DNA from: Coleofasciculaceae cyanobacterium
GTDB taxonomy: Bacteria; Cyanobacteriota; Cyanobacteriia; Cyanobacteriales; Xenococcaceae
Assembly: GCA_036703275.1 (NCBI GenBank)
Contig: DATNPK010000060.1
Coordinates: 1-64,000, forward strand
Reading direction: 5' to 3'
Length of the DNA: 64,000 nt
Shown here: positions 1 through 64,000 of the stretch, one piece after another
Numbering within the stretch: the stretch's first letter is position 1
Layout: every line of letters begins with the position of its first letter
The notes under the pieces: model-generated
The model's input: only the letters and a program-made list of their open reading frames with translations
What the model was told of the DNA's origin: nothing
Database searches by the model: none
Made by a program: the position numbers and the translations under genes

Positions 1-108
1 ATTTTCCTCACCAACACGAACCTTAAGTTGTTTAATTGTTAATTCTCGTTATTTTTTTATGTAACTTTGCTTAACAATTAACCGCTTTTCTCTGAGTCAT
101 AAACTCAT

Positions 109-252
109 TTAAAGCGAACGGTTCGCACCAATCCAATACCAGTTTGTTCCTTTGGTATTTTTTCCAGGCCCATCGTGAATACAGGCGACTGGACAAGCAT
201 CAACGCAATCCGTTACTCCTTCGCAAGTTTCAGTAACAATAGAATGAGGCAA
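109..252 (-). pseudogene. Truncated 4Fe-4S ferredoxin (N-terminal part only)
   Basis: The minus strand reads a TTG start preceded by AAAGGAGA, then about 40 residues matching the start of cyanobacterial bacterial-type ferredoxins, with the motif TDCVDACPVACIHDGPGKN. After NWYWI the match ends and the frame closes within seven codons (GANRSL, stop). The second cysteine motif (CIDCGICLQVCP in the family) is absent from the 108 bases downstream. The break lies at a small palindrome, GCGAACGGTTCGC. With 47 residues against about 75 usual, one cluster could not be properly ligated, so I call it a remnant. A very short functional ferredoxin is possible but unlikely. Confidence 0.6.
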
Positions 253-276
253 AGCAGGTTTCTCCTTTAAATTTTA

Positions 277-1236
277 CTATTGGGTCGATCGTCGATCTTT
301 GTTTGAGATCTTAGCAGAATTTAGATTCCAGTTTAAAACTCCCGTATCGCCGTCTAAATAAACCAGCTGTCCTACTGGCAATGCTGCATTAGCTCCATCA
401 TGACCAAAAGGCAGGTCATAGATTAGGGGAATATTCAAATCTCCAAGGCGATCGCGCAATACTTCAGTTGTTGTCCAGCTATTACTCCCAGGATAGGGTT
501 CACAACGGCTAAAACGACCTAAAGCAATGCCTTTAATCTGTTTAAATACGCCCATCATGCGCCATTGAGTTAACATTCGATCAATGCGGTAAGGATATTC
601 GGTAACGTCTTCCAAAGCTAAAATTGCCCCTTTCAAGTTAGGCTGTACGGGTGTTTGTAATAGATGGGTGGCTACGGTTAAATTAGCGGGCAATAATATT
701 CCTGAAGCCTTGCCGCCGCCTCCGGCTTTACCCTGTAGCGCATCGAGTCGTCCTGTTTCGAGGTAATCAAACATTCTGGCGATCGCCCATTCTGGTTCTG
801 CTGCCAAAGTCGTTAATACAGGAGCATGAAGACCAGAAACTCCTTCTGTAGCTAAACTCCACAATAAGCTGGTAACGTCAGAAAACCCAATCAGCCACTT
901 GTAATTTGTAGTGCGCCAACTCCAGTCTTCTAGTAACCTGGCCCCACCATAGCCACCCCTGACGGCAATAATTGCTTTACATTTTGGATTGTGCCAAGCT
1001 ACTGCTAAATCGTCACGTCGCTGGCGATCGCTTCCTGCTAAATAACCACAACGAGATGGATAATTGTTACCCAATTCAACCCGATAACCTCTTTTACGCC
1101 ATATTGCTAGACCCTGTTCTAAAGTATCTGTTGCTTGGACTGCACCCGAAGGTGCGATCGCCATAACTAAATCTTCAGGCTGAAGTGCTGGGGGCAAACG
1201 GCATGGTTTTAATAGTGAATCAGAGAATGTTGGCAT
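277..1236 (-). CDS. LD-carboxypeptidase, peptidase family S66
   Basis: The 319-residue product matches the S66 family (LdcA/MccF), serine carboxypeptidases that trim murein tetrapeptides or, in MccF relatives, inactivate peptide antibiotics. The RGGYGGARLL turn (about 93-102) and the nucleophile motif GFSD (Ser119) are present, followed by the expected Glu (about 209, ALED) and His279 in PFGHD. Length is normal for the family and no signal peptide is visible, so it is probably cytoplasmic and serves cell-wall recycling. It lies just downstream of the ferredoxin remnant on the same strand. Substrate (LdcA versus MccF) cannot be settled from sequence alone. Confidence 0.88.
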   Translation of the reverse strand: MPTFSDSLLKPCRLPPALQPEDLVMAIAPSGAVQATDTLEQGLAIWRKRGYRVELGNNYPSRCGYLAGSDRQRRDDLAVAWHNPKCKAIIAVRGGYGGARLLEDWSWRTTNYKWLIGFSDVTSLLWSLATEGVSGLHAPVLTTLAAEPEWAIARMFDYLETGRLDALQGKAGGGGKASGILLPANLTVATHLLQTPVQPNLKGAILALEDVTEYPYRIDRMLTQWRMMGVFKQIKGIALGRFSRCEPYPGSNSWTTTEVLRDRLGDLNIPLIYDLPFGHDGANAALPVGQLVYLDGDTGVLNWNLNSAKISNKDRRSTQ

Positions 1237-1436
1237 CGCTATAACTGCAAGATTTTTGTAGCTTGAGTTTGCAGTATACTCGCTACATTACTGAATTTTG
1301 TCGCAACTATTTTACGCCAATTTTAGGTTAACTTTTTCTCTTGTTTTCCAGACAATATTCCCTCGCTTTATAAAGTTGCTTTATGTTAAGTTGATTTTTA
1401 TAAAGTTTTAGGCTGAGCAACATTAGAGAGGACATT

Positions 1437-1913
1437 ATGGCATTAGAAATTCCCGATGCGGTCAAAACCTGGTCGCAATTTGGTCATCCAATATTAATGT
1501 GGGTTTTGTTGGGTCTTACTGTTTACGCGTTATATTTAGGAATCCAATACTCCAAAATTCGGAGTGCAGATAAAGAAACCAGAAAAGAATTACTCCAGAA
1601 AAACTTTGGTCAAAGACATCATAGAATAGGTTCTATCCTATTGTCTCTTATGGTTTTAGGTAGTATAGGTGGTATGGCAATTACCTATATAAACAATGGC
1701 AAACTGTTTGTCGGACCTCATCTTTTAGCAGGATTAGGTATGACTGGACTAATTGCTGTATCTGCATCTTTAGTTCCCTATATGCAAAAAGGTAATAGCA
1801 TAGCTCGTAATACTCATGTTTCCCTAAATATTTTACTTTTAGGATTATTTGGGTGGCAAGCAATCAGCGGAATGCAAATTGTGCAAAAGATCGTAGATCG
1901 GATGATGTCATAG
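1437..1913 (+). CDS. DUF4079 domain membrane protein
   Basis: A 158-residue protein with about four hydrophobic segments (roughly 18-35, 65-84, 92-113 and 127-145), matching the cyanobacterial and plastid DUF4079 family of unknown function. The start is an ATG preceded by AGAGAGGACATT. The basic loop FGQRHHRIGS lies before the second helix; paired histidines in membrane proteins sometimes bind heme, but that is inference. It stands alone, with a 200-bp leader and a hairpin downstream. Family assignment is firm; function is unknown. Confidence 0.8.
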   Translation: MALEIPDAVKTWSQFGHPILMWVLLGLTVYALYLGIQYSKIRSADKETRKELLQKNFGQRHHRIGSILLSLMVLGSIGGMAITYINNGKLFVGPHLLAGLGMTGLIAVSASLVPYMQKGNSIARNTHVSLNILLLGLFGWQAISGMQIVQKIVDRMMS

Positions 1914-2317
1914 CTGCTGATTAAAAATATGCAACCATAAGTAAAGTCAAGTCTTGTGAATACATATTGAAAACTTACTGCGCTTTTCAATTGAGTAGAA
2001 CACACAAGTTTAATCCCAAAAGCTATTAGCTATTAGCTAAAAACAAGTCGATCGATAACGTAGTCTATCCAATTCAAAACTGCTGTAAAGATTTCTCTGA
2101 GGGAAATGCTCGATCGCTCGGGGGTAAAAATTAATCACCAAGAAATGTATCGATACATCTAGCTGAAAAACAATTATTTCAAAATGGACATTTTCTCGCC
2201 CCTGTTGATTGGGATGAAGTCGAGTAATTTAATAATCGATAGTTGAGCAAAAGCTTGGAAGCCGAATAATATTAATATTATTTGGCTTCCAATCAATAGT
2301 TTTAAGCAGCATATTGT
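1914..2317. other. Intergenic stretch with repeat-like and remnant sequence
   Basis: No intact gene is visible. A near-repeat of TTAGCTATTAGCTA lies at about 2021-2038; a related AGCTATTAGCTAACAGCT block occurs near 54955. At about 2192-2228 the plus strand reads NGHFLAPVDWDEVE then a stop, which looks like the tail of a small protein with no recognisable start, perhaps a gene remnant. The interval ends in a strong hairpin, listed separately. Confidence 0.4.
2255..2292. terminator. Long inverted repeat between convergent genes
   Basis: A 38-bp near-perfect palindrome with arms TTGGAAGCCGAATAATATT and its complement carrying one mismatch. It sits 26 bp past the stop of the DUF1997 gene and about 340 bp past the DUF4079 gene, so it could end transcription from either side. 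No long T-run follows on either strand, so termination is inferred from position and stem. Confidence 0.6.
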
Positions 2318-3040
2318 TTAGAGTTTGTTTACCTTATTCAATTGCCTACTGCTTTTTGGTGGCATTGATAAATTGTGGCTAGTATGAAAATCTTGCTGCA
2401 CTTTATAGGTTAGACGCGGTGATATCTGACGAACTATTTGAGCTAATAAGCGATCGCCTGTAGCTTGAACTAAGCTAGAAGATAGCTTAGCGATAAATTG
2501 GGGAAATTCAACCTTAACCTTCAAATCTAATTCCCAGCTTACCTGAGTAATGCGATCGGGGATAGTCGCCTGTTTAGAAAATAATCCTTTGCTTGCTACT
2601 GGGTAATTTTCAACGGCTACTTCTTGCAACTTCATTGATGCTTGGTAGTTTACGTCATATCCCAAAGAATCGTAGTCGGGAATAGGAATGGTATGCATCA
2701 AATAAACTCGATCTACGGGAGGTTTTAAGACCACCCCGATTTTTGGCTCAACTTCATAGCCAAAAGAACCGTATTTGCCAACGGTTAGAAGATAGCCATC
2801 GTCTATTAAAGGTTCGACTTTCATTGGTTGAGCGCAACGACAAAACCAACCTTCGTGGGCGTTTAAATACTGCGCCACTTTATCCACGTCTCCATACATA
2901 TCCATTCGTCCATTAAATCCAACTTCAAAGACAAATGTGGTTTGCTGTTTGGCAGAATTAGTACAAGTGATCTGCATAGAATCAGGTGAAGAAATTTCTA
3001 AAAATGTACTTTGTGGATGATTAATAAATTTAGACTGCAT
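2318..3040 (-). CDS. DUF1997 family protein
   Basis: A 240-residue soluble protein matching the DUF1997 family found in cyanobacteria and plant plastids. Family-like features are the segment around YLNAHEGWFCRCAQPM (about 58-73), the GYLLTVGKYGSFGYEVEPKIGV core (about 82-103, quoted here only as landmark residues) and a C-terminal region ending in QISPRLTYKVQQDFH. The family resembles START/SRPBCC lipid-binding folds, but no biochemical role is established. It is divergent from the SDR gene at 3158. Confidence 0.75.
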   Translation of the reverse strand: MQSKFINHPQSTFLEISSPDSMQITCTNSAKQQTTFVFEVGFNGRMDMYGDVDKVAQYLNAHEGWFCRCAQPMKVEPLIDDGYLLTVGKYGSFGYEVEPKIGVVLKPPVDRVYLMHTIPIPDYDSLGYDVNYQASMKLQEVAVENYPVASKGLFSKQATIPDRITQVSWELDLKVKVEFPQFIAKLSSSLVQATGDRLLAQIVRQISPRLTYKVQQDFHTSHNLSMPPKSSRQLNKVNKL

Positions 3041-3097
3041 ATCTTTAATTTAGACTAACGCTTTATAACCTCTCCTTGCTGTTAATATGATTACAAC

Positions 3098-3131
3098 AAA
3101 GGTGTTAATAATCAGCTAAACACCTTTTTTA
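3098..3131 (+). terminator. Terminator-like hairpin upstream of the SDR gene
   Basis: Arms AAAGGTGT (3098-3105) and ACACCTTT (3120-3127) are followed by a T-run, the form of an intrinsic terminator on the plus strand. It lies in the 5' leader of the SDR gene, whose ATG is at 3158, with no gene upstream on that strand. A second GGTGT at 3141 could pair with the ACACC arm and open the hairpin, so attenuation is possible. Confidence 0.45.
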
Positions 3132-3157
3132 TTAAAGTAGGTGTGATTAGGATTTTT

Positions 3158-3817
3158 ATGCGGATATTAGTTGCAGGAGCCACAGGAAAAACTGGGAGAC
3201 ACATTGTTAGACAGCTAATTAACAATGGTGTTCCTGTGAAAGCTTTGGTTAGAGATCTCGAGCAGGCGAAAACAATCTTGCCCACAGAAGCAGAATTTGT
3301 CTTGGGAGACGTATTACAGCCCGCAACTTTTGAGTCCGCTCTTTCTGATTGTAACGTTCTAATCTGTGCAACTGGTGCTACTCCTAGTTTGAACCCCACA
3401 GGTCCTTATCAGGTTGATTATCAAGGAACTAAAAATTTAGTAAATGCTGCCAAAAAACAAGGCGTAGAGCATTTTATTTTGGTTTCATCTCTATGTGTTT
3501 CTAAGTTTTTTCATCCTCTGAATTTATTTTGGCTAGTTTTGTACTGGAAAAAACAAGCCGAGGCTTATATTCAAAAAAGCGGTATTCCTTATACGATTGT
3601 TAGACCAGGAGGGCTTAAATCAGAAGACAATTCTGATAATATCGTTATGTCGAGTGCCGATACTTTATTTGAAGGCAGCATTCCTCGAGCCAAAGTAGCT
3701 CAGGTATGCGTAGCAGCATTGTCTCAACCCCAAGCCAAATCAAAAATTGTCGAGATAGTGGCAAATCCTGAGGCAGGAGCTAAAACCTTTGAACAGCTAT
3801 TTGCTAGTATTGCTTGA
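3158..3817 (+). CDS. Atypical SDR, NAD(P)H-binding epimerase-like protein
   Basis: A Rossmann-fold protein of the NmrA/Ycf39-like atypical SDR group. The glycine motif GATGKTG follows the first strand, a GDV acidic turn follows strand 3, and VSSLCVSKF occupies the place of the catalytic Ser/Tyr region. No YxxxK pair is evident. I start at ATG 3158 (AGGA five bases upstream, protein MRILVAGATG) instead of an in-frame GTG at 3143; that gives 219 residues. Relatives act in photosystem assembly, quinone or flavonoid chemistry, so the substrate is unknown. It stands alone behind a terminator-like leader. Confidence 0.78.
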   Translation: MRILVAGATGKTGRHIVRQLINNGVPVKALVRDLEQAKTILPTEAEFVLGDVLQPATFESALSDCNVLICATGATPSLNPTGPYQVDYQGTKNLVNAAKKQGVEHFILVSSLCVSKFFHPLNLFWLVLYWKKQAEAYIQKSGIPYTIVRPGGLKSEDNSDNIVMSSADTLFEGSIPRAKVAQVCVAALSQPQAKSKIVEIVANPEAGAKTFEQLFASIA

Positions 3818-3920
3818 AGTGCCTAAGTAATTTAACTTAATCTAATTAAAGTGTTATTTTAGACTAACATTTCAGGGCAAATTTTTAGATTATCACGGAG
3901 TTTGAATAAGCTGTAAACAG

Positions 3921-4637
3921 ATGCAACTAGTCAATCAAGCTAAAAAGTTTTTCTATTTAAGTTGTTTAGTGTTACTGCTCCTGAAATTAAGAGATATTAG
4001 TCAACCCCAGGCGCATTTCGATTGGCAAAATTATGGGCAAGCATTATCAAAGCTGTTCAATTATTGGCAGATAGGGCAGCCATTTTCAGCACCAAATGCT
4101 AATGTTTCTCCCAGTTTATACGCTACCCAGCCATTGGTTATGCAGGGAGGAGATCCTTATATTAGAGCCTTAATGCGGACAATTACTGCTAGTGAAGCGA
4201 ATGTTTCACATCCATATAATGTCATCTATGGTGGTGAGCAGATTGACGATCTTAGTAGTCATCCTGAAGTCTGTGTCACCATTGTAGCTGGACCCAATAT
4301 AGGCAACTGTACTACTGCTGCTGGGCGATATCAAATGCTGGATTTCACCTGGAGTAAACAAGCGCAAAAATATCATCCCAATCCTTCAGGTATTTGGCGT
4401 TGGCAAACCTACAGTTTTGAAGCTCAATATCAAGATGCTGTCGTTCACAGTTGGTTAAGCGATACTAATGCCTGGGGAACGGATATTCCTCAACTACTGA
4501 GACAAGGAGAAATAACTCAGGTGCTGAAGTTGCTTTCTGGTACTTGGACGAGCCTTGGCTATGGTATTGAAACTAATTCTATGAGCAGTTATTTGCCTCA
4601 AATTTATCAAAATATGTTAACACAAGAGCTCAGCTAG
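3921..4637 (+). CDS. Secreted or membrane-anchored GH104/lambda-lysozyme-like muramidase
   Basis: After an N-terminal hydrophobic segment (about 9-23, an anchor or signal), residues 80-235 match the lambda-endolysin type lytic transglycosylases (GH104). The catalytic-glutamate motif appears in RTITASEAN, followed by HPYNVIYGG, then TTAAGRYQML, where AGRYQ is the family hallmark, and a W-rich C-terminal part. It probably cleaves peptidoglycan glycan strands during wall turnover. No phage genes lie nearby, so it seems to be a chromosomal wall enzyme of the type common in cyanobacteria. Confidence 0.82.
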   Translation: MQLVNQAKKFFYLSCLVLLLLKLRDISQPQAHFDWQNYGQALSKLFNYWQIGQPFSAPNANVSPSLYATQPLVMQGGDPYIRALMRTITASEANVSHPYNVIYGGEQIDDLSSHPEVCVTIVAGPNIGNCTTAAGRYQMLDFTWSKQAQKYHPNPSGIWRWQTYSFEAQYQDAVVHSWLSDTNAWGTDIPQLLRQGEITQVLKLLSGTWTSLGYGIETNSMSSYLPQIYQNMLTQELS

Positions 4638-5177
4638 TATCTCGATTTTTGAGAAGATATGCAAGTATTTGCTGTAGATGAGTAGTATTTTATCATACTA
4701 AAGTTTATAGCAAAATAACAGCTAATTATTTTAGTTTCTGAATATTGTCATAGAGTTTTAAACTGAATACTTTTTGGATTTTTAGTTTAATTAATATAGC
4801 TTATTTTCAAGGCTTTTCAGGTTTAGAGTTAATAAATTAACTAAACCTCAAAATACCCCTTAACTTTCGCCAAGCGAGTTGGAAAAAAATTAACTTTTTA
4901 TAGCTTGGTTGTAAGGTAGATCTAACTAAAGTCAGAAGCGTTTTATTGTGTTATCACAGTTAGTACTGTCACAACTATTACTAGATTGTCATAACTATTA
5001 CTAGATTGTCATAACTATTACTACCCTAATTGTATAAATTAAAGTTTATTATCTGAATATTGTCTAATTTTTGTACATCTAGTTAGGTGAACCCTGAAAA
5101 CTAATCTTTAATTTAAAACTAAAGGTTTGTGCATTATAGATAGTGTTTGTTTAAACTAAACATAATTAATACTCCAA
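4638..5177. other. 540-bp AT-rich intergenic region
   Basis: No open reading frame with family resemblance, tRNA fold or riboswitch was seen. The only structure is a 3 x 20-bp tandem repeat at 4965-5024. The leader just before the next gene is AT-rich and probably holds its promoter. Confidence 0.5.
4965..5024. repeat. Three tandem copies of a 20-bp unit
   Basis: The unit ATTGTCATAACTATTACTAG occurs at 4985-5004. Single- or double-base variants lie at 4965-4984 and 5005-5024. Three exact-spaced copies with no spacers make a short direct repeat, not a CRISPR array. It is 150 bp upstream of the membrane protein gene at 5178. Confidence 0.85.
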
Positions 5178-6053
5178 GTGAAAACTTATATACCTCTGTT
5201 TTATTCTGAAAAGATTAAAAGACCAAATCGGAAATACTTCTTAAATAACATCATAGGAGAAGATTTTCTGATATTGCTATTGGCTTTTAGCTACCATAGT
5301 ATTCATCCTTGGTCAAACGCTTTGGGCTTATTTTTTCTCCAGATTTCTTTTTGGTGTATTTATGAGCTGGGTTATATAGAAAATGACATAATCGGCGATA
5401 AATTTGAGGATACAGCAATTGTTTCCGATAATTACAATTCTTTTAAGTATACTTTTCCTCTCTGGCAACCTTGGGTATGGTCTTTATTTTTATCAGCTAT
5501 AGGTACTATTGTTCTGGCTAAAGATATAATTATTCCCAACCAACTTATTAACCCGATCGCTTTTAGCGAAGATAATTACCAGCTATTTAAAATATCCGAA
5601 GGCTTTTTGTTTTGGTTTATTTTTTTATTATTTTTAAGATTTTTGTTTCATATTTATAATCATCTTAATAAGCAAAGCCGAGTTTGGTTTTACTTGCTGT
5701 TGCAAGCCTGTCGTTATTGCGGTTATTTAGTTTTACTTACAACTAACACTATCGGAGCAATCTTATTAGTCAGCAGCGTTTTAACTCGCTCAATTCAGTA
5801 TGTTTTATATCGCTATTTGGGAGGAAAAAGCAATAGCTGGCCGATGGACTTTCCCAGATATTTCTTTTGTCTTTTAATCTTTTTATTATTGATGGGTACT
5901 TTAGCCGCTAATAACCGAGACTTATTTTTAATTCTTAACTATCAAGTGCTGTTAATTAGCGTTTTTTGTGGGGCGAGAGGCTACAAACAGTTCAATAAAG
6001 TATTTTCACAATTTCTTCCCGTAAGCGAAGACGGTTCTAGTCAGGTTAATTAA
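5178..6053 (+). CDS. Multipass membrane protein of unknown function
   Basis: A 291-residue protein with about eight hydrophobic segments and a GTG start. I do not recognise it firmly. The stretch IYELGYIENDIIGDKFED (about 61-78) resembles the acidic loop of UbiA-like prenyltransferases (N/D-D-x-x-D type) and of membrane proteins found near polysaccharide genes, but the second UbiA motif is not evident. No operon partner adjoins it. Treat it as a hypothetical inner-membrane protein, possibly a divergent UbiA-superfamily member. Confidence 0.6.
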   Translation: MKTYIPLFYSEKIKRPNRKYFLNNIIGEDFLILLLAFSYHSIHPWSNALGLFFLQISFWCIYELGYIENDIIGDKFEDTAIVSDNYNSFKYTFPLWQPWVWSLFLSAIGTIVLAKDIIIPNQLINPIAFSEDNYQLFKISEGFLFWFIFLLFLRFLFHIYNHLNKQSRVWFYLLLQACRYCGYLVLLTTNTIGAILLVSSVLTRSIQYVLYRYLGGKSNSWPMDFPRYFFCLLIFLLLMGTLAANNRDLFLILNYQVLLISVFCGARGYKQFNKVFSQFLPVSEDGSSQVN

Positions 6054-6114
6054 AGAGTTAAGCTGTCAGGTATGTAATATCAAGTACGGATAATTGGTTG
6101 CAATAGGACAAACT

Positions 6115-6185
6115 CATTATTTGCGTAGCTTCTTGAAGCAGTCCTAAAGGATTAGCTTCGCGTCCGCTGCTCCGGTTATCCGTGA
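6115..6185. repeat. Interspersed cyanobacterial repeat-like element
   Basis: A GC-richer block in an AT-rich gap contains GAAGCAGTCC, TTCGCGTCCGC and CTCCGGTTATCCGTGATAG. Such blocks are typical of dispersed non-coding repeats in cyanobacteria. Related words recur near 42760 (CTATCACGGATAC), 56985 (CTATCACGGACG) and 63740 (GGAGCCGCTCCAAGGA). It lies between convergent genes. The assignment rests on word resemblance only. Confidence 0.4.
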
Positions 6186-6193
6186 TAGACTCA

Positions 6194-7615
6194 TTACTCA
6201 TTTGTTAGCTGTAACTGATTAACTAAATCATTAAAAGGTTGCCAATCATTTGTTTCGCTGATTGATTGCCAAACCGATTCAATTAAAGGTCGTAACAATG
6301 CAGTTTGAGGATTTCGGGCTTTAAGGCGATCGCCAATGCGATTCATCTCGGCAACGGGCAATTGATTTAAGCATTGATGATAAAAGCCACGCCAGTTAGC
6401 GGTTACTTGTGAGCTAAAGTTAGCGTTTTCCAAAATTAAGCTGCTATCTTCTCGCCAACCGTAATTAAATCCTTGAGCTAGTTCAGCAAAAAAACCATGA
6501 TAGCTAATTTCAGTATCTCTTAATAAATTGATGGTTTGAGTTACTAGTTCAGTTCCCAAAAATCCCAAAAAGCGATCGAATCCTAATTTTTGCAGCATAA
6601 GTTTTTGATAATGTTGTTGATAACAATCATCAAATTGAGCTAACCCTGCCGCCAAATTCGATTGTTCCGTAACCATTGCCAGAGGCAATTGCAGCATTTC
6701 TAAATTAGACTTGCAAATATATGGCTGATTACCATAACTATAGCGTCCACCATAGTCAAAACTAGCTGCCGTAAATCGAGCATCATAGGTAGGAATAAAA
6801 GCATAAGGACCATAATCAAAACTTTCCCCAGCGATCGACATATTATCCGTGTTTAAAACTCCATGACAAAATCCGGCAGCCATCCACTGTGCTGCTAGCT
6901 GAGCTACTCTAGCGACTAACTCGGTATAGAAGTGACTATATTTATCCTTGGTATTGGCAATATCTGGATAGTAAACTGCAACAACGCTGTCTAATAGCTT
7001 ATCAACAAGATCGCGACGTTTGAAATAGTACAATCTTTCAAACGTCCCAAAACGAATATGAGACTTGCTAAACCGAACCATTACCGATGAACGAGTTGGG
7101 GAAGGTTCATCACCCCGCCATAAAGGTTCGCCAGTTTCAATTAGGCTCAAGCAACGAGAAGTATTAACTCCTAATTGATGCAAAGCTTCCGCAGCTAAAA
7201 CTTCTCTTACTCCTCCTTTGAGAGTCAGTCTACCATCGGCACTGCGCGAATAGGGTGTTCTACCCGAACCTTTTGTGCCTAGGTCATATAAATTTCCGTC
7301 TACACCTCGAAGTTGCCCATATAAGAAACCTCTGCCATCGCCTAAAAAGGGATTATATGCCCCAAATTGATAGCCATGATAACGTAAAGCTAAGAAAGGT
7401 CGGACTCCGTTAAATTTACCAAAGGCATCAATAAAATCAGCATCACTAACTAAATCTGGTTGCAAACCCAGCAAAGGTATTAATTTATCGTTGCGAAAAC
7501 GCAAATAATGTGCAGGGAATTCGGCAGCAGCTACAACATCATAGTAATCATCACCTAAATTTTCCATCACAGATTGGTATTCAAGGTTTAGTAGAGGATT
7601 AGAGTTAGTTTTCAT
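6194..7615 (-). CDS. selO: SelO family protein adenylyltransferase (YdiU/UPF0061)
   Basis: A 473-residue pseudokinase-fold enzyme. SelO proteins transfer AMP from ATP to Ser, Thr or Tyr of target proteins and act in oxidative-stress control. The hallmark segments are all present: RYHGYQFG (about 78-85), [19 protein letters not shown] (about 113-131), [14 protein letters not shown] (137-150) and [10 protein letters not shown] (about 252-261), which carries the catalytic Asp and the metal Asn. Length matches bacterial SelO. The C-terminal selenocysteine of eukaryotic and some bacterial members is absent. It is divergent from crr7 across a 154-bp gap. Confidence 0.9.
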
Positions 7616-7769
7616 AAAGGCGATCGCGTTGTATGTTTAAATTTGAATTAGCCAGACACATTTGAAGCCAAAATTAATCTATGCTAGCTTTCAATTGATG
7701 TTAAAAGCTTAATTAGTTTAAAGTTAATCAAATCTATAAGTAAATTGCTTTTTCTTATTTTTTACTTCA

Positions 7770-8027
7770 ATGCCAGATCCAATTATGTATCAAGAGGATG
7801 GCTATGTTGTCCTCGAATCAGATCTACCTGAACAATTCATGACCTCAGCAGAATTAGAAGCCAAACTGATAAATCTCTTGCTGTCAGAGGAAGTCATCAT
7901 TCCCAAGGAACTAAAGCAGTTTGACTTGGTTCAATTACAGGCACGACACTTAATGAACAATTACTTTGAATTAGATATAGGTGCTGATAAGTACTTGCAG
8001 TGGTATGTTGTGCGTTTAGAAAAGTAA
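7770..8027 (+). CDS. CRR7 (chlororespiratory reduction 7), NDH-1 assembly factor homologue
   Basis: An 85-residue acidic soluble protein matching the CRR7 family: MYQEDGYVVLES near the start and ELDIGADKYLQWYVVRLEK-type C-terminus. In plants CRR7 is needed for assembly of the chloroplast NDH complex; cyanobacterial versions presumably assist NDH-1 or photosynthetic complexes. It is monocistronic and divergent from selO. Confidence 0.85.
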   Translation: MPDPIMYQEDGYVVLESDLPEQFMTSAELEAKLINLLLSEEVIIPKELKQFDLVQLQARHLMNNYFELDIGADKYLQWYVVRLEK

Positions 8028-8052
8028 ACTACACTTTAAACTACTACTTTGC

Positions 8053-8760
8053 TTACTTATTGCTGATTTTTTTTATCAGACAATAAAGCCAAAAATCTTT
8101 AAATGGTTCTATGTATTGAGCTAGTGGCCAAAGAACAAAATAAGGTTGATGAACAACTTGGAGTAGAGGCAAATCATCTTCCGAATCGGTGATTAAAATT
8201 GCTGATTTTATTTCCGACTTTGATAAGACTTCTTGCATCATCAACAGTTTCCCATTATGGCGATCTTTTGCCCCCCGCCAAAATCGACAGCTTACTAAGC
8301 GATCGCATCTCACTGGTAAATACTGGAGTATCGGGTTAATTATTAAGTTAAAGCCTAAGCTAGCTATGATAATAGTTGCATCGGCATTGCTGTTTATCGC
8401 TGAAATTAATTCAGTATTAGCATAGTCTTCGGCTAGTTTCTTGGCTTTTGGCTGCCAAAGCAGCAGCGTCCAAGGTAGTAGTATGGTAGGCACAATGACT
8501 AAAAACCAATCTCTAACCCTATTTCCTTTGAATGGTAGTGGTAGCCAAACCCAAGGTCTTAATATTTTTAAGAGAATAATTAAGATAAAGCCAATTAAAC
8601 GAGGACGTAGACTATTAATATATTCTGCCGTAGAGTTTCTAAGTAGTAATGTCTCATCAAAATCGATGATTATATGCGTGTTTTCAGCGGTATTAGCGAT
8701 CGCAGCAGTAGCTTGTTCTGGCGTAACGATCGTAATGCTGTTAGTTTGATTCTTTTCCAT
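8053..8760 (-). CDS. HAD superfamily hydrolase with hydrophobic insert
   Basis: The N-terminal part carries HAD motif I as IIDFDETLLLRNST (about 31-44, nucleophile Asp33), and a late ITDSEDDLPLL (about 195-205) supplies motif IV acidic residues. Between them are strongly hydrophobic stretches (about 55-70 and 85-105) that look membrane-associated. This resembles the HAD domain found fused to or beside UbiA-type prenyltransferases, which would act on polyprenyl or sugar phosphates; that role is inference. Length is 235 residues. It is divergent from leuS. Confidence 0.72.
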   Translation of the reverse strand: MEKNQTNSITIVTPEQATAAIANTAENTHIIIDFDETLLLRNSTAEYINSLRPRLIGFILIILLKILRPWVWLPLPFKGNRVRDWFLVIVPTILLPWTLLLWQPKAKKLAEDYANTELISAINSNADATIIIASLGFNLIINPILQYLPVRCDRLVSCRFWRGAKDRHNGKLLMMQEVLSKSEIKSAILITDSEDDLPLLQVVHQPYFVLWPLAQYIEPFKDFWLYCLIKKISNK

Positions 8761-8917
8761 TAGCCAAAATTGACCTAGTAATTATGATGAGATTGTTCGA
8801 GAAAATCATAACAGGCTAGTTTTAAAAAACCGTGAAAGTCAGAGACTATCTAAACTATTTATACTATTTAAGAGTTATCAAATTTCACCGTAGCAATCTA
8901 TAGGAGTAACCCCAGTC

Positions 8918-11473
8918 GTGGAGTCACGATACAACGCAGCAGAAATAGAACAGAAATGGCAGCAGCAATGGCAAGAATCGGGAATAGACAAAACTCCCCA
9001 GCAAAGTGAGCGACCAAAATTCTACGCCTTGTCAATGTTTCCCTATCCTTCAGGAGACCTACACATGGGTCATGTGCGTAACTATGTAATTACGGATGTA
9101 ATTGCTCGTCTGAAGCGAATGCAAGGTTATCGAGTACTACATCCTATGGGTTGGGATGCTTTTGGTTTGCCCGCCGAAAATGCAGCGATTGATCGCGGTA
9201 TTCCTCCTGCCAAGTGGACATTTAAAAATATTGCTCAAATGCGCGATCAGCTAAAGCAATTAGGACTTTCCATCGACTGGGACAGAGAGGTTGCTACTTG
9301 TTCTCCTGACTACTATAAGTGGACACAGTGGCTGTTTCTACAGTTTCTTGATGCAGGGTTAGCTTATCAAAAAGAAGCTGCCGTTAACTGGGATCCTATC
9401 GACCAAACCGTATTAGCAAATGAACAGGTAGATAATGAAGGGCGCAGTTGGCGTTCGGGGGCAATTGTCGAACGCAAGTTGCTTAAACAGTGGTTTTTTA
9501 AGATCACTGACTATGCCGAAAAGCTCTTGCAAGATTTGGCTCAGCTAAAAGGTTGGCCCGAACGAGTGAAAACCATGCAGGCGAACTGGATTGGTAAGTC
9601 TGTGGGAGCATATTTAGAATTTGCGATCGTGGGCAGAGACGACAAGATTGCTGTCTTTACTACCCGTCCTGACACGGTATACGGTGTAACCTATGTGGTG
9701 CTTGCTCCAGAACATCCTTTGACTCCAGAAGTAACTGTACCCGAACAAAAAAAAGCGGTATCAGCATTTATCGAAGAAATTAAAGGGGAAAGTGAAATTG
9801 AACGAACTGCTGAAGATAAACCTAAGCGGGGTATTTTAACTGGCGGGAAGGCAATCAATCCCTTTAATGGCGAAGAAGTGCCAATTTTAATTGCTGACTA
9901 TGTTTTGTATGAATATGGTACTGGCGCAGTAATGGGCGTACCTGCCCATGACGTTAGGGATTTTAAATTTGCCACAGAGAAAGGCTTAGCGATCAAAACG
10001 GTAATTGTTCCTGAAGGACAAGATGCAAATGAGCCGCTGCAAGCAGCCCATACCGAACCTGGAATAATAGTTAATTCGCGACAGTTCGATGGAACACCAT
10101 CGGTAGAAGGTAAAGCCAAAATTATTGAGTACGCCGAACAACAGGGCTATGGTCAAGCGCGCATTCAATATCGCTTGCGCGACTGGTTGATTTCCCGTCA
10201 AAGATACTGGGGTTGTCCGATTCCCGTAATTCACTGTGATGATTGTGGTACTGTACCCGTACCAGATCGGGATCTGCCCGTGGAGTTGCCCGAAGCTATA
10301 GAACTATCAGGACGAGGAGGATCTCCTTTAGCTCAGTTGGATAGCTGGATTAATATTGATTGTCCCTGCTGTGGTAAGCCTGCTAAACGGGAAACCGATA
10401 CAATGGATACTTTTATTGATTCATCTTGGTATTTCCTGCGTTACAGCGACGCTAACAACACTGAAACCGCTTTTGCTCAGGATAAGGTTAATGACTGGAT
10501 GCCTGTCGATCAATACGTAGGCGGTATCGAACACGCTATTTTGCACCTATTATATTCTCGCTTTTTTACTAAGGTATTGCGCGATCGCGGTTTACTCAAC
10601 TTTGATGAACCGTTTAAACGCCTGTTAACCCAAGGCATGGTGCAGGGATTAACTTATAAAAATCCTCAGACTAATAAATATATTCCTGCTGCCGATGTTA
10701 ATCGGGATCAGCCAATAGATCCTGAAACGGGAGATCGGCTAGAGGTTTTCTTTGAGAAAATGTCTAAGTCTAAATACAACGGTGTCGCCCCTGAAGATGT
10801 CATTGCCGATTACGGCGTAGATACAGCCCGTATGTTTGTCATGTTCAAAGCCCCACCTGAGAAAGATTTGGAATGGGACGATGCTGATGTTGAAGGGCAA
10901 TTTCGCTTTTTAAATCGGGTTTGGTCTTTGGTGACAAATTACACTTGTGCTAAAGTAACTGAACAATCTCAAGAACTAACTAAAGCAGAAAAAGACTTAC
11001 GCCGAGCTATTCATACGGCAATTAAGGAAATTACGGAAGATTTAACCGGAGATTATCAGTTTAATACCGCTGTCTCGGAATTAATGAAGTTAAGTAATGC
11101 TCTTAAGGATACTGAGTGCAAAACTTCTCCAGTTTACCAAGAGGGTATTGAAACTTTAGTTCTGTTGCTCGCTCCTTTTGCCCCCCATATTGCCGAAGAG
11201 CTTTGGAGTTGTTTGGGGAACACTGAATCAGTCCATCAACAGCAATGGCGCGAAGTAGACGAGTCTGCCTTGATGGTAGATGAAATTACCTTAGTAGTGC
11301 AAATTATGGGTAAAACTCGCGGTACGATTCAAGTTCCTGCTAGCTGTGATCGAGCAGCCTTAGAAAAGTATGCCACCGAATCAGATATTGCTCAACATTA
11401 TCTAGAAGGCAAAGAGGTTAAAAAAGTCATTGTCGTGCCAAATAAGCTAGTTAACTTCGTTGTAGCAAAATAA
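8918..11473 (+). CDS. leuS: Leucyl-tRNA synthetase
   Basis: An 851-residue class I synthetase that charges tRNA-Leu. HIGH appears as HMGH (49-52) in [15 protein letters not shown] and KMSKS at 614-618. The CP1 editing domain is present ([20 protein letters not shown] region about 251-270), as is the zinc-type insertion HCDDCGTVP...CPCCG. The start is GTG at 8918 with TAGGAG ten bases upstream. Full length and intact; a HIP1-based hairpin follows it. Confidence 0.97.
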
Positions 11474-11524
11474 GATTAGAGCGATCGCCTTTTCTGAGTT
11501 TTAGAAAGAGTGCGATCGCTAATC
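11474..11524. terminator. HIP1-based inverted repeat between leuS and ssb
   Basis: Arms GATTAGAGCGATCGC and GCGATCGCTAATC are complementary except for one bulged base, with a loop of about 23 bases holding CTTTT. It begins immediately after the leuS stop and lies between convergent genes, so a bidirectional terminator is likely. HIP1 octamers form both arms. Confidence 0.55.
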
Positions 11525-11554
11525 GACATTGCATTGAACATTTAACATTAAACC

Positions 11555-12031
11555 TTAAAAAGGAATTTCATCCCAATCTTCATTGCCGCCACTGGCAGGG
11601 ACAGACGCAGGTTCTGGGGTTGTAGCTGTAGTATCGACATAGTTAGTCTCAGGTTGAGCTTGGGGGCTAGAAGCAAAATTAACGACATTATCAGGTTGCT
11701 GAGCTTGCTGCGGTTTAACCGTAGAACTTGAACCACCAATCGCATAAATTCGCGAGGCAACTAATTTGGCACGCTTTTCTTTATAGCCTTCGGGCATTTC
11801 AAACAGATTCATCGATAAACGACCTTCAACAATGACGCGATCGCCTGAACTATAAGTATTTTTAATTTCTTCAGCTAGCTTGCCCCACCCTTCTACCTGT
11901 ACTTTTCCTGGGGCTTCCCCTTCTTTGGTTGATTCAAATTCAACCATCATCGAAGATACGCTAAGCTTATCTTGAGTAGAACGTAATTCAGGATCGCTGA
12001 CTATCTGCGCCATCAAAATACAGCTATTCAT
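11555..12031 (-). CDS. ssb: Single-stranded DNA-binding protein
   Basis: A 158-residue SSB. The N-terminal OB fold runs to about residue 98 (VQVEGWGKLAEEI and GDRVIVEGRLSMN are recognisable). A Gln/Pro/Ala-rich disordered linker and the conserved acidic tip WDEIPF follow; the tip recruits replication and repair partners. The OB part is the divergent cyanobacterial type starting MNSCILMAQIV. Length is normal. It lies downstream of the sugar-nucleotide gene on the same strand with a 128-bp gap, so probably has its own promoter. Confidence 0.93.
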   Translation of the reverse strand: MNSCILMAQIVSDPELRSTQDKLSVSSMMVEFESTKEGEAPGKVQVEGWGKLAEEIKNTYSSGDRVIVEGRLSMNLFEMPEGYKEKRAKLVASRIYAIGGSSSTVKPQQAQQPDNVVNFASSPQAQPETNYVDTTATTPEPASVPASGGNEDWDEIPF

Positions 12032-12159
12032 GGGTTTGCTACTCCTTATCTATCTAAATTACTAGAAACTATGTGAACAATTGTACTATTTATCAGCCGG
12101 ACTTTCATCCCACTAATTGTAGTGGCAGTTTTTAAGTAAACGGTACTCCGACTTCCGGG

Positions 12160-14673
12160 CTAACTTTGTTCGTGATCGATAAAACTTTGGACTCGCTGAC
12201 GATATTCAGCCAGTTGCCGATCTACCCAGTAGCGCTCGCCACTGTTGGCATAAATATGGATTAGTGGTTCACCCGCATCCGGCAAAATTAATACCCAGTT
12301 ATCATTTTGCGGATTAAATATTTTTACGCCGTCAATTAACTCCAAATTTTCTGGAGAATGAGTTTCTACCAAATAACGCATCAAAGAGCCTTTAACTTTC
12401 CAAGGACAGCGAATCGAGCAAGATTTATAATAAACATTTGGTAAATCATGACGAATATCGGCCAGCGATCGCTCTTGAATTGTTAGCATTTCGATCAGTT
12501 TGGCAATGCTAAACATAGCGTCAAAACCAGGATGGAGTTGAGGAAAAATAAAGCCCATATCGCTACTACCTCCTAACACTACATGAAGATTATTCTGGGC
12601 CGCTGCCATTAATGCTGTCGGATTGACTTTCGTGCGAATCACTTTCCCATCATGACGACGAGCAATTTCTTCTACTGCACTAGAAGCATTGACGGGAACT
12701 ACTACCGTGCTGCGAGGATGAGCCGTAAAAATAGTATTAACCATCAAAGCTGTCAAAGCTTCATCGCGAATTGGCAAACCCGCCTCATCCACCAAAATAA
12801 ATTGTTCTCCGTTAGCAGATACCTGCACGCCAAAATTGGCTTTTAGAGCTTCAACTACTTGACCCAATTGATCCAACAGCACTTCTTTTTGGTTGGCAGA
12901 AATAGCAGTTTCTTTTAAGCTGGCATTTAACACCACTGCATCACAGCCAAACTTGACTAAAAGCTGGGGTAAAATTGCTCCAGCTACGGCATACACATAA
13001 TCAATGACAATTTTAGAACTGCTGCTACGAACGGCTTCTATATTGACGTGTTTTTCAAAAGCACGACTATAGGTATCTAAAATGCCACTAGGATAACTAA
13101 CGCTACCAATTTCTTGAACCGACACTCGGCGCAAGTCCTCTTTAAAATAAGCTCCTTCAATCTTTTTTTCTTGAGATTTAGAAATGCTGATTCCCTGTTT
13201 ATCAAAAAATTCAATTAATAAATAATCAGGTCGATTAGGTTCTAAACGAATATGAATCCCGCCTGACACATCTACCATGTGGGTCATCATGGCACGGGCA
13301 ATGGGAATAGCAGTTGCTTCTAAATTTTGCACGTTGATTCCCGCCGACATCAATCCAGAAATAATAGCTCTACCAAGCATACGGGAGACGCTGCGTTGAT
13401 CGCGAGAGACAATGACTGTCGAATCAAGCTTGAGGGTTGAACCATAAGAAGCACCCAGCTTGACGACAAACTCAGGGGTTAGATCGATGTTAGCCAGTCC
13501 CGATACGCCCCGTTGTCCAAAAAGATTACGTTGGGCTGTATTACCCCAAATTAAATTGATATTAAGTATTGCTCCAGATTCAATTCTTTTACTCGGCCAA
13601 ACTCTAACTCCTGGTGCAATTTGAGCTTCTTCTCCGACGATAGACAAGCTACCAATCACCGAACCTTCTAAAGCCTGCGATCGCCGATCCATTCTCGTAC
13701 CACGAGAGATTATGCAGGCACGTAAATGAGCCTCATCTCCTACTGTAGCTCCATTCCAGATAATAGGTCGCTTGAGGTTAGCATCCGAGCCAACGGTAAC
13801 ATTATCACCAATTACTGTTCCAGCTTCGATCTTGACCCGCGCTCCAATACGACAATTATTGCCAATCATAGCTGGTGTTTCAATGACCGCACTAGGATCG
13901 ACATAAGTATTGTTGCCAATCCAAATTCCCGCCGACTTCTGTTTATAGGGAAAATCCAGCTTAACTTTCTGGTCTAATCCGTCATACTGAGCTTCACGGT
14001 AGGCTTCTAAATGACCGACATCACACCAGTAACCTTCGGCAACATAGCCATACATTGGTTCTTGCTTTTCTAGCAATAAAGGGAACAAATCCTTGGAAAA
14101 ATCTGACTCCTGATTTTCTGGGAGGTAATCGAGAACTTCTGGTTCGAGAATATATGTACCTGTGTTGACCGTATCCGAGAAAATTTCACTCAGGGAAGGC
14201 TTTTCTAAAAAGCGCTCGATCTTCCCCTCTCGGTCGGTAATTACTACGCCAAACTCTACAGGGTTAGGTACGCGAGTCAAAATTAAGGTTGCTTTGGATT
14301 TTTTCTCACGATGAAAAGCGATCGCAGCTTGCAGGTCAAAATCCGTAATCGCATCCCCGCTAATGGTGACAAAAGTGTCATCTAACCACTGCTGAATATT
14401 TTTAACACATCCTGCTGTTCCTAATGGCTGCTCTTCTTCCACCGCATAGGTCATTTGTACTCCAAAGTCGCTACCGTCTTGAAAATAATCCCGCATCACA
14501 TCGGGAAGATAGTAAAGAGCAGCAATAACCTCAGTAATATTATGACGTTTTAGCAAATTGATGATGTGTTCGGCTATAGGACGGTTTAGCACGGGTACCA
14601 TTGGTTTGGGCAGATCGCAGGTTAATGGGCGCAATCTAGTCCCTGAACCACCAGCCATTAGCACTGCTCGCAT
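12160..14673 (-). CDS. Mannose-1-phosphate guanylyltransferase-like nucleotidyltransferase / degenerate phosphomannomutase fusion
   Basis: Residues 1-230 form a nucleotidyltransferase with the signature MAGGSGTRLRPLT and the substrate motif GDAITD. Residues 240-370 are a left-handed beta-helix (repeated GxxxxIG hexapeptides). Residues 385-835 have the phosphohexomutase fold. In that last domain the phosphoserine loop (TASHNP in active mutases) reads IHIRLEPNRPDY and the metal loop (DGDADR) reads SANGEQF, so the mutase part looks inactive. Two adjacent ATGs exist; the second (14673) is six bases from AGGAG and is preferred. It likely supplies GDP-mannose or another NDP-sugar for surface polysaccharide, or is regulatory. 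Confidence 0.85.
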   Translation of the reverse strand: MRAVLMAGGSGTRLRPLTCDLPKPMVPVLNRPIAEHIINLLKRHNITEVIAALYYLPDVMRDYFQDGSDFGVQMTYAVEEEQPLGTAGCVKNIQQWLDDTFVTISGDAITDFDLQAAIAFHREKKSKATLILTRVPNPVEFGVVITDREGKIERFLEKPSLSEIFSDTVNTGTYILEPEVLDYLPENQESDFSKDLFPLLLEKQEPMYGYVAEGYWCDVGHLEAYREAQYDGLDQKVKLDFPYKQKSAGIWIGNNTYVDPSAVIETPAMIGNNCRIGARVKIEAGTVIGDNVTVGSDANLKRPIIWNGATVGDEAHLRACIISRGTRMDRRSQALEGSVIGSLSIVGEEAQIAPGVRVWPSKRIESGAILNINLIWGNTAQRNLFGQRGVSGLANIDLTPEFVVKLGASYGSTLKLDSTVIVSRDQRSVSRMLGRAIISGLMSAGINVQNLEATAIPIARAMMTHMVDVSGGIHIRLEPNRPDYLLIEFFDKQGISISKSQEKKIEGAYFKEDLRRVSVQEIGSVSYPSGILDTYSRAFEKHVNIEAVRSSSSKIVIDYVYAVAGAILPQLLVKFGCDAVVLNASLKETAISANQKEVLLDQLGQVVEALKANFGVQVSANGEQFILVDEAGLPIRDEALTALMVNTIFTAHPRSTVVVPVNASSAVEEIARRHDGKVIRTKVNPTALMAAAQNNLHVVLGGSSDMGFIFPQLHPGFDAMFSIAKLIEMLTIQERSLADIRHDLPNVYYKSCSIRCPWKVKGSLMRYLVETHSPENLELIDGVKIFNPQNDNWVLILPDAGEPLIHIYANSGERYWVDRQLAEYRQRVQSFIDHEQS

Positions 14674-15040
14674 CATAATCTCCTAATATATTGGGGTTTA
14701 TTTTTATTCTCTTTTTATATACTTGTATTTTATTACTATTGAGTCTGCTGATTTGGCTTTAGCTCAGGAGAAGCTTAAATTTAGTAGAAAAATTGGTTTG
14801 ATTTAAAAGTTAATTGTTAAGACAATTTTTAGCTGGTCAAAAATTAGAAAATAAATTACCGCTTGATTCAAAATAACCCATGCCACATTGTTTTTTTTTA
14901 GCTTGTATTTAGAGAGTACTATTAAACAAAAGTTAATCTAACACAGCCAAAAAAATTGAGTTGTTAATTCCTCAAGAAGAAAATTCGACAATTGCTAGAA
15001 TAATAGGTGTTGTTGGTTTATTGAGATAGTAAAGGTAGAG
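14674..15040. other. 367-bp AT-rich intergenic region between divergent genes
   Basis: No gene, tRNA or convincing hairpin was seen. It must contain the promoters of the divergent sugar-nucleotide gene and the small-protein gene at 15041. No individual -10 or -35 box is strong enough to claim. Confidence 0.5.
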
Positions 15041-15235
15041 ATGCCACAGTTTATTGGTTTTGTACTATTCGTTGTTTATGTCGGTGGAATTTGGAAGTTT
15101 TTATCAGGATACCGTCGCACTAACTTTAATGCTGGTCTATCTGGAAAAATCACCCTCGCTTTATTATGGCCAGTATTATTGATTGGCAATAAATCCTATC
15201 GTCGCAATTTCCGCAAGGCTTTGAGAGGGAGATAA
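15041..15235 (+). CDS. Small conserved single-helix membrane protein
   Basis: A 64-residue basic protein with one hydrophobic helix at 4-20 and a second, shorter hydrophobic patch at 35-48. A C-terminal Arg/Lys-rich tail (SYRRNFRKALRGR) should face the cytoplasm. It resembles small hypothetical proteins conserved among cyanobacteria; I know no function. AGGTAGAG lies just upstream of the ATG. It sits 38 bp ahead of cobK, so may be co-transcribed. Confidence 0.65.
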   Translation: MPQFIGFVLFVVYVGGIWKFLSGYRRTNFNAGLSGKITLALLWPVLLIGNKSYRRNFRKALRGR

Positions 15236-15273
15236 GCTACAAACCTTTTCTGATTAGCACAGATAAATTTCTG

Positions 15274-16044
15274 ATGAATGGTAAAGTCTTGCTAATTGGT
15301 GGAACTAGCGACAGTGCAGCCATAGCCGCAATGTTGGCTGCCTTCAATATACGGTTTGTCGTAACAGTAACTACCATAACTGCTCGCTCTTTGTACTCTT
15401 CCACCGTTGCCATAGTAGTTGAGCGTATGGATCGCTCAAGAATGCAGTTTTTCTGTCAGCAAAATCAAATTCAAGCTGTAGTTGATGCTTCCCATCCCTA
15501 TGCAGTTGAGGTTTCGCGTCAGGCGATCGCCATTTGCACTCAGCTAAATCTTCCTTATCTACGTTACGAAAGAGTTAATTATCAAGCTTCAGCCGTCGCT
15601 CAAACCGACTCTTTTCTAATGAAATTAAATAGTTTTGACCAACTTCTAGCAGGTGATTATTTAACCAAACAGAGGGTATTTTTGACCGTTGGTTGCCAAA
15701 TATTACCCCGATTCAAATCTTGGCAAAATCGAGCTACTCTATATGCCAGAATATTACCCAAAATAGCGTCTTTAGAAACGGCTATAGCCGCTGGGTTTAC
15801 TGGCGATCGCCTGATTGCTATTCGCCCTCCGATTAGCGTGGCGACAGAAACAGCTTTATGGCAGCAATGGAAAATATCTTTAGTCGTAACTAAGGCATCA
15901 GGAAAAGCAGGGGGAGAAGACATCAAACATCAGGTAGCAAAGGATTTAGGTATTCCTTTAATCGTTATTGCTCGTCCTCAGATTACCTATCCGCAACAAA
16001 CTTCAGAAATTAAAGATGTATTGGCTTTTTGCCAAGCAATTTAA
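15274..16044 (+). CDS. cobK: Precorrin-6A (cobalt-precorrin-6A) reductase
   Basis: A 256-residue CobK/CbiJ enzyme that reduces precorrin-6A with NADPH in corrin-ring synthesis for cobalamin. The N-terminal VLLIGGTSDSAAIA dinucleotide-binding turn, VVDASHPYAVEVS (about 69-81) and the late TKASGKAGGEDIKHQVA motif are typical. No other cobalamin genes are adjacent and no cobalamin riboswitch was seen in the 38-bp spacer. Complete. Confidence 0.9.
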   Translation: MNGKVLLIGGTSDSAAIAAMLAAFNIRFVVTVTTITARSLYSSTVAIVVERMDRSRMQFFCQQNQIQAVVDASHPYAVEVSRQAIAICTQLNLPYLRYERVNYQASAVAQTDSFLMKLNSFDQLLAGDYLTKQRVFLTVGCQILPRFKSWQNRATLYARILPKIASLETAIAAGFTGDRLIAIRPPISVATETALWQQWKISLVVTKASGKAGGEDIKHQVAKDLGIPLIVIARPQITYPQQTSEIKDVLAFCQAI

Positions 16045-16176
16045 AAATTAGATTTTCCACAGTTTAATCTTTCATGTCTAGGTATTTTTCCCTAAACAAA
16101 GGTTAAGATACAGAAAATACTCATATCTCTCCATTAAGAATTTAGTTAATAAAATTTGCTCGACTCCAGCTTGAAG

Positions 16177-16836
16177 ATGAAAATCAAACATCCCATCAAT
16201 TTGCACAAATTCCTGACCTTTGCCTTCGTTTTAGGCTTAATGGTTATATATCAAAATTTTACTGTAGCTCCTTGGATATATCTCTCACTTCACGGAACTT
16301 ATGGCATTATGTGGCTAATTAAAGATCGTCTGTATCCCGATCGCCAGTGGGAATCAGAAATACCAACCATTATGGGAATTGTAATCTTTGCTGTGCTGGG
16401 ATTATATTGGGTTGCACCCTTTATTTTAATTAGTAGTGGAGTACAGTCTAGCGCACCTTTGATGGCAGCAGCGATCGCTACGAATCTCTTGGGAATATTA
16501 CTGCATTACGGTAGCGATGCCCAAAAATACTTTACGCTCAAATATAACTCAGGATTAATTACCGAAGGATTCTTTAGCCGTAGCCGTAATCCTAACTATT
16601 TAGGAGAGATTTTGATCTATCTCGGTTTTGCGATGTTGGCGCAGCATTGGCTTCCTTTCGTGATTTTAGGCTTAGTTGCGGCTTCAGTTTTTGTGCCAAA
16701 TATGCTGAAAAAAGATCGATCTCTAGCTCGCTATCGTGAGTTTGCTGCCTATAAAGAACGTTCTGGTTTACTATTACCCAAGCTGTTTGTTAATCAATCA
16801 GCAGAAACAGTAGCAGAAACTATTGAAGTTAATTAA
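16177..16836 (+). CDS. Isoprenylcysteine-methyltransferase-like / DUF1295-type membrane protein
   Basis: A protein of about 219 residues with five or six hydrophobic segments. FSRSRNPNYLGEILIYLGF (about 149-167) is the RxPxYxGE-type motif shared by ICMT, PEMT and steroid-reductase-like membrane enzymes, where it binds S-adenosylmethionine or NADPH. I start at ATG 16177 (MKIKHPINLHKF) instead of the upstream in-frame TTG at 16156. The substrate is unknown. It ends near a HIP1 inverted repeat. Confidence 0.72.
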   Translation: MKIKHPINLHKFLTFAFVLGLMVIYQNFTVAPWIYLSLHGTYGIMWLIKDRLYPDRQWESEIPTIMGIVIFAVLGLYWVAPFILISSGVQSSAPLMAAAIATNLLGILLHYGSDAQKYFTLKYNSGLITEGFFSRSRNPNYLGEILIYLGFAMLAQHWLPFVILGLVAASVFVPNMLKKDRSLARYREFAAYKERSGLLLPKLFVNQSAETVAETIEVN

Positions 16837-16866
16837 AAAGTTGCATAATGATTTAGATCGAGACAA

Positions 16867-16912
16867 TGGCGATCGCAACTAAAGATTGAAATATTGACTC
16901 AAGCGATCGCCA
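16867..16912. terminator. HIP1 inverted repeat between convergent genes
   Basis: Perfect 10-bp arms TGGCGATCGC (16867-16876) and GCGATCGCCA (16903-16912) separated by 26 bases. It lies between the methyltransferase-like gene and the convergent split gene at 16991-17491. Terminator function is inferred from position; there is no T-run. Confidence 0.4.
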
Positions 16913-16990
16913 GTATTACAGGCACATTATTAAATTATTTGCTGTTGTATTTAGTCTCTAAAAAGCCTAGAATCTTTAGCTTTTGACTTC

Positions 16991-17491
16991 TTAACAGTGG
17001 GTGACTTTGGCTGAACTTAATGTTACCCAGTAAGTTATATCATCTTTAGTAATCCTTTCCTTTTGTTGTTGTTCAATTTCGCTAGCAGCCCTGCGAGCAT
17101 TGTGTAGTTGCGGAAACAAGTTTTGTAAAAAGAAATTAACTGTATTCGGTTTAATTAACCCTTGTTTAACAGCAGTGTCTCCAAAACTTAGTGAATGCCT
17201 GTGTTGTTCAGAAAGTATGATGCCAATATCTTCTTCACTCAATAATCCTGCTTTATTCAAATAAAATCCGATAGGATGTTCTATTCTTTGATTAACCAAC
17301 TTAAATTATTCTTGAACAAAGAAATCGGCAGTATCTTGTTTGATCCATCCTCTTAAGGCTAAGATTTCCCCTAGTCGCATATCTTGATAATAGTTTTGAT
17401 CTCTAAGAGCGACCTCTAGCTGCGGACTAGTAATTAGATCGGCTTCTTGTAAAATTTCGCCAATCGGCTTAAAGGTAACAAATTTAGACAT
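16991..17491 (-). pseudogene. MshEN/GspE-N-like two-module protein split by an in-frame TAA
   Basis: Two consecutive frames on the minus strand are in register. From ATG 17491 the protein reads MSKFVTFKPIGEILQEADLI and ends FFVQE-stop at 17306. Five residues later it continues with VNQRIEHPIGFYLNKAGLL to 16991. Each half holds one helical module of the type PxGxxLxxAGLI...RxGEIxxxRGxI, similar to N-terminal modules of type II secretion/pilus ATPases (MshEN) and common as stand-alone pairs in cyanobacteria. The stop (17306-17308) lies where Gln would fit (VQE-Q-FKLV). It may be a true nonsense, or two short peptides may be made; the second half has only a TTG near its start. Confidence 0.6.
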
Positions 17492-17649
17492 TATAAGTAT
17501 CAAAAAAGCAGTATATATAAAAGATTTATTAAGATTTATAATTAGTTCTAAAATAACTGATGATTGATTGAATTGGGTAAAGTTCAGCGCAAAAATAAGC
17601 TTTGTCTGAACGGACAAAATTGCTCTTATTTTCAACTTGAAACATTAGC

Positions 17650-18504
17650 CTATTTGGTTAAATAAACAGCATGATGCTCGATATGTTCCTTTATAAAACT
17701 ACTAACTGTAAAGTAGCTGTGATCGTATCCCGATTGCCATCGTAAATTAAGATTTTGTCCGACTTGTTGACAAGCAGCTTGGAAAGTTTCGGGCAATAAT
17801 TGTTTTTGTTGATAAAATTGATCGTCAGTTCCTTGGTCGATCAAAATTGTCGAGTTTAGCTGAGTATGCTTAATTAACTCACTAGCGTCATATTCTGCCC
17901 AGTTTTGGCGATCGCTGCCTAAATAGGCGGTAAATAGTTTGTTTCCCCAGGGACATTGCATCGGTGCTGCTATTGGTGCGAAGGCAGATACTGATAAATA
18001 TTGCTGAGGATTTTTTAAAGCGCAAATTAAGGCACCATGTCCTCCCATCGAATGTCCAAAAATACTTTGTTTTTCAGGATTAACTGGAAAATTAGCAGCA
18101 ATCAAGCCAGGTAATTCTTGGGTAACGTAGCTATACATCTTGTAATGCTTTTGCCAAGGATCTACCGTAGCATCTACATAAAAACCTGCGCCACTGCCCA
18201 AATCCCAAGTTTCATCTTCTCCAGGTATTCCCGTGTTGCGCGGGCTAGTATCAGGCACGACGAGCATAATACCCAATTCGGCTGCATATTTTTGTGCGCC
18301 AGCTTTAGTAATAAAATTGTCCTCGGTACAGGTTAAGCCAGATAGATAATAGAGAATAGGCATTGACTGAGAAGACGGTGTTTGAGGCGGAAGATAGACT
18401 GCAAAATTCATCTTACAGTTACAGGTAGATGATTGATGTGAGTAATAGGCAACTGTACCATCGAAACAGCGGTATTCGGACTTGAGGTTTAAATAATCGG
18501 ACAT
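17650..18504 (-). CDS. S-formylglutathione hydrolase
   Basis: A 284-residue alpha/beta-hydrolase of the esterase D family that hydrolyses S-formylglutathione in formaldehyde detoxification. [17 protein letters not shown] (about 53-69), [21 protein letters not shown] (about 87-107) and the nucleophile elbow [10 protein letters not shown] (Ser about 151) are diagnostic. The Asp (DQGTDDQF) and His (YDHSYF) of the triad follow. No partner formaldehyde dehydrogenase is adjacent. Complete. Confidence 0.93.
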
Positions 18505-18627
18505 GGTATTTTGGTAAATTGGGTATCAATAAAATTATCTGACGTTTAATGATTGATTACAATATGAGCGATCAATTCAATAAATTCAATATTTTCAGCT
18601 TGAGCATTACTAAAATAAGTTAAATAT

Positions 18628-21087
18628 TTGAAACCAATTAATCCATGGGACTTTGTAGTTATCGATACTGAAGGGCAAAGAGAAATACGAGAAATTGCGA
18701 TCATCAACGCTGAAGGCAAATTAATCTATGAAGCTTTTAATTGTGAGCATCCTAATGGTCTAGATCGCGGCGTATTAAGTAAATCACTCAAGATTATTCT
18801 TTTAGACTTCAAAGCAATTGTTCATCATAAAATACTTGTGTTTCATCATGCTAGTCACGACCTTCAAGTATTAAAAAAGAGCTTCCAAAAAGTTAATCTA
18901 TCCTGGCAAGATTTTAACCAAGTACATTGCACCTATAAATTAGCTAAAGAATTTTTTCCTCATTACTATTCTTATTCATTAGAATACCTTGCTAAAAAGC
19001 TAAATTTAAAAGTAGATCGTCAGTACTTTGATCGTGGAAAAGCTCATCTAGCCCGATATGATGCTCAGTTTACCTACCAAATCTATATAACAATTAAGCG
19101 GAAAATGACTTTAACATCCCTAGTAAATAATCCTTTTGGCAGTAGTCGTGTCGATAATCCTTTTCAAAGCCATCCAGACAACATCAATATTTATCGCGAT
19201 CAGTACACCACCTTAGAAGCGGTAATTGACGATATTAAATGCGATCAAAATCATCAAAGTAAAGGTGCAGTAATTATCGGTAAGCCTGGGACTGGCAAAA
19301 CCCATTTAATTATGCGTTTAGCTCAACAAAGATTGAAGCTCAATCGCTTGTTATTTATTCCTTGTCCTAATGATGCTGGCACAATTAAATATCATACTTA
19401 TAGCTGTATTTTAGAATCTTTAAACAAGAACATACCAGGCACAAAATTTAATCAATTAGAGTATTTTTTGGCAAATACCTTTGTTAGCATCATCAAGTCG
19501 AGTAATAATAAGACTCAAAAAATAAAAACCATTTTAGACAATATTGAAAACCATCCTCTTTTGCTTTACGAAATGTTAGGCCAAGAAGGTACTGAAAAGA
19601 GAAGAAAAAACTGGGACTATATTGAAAAATATACTAATGACTGGTGGCTCAAAAAATATGGTGCTGCGGGCTATGCGCCAGAAATTATTAAGGGTATAGT
19701 TAAATTCTGTCGCTACTGTGATCTCAACTATAAACAGTTAGTAAAAAAATGGTTGGCTGCGGATGAATTAGAAGCAGAAGAATTAACTAAAATTGGCTTA
19801 AGTAGCTGGCATGATGAGATTAGCAAAGAAGATTTTTCAATCGATGCGATCGCAGTTTTAGGCAAACTATCTTTGTTACATGAACCGTTAATTATGGTTT
19901 TTGACCAGCTAGAAATGCTGGGATTAGAACATAACCGCAGTATTTTGCTCAATTTTGGGGAAGCGCTCAAAGAAATTTTTACTAGAGTTCCTCATAGTCT
20001 AATTGTCTTTAATTTATTTCCCAATCGCTGGCAACAGCTACAGCAAATTTTTGATGGCTCAATTATCGACCGTATTGCTCAATACCAACTGTTTTTAGCA
20101 CCGCCAACAACGGAAGAAATTCAGGAAATTTTACAGTTAAAAGCAACAGAAGCGGGGACAGATTTAACCAGTTTGTTTACGACTCAGGAACTCGAACAAA
20201 TTATTGGCGATCGCCATTCTATACGTACAGTTTTAAATCATGCTGCGGCATATTTTCGCTATAAATATCAGAATATCCCTTTACCAGATCGCAAAAGCGA
20301 TGTTGCTGACTCAGAAAACAAAGTAACTCTATCAGCAATTGACTCTAGATTAGACAAGCTAGAATCTCAGCAAAATCGATTAGAACGGTTACTTACAAAT
20401 ATTGCTCAAGCGTTAAATGTTTTTACTCATAACACACAAGAGAATCAATTACTCAGCAATCTTAGCTACACACCGCAAGTAAATTCAGCCAAACCTGCTG
20501 CCAAATTTGCAAAGTCTTTAGAAGAAAAAGTTAAAAATTATCTAGATACTCAGCAAACCATACTGGAACAAAATTATCATGAGACGGAAATTCTGCTCGA
20601 CGAAAAGGATATTGGTAAATTACAGGATATTATCGAAGCCTTTAAAAAAATATTCGAGCTAGAAACAGATGTTTTTCCGACTAAGCAAGTTCTACCACCT
20701 CACCGAATTATAATCAATAAAAATCTTTGTATTGGTTTCTTAAGTAGCTGCAAAGGAAGCAAGTTCACCTCAAGAATTCAAAATTACAACGAATTAATCG
20801 CAACCAAAGAACAAATGAGATTTCTACTATGGCGTGATGATCGAAGCGATCCGATTAAACCCAAAACAGTAGGAAGTAGAGAAATAGACAAACTTGAAAA
20901 TACCAAGAATGGAGAATTTAAACAGTTTGAGCGCGATAATCGAATTACTTTTGAACTAATTTATAAATTTATTAGCGATGTCTATAATCAGGATCTAGAA
21001 ATAGATCTTGATACGCAGTTTAAATCTGCACTTAAAATAGTGGCAGATTACTTTCAAGATTATTGGTTGATCGAAGAACTACATTGA
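18628..21087 (+). CDS. DEDDh exonuclease fused to a P-loop (STAND/AAA-like) ATPase
   Basis: An 819-residue protein. Residues 8-165 are a DnaQ-like exonuclease: D13-T-E15, D78 (HASHDLQVL) and H140-x4-D145 supply a complete DEDDh set. After a short linker, Walker A is GKPGTGKT (218-225) and Walker B is VFDQLE (D426). Residues about 490-555 look like the sensor/lid end of an ORC/STAND-type ATPase, followed by a coiled coil (about 573-600) and an unrecognised charged C-terminal domain (about 640-819). The start is TTG at 18628; a stop lies four codons upstream in frame. I do not know a named family with this order; roles in repair or phage defence are inference. Its last 50 bases overlap a startless frame on the other strand. 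Confidence 0.8.
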   Translation: MKPINPWDFVVIDTEGQREIREIAIINAEGKLIYEAFNCEHPNGLDRGVLSKSLKIILLDFKAIVHHKILVFHHASHDLQVLKKSFQKVNLSWQDFNQVHCTYKLAKEFFPHYYSYSLEYLAKKLNLKVDRQYFDRGKAHLARYDAQFTYQIYITIKRKMTLTSLVNNPFGSSRVDNPFQSHPDNINIYRDQYTTLEAVIDDIKCDQNHQSKGAVIIGKPGTGKTHLIMRLAQQRLKLNRLLFIPCPNDAGTIKYHTYSCILESLNKNIPGTKFNQLEYFLANTFVSIIKSSNNKTQKIKTILDNIENHPLLLYEMLGQEGTEKRRKNWDYIEKYTNDWWLKKYGAAGYAPEIIKGIVKFCRYCDLNYKQLVKKWLAADELEAEELTKIGLSSWHDEISKEDFSIDAIAVLGKLSLLHEPLIMVFDQLEMLGLEHNRSILLNFGEALKEIFTRVPHSLIVFNLFPNRWQQLQQIFDGSIIDRIAQYQLFLAPPTTEEIQEILQLKATEAGTDLTSLFTTQELEQIIGDRHSIRTVLNHAAAYFRYKYQNIPLPDRKSDVADSENKVTLSAIDSRLDKLESQQNRLERLLTNIAQALNVFTHNTQENQLLSNLSYTPQVNSAKPAAKFAKSLEEKVKNYLDTQQTILEQNYHETEILLDEKDIGKLQDIIEAFKKIFELETDVFPTKQVLPPHRIIINKNLCIGFLSSCKGSKFTSRIQNYNELIATKEQMRFLLWRDDRSDPIKPKTVGSREIDKLENTKNGEFKQFERDNRITFELIYKFISDVYNQDLEIDLDTQFKSALKIVADYFQDYWLIEELH

Positions 21088-21139
21088 TTGCTATCGGTGA
21101 CCAACTGCATCTAAACTGCGATCGAGTTAAACAATCTAA

Positions 21140-21349
21140 TCTATCTGTTTGCGAACCGTCTTTGGCATTTACTTTTGGCACAATATCGGGACGTTCCATG
21201 TTTTCCCAACCCGCAGGGCGTTTAGAATTATACCAAGCAACTGAACCTATAGTTACAGCCGCTAAAAAACCGACTACGTAAACTGCAACGAAATAAGTAG
21301 GGAATTCTGCCGCTACTGCAAATAGTAAACTTATAGCAAATAAATAATT
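21140..21349 (-). pseudogene. Startless small single-helix protein, resembling a photosystem II-associated subunit
   Basis: The minus strand reads an open frame from a TGA at 21350 with the core FPTYFVAVYVVGFLAAVTIG followed by SVAWYNSKRPAGWENMERPD and IVPKVNAKDG. One hydrophobic helix followed by a basic tail ending in a PDxVPK motif recalls small cyanobacterial thylakoid proteins (the Psb35/Ssl2148 type comes to mind, unverified). No ATG, GTG or TTG precedes the helix: the likely start position reads ATA. The frame also overruns into the 3' end of the ATPase gene. I call it a remnant with a lost start codon; use of a non-standard start is the alternative. Confidence 0.45.
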
Positions 21350-21666
21350 TCAGCTTGATAGTGTCGCAATTTTAAGCCGAGGGACGCGGCGGTTTCTTGC
21401 GCTTGTCCAATCGGCTGGTTAAGAAGTGATTTTAAATTGATTTTTATTCCTTCTTCTACGGAAGATTTTTGTCTCCCACTAGCGGAGGCTTTGTACTTTA
21501 GCGATCGCCTTGTCTGCTCGGATATTCCAATTTTTCGAGAAATAACTAAATAACTAAGTGCTGAAAAATATTATTAAAGATCGCTGCTAAATGTCGCCAA
21601 CGAAATTCGGTCTAAAATATTTTATAGTTGTTTTTTTAAAATAGTCAGCCGATAACTTAACTTTAC
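21350..21666. other. Gap with a startless open frame of unknown origin
   Basis: No complete gene. On the minus strand a frame of about 80 codons without a start runs from about 21570 to 21331, containing ISRKIGISEQTRRSLKYKAS and LLNQPIGQAQETAASLGLKL. The first part has a helix-turn-helix look. The frame overlaps the small-protein remnant at its end. This is probably residue of a decayed gene. Confidence 0.3.
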
Positions 21667-21885
21667 TCAATTAAGATTCTCAGTTGATAAAGAATTTAAA
21701 CTAATTACCAAAGGGATCGCAACTAAGCATAATTTAAGTATCCAAGGCGCACAAAATAGAGTTAACAAAGAAAAGGCTATAGAGGTAAATCGCATCCCAG
21801 CTTTAAAAACATCGTCATCTATTTTAGAACTTATGTATAGTGCGATCGCAGCAACGAACAGAGTCACCAGTGAAAGGGTGAGCAT
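21667..21885 (-). CDS. Small two-helix membrane protein
   Basis: A 72-residue protein with hydrophobic segments at about 2-18 and 34-63, separated by the charged turn SSKIDDDVFKAGMRF. Its composition and the turn resemble small hypothetical proteins conserved in cyanobacteria. The ATG is followed by a clean frame and an AATAAGAGGAATAATA-type leader supplies a ribosome-binding site. Function unknown. Confidence 0.6.
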   Translation of the reverse strand: MLTLSLVTLFVAAIALYISSKIDDDVFKAGMRFTSIAFSLLTLFCAPWILKLCLVAIPLVISLNSLSTENLN

Positions 21886-22105
21886 TTTATTATTCCTCTT
21901 ATTATTTAGATAGTGGTGTCTTTGCCGTTGTCAAAAACCGAGCTTCGCTTCAATCTTACTGTTACGACTGGCTATAAAATTTAAACGGTCATTAACCCTA
22001 ATATTAAGATATTATAACTTCCAATTTTTTTGTCAATATATAAGTATAACTAAACAATTAAAGTAAAGATTTAATTTAGATCGCTGTTTAGTGCAACAAC
22101 GCCAA

Positions 22106-24118
22106 TTACTTAGTAATTTCTGACCGCGGAAACTGGGGAACGAGTGAGGGATAACGCTCTAGCCAAGCTTGACAAGCAGAGCGCAATTCTTCCCTTTCTT
22201 CAAGGCTAAGACCTTGAGGATCGAAACGGTAGCGATAATGCATGGTAATAATCCTATTTAGCCCATCAAATATAGCTGAATTGTCTGAGATATTTTGTAG
22301 CCGTTGTAGCCAATCTTGCCAAGTTTCAGCGCGATCGCGAATCAGCCCTAATTTATTTAATTCCTGTTCGATTAGATAAATCTCTGAGTCTTCACCGACA
22401 GCTAATTCAGCAGATTCTTTTGGTTTAATTCGCAAGGCGGTTAATTGTCTTTTGTGTCCCTGGCGGGTAAACTGCCGAACCAAAATAAACGCTAAGGGGA
22501 AGACAAACCACCACAGATATTTAAGTCTGCCCATGTTGCCAATTATTGCTAATATTTGGGAAAATTTAAACTGAATTAGCGATCCCAAGTCTTGTAGATA
22601 TTGCCAATTAGAGGTCGCATTATCTTCGATCGCCACCCAGGAAGAGGGAGTAGTATCAAAAGCCTGCCATTGACCATCAAGATATACCTGCGTCCAAGCA
22701 TGAGCATGGCGATCGCGCACAATATATTGTCTCTCTAAAGAGCTTAATTCGTGAACAGAATAACCAACGGCGTAACGAGTCGGAATACCTACACCTCGCA
22801 ATAACAAGGTGGTAGCAGTAGCAAAATATTCACAGTGTCCCGAACGATGGCGCAAAAGGAATGCAGATAACGGAGTTTGATTGCTACGCCGTCGTGCTAA
22901 TTCCAAAGAATAGTTAAACTCCTGGCTAAAAAACCGCTGAACAATGTTTAAGACTTCCTGGGGTGATTTATCTGTTAGTTCTAAATCGCTGATGATAGTC
23001 GCGATCGCAGGCTGCTCTTGGTCTATTATTTGTAAATCCGCTGCTGTAGGAGGACTATCTACAGACAACTTGGGATCGTATTGCACCCGATAAGACAACC
23101 AAGTCGATTCAGCCATCACCTGCACTGTACCATATTGATTTTGCTCAATTTTTGCTGCGGGTAGTTGAGTTATTTGAAAACTACCCTCGGGAAGCTTGAT
23201 TAAACCTTGACTATCAGCTAAATTTTCACTAATAGTTACTTCTTTCTCCTGGGAAGACTTCTGATTGAGAATCCAGGTATTTTCAGCTTGTCCTGGTTTG
23301 ATGGGGGTAAATTTTGCCTGAGTCGCTCCCCAAAACCCTGAAGAATATTTATTGTATGTAGCTCGTCGAATTAAACTTGGTGCAGGTTGCTGGAGTGAGG
23401 GTTTGAGACGCAAAACAATCTTATTTGACTGTTTGACTGAGCCAAGATCGCCAATAGCAGTACTAACCTGATTGGGATCGGTTTGAGGACGATAAAAACG
23501 GTAGAACAACCTAGATGTGTTTTGTGCTAAAGATACTTGTAGATGATGTAGTCCAATATGTCCTATCTGCCCTAGAGCGATCGCTAATAGTATTAAACCC
23601 AAGAAGACTATAGTAGAAAATCTTTTCGATCTAATGGAAATAAGAACAGCACCAATTAAACTAACAGCAACAGCATAAAAAAACGAGTTTCGAACATTAG
23701 CGGCACTAGCAGCCAAGATACAAATAGCGAAATAGGGAAAAGTTAAGTTAAGAGGAAATAGCTGTTGTCGATCGCCTTTTTCTTGGAAGAACAACAGGGC
23801 ATGAAGATCGACGCGATCGCTTGTGGAATATGCTTGAGCAATTAACAAAGGCGCGCAAATTATCGGTAGCCACTGAAAGAAACTAAAGATTAGCTGCAAA
23901 GAGCGATCGCTTACCAATAGATAAATCAAGATCCCGATCAGCAATATTGTACAAATATGAGAAGTGGATCGGAAATCAGCCGTAGTTAGATTCCAGCGCC
24001 AGTTTATGTATCGTGAACCTTCGTAAGCGATCGCTAAGGGAATGGCAACAATCCAAAAACCTGTTTGCCAACCCCAAAATAAAATGGTTATGCCGAGCAA
24101 AAATGGTGGGAGGTTCAT
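22106..24118 (-). CDS. TgpA-type membrane transglutaminase-like protein
   Basis: A 670-residue protein: an N-terminal membrane domain with several helices (about 1-205, DUF3488/TgpA_N type), a periplasmic part with a transglutaminase-like core, one late helix (about 535-550) and a cytoplasmic tail resembling DUF4129. The papain-like triad is visible as Cys429 (SGHCEYFA), His473 (HAHAW) and Asp488 (FDTTPS). Genes of this type are commonly paired with DUF58 genes, as here, 28 bp apart and in the order DUF58-tgpA. The natural substrate is not established. Confidence 0.88.
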   Translation of the reverse strand: MNLPPFLLGITILFWGWQTGFWIVAIPLAIAYEGSRYINWRWNLTTADFRSTSHICTILLIGILIYLLVSDRSLQLIFSFFQWLPIICAPLLIAQAYSTSDRVDLHALLFFQEKGDRQQLFPLNLTFPYFAICILAASAANVRNSFFYAVAVSLIGAVLISIRSKRFSTIVFLGLILLAIALGQIGHIGLHHLQVSLAQNTSRLFYRFYRPQTDPNQVSTAIGDLGSVKQSNKIVLRLKPSLQQPAPSLIRRATYNKYSSGFWGATQAKFTPIKPGQAENTWILNQKSSQEKEVTISENLADSQGLIKLPEGSFQITQLPAAKIEQNQYGTVQVMAESTWLSYRVQYDPKLSVDSPPTAADLQIIDQEQPAIATIISDLELTDKSPQEVLNIVQRFFSQEFNYSLELARRRSNQTPLSAFLLRHRSGHCEYFATATTLLLRGVGIPTRYAVGYSVHELSSLERQYIVRDRHAHAWTQVYLDGQWQAFDTTPSSWVAIEDNATSNWQYLQDLGSLIQFKFSQILAIIGNMGRLKYLWWFVFPLAFILVRQFTRQGHKRQLTALRIKPKESAELAVGEDSEIYLIEQELNKLGLIRDRAETWQDWLQRLQNISDNSAIFDGLNRIITMHYRYRFDPQGLSLEEREELRSACQAWLERYPSLVPQFPRSEITK

Positions 24119-24146
24119 TTAAATAACTTAAGGATCAAATGTTTAG

Positions 24147-25484
24147 CTAATAATTTGATTGAATATTCATTAGTGCTGTTTGTATTTTGCCCATGGGTAA
24201 TATATATAAATTTTCTACATCTAAATTGCTAAACTGTTCGTCTTCAGTCAGCAACAAAACTAAAAGCGGAATATTAGATCCTTGCAGATGTTCAACTAAT
24301 TTCCTTCTCTCTTCGTCCCAACCAATCAAAATACAGATACAGCCGCTCAACATTGATGTTTTTTCAATTACCGCAGCCGTCAGGTAATCAAAAGTTTTAT
24401 CCTGACAAGCCGTAACCCCCGCCAAAATTTCTAGCATTTGTTCGCTGCTGCCCAAACCTCTTCCTGAAGTAAAGCAATAGGACTCTAAGCCGACAAACAT
24501 TAAATCTAATAATGATTCTTGGGTATCAAAGTCCCAGGCGAAAGATGCTGCTACAGAAACAGCTTCTTCGAGAATTTCACTTGGACTCTGAGCTGAAAAA
24601 GTATCTAAAATAAGTGCATGGCGGACAAAGTACTCGTTTTTTTCTTCTCTAACTACAGGCTTGCCTGTTTTTGCCCAGCTTTTCCAATGAATCTTACGTA
24701 GAGGATCTCCTGGACGATAATCCCGTAGAGCCACAAATTCTTCAGAGTCGCCAACGGAGAAAGCCAGACTCACGCTGCCCGATTGTGCCATTCTCGAGCC
24801 TGGTAGGTCAATCATGGGTAACTGATAACGTTGGGGTAGAACCAATAAAGACTGAGGTAAATTAATGGTTTTAGCAGCATTAAATAAATTAAACGGATCG
24901 GGGCGTAAAATACTAATTCCCGTCAGACGAATCGCACCTCTATGCGTGGGCGTAATTTCTGCTTTAATTTCCGTTGTACTTTGAGATTTCAAACTAGGTA
25001 AGGCGATCGCGCCTACCTTAGCCTTTTGTTTTTGGGAGATCGCTTTTAACCAATGAAGATAAATAAAGGTTAGAGAATTAATCGAGCCTTTCCGGCTAGC
25101 AGATTTGATGATTCGCTCAAACTCAACTAAGGTAAATTTAGGATGAGCAATTGCTTCTAAAAGTAGTAGGCCCGTCTGTATTTTTTGGCTGCGACTAGTA
25201 ATAGTAATTCGATAAAATAATTTAGAACCAACGGTTGCAAATCGCGGTAAACTTCGCTGCACTTCATAATGCTCGGGGAAATGAAAGCTATATATGACCG
25301 CAATAATTAAAACCGCTAATAAAAAAGTCAAAATTTGATACGCCATAGTTTGCTTCGTATCTAAACCAATAACTACAGTCGCTACCAGACAGACTAAAAT
25401 AGCCCAACCAGCAGGAGTAAAACGCTTTAGTAGCCACTGCTGTATTCTGTAGCCCAACCAAAACAGACGATAGAGAAATTTCAT
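24147..25484 (-). CDS. DUF58 domain protein
   Basis: A 445-residue protein with two N-terminal membrane helices (about 23-42 and 48-66) and the DUF58 core motif DYRPGDPLRKIHWKSWAKTG (about 258-277). A von Willebrand A-like fold follows (LILDT at about 293). It is first in the two-gene unit with the TgpA-like gene. DUF58/TgpA/MoxR groups are thought to act in envelope protein maturation or stress; no MoxR ATPase gene is adjacent here. Confidence 0.88.
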   Translation of the reverse strand: MKFLYRLFWLGYRIQQWLLKRFTPAGWAILVCLVATVVIGLDTKQTMAYQILTFLLAVLIIAVIYSFHFPEHYEVQRSLPRFATVGSKLFYRITITSRSQKIQTGLLLLEAIAHPKFTLVEFERIIKSASRKGSINSLTFIYLHWLKAISQKQKAKVGAIALPSLKSQSTTEIKAEITPTHRGAIRLTGISILRPDPFNLFNAAKTINLPQSLLVLPQRYQLPMIDLPGSRMAQSGSVSLAFSVGDSEEFVALRDYRPGDPLRKIHWKSWAKTGKPVVREEKNEYFVRHALILDTFSAQSPSEILEEAVSVAASFAWDFDTQESLLDLMFVGLESYCFTSGRGLGSSEQMLEILAGVTACQDKTFDYLTAAVIEKTSMLSGCICILIGWDEERRKLVEHLQGSNIPLLVLLLTEDEQFSNLDVENLYILPMGKIQTALMNIQSNY

Positions 25485-25883
25485 TTACCAAAAGTAAGTC
25501 ATTCACCAAAGCACCATCTTGGCACAGGTATTTCGAGTAGCGAGTTAATTTAAAAATTTAGCTATTTCTCAGGTTTTAGTTGGCTTCTCTTCAGCTAAAC
25601 CAGAGATCTTAAAGCTGACGAATACGACATTAAAAGTTCGGCAATCCACCTTTTAAATAGGTTTTTGCATAATTATTTTTGGTTCATCATAATAAGTAAG
25701 AGGCAATATTATCCTAGGCAATTAAACATTGCTTGAAGGTATTGAATTGTGGGTAGCTTAATCCCCAAAAAACTAGTTGAACCTTTGTCCCAGACTAAAC
25801 GTCTAAACACACAGTCGGATTCAAATTAGAAATTAAGAAGTATCGCTGACTTTTGAAGTTTATAAGGAGTCATAACTGTATAG
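25485..25883. other. 399-bp region between divergent DUF58 and sigma-factor genes
   Basis: No gene, tRNA or strong hairpin. It must carry the promoters of both divergent units. A ribosome-binding site AAGGAG lies at about 25863 ahead of the sigma-factor ATG. No promoter box is strong enough to call. Confidence 0.5.
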
Positions 25884-26867
25884 ATGCCTAAAGCCAACAT
25901 CGAAAAAACAACCCCTAAAAAAAACTACTCAGCAGATATGGTTAGAACTTATCTGCATGAAATTGGTCGGGTACCCTTGTTAACCCACGAACAAGAAATT
26001 GTCTATGGGAAGCAAGTACAGAAAATGATGATCCTGTTGACGGAAAAAGAAGAGTTAGAGAGTCAGTTAGAGACTACACTCAGCCTGAAGGAGTGGGCAA
26101 AAACTGCCCAAATGAGTGAAATTGAACTTAACAGGATTATTAGAGAAGGTCAAAGAGCCAAGAAAAAAATGATCGAGGCAAATTTGCGCTTAGTAGTGGC
26201 GATCGCCAAAAAATACCAAAAGCGCAATATGGAATTTCTCGATCTCATTCAAGAAGGTAGCCTTGGTTTAGAGAGGGGTGTAGAAAAATTCGATCCCACT
26301 AGAGGTTATAAGTTTTCTACTTATGCTTACTGGTGGATTCGTCAAGCTATCACCAGAGCGATCGCCCAACAGGCGCGTACCATTCGTTTGCCAATTCACA
26401 TTACTGAAAAGCTCAATAAAATTAAAAAAACTCAACGTGAACTGGCTCAACAGCTAGGACGTAGTGCAGAAGTAGCTGAAATTGCTCAAGAATTAGGTTT
26501 AGAAACTGAACAAATTCGCGAGTACTTAAGTATTGCCCGTCAGCCAATTTCTCTAGACGTTCGAGTCGGCGACAATCAGGATACTGAGTTATCAGAATTG
26601 CTCGAAGACGATGGACTTTCTCCTGACCACTATGCAACTCAGCAGCTATTGCGTAACGATTTATACAATTTGATGGCGGATTTATCTCCCCAACAACAAG
26701 AAGTTATTTCTTTACGCTTTGGTTTAGATGATGGCAAAGAGTTGTCTTTGGCTAAGATTGGTCAAAGAATGAGCTTGAGTCGCGAACGGGTACGTCAGTT
26801 AGAACATCAGGCTCTAGCACTACTCAGAAGACGTAGAAGCTATGTTAGAGAGTATATAGCTAGCTAA
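25884..26867 (+). CDS. Group 2 RpoD-like sigma-70 factor
   Basis: A 327-residue sigma factor lacking region 1.1. Region 1.2 is DMVRTYLHEIGRVPLLTHEQE; region 2 contains ANLRLVVAIAKKYQKRNMEF and the promoter-melting TYAYWWIRQAITRAIAQQ; region 4.2 ends with SRERVRQLEHQAL. Cyanobacterial group 2 factors (SigB, SigC, SigD, SigE) are non-essential and respond to light, heat, nitrogen or salt. The sequence is nearest the SigB/SigD type from memory, but the exact letter needs a tree. It precedes the ACP-synthase fusion by 325 bp. Confidence 0.9.
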   Translation: MPKANIEKTTPKKNYSADMVRTYLHEIGRVPLLTHEQEIVYGKQVQKMMILLTEKEELESQLETTLSLKEWAKTAQMSEIELNRIIREGQRAKKKMIEANLRLVVAIAKKYQKRNMEFLDLIQEGSLGLERGVEKFDPTRGYKFSTYAYWWIRQAITRAIAQQARTIRLPIHITEKLNKIKKTQRELAQQLGRSAEVAEIAQELGLETEQIREYLSIARQPISLDVRVGDNQDTELSELLEDDGLSPDHYATQQLLRNDLYNLMADLSPQQQEVISLRFGLDDGKELSLAKIGQRMSLSRERVRQLEHQALALLRRRRSYVREYIAS

Positions 26868-27192
26868 ATTTTCCAGATATTTTTTTCAATTACTGGCGAT
26901 CTCCACTAGTTTGTTATAAATTCGATCTATTAATTTATAGATCTGTATGTTGATAACAAAAGGTGAGGTCGCCATTATATTAATATTACCAACTAAGCAA
27001 TTTAAACTAACCCCTGCTGAATACTCTAGTATTTTGGTGGGGGTTCATGGCAGAATAACCATCGAGAGCGATCGTTTTGGCCTAGAAGGTGTCGGCTAGA
27101 CCAGAAAATCAACGACTCGAAGGAAATTCATTCTCTGGTGGGAGTTAAATTCTCTTCAGTGAATTTTTAATTAAGTGGTGTAGGAGTAAACA
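26868..27192. other. 325-bp structured leader region between sigma factor and synthase
   Basis: Two inverted structures are visible. An 81-bp outer pair lies at 26894-26974 (TGGCGATCTCCAC against GGTGAGGTCGCCA, two mismatches) with an inner pair GATCTAT/ATAGATC. A second, GGCCTAG...CTAGACC, lies at about 27078-27101. The first may end the sigma-factor transcript. The second lies in the leader of the synthase gene, whose GGAG-bearing ribosome-binding site is at about 27182. No gene is present. Confidence 0.5.
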
Positions 27193-28833
27193 ATGACACT
27201 ATTCAATGAAACTTTAAATGGCAAAGAAAGTAAAAACATTCCTGTCAACAGAAATGGTCAGAAAACTGCTCTTAGTGCTGCTTCTAAAGCCGAAGCAATA
27301 CAGGGCTGGTTGATTGACAAACTAGCAGAAGTATTAGAGATTGAGCCAAATCAAATTGATGTTGGACAAGATTTTGAAGAATATGGTTTAGAATCGGCTG
27401 AAGCAATTAACCTGTCTGGAGATTTAGAAGACTTTCTTGGTTGTCGTCTCCCACCTACCTTACTATGGGATTACCAAAATATTGAAGATCTAGCTCAATA
27501 TCTAGCCCATGGTAATTTAACTCAGATACAGGCTAATTCTAATCTAGAACTTAATTCTCCTGGGATAATTACGGATTTATCTCAAATATCTCAAATTAAT
27601 CTTGTCCAAGATTATCCCCCAGAAATACCTTTAGAAAACTATAAATTTGCCGAATTTCCTGAATATAAAAAACTATTAGCCCAACAAGAACAAGTTAAAA
27701 ATCTTGGTAATGGCAATCCGTTTTTTGTACCTCAAGAAACTATAGTTAACGATCGCACCACCATCAATGGTCGTGAATTGATTAATTTTGCTACTTATAA
27801 CTATATTGGGATGTGTGGCGACCCTCAAGTAAATCAAGCTGCAAAGGATGCCACCGAGCTTTATGGGACTTCTGCCTGTGCTAGTCGTTTAATCTCAGGA
27901 GAAAAACCCCTCCATCGAGAACTAGAACGAGAACTTGCCAATTTTATTGGTGTAGAAGACAGCATTATTATGGTGGGTGGTCATGCTACCAACGTGACCA
28001 CAATCGGTCATTTGTTTGGTAAGGATGATTTAGTTATTTATGATTCTCTAAGCCATAACAGTATTCTTCAGGGATGTTTTCTTTCTGGAGCAAGTTTAGT
28101 CGCTTTTCCTCATAATGACCTTGAAGCCTTGGAAAAAATTCTGAGCGATCGTCGTCATCGCTATCAGCGAGTTTTAATTGCGATCGAAGGAGTTTATAGC
28201 ACTGATGGTGATGTAGCAAATTTACCCCCTGTTATTAAGCTTAAACAAAAGTATAAAACCTTTTTAATGGTGGATGAAGCTCATTCTATCGGCACGATTG
28301 GCAAAACTGGTCGAGGTATTAGTGAATACTATGATATTAATCCCAATGATGTCGATCTTTGGATGGGTACTCTCAGCAAATCTTTTGCTAGCTGTGGAGG
28401 CTATATTGCTGGATCTTCAGCTTTAGTTGAATATTTAAAATATACCGCCCCTGGTTTTGTATTTAGCGTTGGCATGTCTCCGCCAAATACAGCAGCATCA
28501 TTAGCTGCGCTTCGCGTTCTTCAAGCAGAGCCAGAAAGAGCTACTATTCTTCAAGCGAGAGCCAAACTGTTTTTAAAATTAGCTAAAGAACAGGGTTTGG
28601 ATACAGGAATAAGCCAAGATTCGCCAGTGATTCCGATTATCGTGGGGGATTCTCTTAAATCGATTCAACTATCTCAAAATTTATTTAAGAGGGGAATCAA
28701 TGTTCCATTTATGATTTATCCTTCTGTACCTCAAAATGCTGCGCGATTACGATTTTTTATTACCTGCAATCATACGGTCGAGCAAATCTGCTTAACTATA
28801 AAGATTCTGGCTGAAGAGTTAAATAAACTATAG
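27193..28833 (+). CDS. Acyl-carrier-protein / alpha-oxoamine synthase fusion
   Basis: Residues about 34-118 form an acyl-carrier domain with the phosphopantetheine serine in GLESAEA (Ser68). Residues about 150-546 form a PLP-dependent alpha-oxoamine synthase, the family of serine palmitoyltransferase, KBL and BioF. The PLP lysine is K396 (TLSKSFASCGGY), with VDEAHSIG and the aldehyde-stacking ring region upstream. The expected reaction is decarboxylative condensation of an amino acid with the acyl chain held on its own carrier domain, giving an alpha-aminoketone. No acyl-loading or reductase gene is adjacent. Sigma-factor genes flank it on both sides. Product unknown. Confidence 0.88.
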   Translation: MTLFNETLNGKESKNIPVNRNGQKTALSAASKAEAIQGWLIDKLAEVLEIEPNQIDVGQDFEEYGLESAEAINLSGDLEDFLGCRLPPTLLWDYQNIEDLAQYLAHGNLTQIQANSNLELNSPGIITDLSQISQINLVQDYPPEIPLENYKFAEFPEYKKLLAQQEQVKNLGNGNPFFVPQETIVNDRTTINGRELINFATYNYIGMCGDPQVNQAAKDATELYGTSACASRLISGEKPLHRELERELANFIGVEDSIIMVGGHATNVTTIGHLFGKDDLVIYDSLSHNSILQGCFLSGASLVAFPHNDLEALEKILSDRRHRYQRVLIAIEGVYSTDGDVANLPPVIKLKQKYKTFLMVDEAHSIGTIGKTGRGISEYYDINPNDVDLWMGTLSKSFASCGGYIAGSSALVEYLKYTAPGFVFSVGMSPPNTAASLAALRVLQAEPERATILQARAKLFLKLAKEQGLDTGISQDSPVIPIIVGDSLKSIQLSQNLFKRGINVPFMIYPSVPQNAARLRFFITCNHTVEQICLTIKILAEELNKL

Positions 28834-29236
28834 CTCGAGTCGAACTAGGTATTCTTAATTTTGCAGGGATAGTATTTGCTATTCCTGTTTTTATTTGAAT
28901 TTACGTCTAATATAGATAGTTTTAACTTTAATATAATTACTATAAGTATAATAAGCAATTCCACGAAGACAAGCATTAAATCATATTATTAATGGATTCG
29001 AGAAACACAGGCTATTTTACTTAATAATTAATGTATTTATTTCGTTTAAAATAAATAGTTTATTAACTTAATTTGTTCAAAAAAAATTGAATTTACAATG
29101 CGTATTTGCTCGGATAAATAATAAAGTTTAATTGAGTTTTTCCGTAAAACAACTATGGTGTAGTTTTTTTTCTCATCAGAAAATGAGATTTAGATTCACA
29201 TAAATAGATTGTTGATCTCGAAAAAACTTTATTTTT
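28834..29236. other. 403-bp AT-rich region upstream of sigF
   Basis: No gene or tRNA seen. The sequence is very AT-rich and probably contains the sigF promoter. CTCATCAGAAAATGAGA near 29172 forms a short hairpin. Nothing further can be supported. Confidence 0.5.
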
Positions 29237-30004
29237 ATGGCTACTCAAACTCTTAGTTATCGTTGCCTGGATTTTTTACAAAATTACCATCGCAACCCTT
29301 CATTAAAATTGCGTAATAAATTAGTTGAGTTAAACGCAGGTTTAGTTAGAAAAGTAGCTCATCAAATCTGTCGTAAATGTGCAGAACCTTATGAAGATTT
29401 AGAACAAATTGGCTATTTAGGTTTGATTAGAGCAATTGAACGTTTCGATCCACAACAGGGTTCGGCATTTAGTTCTTTTGCAATTCCTTATATTCGGGGA
29501 GAAATGCTACATTACTTGAGAGATAAAGGTAGCATGATGCGGATTCCTCGTAGATGGCAGGAACTTTATACTAAAGGCAAAAAACTACGCAAAGATTTGA
29601 TTGAGAAACTAGGACGTTTGCCCCAAGATACCGAACTAGCTGCGGGTTTAGGTATTCCTTTAGAGGAATGGAGTGAGTGCCAACTAGCATTACAAAATCG
29701 CTTACCAATTAGCTTGGATGCAGCAGTCAATAATTCGCTGGATTCTTCAATTACATTTGGTGATACAATCGCCGATCCTAACTATCAAAAGCAGCGTAAA
29801 TTAGAAGATGATAAACTGCAACTACAAAAAGCAATGAATCAGTTAGAAGACAAAACTAAAGCCGCAATTGAATGCGTGTTTCTTTGGGATTTACCCCGCA
29901 AAGAAGCTGCAAAACATATTGGCATTAGTCCGATGACTGTCACCAGACATTTGCACAAAGGAATTGAGCAATTAGGCGCAATGCTTGAACCCCAAGCAGC
30001 CTGA
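29237..30004 (+). CDS. sigF: SigF-type (group 3) sigma factor
   Basis: A 255-residue sigma factor of the SigF/SigB-stress/sporulation class. Region 2 has EDLEQIGYLGLIRAIERFD and SSFAIPYIRGEMLHYLRDK; region 4 ends with LPRKEAAKHIGISPMTVTRHL. In cyanobacteria SigF drives type IV pilus and motility genes and envelope functions. No anti-sigma gene is adjacent. Two terminator-like hairpins follow. Confidence 0.92.
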   Translation: MATQTLSYRCLDFLQNYHRNPSLKLRNKLVELNAGLVRKVAHQICRKCAEPYEDLEQIGYLGLIRAIERFDPQQGSAFSSFAIPYIRGEMLHYLRDKGSMMRIPRRWQELYTKGKKLRKDLIEKLGRLPQDTELAAGLGIPLEEWSECQLALQNRLPISLDAAVNNSLDSSITFGDTIADPNYQKQRKLEDDKLQLQKAMNQLEDKTKAAIECVFLWDLPRKEAAKHIGISPMTVTRHLHKGIEQLGAMLEPQAA

Positions 30005-30146
30005 ATTTAGCGCATCAAATATGAGCTTACTATAGTTAATTTTATTCAGGAAAAAATATAGATACTAATCAATTGATATATTACCTACTTTAAATTGATA
30101 AAAGTGGGAATAATATTTATAAGTATAGTTTTAACAGTCTATTTAG

Positions 30147-30180
30147 CAAGCATCTACATTACCAGATGCTTGTTTTTTTA
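30147..30180 (+). terminator. Intrinsic terminator downstream of sigF
   Basis: Perfect 9-bp arms CAAGCATCT (30147-30155) and AGATGCTTG (30164-30172), an 8-base loop and a run of seven T. It is the textbook form on the plus strand and probably ends the sigF transcript, 143 bp after the stop codon. Confidence 0.85.
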
Positions 30181-30262
30181 TTAATAGTTGTAAGTCAATT
30201 TATTATAGCGATCGCACCATTAAACATTAAACATTTATCGTTTATCATTCTGTTACTGACTA

Positions 30263-30320
30263 TCAAAATAATCAGCAGAAGTCATTATGACTCGTGCTGA
30301 TTATTTTGACTATTTTTTTT
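30263..30320 (+). terminator. Second, longer hairpin with T-run
   Basis: A 47-bp compound inverted repeat with outer arms TCAAAATAATCAGCA and TGCTGATTATTTTGA and an inner AGTCATTATGACT palindrome, followed by TATTTTTTTT. It is only 83 bp beyond the first terminator with no gene between, and the next gene runs the other way. It may be a backup terminator, the end of a small RNA, or a mobile palindrome. Confidence 0.7.
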
Positions 30321-30396
30321 TGCTCGATAATCTGGCTGGAAATTTAGTTAAAAAAAATACTCGGCAAAATAACTTTTGCTAAGTTAATGTCACAAG

Positions 30397-30909
30397 TTAA
30401 TCTTGGCTACTGTTTAACTGCTCTTTGAGGGCTGCCAAAGAAGACCAACGACTATCAACATAATTATCTTCCACAGTGGCCTTAATATTAGCTCCTGGAC
30501 AGTTTTTACCACAGACTTTTCTCAAGGGTAAAGCCAATGATAGCTGTTCAAAAAGCCAGGCTTCGGGATCGAAGTGACCATCAGGAGGAAGGGTTTCAGA
30601 CAAGTCTTCTATCGAAACTTCCCTTTCTATGGGGATGTCTTCGATGTTTTGAAGCTCAGATTCGAGCCAAATCAATTCTGAAGTATCGATCGCCAGCCGA
30701 TGATTATAATGCTGCAAACAGCGATCGCAAACCAAAGTAGTAATTGTTTCTGCTTGAGAGGTTACCTCCAAAAAATTGCCTCCATGACGCACTATTATTG
30801 CTCCTTTTACGGGAACTAAGGTATCTAAACCAGTAATAGTATCATCAACAATAATTTCTGCTTGCCGTTTTGATGCTTTGAGCAGATGGGGAATATATAT
30901 TGCTTCCAT
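30397..30909 (-). CDS. DUF177/YceD family protein
   Basis: A 170-residue protein of the YceD family, associated with 23S rRNA and large-subunit metabolism. A zinc-ribbon-like pair is visible: VCDRCLQHY (about 60-68) and CGKNCPG (about 134-140). It is the last gene of the rpmH-rnpA-PH-yidC-jag cluster on the minus strand, a setting that supports a role in ribosome or membrane-protein biogenesis. Confidence 0.82.
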   Translation of the reverse strand: MEAIYIPHLLKASKRQAEIIVDDTITGLDTLVPVKGAIIVRHGGNFLEVTSQAETITTLVCDRCLQHYNHRLAIDTSELIWLESELQNIEDIPIEREVSIEDLSETLPPDGHFDPEAWLFEQLSLALPLRKVCGKNCPGANIKATVEDNYVDSRWSSLAALKEQLNSSQD

Positions 30910-30966
30910 GGGTTTCCTGATTTTGACGCTGTACTCCGTGACGTGTTGGTGCGTCCGAAGCTATAA

Positions 30967-31455
30967 CTATTGGGGTCGCACCACTAACCTTCTCTCTGGT
31001 TCTTGACCGCGACTTTCACTTTCCAAGCCCTCAGCATCTTGGAGTAAAGAATGTATCTGTTTCCGTTCTGCTGAAGACAAGCCTGGTATTTCTATCTCTT
31101 GACCTGTTTCCTTAACTTTATCTATCGCTTTTTGAGTCAAAGTAGCCAACTCTTGGTTACGTTTAACTCTATACCCATCCAGTTCGACTACAAAAGAACT
31201 TTGCGCTTCTTGATCGCTACCTAAGTTAAGTACTGTATTAGCAAGATATTGAATTGCATCAATGCTCTCGCCTTTATTACCAATCAGCTGCTCTTTCTGT
31301 TCTAAAGTAAAATTGCTGGCGTCAATATTTAACCAATTGGATTCGGAGTCAGTTGTTACCTTCTCAAACCCTTCCGTGTTGACTTCAGCAGCCAGACCCA
31401 TTAGATCTAGTAGCTGCTCTAACCACTTTTTTCCTGAACCTAATTGACTTTCCAC
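30967..31455 (-). CDS. KhpB/Jag RNA-binding protein (KH + R3H)
   Basis: A 162-residue protein with an N-terminal Jag-type region, a KH domain marked by IGNKGESIDAIQYL (about 53-66) and a C-terminal R3H domain (about 85-160; LSSAERKQIHSLLQD). The start is GTG at 31455. KhpB binds RNA and affects envelope growth; the gene next to yidC is typical. It is 24 bp downstream of yidC. Confidence 0.88.
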   Translation of the reverse strand: MESQLGSGKKWLEQLLDLMGLAAEVNTEGFEKVTTDSESNWLNIDASNFTLEQKEQLIGNKGESIDAIQYLANTVLNLGSDQEAQSSFVVELDGYRVKRNQELATLTQKAIDKVKETGQEIEIPGLSSAERKQIHSLLQDAEGLESESRGQEPERRLVVRPQ

Positions 31456-31479
31456 GATAGTTTATACAGTTTATACTTG

Positions 31480-32634
31480 TTAACCTGAAGTTTTTTCTTT
31501 CTTCTTAGAACGCTTGCGCTCAAACGGTAAAGCCTCTCTATTGGTTGCAGCTTCAGCTTTTTCCTGTTCTTCAAGAATTTTCTGTAAGTTGTCTGGTAAA
31601 GGCTCTCGCATCAAAAACCATGTCTGACCAGTTTGGAAAAAGTTAGCCACCACAATATACATTAGTACCCCAGCAGGTAGGGGGAAAAATAAAAACATCC
31701 CGCTAAACAACAAAGGAGTAATTTTATTAATTGCCTGTTGCTGTTCTGCACCAGCACTAGCGTTTTGCGCGCCACTCATTTGCTGGTTGACATAGATACC
31801 TACGCCGAACATCAAGACCATTGCTAAAATATCAAAGTTGATGTTGCCATTCTCGTCGGTAACGCCAACTCGACCCAGTTTCTCAATAAACAGAAATCCT
31901 GTATTAGCAGCAATGCCAGGAACTGCAACCTGAACTGTAGCATCCCCTGGTTCCAAGGCGGTGATTGTACCATCTTCGTTAATTTTTATTCTCTCAGAGC
32001 CTTTGGTAACAACTAGAGTAGGTTCAATATTGCTATTAGGATATTCTTTCAGCAAATTGTTTAAAGATTTGCCGTCGGGGGTTTGCAGCTCTACTTGAGT
32101 AGTTTCTCCCACTGCTAGCTTGCTGCCACCAGGCAACATCGCTGCAATCTTTTGATGCACTCCATCTTCAATATAAATATTTTTTGGCTTAGTAGCAAAA
32201 GGTTCAGGAGCAACACGTTCTATTTGTTCTTTAGGTAATATTTGAACATTGATATCATAAGGAGTATTAGTAAATGGCGATCCTCTCAAGGTAGCAAATA
32301 AAGCAAACAAAATTGGCATTTGCAACACTAGCGGTAAACACCCGGCAAGAGGATTACCAAACTCTTGCATTACCTTAGCTTGCTCTTCACGCTGTTTTTC
32401 TGGGTCGTTTTTATATTTTTGCTTAATCTGCTCTTGTCGCTCCTTCATCAAGGGTTGAACAATCTTCATTTTACGCATATTGCGTATCTGTCCTGCACTG
32501 AGAGGAACAACCGCCAAACGAATTACAATCGTTAGGGCGATAATCGCAAAACCATAACTCGGCACAAGTCCATAGAAAAAATCCAGGATGGGGAGCATGA
32601 TGTTGTTTGAAAGGAAGCCGATACCAAAATCCAT
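31480..32634 (-). CDS. yidC: Membrane protein insertase YidC/Oxa1/Alb3
   Basis: A 384-residue insertase with about five membrane segments. The first ([20 protein letters not shown]) and the [20 protein letters not shown] region (about 92-111) are clear family marks; [20 protein letters not shown] is the cytoplasmic helical hairpin. A soluble insert at about 135-255 and a charged C-tail ([14 protein letters not shown]) are typical of cyanobacterial YidC. It inserts thylakoid and plasma-membrane proteins, with or without SecYEG. Confidence 0.95.
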
Positions 32635-32750
32635 TTTCTAATCTGTCCAGCCTTTTTATAGAATAATTTTAATTTTCAACTCAGTTTAATCGATCGCCCA
32701 TGAGGAAAACCGATCTAAACTGTAATTTACTAAATTTGCTATTTGTGCAA

Positions 32751-33146
32751 CTAGTTAACTTGAATTGCTTCTAAGGGTCTACCTGTCTTAGCTGCTGCCT
32801 TTTCTGAGATATAGTCATAGATTTCTCTAAATTGAGGAACCGCGCGCATTTCTAAACGACTCTTGTCTCTTAGGGTTATCACTAAATCCCCCCATAAACC
32901 AACTCCTCGAGGAACTTTAACTATTTTAATTACTTCCGAATAAATAATATCTGTTCTTTGTGTACCTCTCCAGCCACCGATTACGCAAATACGCCTGTCT
33001 GTAATACGATAGCGCAGCCATAAAGCTCGAACGATTGCAGCGACTGTTAATGGAATGCAGATTACTGTAAACGCTAATAATATATTAAAAATCAAATCCC
33101 CTACATGGGGACCGCCTTCGTAATAGACCTCTTCTTTAATACCCAT
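32751..33146 (-). CDS. PH-domain membrane protein
   Basis: A 131-residue protein with one or two hydrophobic helices at about 18-43, followed by a bacterial PH (bPH_2) fold: WLRYRITDRRICVIGGWRG, then a basic strand and a C-terminal helix. Homologues occupy this same slot between rnpA and yidC in cyanobacteria. It overlaps rnpA by 11 bp, indicating translational coupling. Function unknown, probably linked to membrane protein insertion. Confidence 0.8.
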   Translation of the reverse strand: MGIKEEVYYEGGPHVGDLIFNILLAFTVICIPLTVAAIVRALWLRYRITDRRICVIGGWRGTQRTDIIYSEVIKIVKVPRGVGLWGDLVITLRDKSRLEMRAVPQFREIYDYISEKAAAKTGRPLEAIQVN

Positions 33147-33507
33147 TGATTATTTTTGTTTGTTTTAATAACTCTTCTAATTCTCGCAAAAAATGTTCAT
33201 ATTTGCATTCTATTGCTTTTGGTTTGACCACAATCACTATTTTCCAACCTGGTCTAATCAAATGCAGGTTGGTTCTAAATACGCTTTTGATTTGTCTTTT
33301 GATTCGATTACGAACTACAGCTTTTTTGCTAACTTTCTTGCTAATTGAGATGCCAATCTTCGTTTCTGGTGAATAAATAGCGTCTGTTTTGCTCTGGGTC
33401 GAAAGAGCAATCAAGGTTAAGTGAGGACTGTAACGACGGATACCCTGTTCGTAGACAGCCCTGTAGTGTTTTCTGTTTCTTAATCTATGGGTCTTTGGCA
33501 ATCCCAC
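33136..33507 (-). CDS. rnpA: Ribonuclease P protein component
   Basis: The basic protein subunit of RNase P, which trims tRNA 5' ends. The diagnostic stretch KVSKKAVVRNRIKRQIKSVF (about 63-82) holds the RNR motif; the VGLPKTHRLRNRKHYRAVY start is typical. I place the start at GTG 33507; an in-frame TTG at 33516 would add three residues. It lies 14 bp after rpmH in one unit. Confidence 0.92.
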   Translation of the reverse strand: MGLPKTHRLRNRKHYRAVYEQGIRRYSPHLTLIALSTQSKTDAIYSPETKIGISISKKVSKKAVVRNRIKRQIKSVFRTNLHLIRPGWKIVIVVKPKAIECKYEHFLRELEELLKQTKIINGY

Positions 33508-33521
33508 ATTAAACAATCAAA

Positions 33522-33659
33522 CTAAACTGATAAACGATGACGACCTTTTTTACGACGTGATTGAATCACTCTTGTGCCGTTGCTGGTACGCATACGGGTG
33601 CGGAAGCCAGACTTTCTTTTTTGTTTACGGCTAGTTCCGCCTAAAGTACGTTGAGTCAC
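33522..33659 (-). CDS. rpmH: 50S ribosomal protein L34
   Basis: A 45-residue, very basic protein reading [20 protein letters not shown] then [20 protein letters not shown] and RLSV, an L34 sequence. The start is GTG at 33659 with AGAGAGGAAATAACCA upstream. It heads the conserved rpmH-rnpA-PH-yidC-jag-DUF177 cluster. Confidence 0.95.
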
Positions 33660-33743
33660 TGGTTATTTCCTCTCTAAACTTAATTGAACCTGCGAGGCAA
33701 AAAGCCACAATCCATAATTCTACTATAATTATTAAAAATTATA

Positions 33744-34283
33744 TTATGGATTAATACTTAAAACCCAAGCACCTACTCGTTGGGGAACTGGCGCATTGAT
33801 TGCTGGAACTACCTGGGCATAAAAATAATAGGTTCCGACATCTGGATTTTTAACGTTGGAAAAAACTAGCTCAACCTTTTTGGGTTCTCTAAGAGGTTCG
33901 GCAAGTTCTATTTGGACAAAGCGATTTTTTTGATCCCACACTACATTTTTCAACGGTAATGATTGGTCTTTTTTATTGTTTAATCTAACTTCAATTTTGT
34001 CAGTATCAAATTTGCCGTCAAAATAGTCTGGATAAGAAATCACAAACTGAGTTACACCGTTAGCTAATTTCTTTTTGGGAATTCTCAGACGATAGCGATC
34101 GCGATTTTCAGCTACTCCGCCAAAATCGAGATAATAATTCAAGACATCAACGTCTCTATCGCCAAAGATAACTAAGCCTGGAGTTCCCTGGGCAACAGCA
34201 ATGGTATGAGCTCCAGCTATGGTGCAGGTAGCCAGAGCAACAACAGTCAATAAAGTTTTTAGGCGAGGTTTATTACGAAACAT
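33744..34283 (-). CDS. DUF2808 secreted protein
   Basis: From ATG 34283 the product is 179 residues with a signal peptide (FRNKPRLKTLLTVVALATCT, cleavage near AVAQG). The mature part matches cyanobacterial DUF2808: GLVIFGDRDVDVLNYYLDFG and VELVFSNVKNPDVGTYYFYA. Upstream codons to 34340 lack a signal and are not used. It is expected in the periplasm or outer envelope; function unknown. Confidence 0.85.
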   Translation of the reverse strand: MFRNKPRLKTLLTVVALATCTIAGAHTIAVAQGTPGLVIFGDRDVDVLNYYLDFGGVAENRDRYRLRIPKKKLANGVTQFVISYPDYFDGKFDTDKIEVRLNNKKDQSLPLKNVVWDQKNRFVQIELAEPLREPKKVELVFSNVKNPDVGTYYFYAQVVPAINAPVPQRVGAWVLSINP

Positions 34284-34826
34284 AATTATTGTATTTAAAG
34301 ATTGATTACTACAAAAAGATAATTGATTTAACTTTGGCAAGATAAGTTTGACTGAAGGTGCAATACTAACGTTACCGAGTGAATGTCGCCAAACATTTTT
34401 TCGGTTCAGCCAAAAATTATTTCCAGCCTGACTAAGATCAAGGTATCAGAAAAGATGACGTAACCAAATTTTTAAGGTGCCACTTATTTAGTTGTCAAGT
34501 CAATTTATTTTATTTAGCGACTGTACTCAAACTTAGGCATAATGGAAAGCCATATAAATCGATTCAAAAATTTTTTCAGGCTCATTTTTATTAAAGAACA
34601 ATTAGTAATTTGCTCCAGAATTTTAAGGCAGCATTGTCTTAAAGTATTTTTTGATTAATCTTAAATTAATAGCAATTTAAACTAAGTAAAATGCAACAGA
34701 GCAACTGGAGCAATTGAGCCAGAGTAAAGCTTGCAAGTATAGTCGAAAATGCCAACTTGAACCAAAGAGTAATAAGTAATAGTAATAATCTTGTCTATTT
34801 AAAAATAATAACCAAATAATAACTAA

Positions 34827-34848
34827 ATATTTACATATATGTAAATAT
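34827..34848. promoter_or_regulatory. 22-bp perfect palindrome (operator-like)
   Basis: ATATTTACATATATGTAAAT plus AT is self-complementary over 22 bp and sits in a long non-coding stretch. It has the size and symmetry of a dimeric regulator site, but its AT content means chance is possible. It is about 540 bp upstream of the DUF2808 gene and downstream of the 34975 gene, so no obvious target. Confidence 0.3.
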
Positions 34849-34919
34849 ATTTGGCAATAAATTTAATTACAAAATAAAGATTTAAAAAATGTTTTTTGTC
34901 TGAAAACATTTTATTGATA

Positions 34920-34955
34920 TTAAGTAAGCAGTGAGAGATACCCACTACTTGCTTA
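34920..34955 (-). terminator. Hairpin downstream of the 34975 gene
   Basis: Arms TTAAGTAAGCAGTG and CACTACTTGCTTAA pair with two mismatches across an 8-base loop, 20 bp after the stop codon of the minus-strand gene ending at 34975. Confidence 0.5.
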
Positions 34956-34974
34956 ACAATCGAACTAAATTTAA

Positions 34975-35379
34975 TTAAAACCTAAAGCCCAATTGACCAT
35001 TGGGGCCTCTTACAGAATGATATCCGCCACCTACAACTAGACGGCTACCAACATTAAGATGAATCCCTCCTGAGTAGGCGATATTCTCATCGCCACTATA
35101 GTAACCAATGCCTAAATAGGGTGAGACAATAGGTAGGCTAATAAATGTTAGAAAATCTCCACCCGTAGCACCTTCTTCTCCTGTACCAATTTCTATTCCT
35201 GTCCCAGCAAATTTTACTCCAGCACCATAGCTAATTAGATCATCTACAGAGCCAACTGTTCCCCAAACCTCAGGTAAGATTTGACTTGAGGCAGGGGAGG
35301 TACATATTGTTGAAACACACGCAGTAACAAGGCTGGTCAAAATTGTTTGTTGAGAAATAACGCGAAGACGATTTAGCAT
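34975..35379 (-). CDS. Secreted beta-strand-rich hypothetical protein
   Basis: From ATG 35379 the product is 134 residues: a signal peptide (LNRLRVISQQTILTSLVTAC region, cleavage near SPASS) then a Gly-rich chain of short alternating strands ending in GQLGFRF. The terminal aromatic and strands such as YLGIGYYSGD and GGIHLNVGSRLVVGGGYHSV suggest a small outer-membrane or YadA/porin-like barrel fragment. I do not recognise the family. It is divergent from ispF across about 60 bp. Confidence 0.6.
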   Translation of the reverse strand: MLNRLRVISQQTILTSLVTACVSTICTSPASSQILPEVWGTVGSVDDLISYGAGVKFAGTGIEIGTGEEGATGGDFLTFISLPIVSPYLGIGYYSGDENIAYSGGIHLNVGSRLVVGGGYHSVRGPNGQLGFRF

Positions 35380-35441
35380 ATTTTTAATACTCCAACACTC
35401 AAAATAAATACACAATTAATCTAGGATAATTCATTCAAACA

Positions 35442-35927
35442 ATGAACATTCGTATTGGCAATGGCTACGATATTCATCAATTAGTAGAAGGCAGATCTTT
35501 AATTTTGGGAGGAGTTAAAATTCCTCATACCTTAGGATTATTAGGACACAGCGATGCCGACGTTTTAACGCACTCGATTATGGATGCTTTATTAGGAGCT
35601 TTGGGTCTGGGAGATATTGGACATTATTTTCCCCCTAGCGATCCCAAATGGAAAGGAGCAGACAGCCTACTGTTGTTGCAACAAGTCTTGAAAATTATTC
35701 ACTCTCAAGGATGGGAAATTGGCAATATAGACTCGACTATAGTTGCCGAACAACCCAAACTAAAGCCACATCTTAAACAGATGCGTTCCAGCTTAGCCGA
35801 AACATTAGCGATCGCGATCGAGCAAATCAGCATTAAGGCGACTACCAATGAAAAACTTGGTCCCATTGGTAGAGAAGAAGGGATTTGTGCCTACGCAGTA
35901 GTTTTATTGGTTGCTAAACAACAATAA
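35442..35927 (+). CDS. ispF: 2-C-methyl-D-erythritol 2,4-cyclodiphosphate synthase
   Basis: A 161-residue enzyme of the MEP isoprenoid pathway. NGYDIHQL gives the metal-binding Asp10/His12; [20 protein letters not shown] (about 34-53) and [19 protein letters not shown] (about 57-75) are family signatures. Complete. No other MEP-pathway gene is adjacent. Confidence 0.96.
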
Positions 35928-36164
35928 ATATTGTTAAATATTGTTCGATCTTGAAGCCGATCAAAAACTCTCAATGATGTGTCATTCTAGGCAAAGTAGG
36001 TTAAGTTAAAAGAGCAAATTCGAGAAAAAAGCTTAAACCAAGCTGGATTCGGAAGATAAAGCTTTAAGATTATTCAAAAAAAATTTTAACCTTAATGTTA
36101 CAACTATAAAATTAATTGTAATTATTTGTATTGATTAGCCTATCGTCCCCATAACTCAAACAAT

Positions 36165-36905
36165 ATGAGTGTAGTTTTAGAAGTAGATAACCAAGTTTAT
36201 ACGGCAGAAGATTTAGTTCCTCTGTTGACTCAGTACCAACTGTTACCGAAACTGGCTCAAGAAATTTTAATTGATAAAGCAATTGCAGAAATTAAGTGTA
36301 GCGAAGAAGAAAATAATCTAACTTATAATCAGTTTTGCCAGCAAAATCAGCTCACCTCAGAAGAGGAGGTTCAAACCTGGTTAAACCAGCAGGGAATGAA
36401 CCGTGAGCAGCTGCAAAACTTAATTACCAAAAGACTAAGAATAGACAGATACAAGCAGGAAACTTGGAGCGATCAGGTAGATGCTCATTTTATTAAGCGA
36501 AAATCTCAATTAGACCGTGTGGTTTATTCTTTGATTCGAGTAGAAAAACCAGAGGTAGCTCAAGAGCTATATTTCCGCATTAAAGATGATGAGAATACCT
36601 TCAGCGCGTTGGCAATGGAATATTCTCAAGGGTCAGAGGCTCAAACAGGCGGTTTAATCGGACCGGTAGAAATTAATGCTCCCCATCCTAAGATTGCCCG
36701 AATACTTGCTACCTGCCAGCCTGGTCAGTTAGTTCCTCCAACCCGTGTCGGAGAATGGATTGTAATTGTCAGACTGGAAAATTATCTTTCGGCAAAACTT
36801 GACGATTCGATGCGACAAAGAATGTTGGACGAACTATTTAACCGCTGGCTAAATAAAGCTATCCAGCAAAAAGTATCTTTTTTATCCAGCTCAGTCTCTT
36901 CTTAA
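36165..36905 (+). CDS. PpiC-type peptidylprolyl isomerase (foldase)
   Basis: A 246-residue protein with an N-terminal helical chaperone region and a parvulin rotamase domain (about 115-225) marked by FSALAMEYSQGSEAQTGGLI and GPVEI. No signal peptide is visible, so it may act in the cytoplasm on secretion substrates. It is 14 bp ahead of the large HlyB-type exporter, a gene pairing common in cyanobacteria, and probably helps keep the exported protein competent. Confidence 0.82.
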   Translation: MSVVLEVDNQVYTAEDLVPLLTQYQLLPKLAQEILIDKAIAEIKCSEEENNLTYNQFCQQNQLTSEEEVQTWLNQQGMNREQLQNLITKRLRIDRYKQETWSDQVDAHFIKRKSQLDRVVYSLIRVEKPEVAQELYFRIKDDENTFSALAMEYSQGSEAQTGGLIGPVEINAPHPKIARILATCQPGQLVPPTRVGEWIVIVRLENYLSAKLDDSMRQRMLDELFNRWLNKAIQQKVSFLSSSVSS

Positions 36906-36919
36906 AGCATACTTGACTT

Positions 36920-39900
36920 ATGACCAATACCAATACTACCAAAATTGTCGAGCAGTTTCTTTCTCTAGTTCCACAATTTAATCAACTGCCTCCTGAAGCG
37001 ATCGCTGAAATTGCCCCTCATCTTAAACCCCTGCGCTTCGGAGTTGGTAAAGTGATGATCATGCGGGAAAAAATGCAGGGACAGGTAGCAATTATTTCTG
37101 AGGGAGAAGTAAGGCTATTAGGTTATGATCCCCGCACCAAAATGCCCACTACTCTAGATAAGCTCAAACCAGGACAAATTATTGGCTGGGTGAATTTGGC
37201 TCGTGGCTTGCCTTGTGAGACTGCTATGGCAAGTACTGAGGTAGTTTGTTTGGCTTTGGATAATGAATATTTTTTGCAATTAGTTGCTCGCTATCCCCAG
37301 CTAGCCGAGGAATATAAGCTCAAACCAGCTAAGGTAGAAATTTTTGATTTACTCGGTATTCAGCTAGAACAACAAGCGCAAGGAGATTGGGAACTTGCAG
37401 AGCTAGCCAATAAAATCGCCGAAGTTGCCAAGGTATATTATCTCTGTGCTGGAGAACACGAGCTAAACAGCGAAGCCACCAGACCATTACAAGATCCTAA
37501 TCTAGTTTGGTTAGTTAGCGGTGGTGCGATCAATGAATTTACTGTAGGCGATCGCCTGAAGCTAACCAGAGATCTTCAAACTATTACTGTGGCTGGCAAT
37601 CAACCTGCCCGTCTTATTTCTATCCCTAAAGCTCATTGGTTTGATGGAGAGCTAGAAAAAACTAAATTTGATGTCTTTGATGAATTTCTACAAGAAGATG
37701 TCGATATCATCCCTCGTTTAGATTTGGGCGAAGGAGACTTTGATGATGATGAAGGGTTAGGAGAAGGCTATACTTTCCACGCAGAAGAAGAAGTAATTGA
37801 GGCAGAAAGAAAAGACTATCCTTTTTTTAAAGGTAAAACTCCTTTGGAAGCTGGAGTAGCTTGTTTTCAAATGTTGAGTAAATACTTTGGAATGCCTTTT
37901 CGCAAAGAGGTAATTAAGCGTGTCTTAAAAGAGCAGCTTGAGCGAACCCCCAATTTATCTTTACCTTTGTGTGGCGGAGTCTCAGAATTAATGGGGCTTA
38001 GTCCTCAATTGCTTAATATTCCTGCCCAGGCGATTACTCGTTTAGAAGGTCCTTGTTTGATAGTCTGGCAAGGCAGTTTAGCCATAATTTATGAACTAAG
38101 TGAAAAAGAGCTGGTAATCGCCGTTCCAGAGATTGGAGTACGCCGTTATAAGCCAGAAGACTTTATCGAAAGTTGGGGTGAAGGCGGAGAAATCTTATTA
38201 CTAAAAAAAACTAAAGATACTCCCGAGGAAAGATTTGGCTTAAATTGGTTTTATCCAGCGCTAAAAAAATATAAGCGGGTACTGATTGAAGTACTTGTGG
38301 CTTCCTTTTTTGTTCAGCTGTTCCAACTGGCTAATCCCCTGATGATTCAGGTAATTATCGATAAGGTGATTAGTCAAAATAGCCCTGATACTTTGTGGTG
38401 GCTGGTCGGGTTTCTGGTCACGATCAATATTTTTGAAGCTTTATTGACTACTCTACGTACCTATGTATTTGTCGATACCACGAATCGGATTGATTTAAAT
38501 CTGGGTTCGGAAATTATCGATCACCTGTTGAGGCTGCCCCTGCGTTATTTTGAACGGCGACCAGTAGGAGAAATTTCTACTCGCGTTAACGAACTGGAAA
38601 AGATTCGTCAATTTCTCACGGGAACAGCATTAACGGTAGTTCTTGACTGTGTATTTTCAGTGCTGTATGTCCTGGTAATGCTGGCATACAGTCCCCTTTT
38701 AACCATAGTCTCTCTATCAATCATTCCTGTATTTATTGGTTTGACCTTAATTTTCTCGCCCACAATTCGCAAACAATTAAGAACCAAAGCCGAACGCAAT
38801 GCTGAAACTCAGTCTTATTTAGTTGAGGTATTAACGGGAATCCAAACGGTTAAGGCACAGAATATTGAATTGCGATCGCGCTGGAAATGGCAAGAACGTT
38901 ACGCCCGCTATATTTCTACTGGATTTAAAACTGTCATTACCTCAACCCTAGCTAAATCTGCCAGTGATTTCCTGAACAAGCTATCTAGTGTAATTATTAT
39001 CGGTTTGGGTGCTTATTTAGTTTTGGAGGGCAAACTAACTTTAGGTCAATTAATCGCCTTCAGAATTATCGCTGGCTATGTAACTTCTCCTGTAATGCGT
39101 TTGGCCACTCTCTGGCAAAACTTCCAAGAAACGGCTTTGTCACTAGAACGTTTAGCTGACATTGTAGATTACCCCGAAGAAGGAGAAGAAGATCGCAATA
39201 ATATTCCTATGCCCGCAATCAGAGGGCGGGTTAAGTACGACAATCTCTCGTTCCGTTTTAAAACTACTGGTCCTCTACAGCTAAAAAACGTTACCACCGA
39301 GTTCGCCCCTGGTACATTTGTTGCCATTGTGGGAGAAAGTGGTGCAGGGAAAAGTACGATGACCAAACTGTTGTCACGACTCTATGAGCCTGAAGGAGGC
39401 AGGATTTTGATTGATGGTTACGATATTAATCGTGTAGAACTATATTCTTTACGCCGTCAGATTGGTGTTGTGCCTCAAGATACCCTACTGTTTGAAGGCT
39501 CGATCCTAGACAATATCGCTTTAACTAACCCTGATGCCACTACCGAAGAAATTATTGCTGCTGCACAAATTGCTGCCGCTCATGACTTTATTATGACTCT
39601 GCCCAATGGTTACAACACCAGAGTAGGGGAAAGAGGTTCATCATTATCTGGGGGACAAAGACAACGAATTGCGATCGCTCGCACTATTTTACAAGCCCCT
39701 GCGATGATGGTTTTAGATGAAGCTACTAGTGCCTTAGATTTCTCCACCGAACAAGAAGTATCCCGTAACCTCAAGGAAGCTCTCAAAGGTCGTACCGTGT
39801 TCTTTATTACCCACCGTTTAGGCACAATTAAAAATGCTGACACCATTGTCATGATGGACGCAGGTTCAATTGTAGAACGAGGCACTCATGACGAACTGAT

Positions 39901-39955
39901 GGCCTTAAAAGGACGCTATTGTTATCTCTATCAACAGCAAGAATCTTCGGTGTAG
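36920..39955 (+). CDS. HlyB-like type I secretion ABC exporter with N-terminal cNMP-binding fold
   Basis: A 1011-residue protein. Residues about 15-140 resemble a cyclic-nucleotide-binding fold. Residues about 300-430 are a C39-peptidase-like domain in which the expected ECG nucleophile reads EAG (TPLEAGVACFQML), so no cleavage is expected, as in HlyB. Residues about 450-730 are the permease and 760-1005 the ATPase with [22 protein letters not shown] and [11 protein letters not shown]. It probably exports an RTX or S-layer-type protein. No HlyD adaptor follows it here. Confidence 0.9.
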   Translation: MTNTNTTKIVEQFLSLVPQFNQLPPEAIAEIAPHLKPLRFGVGKVMIMREKMQGQVAIISEGEVRLLGYDPRTKMPTTLDKLKPGQIIGWVNLARGLPCETAMASTEVVCLALDNEYFLQLVARYPQLAEEYKLKPAKVEIFDLLGIQLEQQAQGDWELAELANKIAEVAKVYYLCAGEHELNSEATRPLQDPNLVWLVSGGAINEFTVGDRLKLTRDLQTITVAGNQPARLISIPKAHWFDGELEKTKFDVFDEFLQEDVDIIPRLDLGEGDFDDDEGLGEGYTFHAEEEVIEAERKDYPFFKGKTPLEAGVACFQMLSKYFGMPFRKEVIKRVLKEQLERTPNLSLPLCGGVSELMGLSPQLLNIPAQAITRLEGPCLIVWQGSLAIIYELSEKELVIAVPEIGVRRYKPEDFIESWGEGGEILLLKKTKDTPEERFGLNWFYPALKKYKRVLIEVLVASFFVQLFQLANPLMIQVIIDKVISQNSPDTLWWLVGFLVTINIFEALLTTLRTYVFVDTTNRIDLNLGSEIIDHLLRLPLRYFERRPVGEISTRVNELEKIRQFLTGTALTVVLDCVFSVLYVLVMLAYSPLLTIVSLSIIPVFIGLTLIFSPTIRKQLRTKAERNAETQSYLVEVLTGIQTVKAQNIELRSRWKWQERYARYISTGFKTVITSTLAKSASDFLNKLSSVIIIGLGAYLVLEGKLTLGQLIAFRIIAGYVTSPVMRLATLWQNFQETALSLERLADIVDYPEEGEEDRNNIPMPAIRGRVKYDNLSFRFKTTGPLQLKNVTTEFAPGTFVAIVGESGAGKSTMTKLLSRLYEPEGGRILIDGYDINRVELYSLRRQIGVVPQDTLLFEGSILDNIALTNPDATTEEIIAAAQIAAAHDFIMTLPNGYNTRVGERGSSLSGGQRQRIAIARTILQAPAMMVLDEATSALDFSTEQEVSRNLKEALKGRTVFFITHRLGTIKNADTIVMMDAGSIVERGTHDELMALKGRYCYLYQQQESSV

Positions 39956-40148
39956 ATGTTAACAGCTTTTACTCAAAGCGAGTAACTATTCGGCAGTTGC
40001 GATCGCTACTGCCATAATTTTATTTGGTTTAATATTTGGTTTAAATTCTGGTGCAGCCTTAGTCGAGCATTTTTGTTGCTTTTCGTTACATTAATTGTTA
40101 AGTTAAGTAACAAAGGCAAAGCTGAGGTTCAAAATCGAGTTGAATACA

Positions 40149-40292
40149 ATGGATATTAAATGGAAAAAATTAGTTGTTAAAGTTGGCGTTTGGATAGCTC
40201 TAGAGGCATTTTTCGGTTACGTTGGTGTAGATACAATCGCTGACTATAGTGAATTTATATTTGAACGCAACTTTATTATATTAAGCTGTTAA
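40149..40292 (+). CDS. Small conserved hypothetical protein
   Basis: A 47-residue frame beginning MDIKWKKLVVKVGVWIALEA, with a hydrophobic helix, then FGYVGVDTIADYSEFIFERN and a short tail. The ADYSEFIFE phrase recurs, to my knowledge, in very small cyanobacterial proteins, which is why I call it a gene despite its size. No strong ribosome-binding site is visible. The surrounding gap (39956-40508) is otherwise empty. Confidence 0.55.
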   Translation: MDIKWKKLVVKVGVWIALEAFFGYVGVDTIADYSEFIFERNFIILSC

Positions 40293-40508
40293 GTAAAGCA
40301 TTAATTGAAAGCTTGAATATTTAAAAAACTTGCTCCTCTAGTACTAAGAATTTAGCTAGATTACTTATAATCAAAGTTTTTAACCTGACTTGACCAATGA
40401 TTTATCGGCTACAAGCCAGGTAAACATAAAATTTTCAATTACTAGTCAACCATTTGCTTAAAGAAAAATCAAAGCTTGAAGCTGATAAATTAACCAAATT
40501 AACAAACA

Positions 40509-40985
40509 ATGACTTCTGTTTCAGTCAAATCTCACCACAATTCATCAGCCAAACCTGTTTGGAAAATTAAGCTGTTGTACGATGGAGAATGTCCTCTTTG
40601 TGTACGAGAAGTCAATTTCTTAACTAAGAAAGATGCGGGAAGAGGACTGGTTAAATTTGTAGATATTGCCAGTGATGACTACGATCCCCAGGACAATGCG
40701 GGAATTGATTTCGCCACTGCCATGGGCAGAATTCATGCAATCTTACCAAATGGCAAAGTAATTAAAAACGTTGAAGTTTTTAGACAAGTCTACGAACATC
40801 TTGGTATGGGTTGGGTCTATGCTATAACCAAAGTACCGATTATAGGAACGATCGCCGATTGGCTTTATGGAGTTTGGGCAGACTGGAGATTAAAACTCAC
40901 AGGAAGACCAAATATAGATATAATTATTTCCGAAAGGCAGAAAAAACTTAATGCTTCCAATTCAAAAAGATGTAGGGTAAATTAA
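40509..40985 (+). CDS. DCC family thiol-disulfide oxidoreductase (DUF393)
   Basis: A 158-residue protein with the DCC hallmark LYDGECPLCVREVNFL (about 24-39), a thioredoxin-like CPLC active site. YRLTGRP-type C-terminus reads RLKLTGRPNID. It is a cytoplasmic or membrane-associated redox protein of unknown substrate. A small hairpin at 40983-41012 overlaps its stop. Confidence 0.85.
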   Translation: MTSVSVKSHHNSSAKPVWKIKLLYDGECPLCVREVNFLTKKDAGRGLVKFVDIASDDYDPQDNAGIDFATAMGRIHAILPNGKVIKNVEVFRQVYEHLGMGWVYAITKVPIIGTIADWLYGVWADWRLKLTGRPNIDIIISERQKKLNASNSKRCRVN

Positions 40986-41012
40986 TGATTAGTAAACTGG
41001 CATTAATCATTA
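40983..41012 (+). terminator. Weak hairpin after the DCC gene
   Basis: Arms TAATGATTA (40983-40991) and TAATCATTA (41004-41012) followed by GTTTTATC. It overlaps the stop codon of the DCC gene. The stem is all A/T apart from one pair, so terminator strength would be low. Confidence 0.4.
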
Positions 41013-41092
41013 GTTTTATCTTAATACAGTCGAACTAAAGCGCTTAGCAATACTATTATCAATGTGCCAGAGATTATTATAGGGTAACAATT

Positions 41093-42691
41093 ATGGTTCA
41101 AGCACCTGTATCTCCAGTGGTCCTAACTATCTTAGATGGATGGGGTTATCGTGAGTCAACAGACGCAAATGCTATTGCTAATGCTAAAACGCCAGTATTT
41201 AGTAGCTTGCAGGCTGTATATCCCAATACATTAATTAATACATCTGGCAAGGATGTAGGATTGCCAGATGGTCAGATGGGAAATTCGGAAGTAGGACACC
41301 TTAACTTAGGTGCAGGAAGGGTTGTTCCCCAGGAGCTAGTTAGGATTTCAGATGCAGTTGAAGATGGCTCTCTGCTAGAAAATGAAGTGTTAATTAATGC
41401 TTGCACCAAAGCCAACGCTTCGGGAGGCAAGCTGCATCTCATCGGTCTTTGTTCCGAAGGCGGGGTTCATTCTCATCTCAAGCACCTGATTGGTCTATTA
41501 AACCTAGCAAAATCTAACAATGTTGAAGATGTCTGTATTCACGCTATTACTGACGGCAGAGATACTTACACTACAGAAGGCATTAAGGCATTAAATAAGA
41601 TTCAAGACTCTGTTGAAAAAATTGGTGTAGGTCGTATTGTAACAATTAGTGGTCGTTATTATGCGATGGATCGCGATCGCCGTTGGGATCGGATCAAGCT
41701 AGCCTACGATATTATGACCCAAGATCGCCACATAAATCGCCGCTCTGCTGCTGAAGTATTAGAAAGCTCCTATGCCCAAGATATCACCGACGAATTTATT
41801 ATTCCCACTAGAATAGCAGCTGGGGCGGTAGAATCAGGTGACTCAGTAATTTTCTATAATTTTCGACCAGACAGGTCAAGACAGCTCACCTATGCCTTTG
41901 TTAACGATAAATTTGATGGGTTTGCCAGAGAAAAAATAGATGCGCTGCATTTTGTCACCTTTACTCAATACGATTTCAATGTCGTCGTAGAAGTAGCTTT
42001 TAAACCGCAAAATTTGACTAATATTTTGGGTGAAGTAATTGCCAATCAAGGCTTACGCCAATTTCGCACCTCAGAGACAGAAAAATACCCTCATGTTACC
42101 TATTTTTTCAACGGCGGTTTAGAGCTACCTTTTGAGGGAGAAGATCGAGAATTAATTCAAAGCCCGATGGTAGCCACTTACGATCACGCGCCAAAAATGT
42201 CTGCTGAGGCAGTAACAGATACAGTTTGTCAGGCCCTAAAGCAACGCATTTATTCTTTGATTGTAGTTAATTATGCCAATCCTGACATGGTCGGACATAC
42301 GGGCAACTTGGAAGCAGCAATAGAAGCGATTGAAACTGTTGATAATTGTTTGGCTAGGGTCATAGAAACAGTCAATAAAGTCGGTGGAACACTTTTGATT
42401 ACCGCCGATCATGGCAACGCTGAGTATATGCGCGATGCAGAAGGCAATCCTTGGACAGCTCATACCACTAACCCCGTACCTTTTATTTTAGTAGAAGGAG
42501 AGGAGCGGAAAATTATCGGACATGGCACAAATGTACCTTTAAGAACAAATGGTTGTTTGGCGGATGTTGCGCCAACTATCTTGGAAATATTGCGGATTCC
42601 CCAACCAGAAGAAATGACTGGAACCTCACTAATTGAATCAGCAGTATACGAAACAAAACCAAACCGTACCCCGATTAGAATATCAAGATAG
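41093..42691 (+). CDS. gpmI: 2,3-bisphosphoglycerate-independent phosphoglycerate mutase
   Basis: A 532-residue glycolytic enzyme interconverting 3- and 2-phosphoglycerate. Asp15 (LTILDGWGYR) and the phosphoserine Ser65 (GQMGNSEVGHLNLGAGR) are present, as are the metal-binding VNYANPDMVGHTG and ITADHGNAE motifs. Length and order are normal. A small palindrome near 42830-42853 lies beyond it. The secG gene often found downstream in cyanobacteria is not here. Confidence 0.96.
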   Translation: MVQAPVSPVVLTILDGWGYRESTDANAIANAKTPVFSSLQAVYPNTLINTSGKDVGLPDGQMGNSEVGHLNLGAGRVVPQELVRISDAVEDGSLLENEVLINACTKANASGGKLHLIGLCSEGGVHSHLKHLIGLLNLAKSNNVEDVCIHAITDGRDTYTTEGIKALNKIQDSVEKIGVGRIVTISGRYYAMDRDRRWDRIKLAYDIMTQDRHINRRSAAEVLESSYAQDITDEFIIPTRIAAGAVESGDSVIFYNFRPDRSRQLTYAFVNDKFDGFAREKIDALHFVTFTQYDFNVVVEVAFKPQNLTNILGEVIANQGLRQFRTSETEKYPHVTYFFNGGLELPFEGEDRELIQSPMVATYDHAPKMSAEAVTDTVCQALKQRIYSLIVVNYANPDMVGHTGNLEAAIEAIETVDNCLARVIETVNKVGGTLLITADHGNAEYMRDAEGNPWTAHTTNPVPFILVEGEERKIIGHGTNVPLRTNGCLADVAPTILEILRIPQPEEMTGTSLIESAVYETKPNRTPIRISR

Positions 42692-42892
42692 TAAAAGCTA
42701 TCGGCTGTGAGAAGTCCCACGCCATAACGTCATATCCCGATCGCATTTAACATTTATCTATCACGGATACACTTGGTTATCATTTATAGGTTTGGTAGTA
42801 GGCTTTAGGCTTGATTCCCCTCTCCCAAACCTCTTTATCCCTTAAGGAAGAGGCTTAAAACCAAAATGTTCAATGATTTGGTAAGTCAGAAG
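42692..42892. other. Intergenic region with weak hairpin
   Basis: CCTCTT (42830-42835) and AAGAGG (42848-42853) enclose CCCTTAAGG, a plausible terminator for gpmI without a T-run. CTATCACGGATAC near 42760 resembles words in the repeat blocks at 6170 and 56985. No gene seen. Confidence 0.35.
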
Positions 42893-43090
42893 TTAATCAT
42901 CTTCACCGCCTTCACCGCCTTCACCGCCTTCACCGCCTTCATTTGTAGTAGGAGTGGGTTGTTCAGTCTCTGCACCATCTTCACCTCCTTCGCCTGTGCC
43001 ACCAATTTCGCAGCCTGCAAGAGAAGATATCATACCTAGAGAAAGAAATAAGGCGATTGCCTTAGAAGTTGTTTTTTGAGAATTATTCAT
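42893..43090 (-). CDS. Small lipoprotein with Gly-Gly-Glu repeat tail
   Basis: A 65-residue precursor with a signal peptide and the lipobox LAGC (Cys27). The mature peptide of about 39 residues is very acidic, with TGEGGEDGAETEQPTPTTNE followed by repeated GGE units. A 9-bp DNA unit (CTTCACCGC read on the plus strand) is repeated four times at about 42899-42938, so copy number may vary. It is expected to be membrane-anchored with a disordered tail. Function unknown. Confidence 0.65.
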   Translation of the reverse strand: MNNSQKTTSKAIALFLSLGMISSLAGCEIGGTGEGGEDGAETEQPTPTTNEGGEGGEGGEGGEDD

Positions 43091-43356
43091 GATGATTTAT
43101 TGGCTTAATTCAATTTTTACGGAAATTTATTAATGGTTTTGACTAGGATTAATTAATGTTGTTTCCCAACTTGACCCTATGTTATCAAAGCATCAAATAC
43201 ATAATATTATAATTAGCCTCAAAATTATAAGCTTTTTGGAGGTTAGCTCAAGTGGGAGAAGCTTGATCTTTTAAAGAGTCTCATGCTCTAAGTTCCCTAA
43301 ATTTAATTTTGACAATTAAGATTTTCATAAATTCAGTAAAAATGGCTAATTGCTGG
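43091..43356. other. Non-coding gap
   Basis: No gene or strong structure was seen in the 266 bp between the lipoprotein gene and the DUF486 remnant. Confidence 0.4.
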
Positions 43357-43699
43357 TTAGGCTTTAGTCTCGCTAAAAATAAGATATGCAGTCCCTGCAA
43401 ATAACATAGTAGCCAAAAAAATAGTTACGAGTCACGGGGACTTTCATATAACTGACGCTAAATCCAGCGAACACCACCATAGTAATAATTTCTTGTAAAA
43501 CTTTTAACTGTGGCAAATTAAAGTATTGGTTGCCCAAACGATTAGCAGGAACTTGGAAACAATATTCAAATAAAGCGATCGACCAGCTAACAGCAATAGC
43601 TACCCAAACAGAAGCGGTTTTAAAATCTTTTAAATGACCATACCAAGCAAAACACATAAAGACATTGGAAATAATTAACAGCACAATGGGTTTTAGCAT
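43357..43699 (-). pseudogene. DUF486 membrane protein with a C-terminal frameshift at a 7-A run
   Basis: The first 85 residues match DUF486 four-helix proteins: LIISNVFMCFAWYGHLKD and FEYCFQVPANRLGNQYFNLP. After VTRNYFF the frame drifts into a non-hydrophobic tail ending at 43373. Dropping one base in the run of seven A at 43415-43421 gives NYFLATMLFAGTAYLIFSET instead, a proper fourth helix, ending at 43357. This is therefore a one-base expansion in a homopolymer, either real or a sequencing error. Confidence 0.7.
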
Positions 43700-43866
43700 G
43701 GTTAAGATGATGGCAAAATAGTTAAGTTAGTATAATATTGAGCAACCTCAATGACCAGTGTTGTCGATTACAAACTAACTTGAGAAGTAAAAGAGTTTAG
43801 ATAATAAGTTGTTTTTTAAAAGACGCGATGAGTTTAACAGCGATCGCATATTATGCAAGCTCAAGT

Positions 43867-44441
43867 TCATCTAAATTTAATTTTAGTTTTGTCAAATTCC
43901 AGGTAAAGAACAATTCGCTTAGTATCAGACATATTCAAGGCAAAATGCTCGTATGAGCCATCAAAAATAATTGACTTGCCATTACACTGTTCTTCAAACT
44001 TTTGTCTACCCAAAGATGATTTTTGCCTGGGACAACATCTATTCCTAGATGATAAGTTAGCAAATTACCTCCCAACTCCTCATGTTTGTGAGGAGCAATA
44101 AAAGAAAATTTTTCCATCCGAGAAAAAGCACAGACTTTGAACCCAGATAATCTAGTCAGTAAAGCGGCTATGCTAGGGAACTTTTCTTGCGCTTCGGATG
44201 GCAACAAACCTTGATAAGACAGACCATAAGTCAGCCAATTATGATTAGGTTTTTTAGAGTTAACCTGCCAAGATGGCATCCAAGCATTGTCATGCAAAAA
44301 TGTTTTGAGATATGCTTCGTGGGGCTGATTGCGGTGTATATTTGCAATATGACGATCTAGCTGATAATATTCATCGCGAATTGCTTGCCAATTGCGCTCG
44401 AATTCTCGAGTAAAATCAAACAAGGCGGGGTTATAAAACAT
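43867..44441 (-). pseudogene. Aspartyl/asparaginyl beta-hydroxylase, frameshifted
   Basis: Residues 1-149 match the ASPH cupin-type dioxygenase family: FSFIAPHKHEELGGNLLTYH contains the iron-binding His region, followed by LGIDVVPGKNHLWVD. The frame then slips near 44000-44003 (a short A run on the coding strand). The correct continuation is in another frame: FEEQCNGKSIIFDGSYEHFA then LNMSDTKRIVLYLEFD, ending at 43867, and includes the second iron His. As written, the product stops early at 43935. It is 23 bp past the ABC2 gene, so it belongs to the NHLM export unit and could once have hydroxylated its peptide cargo (inference). Confidence 0.75.
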
Positions 44442-44463
44442 AATCTTGGTAATGATAAATAAT

Positions 44464-46248
44464 TTAGTTTTCTACTAGTTGTCTGCGGATCAAATCGGCA
44501 AACAATCCTTTACGATTGGATAACTCTTCAAAGTTGCCCTGTTGGACAACACCTCCTGACAAAACGTATATGCGATCGGCATTTTGAATAGTACTCAGCC
44601 GATGAGCAATGACAACTCTAGTCACCTTTAGTCTGTCTAAATTTTCACTGACTATGGCTTGAGTGCGATTATCTAAGGCACTGGTAGCCTCATCAAAGAG
44701 CAAAATATTTGGCTTCAAGATTAAAGCTTTGGCAATAATTAGCCTTTGTCGCTGGCCTCCAGAAAGATTGCTTCCTCCCTCGCTAATTACGGTATGCATA
44801 CCCATGGGCATCGACGAAATATCCTCGGCGAATCCCGACATTTTTGCTGCCGACCAAGCTTCATCTAGGGTGATTTGCGCCCCTCCAGAAAGATTGTCAA
44901 AAATAGAGCCTGACATAATCTTGCCATTTTGTAGTACTACTCCTAGCTGACGACGAACGGCATTGATATTGAGCCCAGATAGATCTTGTCCATCAAAATA
45001 AACTTTTCCGTCGTCGGGAGACTCGAATCCTAGAATTAACCGCAAAAGCGTCGATTTTCCGCTCCCAGAGCTACCAACTAAGGCAATAAACTCTCCAGGT
45101 TCTGCTTTGATAGTTACATCATTTAAAATTAATGCTCCATCTGCTTGATAGCGAAACGAGATGCGGTCTAAGGTAATTCTGCCCATGAGTTTTCCTGGAT
45201 CTGCCTTCGTCAGATCTACTTCTGATACCGCTTGAGTAATTGGTCTAGCTCGTTTCCACTGAGGTAAAACTTGGAGAGCATCGGTAACGGTATTGCTAAC
45301 ATCAGTTGCTCCTTTAAGAAAGGTACTAAAGGCAGTGTTAAAAGCCAAGAAAGATCCTACAGTTAATGTTGAGGCTGCACTAGCTTCGGGGTCGGTAAGC
45401 ATTTTAATTGTGAACCAATACAAAATTCCTGAAGTGATTGTCGGCATTACGGTATTAAACAGTGCCACCGCGTCTTCTATGTATTGAGTGCTAAGTTCTA
45501 GCTTAATTTGCTGACGATAGCTTTTACTCCAGGAGGCAAAAGCACGTTCTTCCGCACCCGCTACGTGGAGTTTGGCAATGCCATTAATTAGTTGAACTAC
45601 GTGTCCAAAAATATTACCTTCAATTTCTAGTAAGGGATGAACCTTTCGGACTAAGATCGAACCAGAAATTGTTGTGACAACAACTATTAATAAAGCTACA
45701 GCCAGAGCTACCAAAGCTAATTTGATGCTGTAATAAAATAGCAATGCTAAGTTGAGCAGGGCAAAACAACCAGTAATCAAATTGATTAAAGTATTTCCCC
45801 CCAATTGACGGCGAATAGAGGTTACAGAGTTAACCCTAGACTGCAAATCTCCCGTAGTGTATTGACGAAAAAAAGAGATGGGTAAATTAAGTAAGCGATC
45901 CCATACTGCTGCTTGAGTAGAAGAATCAGAAGCAGTTTCTACCCTGAGGAGAGAAAGTCCTTGAGTTAGACGAAACAGAGCTGTAGCGATCGCGGCGATA
46001 ATTAATCCTAAACCAATTTGCCATAGTAAACCGCGATCGCTATCGGGAATGGCATTATCAATCAAAATACTCGTAGTAAACGGGGTAAGCATACCCAATA
46101 GTGTGGTGGCAATGCCCATTGCCACAATTAGCAGCAAATCTTTTTGACGACCAAATAGGGCAAAGCGACTAATATCCAAAACCTGGAGTACTTTATCTGG
46201 TAAAGAACGATAAAACATATAGGCCCCAGAGGAAATAGCTGCTGCCAA
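44464..46248 (-). CDS. NHLM-type ABC exporter ABC2, permease and ATPase half
   Basis: 594 residues with six membrane helices (about 35-330) and an ATPase with [24 protein letters not shown] and [11 protein letters not shown]. By order and sequence it is the C-terminal part of NHLM_micro_ABC2, an exporter for nitrile-hydratase-leader peptides. The shown start is internal: the same frame continues upstream with LFDPVDKTKIAVDDRLAAAI, which belongs after the N-terminal half ending at 46277. A frameshift (probably a small deletion) near 46290 separates the two halves. Confidence 0.82.
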   Translation of the reverse strand: MAAAISSGAYMFYRSLPDKVLQVLDISRFALFGRQKDLLLIVAMGIATTLLGMLTPFTTSILIDNAIPDSDRGLLWQIGLGLIIAAIATALFRLTQGLSLLRVETASDSSTQAAVWDRLLNLPISFFRQYTTGDLQSRVNSVTSIRRQLGGNTLINLITGCFALLNLALLFYYSIKLALVALAVALLIVVVTTISGSILVRKVHPLLEIEGNIFGHVVQLINGIAKLHVAGAEERAFASWSKSYRQQIKLELSTQYIEDAVALFNTVMPTITSGILYWFTIKMLTDPEASAASTLTVGSFLAFNTAFSTFLKGATDVSNTVTDALQVLPQWKRARPITQAVSEVDLTKADPGKLMGRITLDRISFRYQADGALILNDVTIKAEPGEFIALVGSSGSGKSTLLRLILGFESPDDGKVYFDGQDLSGLNINAVRRQLGVVLQNGKIMSGSIFDNLSGGAQITLDEAWSAAKMSGFAEDISSMPMGMHTVISEGGSNLSGGQRQRLIIAKALILKPNILLFDEATSALDNRTQAIVSENLDRLKVTRVVIAHRLSTIQNADRIYVLSGGVVQQGNFEELSNRKGLFADLIRRQLVEN

Positions 46249-46276
46249 GCGATCGTCGACAGCTATTTTAGTTTTG

Positions 46277-48085
46277 TCAACAGGATCGAATAGCAGTAGG
46301 CAATAATGCTACTGGTAGACGGTCTGATTTTGTATATGCCACCAGAGGACCACAATCTTGTTGCCACCACTCATCCTCCAACAGCACTTGGCGCATGCGT
46401 AACCGAGAAGCTCTGGCGATCGCCTCTAATGGCTCTTTAATACGAGCTAAATCCTCAGATTTGGCAGGAGGACAAATTGTTACCCCCAAAGCCTTTCCTA
46501 CTGCTCCGGCTGCTACTAATAAAGGTGCGCCTTCCAAATACAAGTAATCTTGTTGAGGCATTAAGGGAGCTGCCAATTCGCCAAAAGCTTCTGAAGTTGC
46601 CTGCAAATTTAGCAGCTTTTGCGCCTTTAACCGCTCTAGTTCTTCGGCTTTTTCTTGCTTTTCTTGAATGTGAAAACAATAGAGATAATGTTGGTGTAGC
46701 TGGGAAACTCCTAAAATAAGGTCGTCGAAATTAGAAATTGTACCGCTAGATTTAAGCTCTAGTTGAACCGCCCCATCCGCTTCTAGCCAGGTATTATTAT
46801 TCAACGGCACAATTGCAGTGGCAGAAGTTAAGAGTATTTCGGAAAATCCTCGCCAGCGTAAGTAACCTGACTGTAGTTTGAGCCAAACCAAATCTGTATC
46901 AGTTTGAAAAGTTTGACCATCCGTTAAAGAAAACCGTCCTGATATATTGGCTTTAACTTGAATTTTGGGACTATTAACTTGAGTGAGAGCCTTGTCTAAC
47001 TTTTTGAGCCAAATTTCAATCCAACCAAGTACCTGAGATTCATAACGAGGGAATAATTCTTGAAGATTCCCTCCGCTTATTTTGCGTAACTTTGTTTTGC
47101 CAATCGGTACGGCTAATAGTTGACAACTAGTGCTACTACTGTTGCTGTTATAAGTAACACTACCAAACATTGCCTGTTGGAGATCGCAACTACATAGATA
47201 GCGACGAGTACCTTCAATAACACCCTGGTTTACTGTAACCGCAAAAATAGCAATAGAACCCGATTGAACCACCCAAAGACTTTGAGGATCGTTAAGTAAA
47301 ATTGGTTCGCTAGCTTTAACCTGATATATTTGTCCTGGTAAGTCCAACCGCTCTAGTTCTTCAGCTTTGTCTTGCCTTTGTTGAAGGTGAAAACAATAGA
47401 GGTAATATTGGTGTAGCTGGGAAACTCCTAGAATAAGGTCGTCTAAATTAGAAATTGTACTGCTAGATTTAAGCTCTAGTTGAGCTGCCCCATCTGCTTC
47501 TAGCCAGGTATTATTATTCAACGGCACAATTGCAGTGGCAGAAGTTAAGAGTATTTCGGGAAATCCTCGCCAACGTAAGTAACCTGACTGTAGTTTAAGC
47601 CAAACTAAAGAGCCTGCATTAGTCTGAAAAGTTTGGCCATCCATCAAAGAAAATCGCCCTAATATATTGGCTTTAACTTGAATTTTTGGACTGCTAACTT
47701 GAGTGAGAGCCTTGTCTAACTTTTTGAGCCAGATTTCAATCCAATCAAGTACTTGAGATTTAGAATGAGAGAATAATTCCTGAAAATCTGCTCCGTTTAT
47801 TTTGCGTAACTCTGTTTTACCAATCGGTATGGCTAGTAATTGATAACTAATGCCACCACTGTTGCCACTATGAGCAACACTACCAAACATTGCCTCTTGA
47901 GAATCGCAACTATATAGATAGCGACGAGTACCCTTGACAACACCCTGGTCAACTTTAACCGCAAAAATAGCAATAGAACCCGATTGAACCACCCAAAAAC
48001 TTTGAGGATCGTTAAGTAAGATTGGTGTATTAGCTTTAACCTGATATATTTGTCCTGGTAAGTCTGTCTGATTAACAATATTCAT
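46277..48085 (-). CDS. NHLM ABC2 N-terminal half with internally duplicated domain
   Basis: 602 residues. The first about 240 residues (from DLPGQIYQVKANTPILLNDP) repeat almost exactly as residues about 250-490, each ending near QDKAEELERL or QEKAEELERL. The last about 110 residues (PQQDYLYLEGAPLLVAAGAV) match the region just before the exporter core of NHLM_micro_ABC2. The frame stops at 46277 in LLPTAIRSC although LFDPVDKTK should follow; see the adjacent gene. In normal ABC2 proteins this domain occurs once, so this allele is both duplicated and broken. Confidence 0.75.
   Translation of the reverse strand: MNIVNQTDLPGQIYQVKANTPILLNDPQSFWVVQSGSIAIFAVKVDQGVVKGTRRYLYSCDSQEAMFGSVAHSGNSGGISYQLLAIPIGKTELRKINGADFQELFSHSKSQVLDWIEIWLKKLDKALTQVSSPKIQVKANILGRFSLMDGQTFQTNAGSLVWLKLQSGYLRWRGFPEILLTSATAIVPLNNNTWLEADGAAQLELKSSSTISNLDDLILGVSQLHQYYLYCFHLQQRQDKAEELERLDLPGQIYQVKASEPILLNDPQSLWVVQSGSIAIFAVTVNQGVIEGTRRYLCSCDLQQAMFGSVTYNSNSSSTSCQLLAVPIGKTKLRKISGGNLQELFPRYESQVLGWIEIWLKKLDKALTQVNSPKIQVKANISGRFSLTDGQTFQTDTDLVWLKLQSGYLRWRGFSEILLTSATAIVPLNNNTWLEADGAVQLELKSSGTISNFDDLILGVSQLHQHYLYCFHIQEKQEKAEELERLKAQKLLNLQATSEAFGELAAPLMPQQDYLYLEGAPLLVAAGAVGKALGVTICPPAKSEDLARIKEPLEAIARASRLRMRQVLLEDEWWQQDCGPLVAYTKSDRLPVALLPTAIRSC
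46626..48066. repeat. 720-bp in-frame tandem duplication
   Basis: The stretch TTAACCTGATATATTTGTCC ends at 47336 and again at 48056, exactly 720 bp apart, and similarity holds across the whole unit at roughly nine-tenths identity by eye. The copies differ by many single bases and one 3-bp indel (AGSLVW versus TDLVW), so the duplication is not recent. Confidence 0.9.
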
Positions 48086-48087
48086 AA

Positions 48088-50327
48088 TTAACCTTCACTT
48101 TTAATAAGTCGGGAATATACTCCTTCTTGTTGCCATAGTTCCTCATGAGTGCCTTGCTGAACTATTTTGCCCCGATCTAAAACTAGAATTAAGTCGCAGT
48201 CGCGAATGGTACTCAAGCGATGAGCCACAATCACACAGGTACATCCACGACGACGCAGACGGCGATCGACAATCTTTTCTGTTTCAGAATCTAAGGCACT
48301 GGTGGCTTCATCCATAATCAAAATTGTGGGATTATTAACCAAAGCGCGAGCAATTTCCAATCTCTGCCTCTGTCCACCACTTAAATTGGCAGCACCTTCA
48401 GATAAATTAGCGTTATATCCTCCAGCTAGTTTGTTGACAACGTCTTCAATAACTGCATCTCGAAAGCTTGTCTAATATTTTTTTGGGGAATAGTAGAATC
48501 CCACAGGGTTAAATTATCGGCGACTGTGCCACCAAACAAAACAATATCTTGCTCTACCATTGCTAGGGAATTAGTCAAAATCTGGTGGGGAATTTGTGAT
48601 TTTGCTCGACCGTCAAACAACATTTCTCCCGACCAAGGTTCATAAAGCCCGCTCAATAGCTTGGCAACGGTAGATTTACCAGAACCACTGCCACCGACTA
48701 GAGCGATTCTTTGTCCTGGTTTAATTGATAAATTAAAGTTTTCGATCAAAGCTGGTTCGAGACGGCTGTAGCCAAAGCTAATATTTCGCAGCTCAATATA
48801 ACCTTGTAGCTTAGGTAAATCTGTCTGAGCAGGGTTTTCTATGATGGTTCTGCTATTTTCTACATGGGAATCGGTTGGATTATCGAGAACGTCATCTAGA
48901 CGAATTAAATTTCCTTCTAATTCTTGAAGTTTTCCGCCTAGATTGACCAAATTGGTGACGGGAGTTTGGAAGTTTTGCATCATGCCCTGAAAGGCAATTA
49001 GCATTCCAATACTGATATATCCATCCATAACTCGCAGACCACCTACAAGTAGTAGAAAAGCTGAAGCCAAAGCTGACAGCAATACGGGTAATACCGCTAA
49101 GGTTTGATTGGTAATTCCTATTTCTTGCTGGGAATTGATTGCTTTGGTGTAGTAGCCCGACCACCGACCAAAGAAATCCGACTCCAAACCAGATGCCTTT
49201 AAAGTTTCGATACTTTGCAGGGCTGCGATCGATGCTCCAGCAGCTTTACCGTATTCCTGGAGTAATTTTTGATTAGCATCTTTGCGTTGGCGCGAGATCC
49301 ACTGTAGAGTAAAGATATTTACTACAGCAAAACTCACGACTATTACCGTAAGTACTAAGTCATACTGACTCATAATTATGGCATAGAACACTATCATCAC
49401 TGCATCGATCGCCGTAGTTGCTAATTCTCCTGAGATTACATCGGCAACATCATTGTTTAAACTAGTCCGATTGCTGATTTCTCCTGCAAATCTTTGAGCA
49501 TAGAAACCAACGGGCAAACGTAAAATATGCCATAAAAATCGGCTCGACATACTTACCGACAGCTTAATTTTTAGGCGACGCAGATATCTTAACTGCAAAA
49601 GTGTCAAAGCACCTTGAAGTATGACAGAGACAGTCATTGCCACCAATAGTGGATTGAGCCAAAGATACCTTTCTTCGATTAAAATCTCATCAACAAATAT
49701 TTGACTAAATACAGGAACAACTAATTCGGCAAAGGTAAGAAAAAATCCAGCTAACAAACAGTAAGCTAAAGCTCCACGATCGCTTTTAAGTCGCGACCAC
49801 AATCCTAAAGCTAGGTTTAATTTGCGACCACCTCGGCGAAATTCTGCACCAGGCTGCATTATCATAGCTACACCAGTATAGCTCTCATCGAATTCTTTTA
49901 AACAGACGCTACGAGGACCAGAAGCAGGATCGTTAAGATAAACTTTGTTTTGATAAAAGCCTTCAACTACTAAAAAGTGATTGAAGTTCCAAAATACAAT
50001 ATAAGGAGGATTTATATTTTGCAGTTGTGTTAGTTCTTTTTTAAAACCTTTTGCATCTAAGCCATAATTTCGCGCTGCTTTAAGAATATTAGAGGCTTTA
50101 CTACCATCACGAGATACGCCACATTCTGCACGCAGTTCGGTTAACGGCACAATACGTCCATAGTGACTAAGCATAATACCTAGAGCAGCAGCACCACACT
50201 CAACTGCTTCTATTTGTAATAAGGTTGGGGTTCTGACTCGCCGATTGAAATACTGAAGAAAATTTTGCCAATATTGCTCAAGATTATGTGGCAAGATGAA
50301 GTTGCGAATAAAATTAGTAGATACCAC
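48088..50327 (-). pseudogene. NHLM-type C39-peptidase ABC exporter (ABC1), frameshifted
   Basis: Residues 35-160 are a C39 leader peptidase with Cys44 (EAVECGAAAL), His117 (NFNHFLVVEGF) and Asp133 (YLNDPASGPR) all present. The permease and an ATPase with GGSGSGKST follow. The frame then slips near 48458-48462: the expected [20 protein letters not shown] is found in the next frame, and the remaining ATPase half ([20 protein letters not shown]) runs to 48088. One missing base explains it. The intact product would be about 746 residues, cutting double-glycine-type leaders and exporting the peptide. GTG start, overlapping the HlyD 3' end by 14 bp. Confidence 0.85.
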
Positions 50328-51984
50328 TGATAGACCTCAAGATTGGTAGGATAAAAGTAACCGGAGCTCTGTCTTCTACTTTGACTCCAACTGTAGTGGT
50401 CGTTCCCGAAGAAACTTTCAAATTAGGTCCAGAAGATGAAGACCATTTATAGCCACTAAAAGTATCAGAATCTTCGTAGGGAGTGGCAAATACCTGCATT
50501 ACACCCTGTTCTTTATCAGATACAAGACCTTCCACAACTTCTGAGTTGCCAATTACTTTAGCAGCAGCTTCTTTACTGATGGGAAAAGCTGAAACTTTAG
50601 TAATATCACCCATAATGCCACCAAAACGTTCTCTCTTAACAGTTTGGGGCGTGATCTGAATCGTCATGTCTGACTGAATTTTTTTACCATCTTCCACAGA
50701 AAAATAGGTAATGCCGACTAGTTTTCCCGATAAATTTTTAATGTCTATGTTGGCAATACGAGTTCCTGCTTCGATAACTTGTCCTGGACTTACTGTTGTT
50801 TCTAAAACACGTCCCGTATATTGACTAATAATTTGACTTTCATTTTGCAGTTGTTATTGTAATTGAGCAATCTCTCTTTCAACCACTTGAATCTCTTGCT
50901 GGCGGTTGGTTGAGCTTTCAGAATCTTGTTGGGTAGACTGAGCTTTTTGGCTATCGAGTTCCTGTAACTGTGCTTTAATATCTTTCATATCGTTCAAGCT
51001 GGAAAGATATTCTTTTAAAGCATCCGCTTCTTGAACTTCAAGCTGTTTTAATTGAGATTTGGTTTCATTTTCGCTAGCAATGTTGTCTAAATATTGCTGT
51101 CTTGCTTCTAACAGCACATCATCGGAGATCGCTCCCTGTTTAAATAAATTCTCGCGAATTTCCAGTCTCTTTTTAAATATGGGCAGCAATTGCTGGAGAT
51201 TTTTTAGCTTTTCTTCTTGACTAACGCGATCGCTTTGAATTGATTCGAGTCCTTTGGCTTTTAAAACTGGAGCTAAAGATTGAGTAAGATCTAATCTTTC
51301 TTGTAAAGTTTGACGTTGCTCCTCAATTGCTTCGGTGTCTTGATTTTGACGTTGATTTTGGATTAATTCAGCATGGTCATTTTGCGATCGCAACTGCTCT
51401 AATTTGTCTTGGGCTAACTGGAGCTTTTTACGCAGATCGACTTGGTCAACCGTTGCCAAAATATCTCTGTGAACTAGATCTCCTTCCTCAATTTCCAAAG
51501 ATGTTAGCTGTCCAGAACCTTGAGTCTGCAAAGGCACAACTTTGCTAGGATAAATTAACACCCCTTGACCATCTACCGTAACAGGAATACGTCCTACCAC
51601 ACTCCAAATTGCAGTAGCTACAACTACAGAACCTAAAGTAACTAAAGGTATCCAGCTTTTTGGGTTTACCACCCGCATTAATTGATCCAATCTTTCAGGA
51701 GAAGCTAAACGTTCTAATGACTCTTCTCGAAAGAGCTTGTTTTGGGCTTTGGGCTGAGATAAACTTAGCTTAGTAAAATCTTTATCTGTGGATTTGACGA
51801 TGGCTGTCTCTGTATATTTGACGATGGCTGTCTCTGCTTTTGACTTTGCTAACATCAAACGTTCAAATAATTCAAGACTAATTTGAGGATAGCCTCTTTG
51901 CAGAGAACGAATCTCATGGATTAGTTCTTTTTGGGGAGTGCTTTTCGGCAAATAGCTTGTAGCTCGTAATCGAAACTTCGTCAA
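50314..51984 (-). pseudogene. NHLM-type HlyD membrane-fusion adaptor with in-frame TAA
   Basis: The reading frame begins at or before 51984, crosses a membrane helix (WIPLVTLGSVVVATAIWSVV), a lipoyl-like half motif and long coiled coils, and stops at TAA 50854-50856 (EIAQLQ-stop). It resumes at once in the same frame with QLQNESQIISQYTGRVLETT and continues to 50314, including SVEDGKKIQSDMTIQITPQT. A CAA-to-TAA change fits exactly. The N-terminus has an extra segment with a duplicated ETAIVK unit and no convincing start (only TTG), and its 5' end abuts the truncated kinase, so a deletion junction is likely. Confidence 0.82.
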
Positions 51985-53526
51985 TCAAAAGAGCGATCGT
52001 TTTGATTCCTCTTTGAATTCGATTGAGATATTCTTGCTTTTTATTTTTATCCCAGCGAGCGCAATGCCGTTGCAGCAGGTTGCTAGAAAAAGAAATTATA
52101 TTTAGTGGGGTACGCAATTCGTGGGAAACCATCGAAGCAAACTCCATGTTACTGTATGCCTGCTTTTTTTCTCGTTCAAGAACTTGTCGATCTCGCTCCT
52201 GAGTTTGCTTGTACCGGGTAATATCAGTTGCTGTTACTAAAGTAGCTGGCTGTTGATTGAATTCAGTTGTTTGAATCGAACAATTTAACCAGCATCGATC
52301 GCCTTTTTTGGTTAGGAGACTAATTTCGCGCTCAGAAACCGTATTAGAGGCATGTTCAGCCAAATTTGCTTGCTCTTGTAGAAGTCGCAGTTGTGGCAGT
52401 AAATCGGTGTTCTTCAGGTCAGGGGTCGAGCCGAGGATCGCTCCTCGACACTCCCATTCAAAACCGTGCTTGCGACTTTCACCGCACACGGCTCCTCCTG
52501 GCTTTTCGGTACTTTGTATTTTTGTTCCTTTTTATCTCACGCTAGACCGCCTTGGAGTGGTCAGTTTTAATTCATTCTGTACGCATCTGCGTTTTAAGCA
52601 TATAAAGAACTACTTATTTCCCTAATAAGACTCAGGGCTGTACGTCAGCATATCTCGGACATTACATCCATCCCTGTCGGGCATTATCTGTTAATTCAGA
52701 TTAAGCATTAGCTTTTTACAGCATCCTACTCCCATATTTCATACGCTTCACATCTGGTTTATCAAGATATAGTCTTGATAGAAATATGGGGTTATCCCGT
52801 TCCCTAAATTCATTTCGCGTTGTTCTTAGTCCCTAATCTCTACTCCGAGAGGTGTATTGATGAGAAAAAAATTAACCATTGGAATTAATTTTCTTTTTGT
52901 TTCTTTGGATTATTAAGAAACACATACCTCTATTTGCCTTTTGGCTATAGTGTATAAGCCATTCCACTATTTCAAAGTGACGAAGCTTACGATTAGTTAG
53001 TCCTTGTTGAACATAAACAACTTTCCTTGCAGAGTTACCAATTTCGGCTATTAGCTATCCGCTTTTATCCTAGCTTTGCACCACTATGATGTTACCTAGC
53101 AGCACATAGGATATGGATTCAAACGTCTCATTCGTCGGTAGGAATTTAACCTACATGAATTTAGAGTTATTATATTTTCTAGGTTCTAGTAAATATACTC
53201 AGCGTTCCTACAAATTGTAGTTAGACTGAAACGGGTCGCACTAATCCTACTTTGTTATATCCTGTCACAGTTTTAACCAGAGCATTGGCATAGCAAAGAT
53301 AATTTTTACTGTCGAAGATTAAGATCATGACGTTGGCTGTTTCAACAAGTGCTTGCCAGTCAAAGAATTTGATTGGCGATGTTTTAAGGCGATCGCTATA
53401 ACGAGCGTAATTTTTAGTGACAGGTTCTCTGGCTTTAAAAGCCAAGGATTGCCTGTCAACGCCTTCAGCGGTCAGACAACTATGATGATTGCTGATGTAT
53501 CTAACATTAGTGCTGTCATACTGCAT
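51914..53526 (-). pseudogene. PAS histidine kinase interrupted by a group II intron and lacking its ATPase domain
   Basis: Exon 1 (about 53526-53242) encodes the first half of a PAS domain (ALVETANVMILIFDSKNYLC then YANALVKTVTGYNKVGL). Exon 2 (52417-51914) continues in frame with LKNTDLLPQLRLLQEQANLA, a PAC-like part and the phospho-acceptor helix SMVSHELRTPLNIISFSSNL. Precise removal of 52418-53241 restores one frame. After ALLIDEVSI the protein diverges and stops; no HATPase follows, because HlyD sequence begins there. The upstream start is uncertain and overlaps the divergent NB-ARC gene. Confidence 0.72.
52418..53241 (-). mobile_element. ORF-less group II intron (824 bp)
   Basis: On the minus strand the 5' end is GTGCGACCCGTTTCAG, a GUGYG consensus. 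Domain V lies at 52459-52494: it begins GAGCCGTGTGCGG, has a GAAA tetraloop and ends CGCAAGCACGGTTTTG, with the catalytic AGC triad. Domain VI follows (52418-52458) and the intron ends in AC. The 824-nt length cannot hold a reverse transcriptase and none was seen, so it must be mobilised or spliced with help in trans. Insertion is in the sense direction of the kinase. Confidence 0.88.
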
Positions 53527-54885
53527 TGTCAGATAAGCGAAGACAACCAAAGTAAAAACGACCCAATAGTTTGTGATTGGAATCAAGCACCAGAAAATAG
53601 CTTTTTTTATGGTAGAACTTCAGAACTAAAAATTTTACGTAAGTGGTCGATCGAAGAACGCTGTCGCTTAATTGCAGTTGTGGGTATGGGGGGGATTGGC
53701 AAAACAGCTTTATCTCTGCGCTGCGCTAAAAACCTCCAGCATGAATTTGAGTTTGTAATTTGGCGACAATTAACCAATCCTGGTGGGCTGAGAAAAATAT
53801 TAATCGAGCTAATTCAGATGACAGGCGCTCGCCAAGATAATTTAGCAGATGAGTTTAATAGTCAAATTGATGCTTTGCTGAGAAACTTAAGACAGCATCG
53901 ATGTTTGATAGTCCTCGATACTTCTCCAGCAATGTTCCCCAGTGGAAATTCCGCTAAAAATTATCAGCAAGAATATCAAGATTATGAACAGCTTCTAAAA
54001 CGATTGGGACAAGAACAGCATCAAAGCTGTTTAATGTTAATTGCCAGAGAAAAACCCAGAGAAATAGCTTTAATAGAAGGAGAGACTTTACCAACACGCA
54101 CCCTGCATCTTAAAGGTTTAGGTTCGGAGGCGAAAGATATTTTTAGAGCCAAAAGCTTGTTGGATGTAGAAAAGTGGTCAGATTTAGTTGAGGTTTATCG
54201 TGGCAATCCTCTAGCCTTAAAAATCGTCGCTAATACAATCAAAGGATTATTTGGAGGTAAAGTTGCGACTTTTCTCAAGCAAAAGACGATTATTTTTGGG
54301 GAACTAAACGACCTTTTAGACGAACAGTTTGAATCGATATCGACTTTAGAAGAACAGATTCTTTACTGGTTAGTTATTAATCGCCAGCCAATTTCCCTAT
54401 CCAAGTTGCGATCGCAAATGGTAATCCCCGTGGCAACCGCTAAATTGATCGAAGCCTTAGAATCTTTACTGCGAAACTCTTTTATTGAAAGAAATATCGT
54501 CGCCGATGAAGTAAAGTTTTCCTTAGAATAGCCTGTAGTGATTCAATACGTAATCAATTGTATTAGCGAGCGTTTGTGTCAGGAAATTTTGACTGTGGGT
54601 AAAAATCAAAAAGTAGAACAGCTTTTTGTCTTGAGAACCTTGAATCTCAGACCAGATTTAGACAACCCAATCGAACAACCAGAATATTTCTTGGTTCAAC
54701 TCATACTAGATCGTCTGGGTGAAATCCTTCAAGATGAAAATTTGATCGAACAACAATTGACTAAAATTTTATCTTTGTTACCAGAAAATAGTTTTTTAGC
54801 GGTAGGATACGCCAAAAACAATTTAGAAATTTTGCTTGCTGACTTAAAAGTTTATTTTGAGCCAAAAATTAAAATTTCTCGCTAA
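53482..54885 (+). pseudogene. NB-ARC (STAND) ATPase with in-frame TAG
   Basis: The frame matches the NB-ARC module of cyanobacterial NB-ARC/WD40 proteins: DWNQAPENSFFYGRTSELKI, P-loop VVGMGGIGKTALS, CLIVLDTSPAMF (Walker B), SCLMLIAREKPREI and GNPLALKIVANTI. It stops at TAG 54529-54531 (KFSLE-stop) and resumes in frame with PVVIQYVINCISERLCQEIL to 54885, where the family expects QPVVMEYVTE-like sequence. A CAG-to-TAG change explains it. The C-terminal repeat sensor typical of such proteins is absent, so it is also short. I start at ATG 53482; an earlier TTG exists. Confidence 0.78.
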
Positions 54886-54976
54886 AATTATGCTAAATTG
54901 AGCTAAAAATTAACCTTGTTGACTCTGATAAAAAGCTGTAGGCTTGTTATTGCTAGCTATTAGCTAACAGCTAAAT

Positions 54977-55999
54977 ATGATTTATTGTATTATTCCTACC
55001 TGCTTAGATCGTTGCAATCCTGACGAACGAGAATTTTGTCACAATTGTGGCACAGATTTAATTATTAATGAACGCTATTGCTTGGTCAAGCCTCTAGGAA
55101 AATTTGAGCGATGTCAGCATACCGAAGTTTTTGAAGTTAATAATTTAGGTAAAACTAAGGTTCTTAAAGTTTTAACCAGCCAACGTCACCGTTTGATCGA
55201 TTTATTTCAGTAAAAAGCTGGGATACTTAGAAACTTAGCACACTTAGATGTTCCGCAGGTTGATACTTGCTTTACTTTTTCATTACCAACCAGTAACAAA
55301 AAATCACATTGTCTGGTAATGGAAAAAGTTCCAGGAGACAATTTAGAACAATGGCTGGATCAAAATGGGGTTTTGTCCGAAGCTATGGCAATTGACTGGT
55401 TATCACAACTTAGTCAATTTTTAACGCAACTACATCAGGAACAAATATTACACCGAAATATTAAGCCATCTAACATCATACTTCGTCCTGACGGGAAACT
55501 GATATTAATTGACTTTGGTACGGCAAGGCGGATTACTTCTACCTATATAGAAAAATTGCCTGCCGCAGATGTTACCAGAGTTTATACTTCTGGATATACC
55601 GCACCAGAGCAATTGAAGGGTCAAGCTGTTTGTAAATCCGATTTTTTTGCTTTGGGGTGTACTTTGGTACATCTATTGACGGGTATACATCCCGATAATT
55701 TAGCTAAGAATGAAAGCGGTCACCTGATGTGGCGAAATCGAGTACCTCATATTTCTCAAGAACTAGCAAATTTGATTGACCGACTAATCGCACCACTGGT
55801 TAGTGAAAGATTGCAAACACCTCAACTATTTTTAAACCACCTACTCGAGCGTGAACTAGCAACTAAAGACCGACAAGCACCATTTAACAAAACCAGAACA
55901 GTTAAGCGGAAAATGAGCCGTGTTTGGCACGATTTGTGGAAATTTGTTGCAGTTTTTAGCGCTATAGCTGTTACTATTATCGTATTGCACCTGATTTAA
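54977..55999 (+). pseudogene. Ser/Thr protein kinase with in-frame TAA and degraded catalytic loop
   Basis: An N-terminal zinc-ribbon (NPDEREFCHNCGT) and the start of a kinase domain end at TAA 55211-55213 (IDLFQ-stop). The same frame resumes with KAGILRNLAHLDVPQVDTCF, then VMEKVPGDNLEQWLDQNGVL and IDFGTARR, GYTAPEQ, and a C-terminal membrane helix (FVAVFSAIAVTIIVLHLI). The stop falls where Gln fits. The catalytic HRD reads HRN (LHRNIKPSNII), which would abolish normal phosphotransfer, and the Gly-loop is degenerate. It was probably once a kinase-CHASE2 receptor; see the next entry. Confidence 0.75.
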
Positions 56000-56163
56000 T
56001 CAAATCGCTGCAAGACCGTATCATTCTGATTGGTGTCAGCGATCCTAGTGCAGTAGATAGCTAGAAGACTCCTTATTTTCAGCTGTCATCATCAGAAGTA
56101 AAACAGATCCCAGGTATCTTTGTTCAAGCTTAGGCAATCTCTCAAATCGTCAGCGCAGTTCAG
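55975..56163 (+). pseudogene. CHASE2 sensor-domain remnant
   Basis: Out of frame with the end of the kinase, the plus strand reads DLIKSLQDRIILIGVSDPSA then VDS-stop-KTPYF, SSSEVKQIPGIFVQA-stop-AISQIVSAV. This is the late part of CHASE2 domains (RIVLIG...DPSA...TPY...MPGVFVQA). The first stop, TAG 56062, fits Trp; the second, TAG 56131, fits Gln. Most of the CHASE2 domain is missing, consistent with an internal deletion in a kinase-CHASE2 gene. Confidence 0.65.
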
Positions 56164-56465
56164 GTGATTACGCTCTTGCTGAAAGCCTCTCTATGTAATC
56201 GTTATAGAAGGGGTTTTGGCGATCGCAATAAGCGGCTCAATTGAAAATTAGTCTATTCAGTACAGCAATCAGTAACGAAATTTAATGGTTTCAGAAGTCT
56301 AATTTTCAGCTTTGTTTAATTGGTACAGTCAAGAGCGTAACTTTCTACACGAATGATACTCAAACTCTTATATCTGAAGATATATATCCTTTTTGCGATG
56401 ATTTAAAGCATGGCTAGTGGTTAAGCTGAGCTTATTATAATTTTTCAATGACTTAGATTTATAGT
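56164..56465. other. About 300 bp without a gene
   Basis: Continuation of decayed sequence from the CHASE2 remnant, followed by an AT-rich leader to the response-regulator gene. No RNA gene seen. Confidence 0.4.
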
Positions 56466-56882
56466 ATGTCTGAATCAATTTTGGTGGTAGAGGACAATAG
56501 CGATATTTTATTATTATTTAAGCTGGTATTAGAGTCGGCGGGATATCAAGTCACTACCCTGGAAGATGGGAGAGAGGCATTAACTCAATTAGAAACAATT
56601 AGACCGCGGCTAATCGTCATGGATATTATGATGCCAGAAATTAGTGGCTTACAAGTTTCTCGCCAGATTAAAGAAAAGCCCGACTATCAATCCTTACCAA
56701 TTTTGCTAGTTTCTGCGCTTGATCGTCTCCAAGAAGATCAGTTTTTTCACAGTAAAGCAGACGCTATTATGTACAAACCCTTCGATTTAGAGCATTTGAT
56801 TGACAAAGTTAGCGAACTCACTGACGCTGGCGACAGACAACATCATTGCTTCGAGCAGGAAGAGGCATTAACTAAGTCATAA
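56466..56882 (+). CDS. Single-domain CheY-like response regulator
   Basis: A 138-residue receiver domain with the acidic pocket VVEDN (Glu9/Asp10), phospho-acceptor Asp53 (LIVMDIMMP), Ser83 (LLVSALD) and Lys104 (MYKPFD). No output domain. It is intact and downstream of the broken kinase genes. Its partner kinase may be the split PAS kinase at 52-53.5 kb or may lie elsewhere. Confidence 0.9.
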   Translation: MSESILVVEDNSDILLLFKLVLESAGYQVTTLEDGREALTQLETIRPRLIVMDIMMPEISGLQVSRQIKEKPDYQSLPILLVSALDRLQEDQFFHSKADAIMYKPFDLEHLIDKVSELTDAGDRQHHCFEQEEALTKS

Positions 56883-57376
56883 AATTTCTGTTGCTTGAGC
56901 CGCATTGGCGATCACTATATTTTGTAATAACAATTGTTAGTTTATCCTCCGCTTAAAAGACGGGGGCTTGCCCTAAAGGACTCTATCACGGACGAGACAC
57001 GTAGTTAATCTATTATGGATATCGCCTCGCATATAACTTCGTCTCGCGCTGTCCCGTGTATTACTGTCAGTAAGGCCAGGAGAGACTATATTAACGGTAA
57101 TTTGGAGATCGCCTACTTCTTTGGCTAGTACCCGTGAAATGTGTTCATAGTTCTAGTTAATGGTTGGTTTAATGTGAGGATAGCGCGAGTTTTGAATATT
57201 ATCTAGTTTGCCTTTGACCGATACCATGGCATATTCATCTTGCTGGGGAACTGACTCTAGAGATTTGGCAGTTTGTTTTTGATTGTCAATCGAGCTTTAT
57301 GAGCTTTTTTCGCTACTTCCAAAGCAGTGTTTGCCAGGTTGCGATCGCTAGTTTTTTGTATTCATTGAAGCGATCG
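56883..57376. other. Decayed region with possible transposon end and SDR tail
   Basis: At about 56950-56975, CCTCCGCTTAAAAGACGGGGG forms a hairpin of the kind seen at IS200/IS605 ends, but no transposase is near. On the minus strand around 57120-57060 a frame reads VGDLQITVNIVSPGLTDS, the NxVxPGxxxT segment of an SDR, and farther upstream QTAKSLESVPQQDEYAMVSV. These look like scattered pieces of broken genes. TTTTTTGTATTCATTGAA at about 57353 nearly repeats at about 57833, flanking the SDR remnant. Confidence 0.4.
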
Positions 57377-57812
57377 CTATACTATCGCAGCGCGGAGTGT
57401 ACCACTAAAAGGTGTACCTAAATCTGGTTCTTGGGAATCACAGGCAGAAATATTAACAATCGCCCCGCCTCCTGCTTGCTGCATTGGTTTTGTAACTAAT
57501 CTAGCAATGCGAACCACACTCAGAAATAGCATTTCAAAGTTTTCTTGCCACATTTCATCATTAATTTCCAGTAAATCTGGTCGAGGTGGATCGCCAAAAC
57601 TATTGATGACTGCATCAAGACGATTAAATTTATTTATTGTCGTTGACACTAATCTTTTTAAATCTTGGTAGTTAGTAATCGATCCTTGAATAGCAATACC
57701 GCCCAACTCTGAAGCCAAATCTAAAATACTTTCACTTCTTGCCATCAAAGAAACTGTATAGCCTTGCGCTGCTAATTCTCTGGCGCATCCTGCACCAATA
57801 CCACGACTCGCA
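57377..57812 (-). pseudogene. Short-chain dehydrogenase remnant
   Basis: The minus strand reads VTAASRGIGAGCARELAAQG (Gly motif) then YTVSLMARSESILDLASELG and, later, LDAVINSFGDPPRPDLLEIN and GGGAIVNISACDSQEPDLGT. The frame closes after FSGTLRAA, before the YxxxK catalytic pair. Upstream of VTAAS the frame is broken by a stop, so the start is lost too. It is therefore a middle piece of a classical SDR, flanked by an 18-bp near-repeat. Confidence 0.7.
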
Positions 57813-57863
57813 GCAGTAACGCACCGCTACTTTTTTTGTATTTATTGAAAATTTTCTTTATAA

Positions 57864-58472
57864 CTAAGCTTTTTCTCGAAACATAAACCAATGTTTGAGG
57901 CGATCAAAATTTTTGGTTGACGAAACTTGATAGCCAAGATTTTGGTAGTAAGCTACATTAGTTTCTGTCTGTGTATCGAGAGCAACACCACCAGATTTTG
58001 AATGTTTATCCGACAAAATATGTATATGTTCTAAAAGTTGGCTACCAATACCCATCCCCTGACTGCGTGGATGTACTCCCAGCACATTTACATAAAAATG
58101 AGGTTGTGGGGGTTTGTTGGCATTTTTAAGATTGTTGTAAATATTCATACGTTCTAATGCTTCATCTGGGAGCGATCGCGCAAATCTTTCGTCTAAGTCA
58201 GAAATAGCAGTTTCATCTTTGTTTTTGTTTGCCTCTGGTGGAATAGCTAAGATAATTCCTTGCAATTCGTTTTGAACCAAAGCACCCAAAAGTATGGAAT
58301 CATCAATCATCGCGCGATCGCAAAGATACTGTCCGATCACCTCTATCGATCGCTGGTAAGCATTACCAAAAAAGAAGTCCATTAATGGATAGCCATTGAA
58401 AGCAGCAGAAATTACCTGAATAAAATCTTCTGTATGCTTGGCTTCTAGAGGAATAATTTCAATTAAACTCAT
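57864..58472 (-). CDS. GNAT family N-acetyltransferase
   Basis: From ATG 58472 (MSLIEIIPLEAKH) the product is 202 residues. The acetyl-CoA motif A is VLGVHPRSQGMGIGSQLLEH (about 129-148), followed by NVAYYQNLGYQVSS and a final strand. An in-frame ATG at 58532 would add 20 residues. Substrate unknown. It lies 68 bp downstream of the cupin gene on the same strand. Confidence 0.82.
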   Translation of the reverse strand: MSLIEIIPLEAKHTEDFIQVISAAFNGYPLMDFFFGNAYQRSIEVIGQYLCDRAMIDDSILLGALVQNELQGIILAIPPEANKNKDETAISDLDERFARSLPDEALERMNIYNNLKNANKPPQPHFYVNVLGVHPRSQGMGIGSQLLEHIHILSDKHSKSGGVALDTQTETNVAYYQNLGYQVSSTKNFDRLKHWFMFREKA

Positions 58473-58540
58473 AGATTTAAACGCAGCAAATACTTTCTTT
58501 AGTGTGACAAAACAGTTGATGAGTTCGATCAATAATGTAG

Positions 58541-58993
58541 TTAAGTAACTGGATATTGATCGAATTTTTGCATCAATTCCAGTAATTCTTCTTGACTGGG
58601 TTGTCGTCCATTTTTAGTTAGTGCTGCTAACCCTTCAAAGTATTTTTCTCGTTCCTCAGCAGGACAAAACATGATTAAAAGTTTTGCTCGCGTTTGTCCT
58701 GGATTAGAAAAACCATGAGGGGTATTTTCGGGGACAAGCATAAAACTTCCTGGTGTAGCAAGGACTTTGCGATCGTCCAAATTCAGTTCGACTTCACCTT
58801 CTACTACATAAAACATTTCCGTCAATTGCTTGTGGATATGAGGACTTGCACCTTTGCTTCCTGGTTCCATAACAAACTCAAATAAGCCAAAATTACCATG
58901 AGTATCTTTGCCAGTCGCTTTAAAAGTGCAGGTACTTGTACCAATTTGAACTGATTGCCCTTCTCCTGGTTGCAAAATAAGTGGTAACGACAT
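58541..58993 (-). CDS. Cupin domain protein
   Basis: A 150-residue single cupin. The metal-binding motif is SPHIHKQLTEMFYVVEGEVE (His/His/Glu) and the second is NTPHGFSNPG. It may be a dioxygenase, isomerase or binding protein; no partner defines it. It is 15 bp downstream of the RidA gene, so the two are likely co-transcribed. Confidence 0.85.
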   Translation of the reverse strand: MSLPLILQPGEGQSVQIGTSTCTFKATGKDTHGNFGLFEFVMEPGSKGASPHIHKQLTEMFYVVEGEVELNLDDRKVLATPGSFMLVPENTPHGFSNPGQTRAKLLIMFCPAEEREKYFEGLAALTKNGRQPSQEELLELMQKFDQYPVT

Positions 58994-59008
58994 ATAAATC
59001 TCCTAGTT

Positions 59009-59422
59009 TCAAGAATTGGGAATGGCTGCAACCGCATCAACTTCAAACAACATACCATCCAGTGCTAGTCTCGATACTGGAATTAGCGTCTGTGTTGGCG
59101 TTTGTTCTCCCCAGATCGCCTTAACTTCAGCACCCAACTGTTGCAGCTTAGACTCGTTATGTTCAACAACTAGTGTAGTCAGCTTAACAACTTGTTTTGG
59201 ATGCACGCCAATAGCATCTAAAGCGATGCGAAGATTAGTAAATGCTTGCTTGAGTTGAACGGCAAAATCAGCCGCGAGATTTCCGTTTTTATCCTCGCCA
59301 CCTTGTCCTGCAATATAAATCATTCTTGTCTCTGGTGGCGCGATCGCTATATGACTGTAGCCATTTGGAGTTGGATCGTATAACCCCTTTGGATTAATAA
59401 ATTCAGGTAAATGCTCTGACAT
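59009..59422 (-). CDS. RidA/YjgF family protein
   Basis: A 137-residue Rid protein. Rid enzymes hydrolyse reactive enamine/imine intermediates. Features are RMIYIAGQGGEDKNGNLAAD (about 33-52), QLKQAFTNLRIALDAIG and the C-terminal VSRLALDGMLFEVDAVAAI. The archetypal Arg of RidA is replaced in this region by SRLALDG, so a divergent Rid subgroup is likely. First gene of a RidA-cupin-GNAT unit. Confidence 0.85.
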   Translation of the reverse strand: MSEHLPEFINPKGLYDPTPNGYSHIAIAPPETRMIYIAGQGGEDKNGNLAADFAVQLKQAFTNLRIALDAIGVHPKQVVKLTTLVVEHNESKLQQLGAEVKAIWGEQTPTQTLIPVSRLALDGMLFEVDAVAAIPNS

Positions 59423-59438
59423 AATTTTAATTCTTTAC

Positions 59439-59671
59439 TTCAAAGCGTATAATCATCTTCGTATCGATGCTGAATACACTGATTATATTAACCCGTTTAC
59501 GGGAAAAGACTTTGAAGGTAATAAGTTAATCTATTGTCCAAAGTTTATCTATAATTTAGCAGCATAGTATCGTACTGAGTTTAGTTTATGAAGAATATCT
59601 CACCTCTGCATTTGTCTCAGGTACAACAGGAAGCACCCTATTATGGCGATCACCGTACTTTTGGCATTTAG
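59439..59671 (+). pseudogene. TonB-dependent receptor C-terminal remnant
   Basis: The plus strand reads FKAYNHLRIDAEYTDYINPF then TGKDFEGNKLIYCPKFIYNL AA-stop-YRTEF; the stop (TAG 59565) sits where receptors have Gln (NLAxQYR). A short later frame ends with YYGDHRTFGI, like the terminal PRTFG strand. Only the last strands of a beta-barrel survive, in at least two frames. It lies just upstream of the CobW-type metallochaperone gene, which would suit a former metal-uptake locus. Confidence 0.6.
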
Positions 59672-59759
59672 GTAAAATCAGAATTTTAATCCTAAAAACC
59701 GTTTGGCTGATTATGAGATCGATTATCATTATCTAAAAGAGTTCAAAAATTTTTAGATT

Positions 59760-60728
59760 ATGGTAACGACAACAACTAATACCATTCCCGTCACCGTACT
59801 AACTGGCTATTTGGGTGCAGGAAAAACCACTCTCCTCAATCGCATTCTTACCTACGAACACGGTAAGAAAGTAGCAGTCATCGTTAACGAGTTCGGGGAA
59901 GTGGGCATTGATAATCAACTGGTGATTGATGCCGATGAAGAAATCTTTGAGATGAATAACGGCTGTATTTGCTGTACGGTGCGTGGAGACTTAATTCGGA
60001 TTATTGGTAATTTAATCAAGCGTCGTCATAAATTCGATCATCTGGTAATAGAGACTACTGGTTTAGCCGATCCTGCCCCTGTCATTCAAACCTTCTTTGT
60101 CGATGAAGATCTGCGGGACAAGATTGCTTTAGATGCAGTTGTCACCGTCGTCGATGCCAAACATATCCAGCAACATTGGGATGCAGATGAAGCGCAGGAA
60201 CAAATTGCTTTTGCCGATGTGATTCTCCTCAATAAAACCGATCTTGTTAGCCCTGAAGAATTGGATGAGTTGGAAAGCAAAATAAAAGGGATGAACGGGA
60301 TGGCGAAAATTTATCGCACTCAAAATTCTGAGTTATCGATGGATGCTTTGTTAGGAGTACAGGCTTTTAATTTAGACCGCGCTTTAGAAATCGACCCCAA
60401 ATTTTTAAAAGAAGATGCCCACGAACACGATGAATCAGTCAAATCTTTTGCCATAGTCGAATCTGGAGAAATAGATGGACAAAAACTAAATAACTGGTTG
60501 AGTCAACTATTACAAACTAAAGGTGTGGATATCTTTCGCATGAAAGGCATTTTAAACATTGCTGGAGAAGATGAACGATTTGTTTTTCAAGGAGTACATA
60601 TGCTGCTTGATGGCAAACCAGATCGTCCTTGGAAAGAAGGAGAAACCCGCAAAAATGAATTAGTGTTTATCGGTCGCAATTTGGATGAAGCCCAACTAAA
60701 AGAGGACTTTAGACAATGTTTGGTGTAG
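59760..60728 (+). CDS. CobW/COG0523 G3E GTPase (metallochaperone)
   Basis: A 322-residue GTPase. P-loop GYLGAGKTT (about 16-24), the metal-binding CxCC as GCICC (about 69-73), Walker B-like ETTGLADPAP and NKTD (about 160-163) are present; a C-terminal CobW_C domain follows. No long His-rich stretch, only HEHDES. The family inserts zinc or cobalt into client enzymes. It overlaps the WD40 gene by 13 bp, so the two are translationally coupled. Confidence 0.92.
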   Translation: MVTTTTNTIPVTVLTGYLGAGKTTLLNRILTYEHGKKVAVIVNEFGEVGIDNQLVIDADEEIFEMNNGCICCTVRGDLIRIIGNLIKRRHKFDHLVIETTGLADPAPVIQTFFVDEDLRDKIALDAVVTVVDAKHIQQHWDADEAQEQIAFADVILLNKTDLVSPEELDELESKIKGMNGMAKIYRTQNSELSMDALLGVQAFNLDRALEIDPKFLKEDAHEHDESVKSFAIVESGEIDGQKLNNWLSQLLQTKGVDIFRMKGILNIAGEDERFVFQGVHMLLDGKPDRPWKEGETRKNELVFIGRNLDEAQLKEDFRQCLV

Positions 60729-61795
60729 GTGCGAGGGGCAAAACCTTATTTCAGCATCAGTGGCGGGAAGATCTTTCAGAATACGTCACGGCGGTAGCTT
60801 GGTCGCTAGGTGGACTATGGGGTGCTAGTTCGGCTGCTGGGGAAGTAGTCTTGTGGCGAGATGGCAGTCTAGTTAATTTATTACCTGCGAGTTTAGCATC
60901 GATCGATTGTCTGGCTTTTTCCTTCGATGGCAAGTTTTTAGCTGCTGGGGGTCAAGATGGCAAGGTTAGAGTCTGGGAAATATCATCCAATTCTCTTTTA
61001 GAAAATCAGGCAAATTTAATTGTTAGCTTAGATAATGTGCCTAAATGGGTAGATAAACTGAGTTGGAGTCCTACTTGTAACCAATTAGCCTTTAGTTTAG
61101 GACGTTATGTTCAAATTTGGAATGCAGATAGCCAGACAGTTATTACTACTTTACCCTTTAGTAATTCTTCTGTCTTAGATTTAGCCTGGCGACCAAACGG
61201 AGAACATATTGCGATCGCAGGTAATGGTGGAGTCAAGGTTTGGGATGCTAATAATTGGGATGATGATCCTTATTTAATTGATATGCCGTCAGCTAGCATA
61301 GTTACTGCTTGGTCTACTGATAGTAAATATATTGCTTCGGGTAATTTAGACAATACTATTACTGTTTTAGAATACGGCTTGCCCATTCCTTGGGTGATGC
61401 GAGGTTTTCCTGGTAAAATTTCCCATTTAACTTGGTCGCAACCATGGCAAAATAACGCACCTTTACTAGCAGCATCTAGTATCGAAGGAATCGCCGTCTG
61501 GAAAAAAGAAGCTGACGATGAAGGTGGCTGGAATGCCAATATTTTAACTTTGCACGAACGCAAAATTCAAGCTTTAGAGTTTCACCCTCATAATTTATTA
61601 CTCGCTTCTGCTGCCGATGATGGCTGCTTGTGTTTGTGGACAAAAGCCAAACAAGTAGGACAAATTTTAGAAGGCGCGAGGGGTGGTTTTTCCTGTTTAG
61701 CTTGGGATAGAGAGGGTAAGCAGTTGGCTGCTGGTGGTCAAAACGGAGAGTTGATTATTTGGTCTGAGTCTAAGCGAGGTAAAGGTTTTGGTTGA
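60716..61795 (+). CDS. WD40 repeat protein
   Basis: A 359-residue seven-bladed propeller. Repeats are visible as LAFSFDGKFLAAGGQDGKVR, LSWSPTCNQLAF, LAWRPNGEHIAIAGNGGVKV, AWSTDSKYIASGNLDNTITV and LAWDREGKQLAAGGQNGELI. It overlaps cobW, so probably serves as a scaffold with that GTPase. No enzyme domain. Complete. Confidence 0.9.
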   Translation: MFGVGARGKTLFQHQWREDLSEYVTAVAWSLGGLWGASSAAGEVVLWRDGSLVNLLPASLASIDCLAFSFDGKFLAAGGQDGKVRVWEISSNSLLENQANLIVSLDNVPKWVDKLSWSPTCNQLAFSLGRYVQIWNADSQTVITTLPFSNSSVLDLAWRPNGEHIAIAGNGGVKVWDANNWDDDPYLIDMPSASIVTAWSTDSKYIASGNLDNTITVLEYGLPIPWVMRGFPGKISHLTWSQPWQNNAPLLAASSIEGIAVWKKEADDEGGWNANILTLHERKIQALEFHPHNLLLASAADDGCLCLWTKAKQVGQILEGARGGFSCLAWDREGKQLAAGGQNGELIIWSESKRGKGFG

Positions 61796-62149
61796 TTTAA
61801 GTTAAGAAGATGCGATCGCGCTTTGAAGGTTATTAAAAGCAATATCAAATAAATTCACTTCTTAAGATGACACAATTTTGAAATTAAAATTACACTGAAG
61901 TCTTTTTTGAAGTATTGTTTTCAAGTTTTGATGTTTTGACTCTCCAATGTTCCGCCCTTATCATAGCGCGATCGCGTCTTAATTCTGTTTTGCAAGTCTC
62001 ATATTATTTAGTTGAATAAATTAGGATAATTTGCGATCGCTTTACCAAAATTTTGTAGCGTTCTTTAGTTTGTTTGTACCTAATTGAGCGCGAGAACTGC
62101 CATTTTTTATTGAAACAAGCGATCGCCTAAATGGATTTATGATTTGTTT
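61796..62149. other. 354-bp intergenic region rich in HIP1 sites
   Basis: At least four GCGATCGC-type octamers and no gene, tRNA or clear terminator. It lies between convergent transcription units. Confidence 0.5.
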
Positions 62150-62605
62150 CTATTTTCTGTATGCACCAATTGCCAAAGCACAAGCTCTTGGATCGTCGCA
62201 TTCATACATTTCTACTTCAACTGTATAAGCAGCTTTTTTTGTTGGTTTAAATTTAACCACTGCTTCTGGACTATCACTTTGATCTGCTATCATCTGTTTA
62301 CCTTTGTTATCATAAACCACTAAATCTACATCAAAACATTCACGCTGTTCACACACAGCAATAAAACCATAGTTTTTACCAGGACTCAAATTAAAGTTTC
62401 TACTAAATACTCCCCCTGGTTCTGCTTCAGCAATCACTGGCGTTTTCGGACTTGTGTAACCTGCTCCTAATTGTTTGCTTGCTGTTCTATTGATTAATTT
62501 AGTCAAAATTGCAGGACTATTGCGGTTTAAACCAGCTAGAGCTATAGTAGCGGGCATTAATGTTGCCAAAATTGCAGTGACTGCAAATAAACTTTTTCTT
62601 TTCAT
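62150..62605 (-). CDS. Secreted hypothetical protein
   Basis: A 151-residue precursor with a signal peptide (KRKSLFAVTAILATLMPATI, cleavage near ALA). The mature part is beta-rich: SPGKNYGFIAVCEQRECFDV and DLVVYDNKGKQMIADQSDSP then TKKAAYTVEVEMYECDDPRA. Two cysteine pairs suggest disulfides. The layout recalls PPC-like (pre-peptidase C-terminal) extracellular domains. Function unknown. It forms a two-gene unit with the upstream secreted protein, 19 bp apart. Confidence 0.72.
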   Translation of the reverse strand: MKRKSLFAVTAILATLMPATIALAGLNRNSPAILTKLINRTASKQLGAGYTSPKTPVIAEAEPGGVFSRNFNLSPGKNYGFIAVCEQRECFDVDLVVYDNKGKQMIADQSDSPEAVVKFKPTKKAAYTVEVEMYECDDPRACALAIGAYRK

Positions 62606-62624
62606 TTTAACTCCTCAATAATTT

Positions 62625-62900
62625 TTATAGTTCTTGAACTGGTAATACTATTTGACCGTTTTCTATCGTAATGACATCAGAAGCTGTAGCACTAACAGCA
62701 CCAATTCCCTCAACTGAAATTAAACAATCACTACTACAAGTGGTTTTTGTTTCTCCCGAGGCAATTGACATTTCGTTAGTTTGATCCCCTTCGGTTATGG
62801 TAATTTGATATGCTTGAGAATCTTTATTAACCAAATCTGCTGCTAAAGCACTATTAGAACCTATTAGTAAAATACTTAAGGTTAAAAAGAATTTATTCAT
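62625..62900 (-). CDS. Small secreted hypothetical protein
   Basis: A 91-residue precursor with a clear signal peptide (NKFFLTLSILLIGSNSALAA). The mature 70 residues include ETKTTCSSDCLISVEGIGAV, with one likely disulfide, and are otherwise acidic and strand-rich. I do not recognise the family. First gene of the unit with 62150-62605; both lead to the periplasm or outside. Confidence 0.68.
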   Translation of the reverse strand: MNKFFLTLSILLIGSNSALAADLVNKDSQAYQITITEGDQTNEMSIASGETKTTCSSDCLISVEGIGAVSATASDVITIENGQIVLPVQEL

Positions 62901-63110
62901 TTTTAGAGAAAATAATTGAATAATTTTGAGTGATGATCAAAAAAGTATCATGTTTGATTTGTTATTGTAATCAGATTTAATATTTTCTTAATTTTTTTTT
63001 TAACATAAAGTTAATTTTATAGTCATCAAACTGAAAGTAATTAGCGATCGCACTAGGTTTTTAACGCTATTTCTGACTCCATTTGGTAAACCCATGATCT
63101 GCTTGAAATT

Positions 63111-63318
63111 AGGCGATTGCTTCTTCTGCCAAAGCTTCCAACTTGCTATCTGCTATGTCTTGTTCTAGCTTTTTATCCCAGTGTTAATAATCTAAATCAA
63201 ATAAACTGTTTAAGTTGCTCAAATTCCTCTGACGCAACTGTAAGAATAACTGCTTCAATTGGTTTTAAATTTGATATTTCAGTTTTTAAATCTTTGATTT
63301 TGCTAAGTTATAGCGTTG
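63111..63318 (-). pseudogene. Antitoxin-like remnant, copy 1
   Basis: On the minus strand, translation in two frames gives SNLKPIEAVILTVASEEFEQ L and then DLDY-stop-HWDKKLEQDIADSKLEALAE, matching small RelB-like cyanobacterial antitoxins (DLDYQRWDxxLEQDIADxKLEALAEEA). It has an extra T causing a frameshift after QFI, a TAA where Gln is expected, and ATA at the start position. Non-functional. Confidence 0.65.
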
Positions 63319-63425
63319 CAGTGAAATAGGTAAATGTTTGTGAAATTGATTTACTTATAACTTACGCGATCGAGAACGAAGCTGAAGCAAGGCGCGATCG
63401 CTCTTTTATCTGCTTTAAAAATCTC

Positions 63426-63636
63426 AGGCGATCGCTTCTTCTGCCAAAGCTTCCAACTTGCTATCTGCTATGTCTTGTTCTAGCTTTTTATCCCAGCGTT
63501 AATAATCTAAATCAAATAAACCACTGTCTAAGTTGCTCAAATTCTTCTGACGCAACTGTGAGAATAGCTGCTTCAATTGGTTCTAAATTTGACATCTCAG
63601 TTTTTAAATCTTTGATTTTACTAAGTTATAGCTTTG
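63426..63636 (-). pseudogene. Antitoxin-like remnant, copy 2
   Basis: A second copy 315 bp away, with ATG at 63595: MSNLEPIEAAILTVASEEFE then QLRQWFI-stop, and DLDY-stop-RWDKKLEQDIADSK in the next frame. It shares the extra T and the TAA with copy 1, so both descend from one already broken gene. No toxin gene is adjacent in either copy. Confidence 0.65.
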
Positions 63637-63805
63637 TTGTGGTACTCATGGATTTAGTTTGTTTGAGTTGAAGTGCTCGCCCAAAGCGTCTCTTTGAAAG
63701 ATTGTTTGTTAGACCGCGCTGTTTGTCTGACTTGGAGCCGCTCCAAGGATTTTGTCCCATCCGAATTGGTAAACTATAAGTACAGAATCTAGAGGTCAAA
63801 GATAT

Positions 63806-64000
63806 ATGCTTAAAAGTTCCTTAATTATCAGCGTATCTCCTGACGTTATGGGAGGCACTCCAGTTTTTACTGGTACTAGGGTTCCTGTCCAAACACTGCT
63901 GGACTATCTCAAGGCAGGAGAATCCATAGACGATTTCTTGGATGGATTTCCAACTGTGACCAGAGAGCAGGTCATCGCCTTACTTGAAGAGGCTGGAAAG
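63806..64000 (+). CDS. DUF433 antitoxin-like protein, partial at window end
   Basis: The open frame from ATG 63806 runs off the window after 65 codons. It reads LIISVSPDVMGGTPVFTGTR then VPVQTLLDYLKAGESIDDFL and FPTVTREQVIALLEEA, a DUF433 protein, the antitoxin class paired with VapC45-like PIN toxins. The MGGTPVFxGTRVPV motif is diagnostic. A toxin gene would be expected just beyond 64000. Confidence 0.85.
   Translation, partial: MLKSSLIISVSPDVMGGTPVFTGTRVPVQTLLDYLKAGESIDDFLDGFPTVTREQVIALLEEAGK

Follow-up and report, generated by a model that had tools for sequence, protein, structure and literature searches.

HerA/FtsK capture systems are the closest described relatives of the gene reported here. 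As set out in the available part of PMC10853773, they combine an Orc/Cdc6 ATPase, an inactive REase, an active REase, a HerA/FtsK protein and a wHTH protein, and sometimes add a multi-wHTH protein or a 3'-5' exonuclease fused to HerA/FtsK. According to the same text they are predicted counter-invader systems, a prediction made on comparative evidence. PMC12839542, in whose available text neither DEDD nor cyanobacteri occurs, describes BREX BrxD as an ATPase that stands alone. The roles of Orc/Cdc6-type ATPases in BREX and in HerA/FtsK capture systems are largely predicted (for capture systems, PMC10853773 in the part cited above). Exonucleases that pair with a helicase, or are fused to one, have been described too (available parts of PMC11194089, on repair, and of PMC12345164). 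Among these, MrfAB and exonuclease-DinG resemble the present protein in coupling an exonuclease to an NTPase and differ from it in that, as far as these texts go, the partners are helicases and not Orc/Cdc6-clade AAA+ proteins.

Here we analyse a gene found in a 64,000-nucleotide stretch of cyanobacterial DNA (the window). It represents a real, uncharacterised family, a single-gene variant related to the predicted Orc/Cdc6-centred counter-invader systems.

A DEDDh exonuclease and an AAA+ ATPase in one chain

The earlier note on this DNA had described an 819-aa open reading frame with a TTG start on the plus strand, and the frame is there as claimed. The TTG start is plausible, as the aligned codon is ATG in two relatives (L032 and L005). 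The nuclease residues D13, E15, D78, H140 and D145, the P-loop G218-T225 and the Walker B aspartate D426 (in F425-E429) were likewise found where they had been placed.

Table 1 Features of the exonuclease-ATPase gene and their positions in the window
Feature	Position	Strand	Basis or content
Whole gene, 819 aa, TTG start	18628..21087	+	Exonuclease (DEDDh), AAA+ ATPase, probable coiled coil and C-terminal domain, in this order
DEDDh 3'-5' exonuclease domain, residues about 8-160	18649..19107	+	Pfam RNase_T; D13, E15, D78, H140, D145
AAA+ ATPase domain, residues about 166-555	19123..20292	+	Clade of operon ATPases in L121-L130
Walker A GKPGTGKT, residues 218-225	19279..19302	+	Sequence and 54-row alignment
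Walker B FDQLE, residues 425-429	19900..19914	+	Sequence and 54-row alignment
Probable coiled coil, residues 565-605	20320..20442	+	Read from alignment; family consensus RLxxLExQQxxLxxLL
C-terminal domain, residues 640-819	20545..21084	+	Conserved GKL, NxN, RD motifs

The catalytic set of the nuclease is complete (D-x-E, D, H-x4-D), and the protein is a predicted 3'-5' exonuclease of the DEDDh type. Pfam RNase_T matches it at 33.1 bits (cut-off 24; 1e-07), the exonuclease domain matches the PADLOC CRISPR-associated DEDDh model (8.2e-13) and a PolC model (4.3e-14), and a profile search of the PDB with the nuclease domain returned PolC and DnaQ chains. The likeness to CRISPR-associated DEDDh and DnaQ/PolC exonucleases is limited to the nuclease domain, and the window protein differs from them in carrying no Cas or polymerase domain. 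The PADLOC candidate PDC-S48 resembles the nuclease stretch 63-131 (4.2e-06); this match spans 69 of 411 profile positions and leaves the ATPase and C-terminal parts unmatched.

Outside the nuclease, none of the Pfam ATPase models listed reaches its cut-off (AAA_16 at 23.1 versus 32.6), the coiled-coil region has only a weak Nsp1_C match, and the last 199 residues have neither a Pfam nor a wHTH match. No nuclease-fold REase model of Pfam passes its cut-off in the protein. AlphaFold2 models were unusable both for the full protein (mean pLDDT 36.4, from an alignment of 4 sequences only) and for the C-terminal 199 residues (mean pLDDT 46.7, 3 sequences only). Taken together, the motifs show a complete DEDDh site and a motif-complete ATPase in one chain; a probable coiled coil comes after them, and the chain ends in a conserved C-terminal domain. 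Among the Pfam, NCBIfam and PADLOC families listed as matches, none covers the whole protein or its full domain order.

The contig that carries the window is 106 kb long and belongs to an assembly of 5.62 Mb in 116 contigs, whose nearest named relatives found are Pleurocapsa-like. By reading of the ORFs, an S-formylglutathione-hydrolase-like gene lies upstream in the opposite direction and a transglutaminase-like gene about 1 kb downstream; domain and ORF reading thus bear out the description of a nuclease-ATPase fusion standing beside housekeeping-like genes. Among the ORFs at 12000-28000, reading recognised no BrxC/PglX/PglZ core, no cas1 or cas2, no HerA/FtsK translocase and no active REase, and no wHTH neighbour of the gene was found. 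The window genome has no match to PF10923 (BrxC/BrxD) and, at a cut-off of 1e-40, none to the FtsK-exonuclease partner of the related operons described below.

Kinship of the ATPase and related operons

Three profiles were compared: A6, built from the ATPase and C-terminal region of the window family; A5, built from the ATPases of separate cyanobacterial operons; and A4, a BrxD profile built from PF10923 matches. With hhalign, A6 aligned to A5 at a probability of 99.8 over 547 columns, and the ATPase part alone at 99.9 (E 4.6e-31, 343 columns). When the window genome was searched with the A5 profile, the window gene was the sole match (E 4.2e-16). A5 aligned to BrxD (A4) at a probability of 97.0, or 97.4 with a merged profile, and one of the seven operon ATPases scanned passes the PF10923 cut-off (L022, 24.2 versus 22.2 bits). 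Compared directly, the window family and BrxD match only weakly (probability 7.8 and 13.7; score 33.2 versus at most 21.3 in five column shuffles), so its kinship to BrxD runs through the A5 operon ATPases. BREX BrxD/BrxC and the window protein are alike in their WLxGexL and Walker B regions, and differ in that weak direct match, in the absence of PF10923 from the window genome and in BrxD standing alone, as described, without a fused nuclease. The C-terminal region is collinear with its A5 counterpart but weakly matched (probability 15; score 26.9 versus at most 18.6 in ten column shuffles), and is possibly equivalent to the inactive-REase-like domain of the related ATPases.

The ATPase had been labelled STAND/AAA in the earlier note. 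The nSTAND models match all 18 A1 members at E values up to 0.1 and stay below cut-off in the window protein. The relation to the operon ATPases is the stronger one, and the domain appears to fit the BrxC/BrxD-like (Orc/Cdc6-clade) ATPases better than it fits the STAND proteins.

In all ten A5 stretches, a small protein of one cluster adjoins the ATPase or lies near it. Four of them (L121, L124, L127 and L130) add a large exonuclease-FtsK protein, with the domains DNA_pol_A_exo1, PDDEXK_1, FtsK_alpha and FtsK_SpoIIIE in the three scanned. Another four (L122, L123, L125 and L126) add a protein of 489-495 aa, with DUF1802 in the two scanned, and the remaining two (L128 and L129) contain two ATPases and neither the FtsK-exonuclease nor the 489-495-aa protein. 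Matched by description rather than by the sequences of PMC10853773, the FtsK-exonuclease type fits the capture systems as presented in the available part of that paper. The operon exonuclease is DEDDy, with a YxxxD motif in all four, and that of the window protein is DEDDh; the recruitment of an exonuclease therefore looks independent in the two.

With the capture systems the window family shares a homologous Orc/Cdc6-clade ATPase (probability 99.8-99.9 with the operon ATPases) and a weakly similar C-terminal region, and the capture machinery, too, can include a 3'-5' exonuclease of the DEDD superfamily. It differs from them in being one polypeptide with a DEDDh (RNase_T type) instead of a DEDDy nuclease, and in that no HerA/FtsK, active REase domain or wHTH neighbour was found. 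Neither HerA/FtsK nor an active REase having been found, we regard the family as related to the capture systems and not as a member of them. The architecture, which had been called unfamiliar, is so in part: the kind of ATPase has relatives in operons that fit PMC10853773, again as far as its available text goes, and the single-protein DEDDh-Orc/Cdc6 version was not found described in the open-access literature at the level of titles and abstracts.

Conservation of the active sites

The alignment comprised 54 sequences, the window included, after removal of two duplicate loci. D13, E15, D78 and H140 are present in 50 of the 54 sequences and D145 in 49, K224 and the Walker A glycine in 51, and D426 and FDQxE in 52. 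Wherever a catalytic residue or a Walker lysine or aspartate is missing, the row has a gap and never another letter, so that the nuclease site is not substituted in any row. Six rows are incomplete: the fragments L041, L113 and L119, L085 without Walker B, and L081 and L083 without the nuclease. Whole-gene dN/dS was 0.104-0.167 in five pairs, the nuclease-free pair (0.145) included, and per-domain dN/dS was 0.058-0.193 in four pairs, with one C-terminal value not measurable at saturated synonymous sites. The gene family is under purifying selection.

L081 and L083 encode a 641-aa protein consisting of the ATPase and the C-terminal domain. Because this nuclease-free protein stays open, with the dN/dS given above, the nuclease is not the sole selected part, which suggests that the ATPase and C-terminal domain alone do something useful there, perhaps binding or blocking. 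Replacement of the nuclease by another effector at these two loci was considered and rejected, since the upstream gene reads as a transporter-like membrane protein.

Distribution, loss and mobility

Matches at 1e-10, fragments included, were found in 41 of the 388 genomes sampled in the class, and the other 347 had none. The phylum sample, which overlaps the class sample, gave matches in 35 of 386 genomes at the same threshold, some of them fragments; the one listed match marked 'same phylum', in G587, extends over the nuclease part only. Among 60 relatives, 28 match at 1e-3, a count that includes distant ATPase matches, and 19 match at 1e-15 or better, one of which (G020) is a stop-containing remnant. 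A narrow pattern scan of cellular genomes yielded ten stretches and three relatives, all Pleurocapsa-like.

Nine of 72,556 plasmid records match, all cyanobacterial and seven with at least 80% coverage. Some of these records are near-copies of one S. elongatus plasmid, and the plasmids IITB3 and IITB5 are probably one plasmid because they have the same length and score. The 50,697 phage records gave no match, and viral contigs gave 23 pattern matches, not one of which could be confirmed. Sixteen of the 18 compared loci lie on contigs longer than 2.7 Mb, i.e. chromosomes, and the other two on contigs of 0.18 and 0.985 Mb, which do not prove a chromosomal place.

Family f1, to which the window belongs, forms one clade (97/97) in a tree of 50 sequences, and two or three changes are forced by strongly supported branches in each of f48, f37, f49, f55, f14 and f56. 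As several branches are long, transfer is likely on this tree but not proven case by case.

Within its own genus the gene is present in eight of 13 genomes. Dependence on an FtsK-exonuclease partner was rejected here, as that partner occurs in G005 and G007 only. In the sister genome G012, the flanks align to the window at 88% identity over 934 bases upstream and 87% over 287 bases downstream, and of the gene between them only stretches of 55 and 227 bases align, at 76 and 67%. The gene is dispensable and has been lost in G012, and the decayed copy points to loss rather than insertion. A clean empty site was looked for in the two gene-less strains of the genus in which both flanking genes match fully, and was rejected: the flanking genes are not adjacent, lying about 0.86 Mb apart in G007 and on different contigs in G008. 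Within the genus, gene tree and decayed copy resemble the outcome of vertical descent and loss. The suggestion of a transferred gene agrees with the patchiness of the family and with its plasmid copies in other cyanobacteria; it is weaker for the window's own genus.

Gene neighbourhoods

Across the 56 stretches compared, no gene cluster besides the gene itself recurs in more than six, and there is no constant neighbour. Homologues consistently placed beside one repair pathway were not found in these stretches, and several relatives have flanking genes in common with the window.

The plasmid neighbours given here were chosen from annotation, not by an unselected count. DrmA, DrmB and DrmC (DISARM) and a GmrSD_N protein lie upstream of the gene in plasmid L035, and HerA with an annotated NurA (no PADLOC match) in plasmid L038. 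Downstream are HEC-05-like genes at 30-33 bp in plasmids L036 and L037 (the one in L036 cut by a transposase), ThsB and ThsA (Thoeris) from 119 bp in plasmid L039, and a type IIG RM enzyme at 45 bp in plasmid L040. In L041 a relative of PDC-S18 adjoins a 92-aa fragment of the family. As a control, PADLOC was run on 41 genes taken from randomly placed segments of the same six plasmids. Among the 25 of 83 families listed, HerA/DndH-like ATPases are matched by three genes, there are single kinase- and TnpB-like matches and a few candidates, and Drm, Ths and type IIG names are absent. Annotation adds an N-6 methylase, a HEPN protein, a RelE toxin and an NB-ARC protein to the content of these segments. 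Because the control segments hold defence-type genes too, the contrast is suggestive only.

Outside plasmids, 143 PADLOC models matched among 144 flanking genes at 18 loci, versus 86 among 142 genes from 18 randomly chosen places of the contigs concerned (1e-15; the models are redundant in both counts). We take the names to be largely kinase- and TnpB-like in flanks and control alike, among the 25 listed of 143 and of 86. Among the 25 models listed on either side, those with two matching genes were BrxHI, MkoA and mad6 for the flanks, against mad3 and PbeC for the random places. This coarse test (18 loci; 25 of 143 and 86 models listed) gave no clear excess of defence genes over random places. 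Ordinary enzymes lead the Pfam matches of the non-plasmid flanks, with Uma2 in three, and one chromosomal neighbour in L111 (11029-12561) reads as an HsdM-like protein.

As the non-plasmid flanks are mostly ordinary, the defence association of the family rests mainly on its plasmid copies. The earlier note had taken the gene's lone position for a sign of defence; with chromosomal neighbours mostly ordinary, that position cannot serve as evidence for a defence island. Scoring the neighbourhoods of homologues for defence genes, as it had proposed, is suggestive of the association at the plasmid copies and shows no clear excess versus random elsewhere.

Proposed function and alternative explanations

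We read the window gene as a putative one-gene anti-invader nuclease of cyanobacteria, with a probability of roughly 0.55. This reading draws on motifs that are never substituted, on dN/dS of 0.104-0.167, on the kinship of the ATPase and on the capture-like operons, as well as on the patchiness of the family, its plasmid records and their defence-type neighbours, the decay in G012, and the absence of a constant neighbour and of an FtsK-exonuclease partner. Set against it are the ordinary non-plasmid flanks, the general tendency of plasmids to carry defence genes, the nuclease-free L081 and L083, the absence of a phage-record or confirmed viral homologue, and the weak direct match to BrxD.

The ordinary genes around the non-plasmid copies, and the flanking genes that several relatives have in common with the window, would also suit a DNA repair or replication-fork enzyme whose ATPase recognises damaged or stalled DNA and whose exonuclease trims 3' ends, like MrfAB or exonuclease-DinG. 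The nuclease domain is nearest to the proofreading domains of PolC and DnaQ, and exonuclease-helicase pairs or fusions are described, as far as the available parts of PMC11194089 and PMC12345164 go. We nonetheless consider a repair role unlikely: 347 of the 388 genomes of the class lack a match at 1e-10, the gene is decayed in G012, it is borne by plasmids, and it has no constant neighbour. Those plasmids could point instead to a factor for the maintenance or competition of plasmids or other mobile elements, which removes rival plasmids or processes plasmid ends and has settled in chromosomes too. Seven plasmid records cover 80% or more of the gene, ParA genes adjoin it in L039 and L040, and replication and transposition, too, make use of ATPases of the Orc/Cdc6 clade (PMC10853773, available part). 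This explanation appears slightly less probable still than repair, because 16 of the 18 compared loci are chromosomal and a replication or partition gene is never a constant neighbour. DEDD enzymes often act on RNA, and the weak profile matches include RNase T and ISG20, which would agree with an RNA-processing or RNA-decay enzyme under an ATP-dependent regulator. An RNA role is the most doubtful of these alternatives, given the patchy distribution and the pairing of the ATPase, in part of the related operons, with a DNA-translocase fusion and restriction-type nuclease domains.

For the anti-invader nuclease, a course of action can be proposed. Joined by AAA+ and coiled-coil contacts, the ATPase would assemble on foreign DNA as it enters or replicates, and the C-terminal domain may help to recognise that DNA. 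ATP-dependent assembly would then place or release the exonuclease, and degradation of 3' ends or strands would stop phages, plasmids or transforming DNA. A more specific version, to which we give somewhat less than even odds, is a single-gene cyanobacterial immune system in which an Orc/Cdc6-type AAA+ ATPase and an inactive-REase-like reader direct a DEDDh exonuclease in cis onto invading DNA. It would amount to the capture machinery in one polypeptide without the translocase, with L081 and L083 as nuclease-free derivatives that keep a separate function.

If the anti-invader reading is true, the family would be a compact immune protein of photosynthetic bacteria. It would also offer a minimal setting for how Orc/Cdc6-type ATPases of BREX and capture systems control a nuclease: sensor, ATPase and effector would be in one chain, and each could therefore be mutated in a single gene.

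Operons encoding related ATPases

Relatives of the window ATPase, linked to BrxD of BREX by profile, are encoded in two types of cyanobacterial operon. The large protein of the first type (L121, L124, L127 and L130) was found to be a DEDDy exonuclease-PDDEXK-FtsK fusion in all three proteins scanned, and in the protein from L121 the FtsK portion matched the PADLOC model SspH (3.2e-65). In the second type (L122, L123, L125 and L126), either one or two members of that ATPase family are accompanied by a small protein and a larger one of 489-495 amino acids. Both of the latter proteins that were scanned belong to the DUF1802 family, named in a single open-access paper, on soil gene networks, and one also had a weak Mrr_cat match.

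Homologues and neighbouring genes

Three of the six plasmids that bear a window-gene homologue share, by annotation, a trio of genes encoding an ATP-binding protein, a metal-dependent hydrolase and a DUF87 or T4SS-type ATPase. Near the window gene itself, two short ORFs fall in the same cluster as single genes of 167 and 171 amino acids, located near the homologues in the relatives L072 and L074; they are possibly two tandem genes or one broken gene.

The divergent L118 homologue, which sits on a very long branch of the tree, is matched by BLAST to window-protein residues 9-544 only, and its C-terminal part may have been replaced. The L085 version retains the nuclease and Walker A, and lacks most of the ATPase, including Walker B. 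The nuclease-free versions in L081 and L083 have open reading frames and are under purifying selection (dN/dS 0.145).

Coordinates of the homologues, operons and neighbouring genes
Stretch	Position	Strand	Feature
L121	5159-10852		small protein, BrxD-linked ATPase, large protein
L124	5827-11305		same operon type
L127	7718-13158		same operon type
L130	4086-9496		same operon type
L122	1245-7386		second operon type
L123	11692-15703		second operon type
L125	2629-7418		second operon type
L126	8180-12414		second operon type
L184	4153-7303		annotated plasmid trio
L185	7553-10646		annotated plasmid trio
L186	7335-10404		annotated plasmid trio
Window	16991-17635		adjoining ORFs, 102 and 109 aa
L118	8486-10816		divergent homologue
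L085	8118-9713	-	531-aa version
L081	5173-7098		nuclease-free version
L083	8504-10429	-	nuclease-free version
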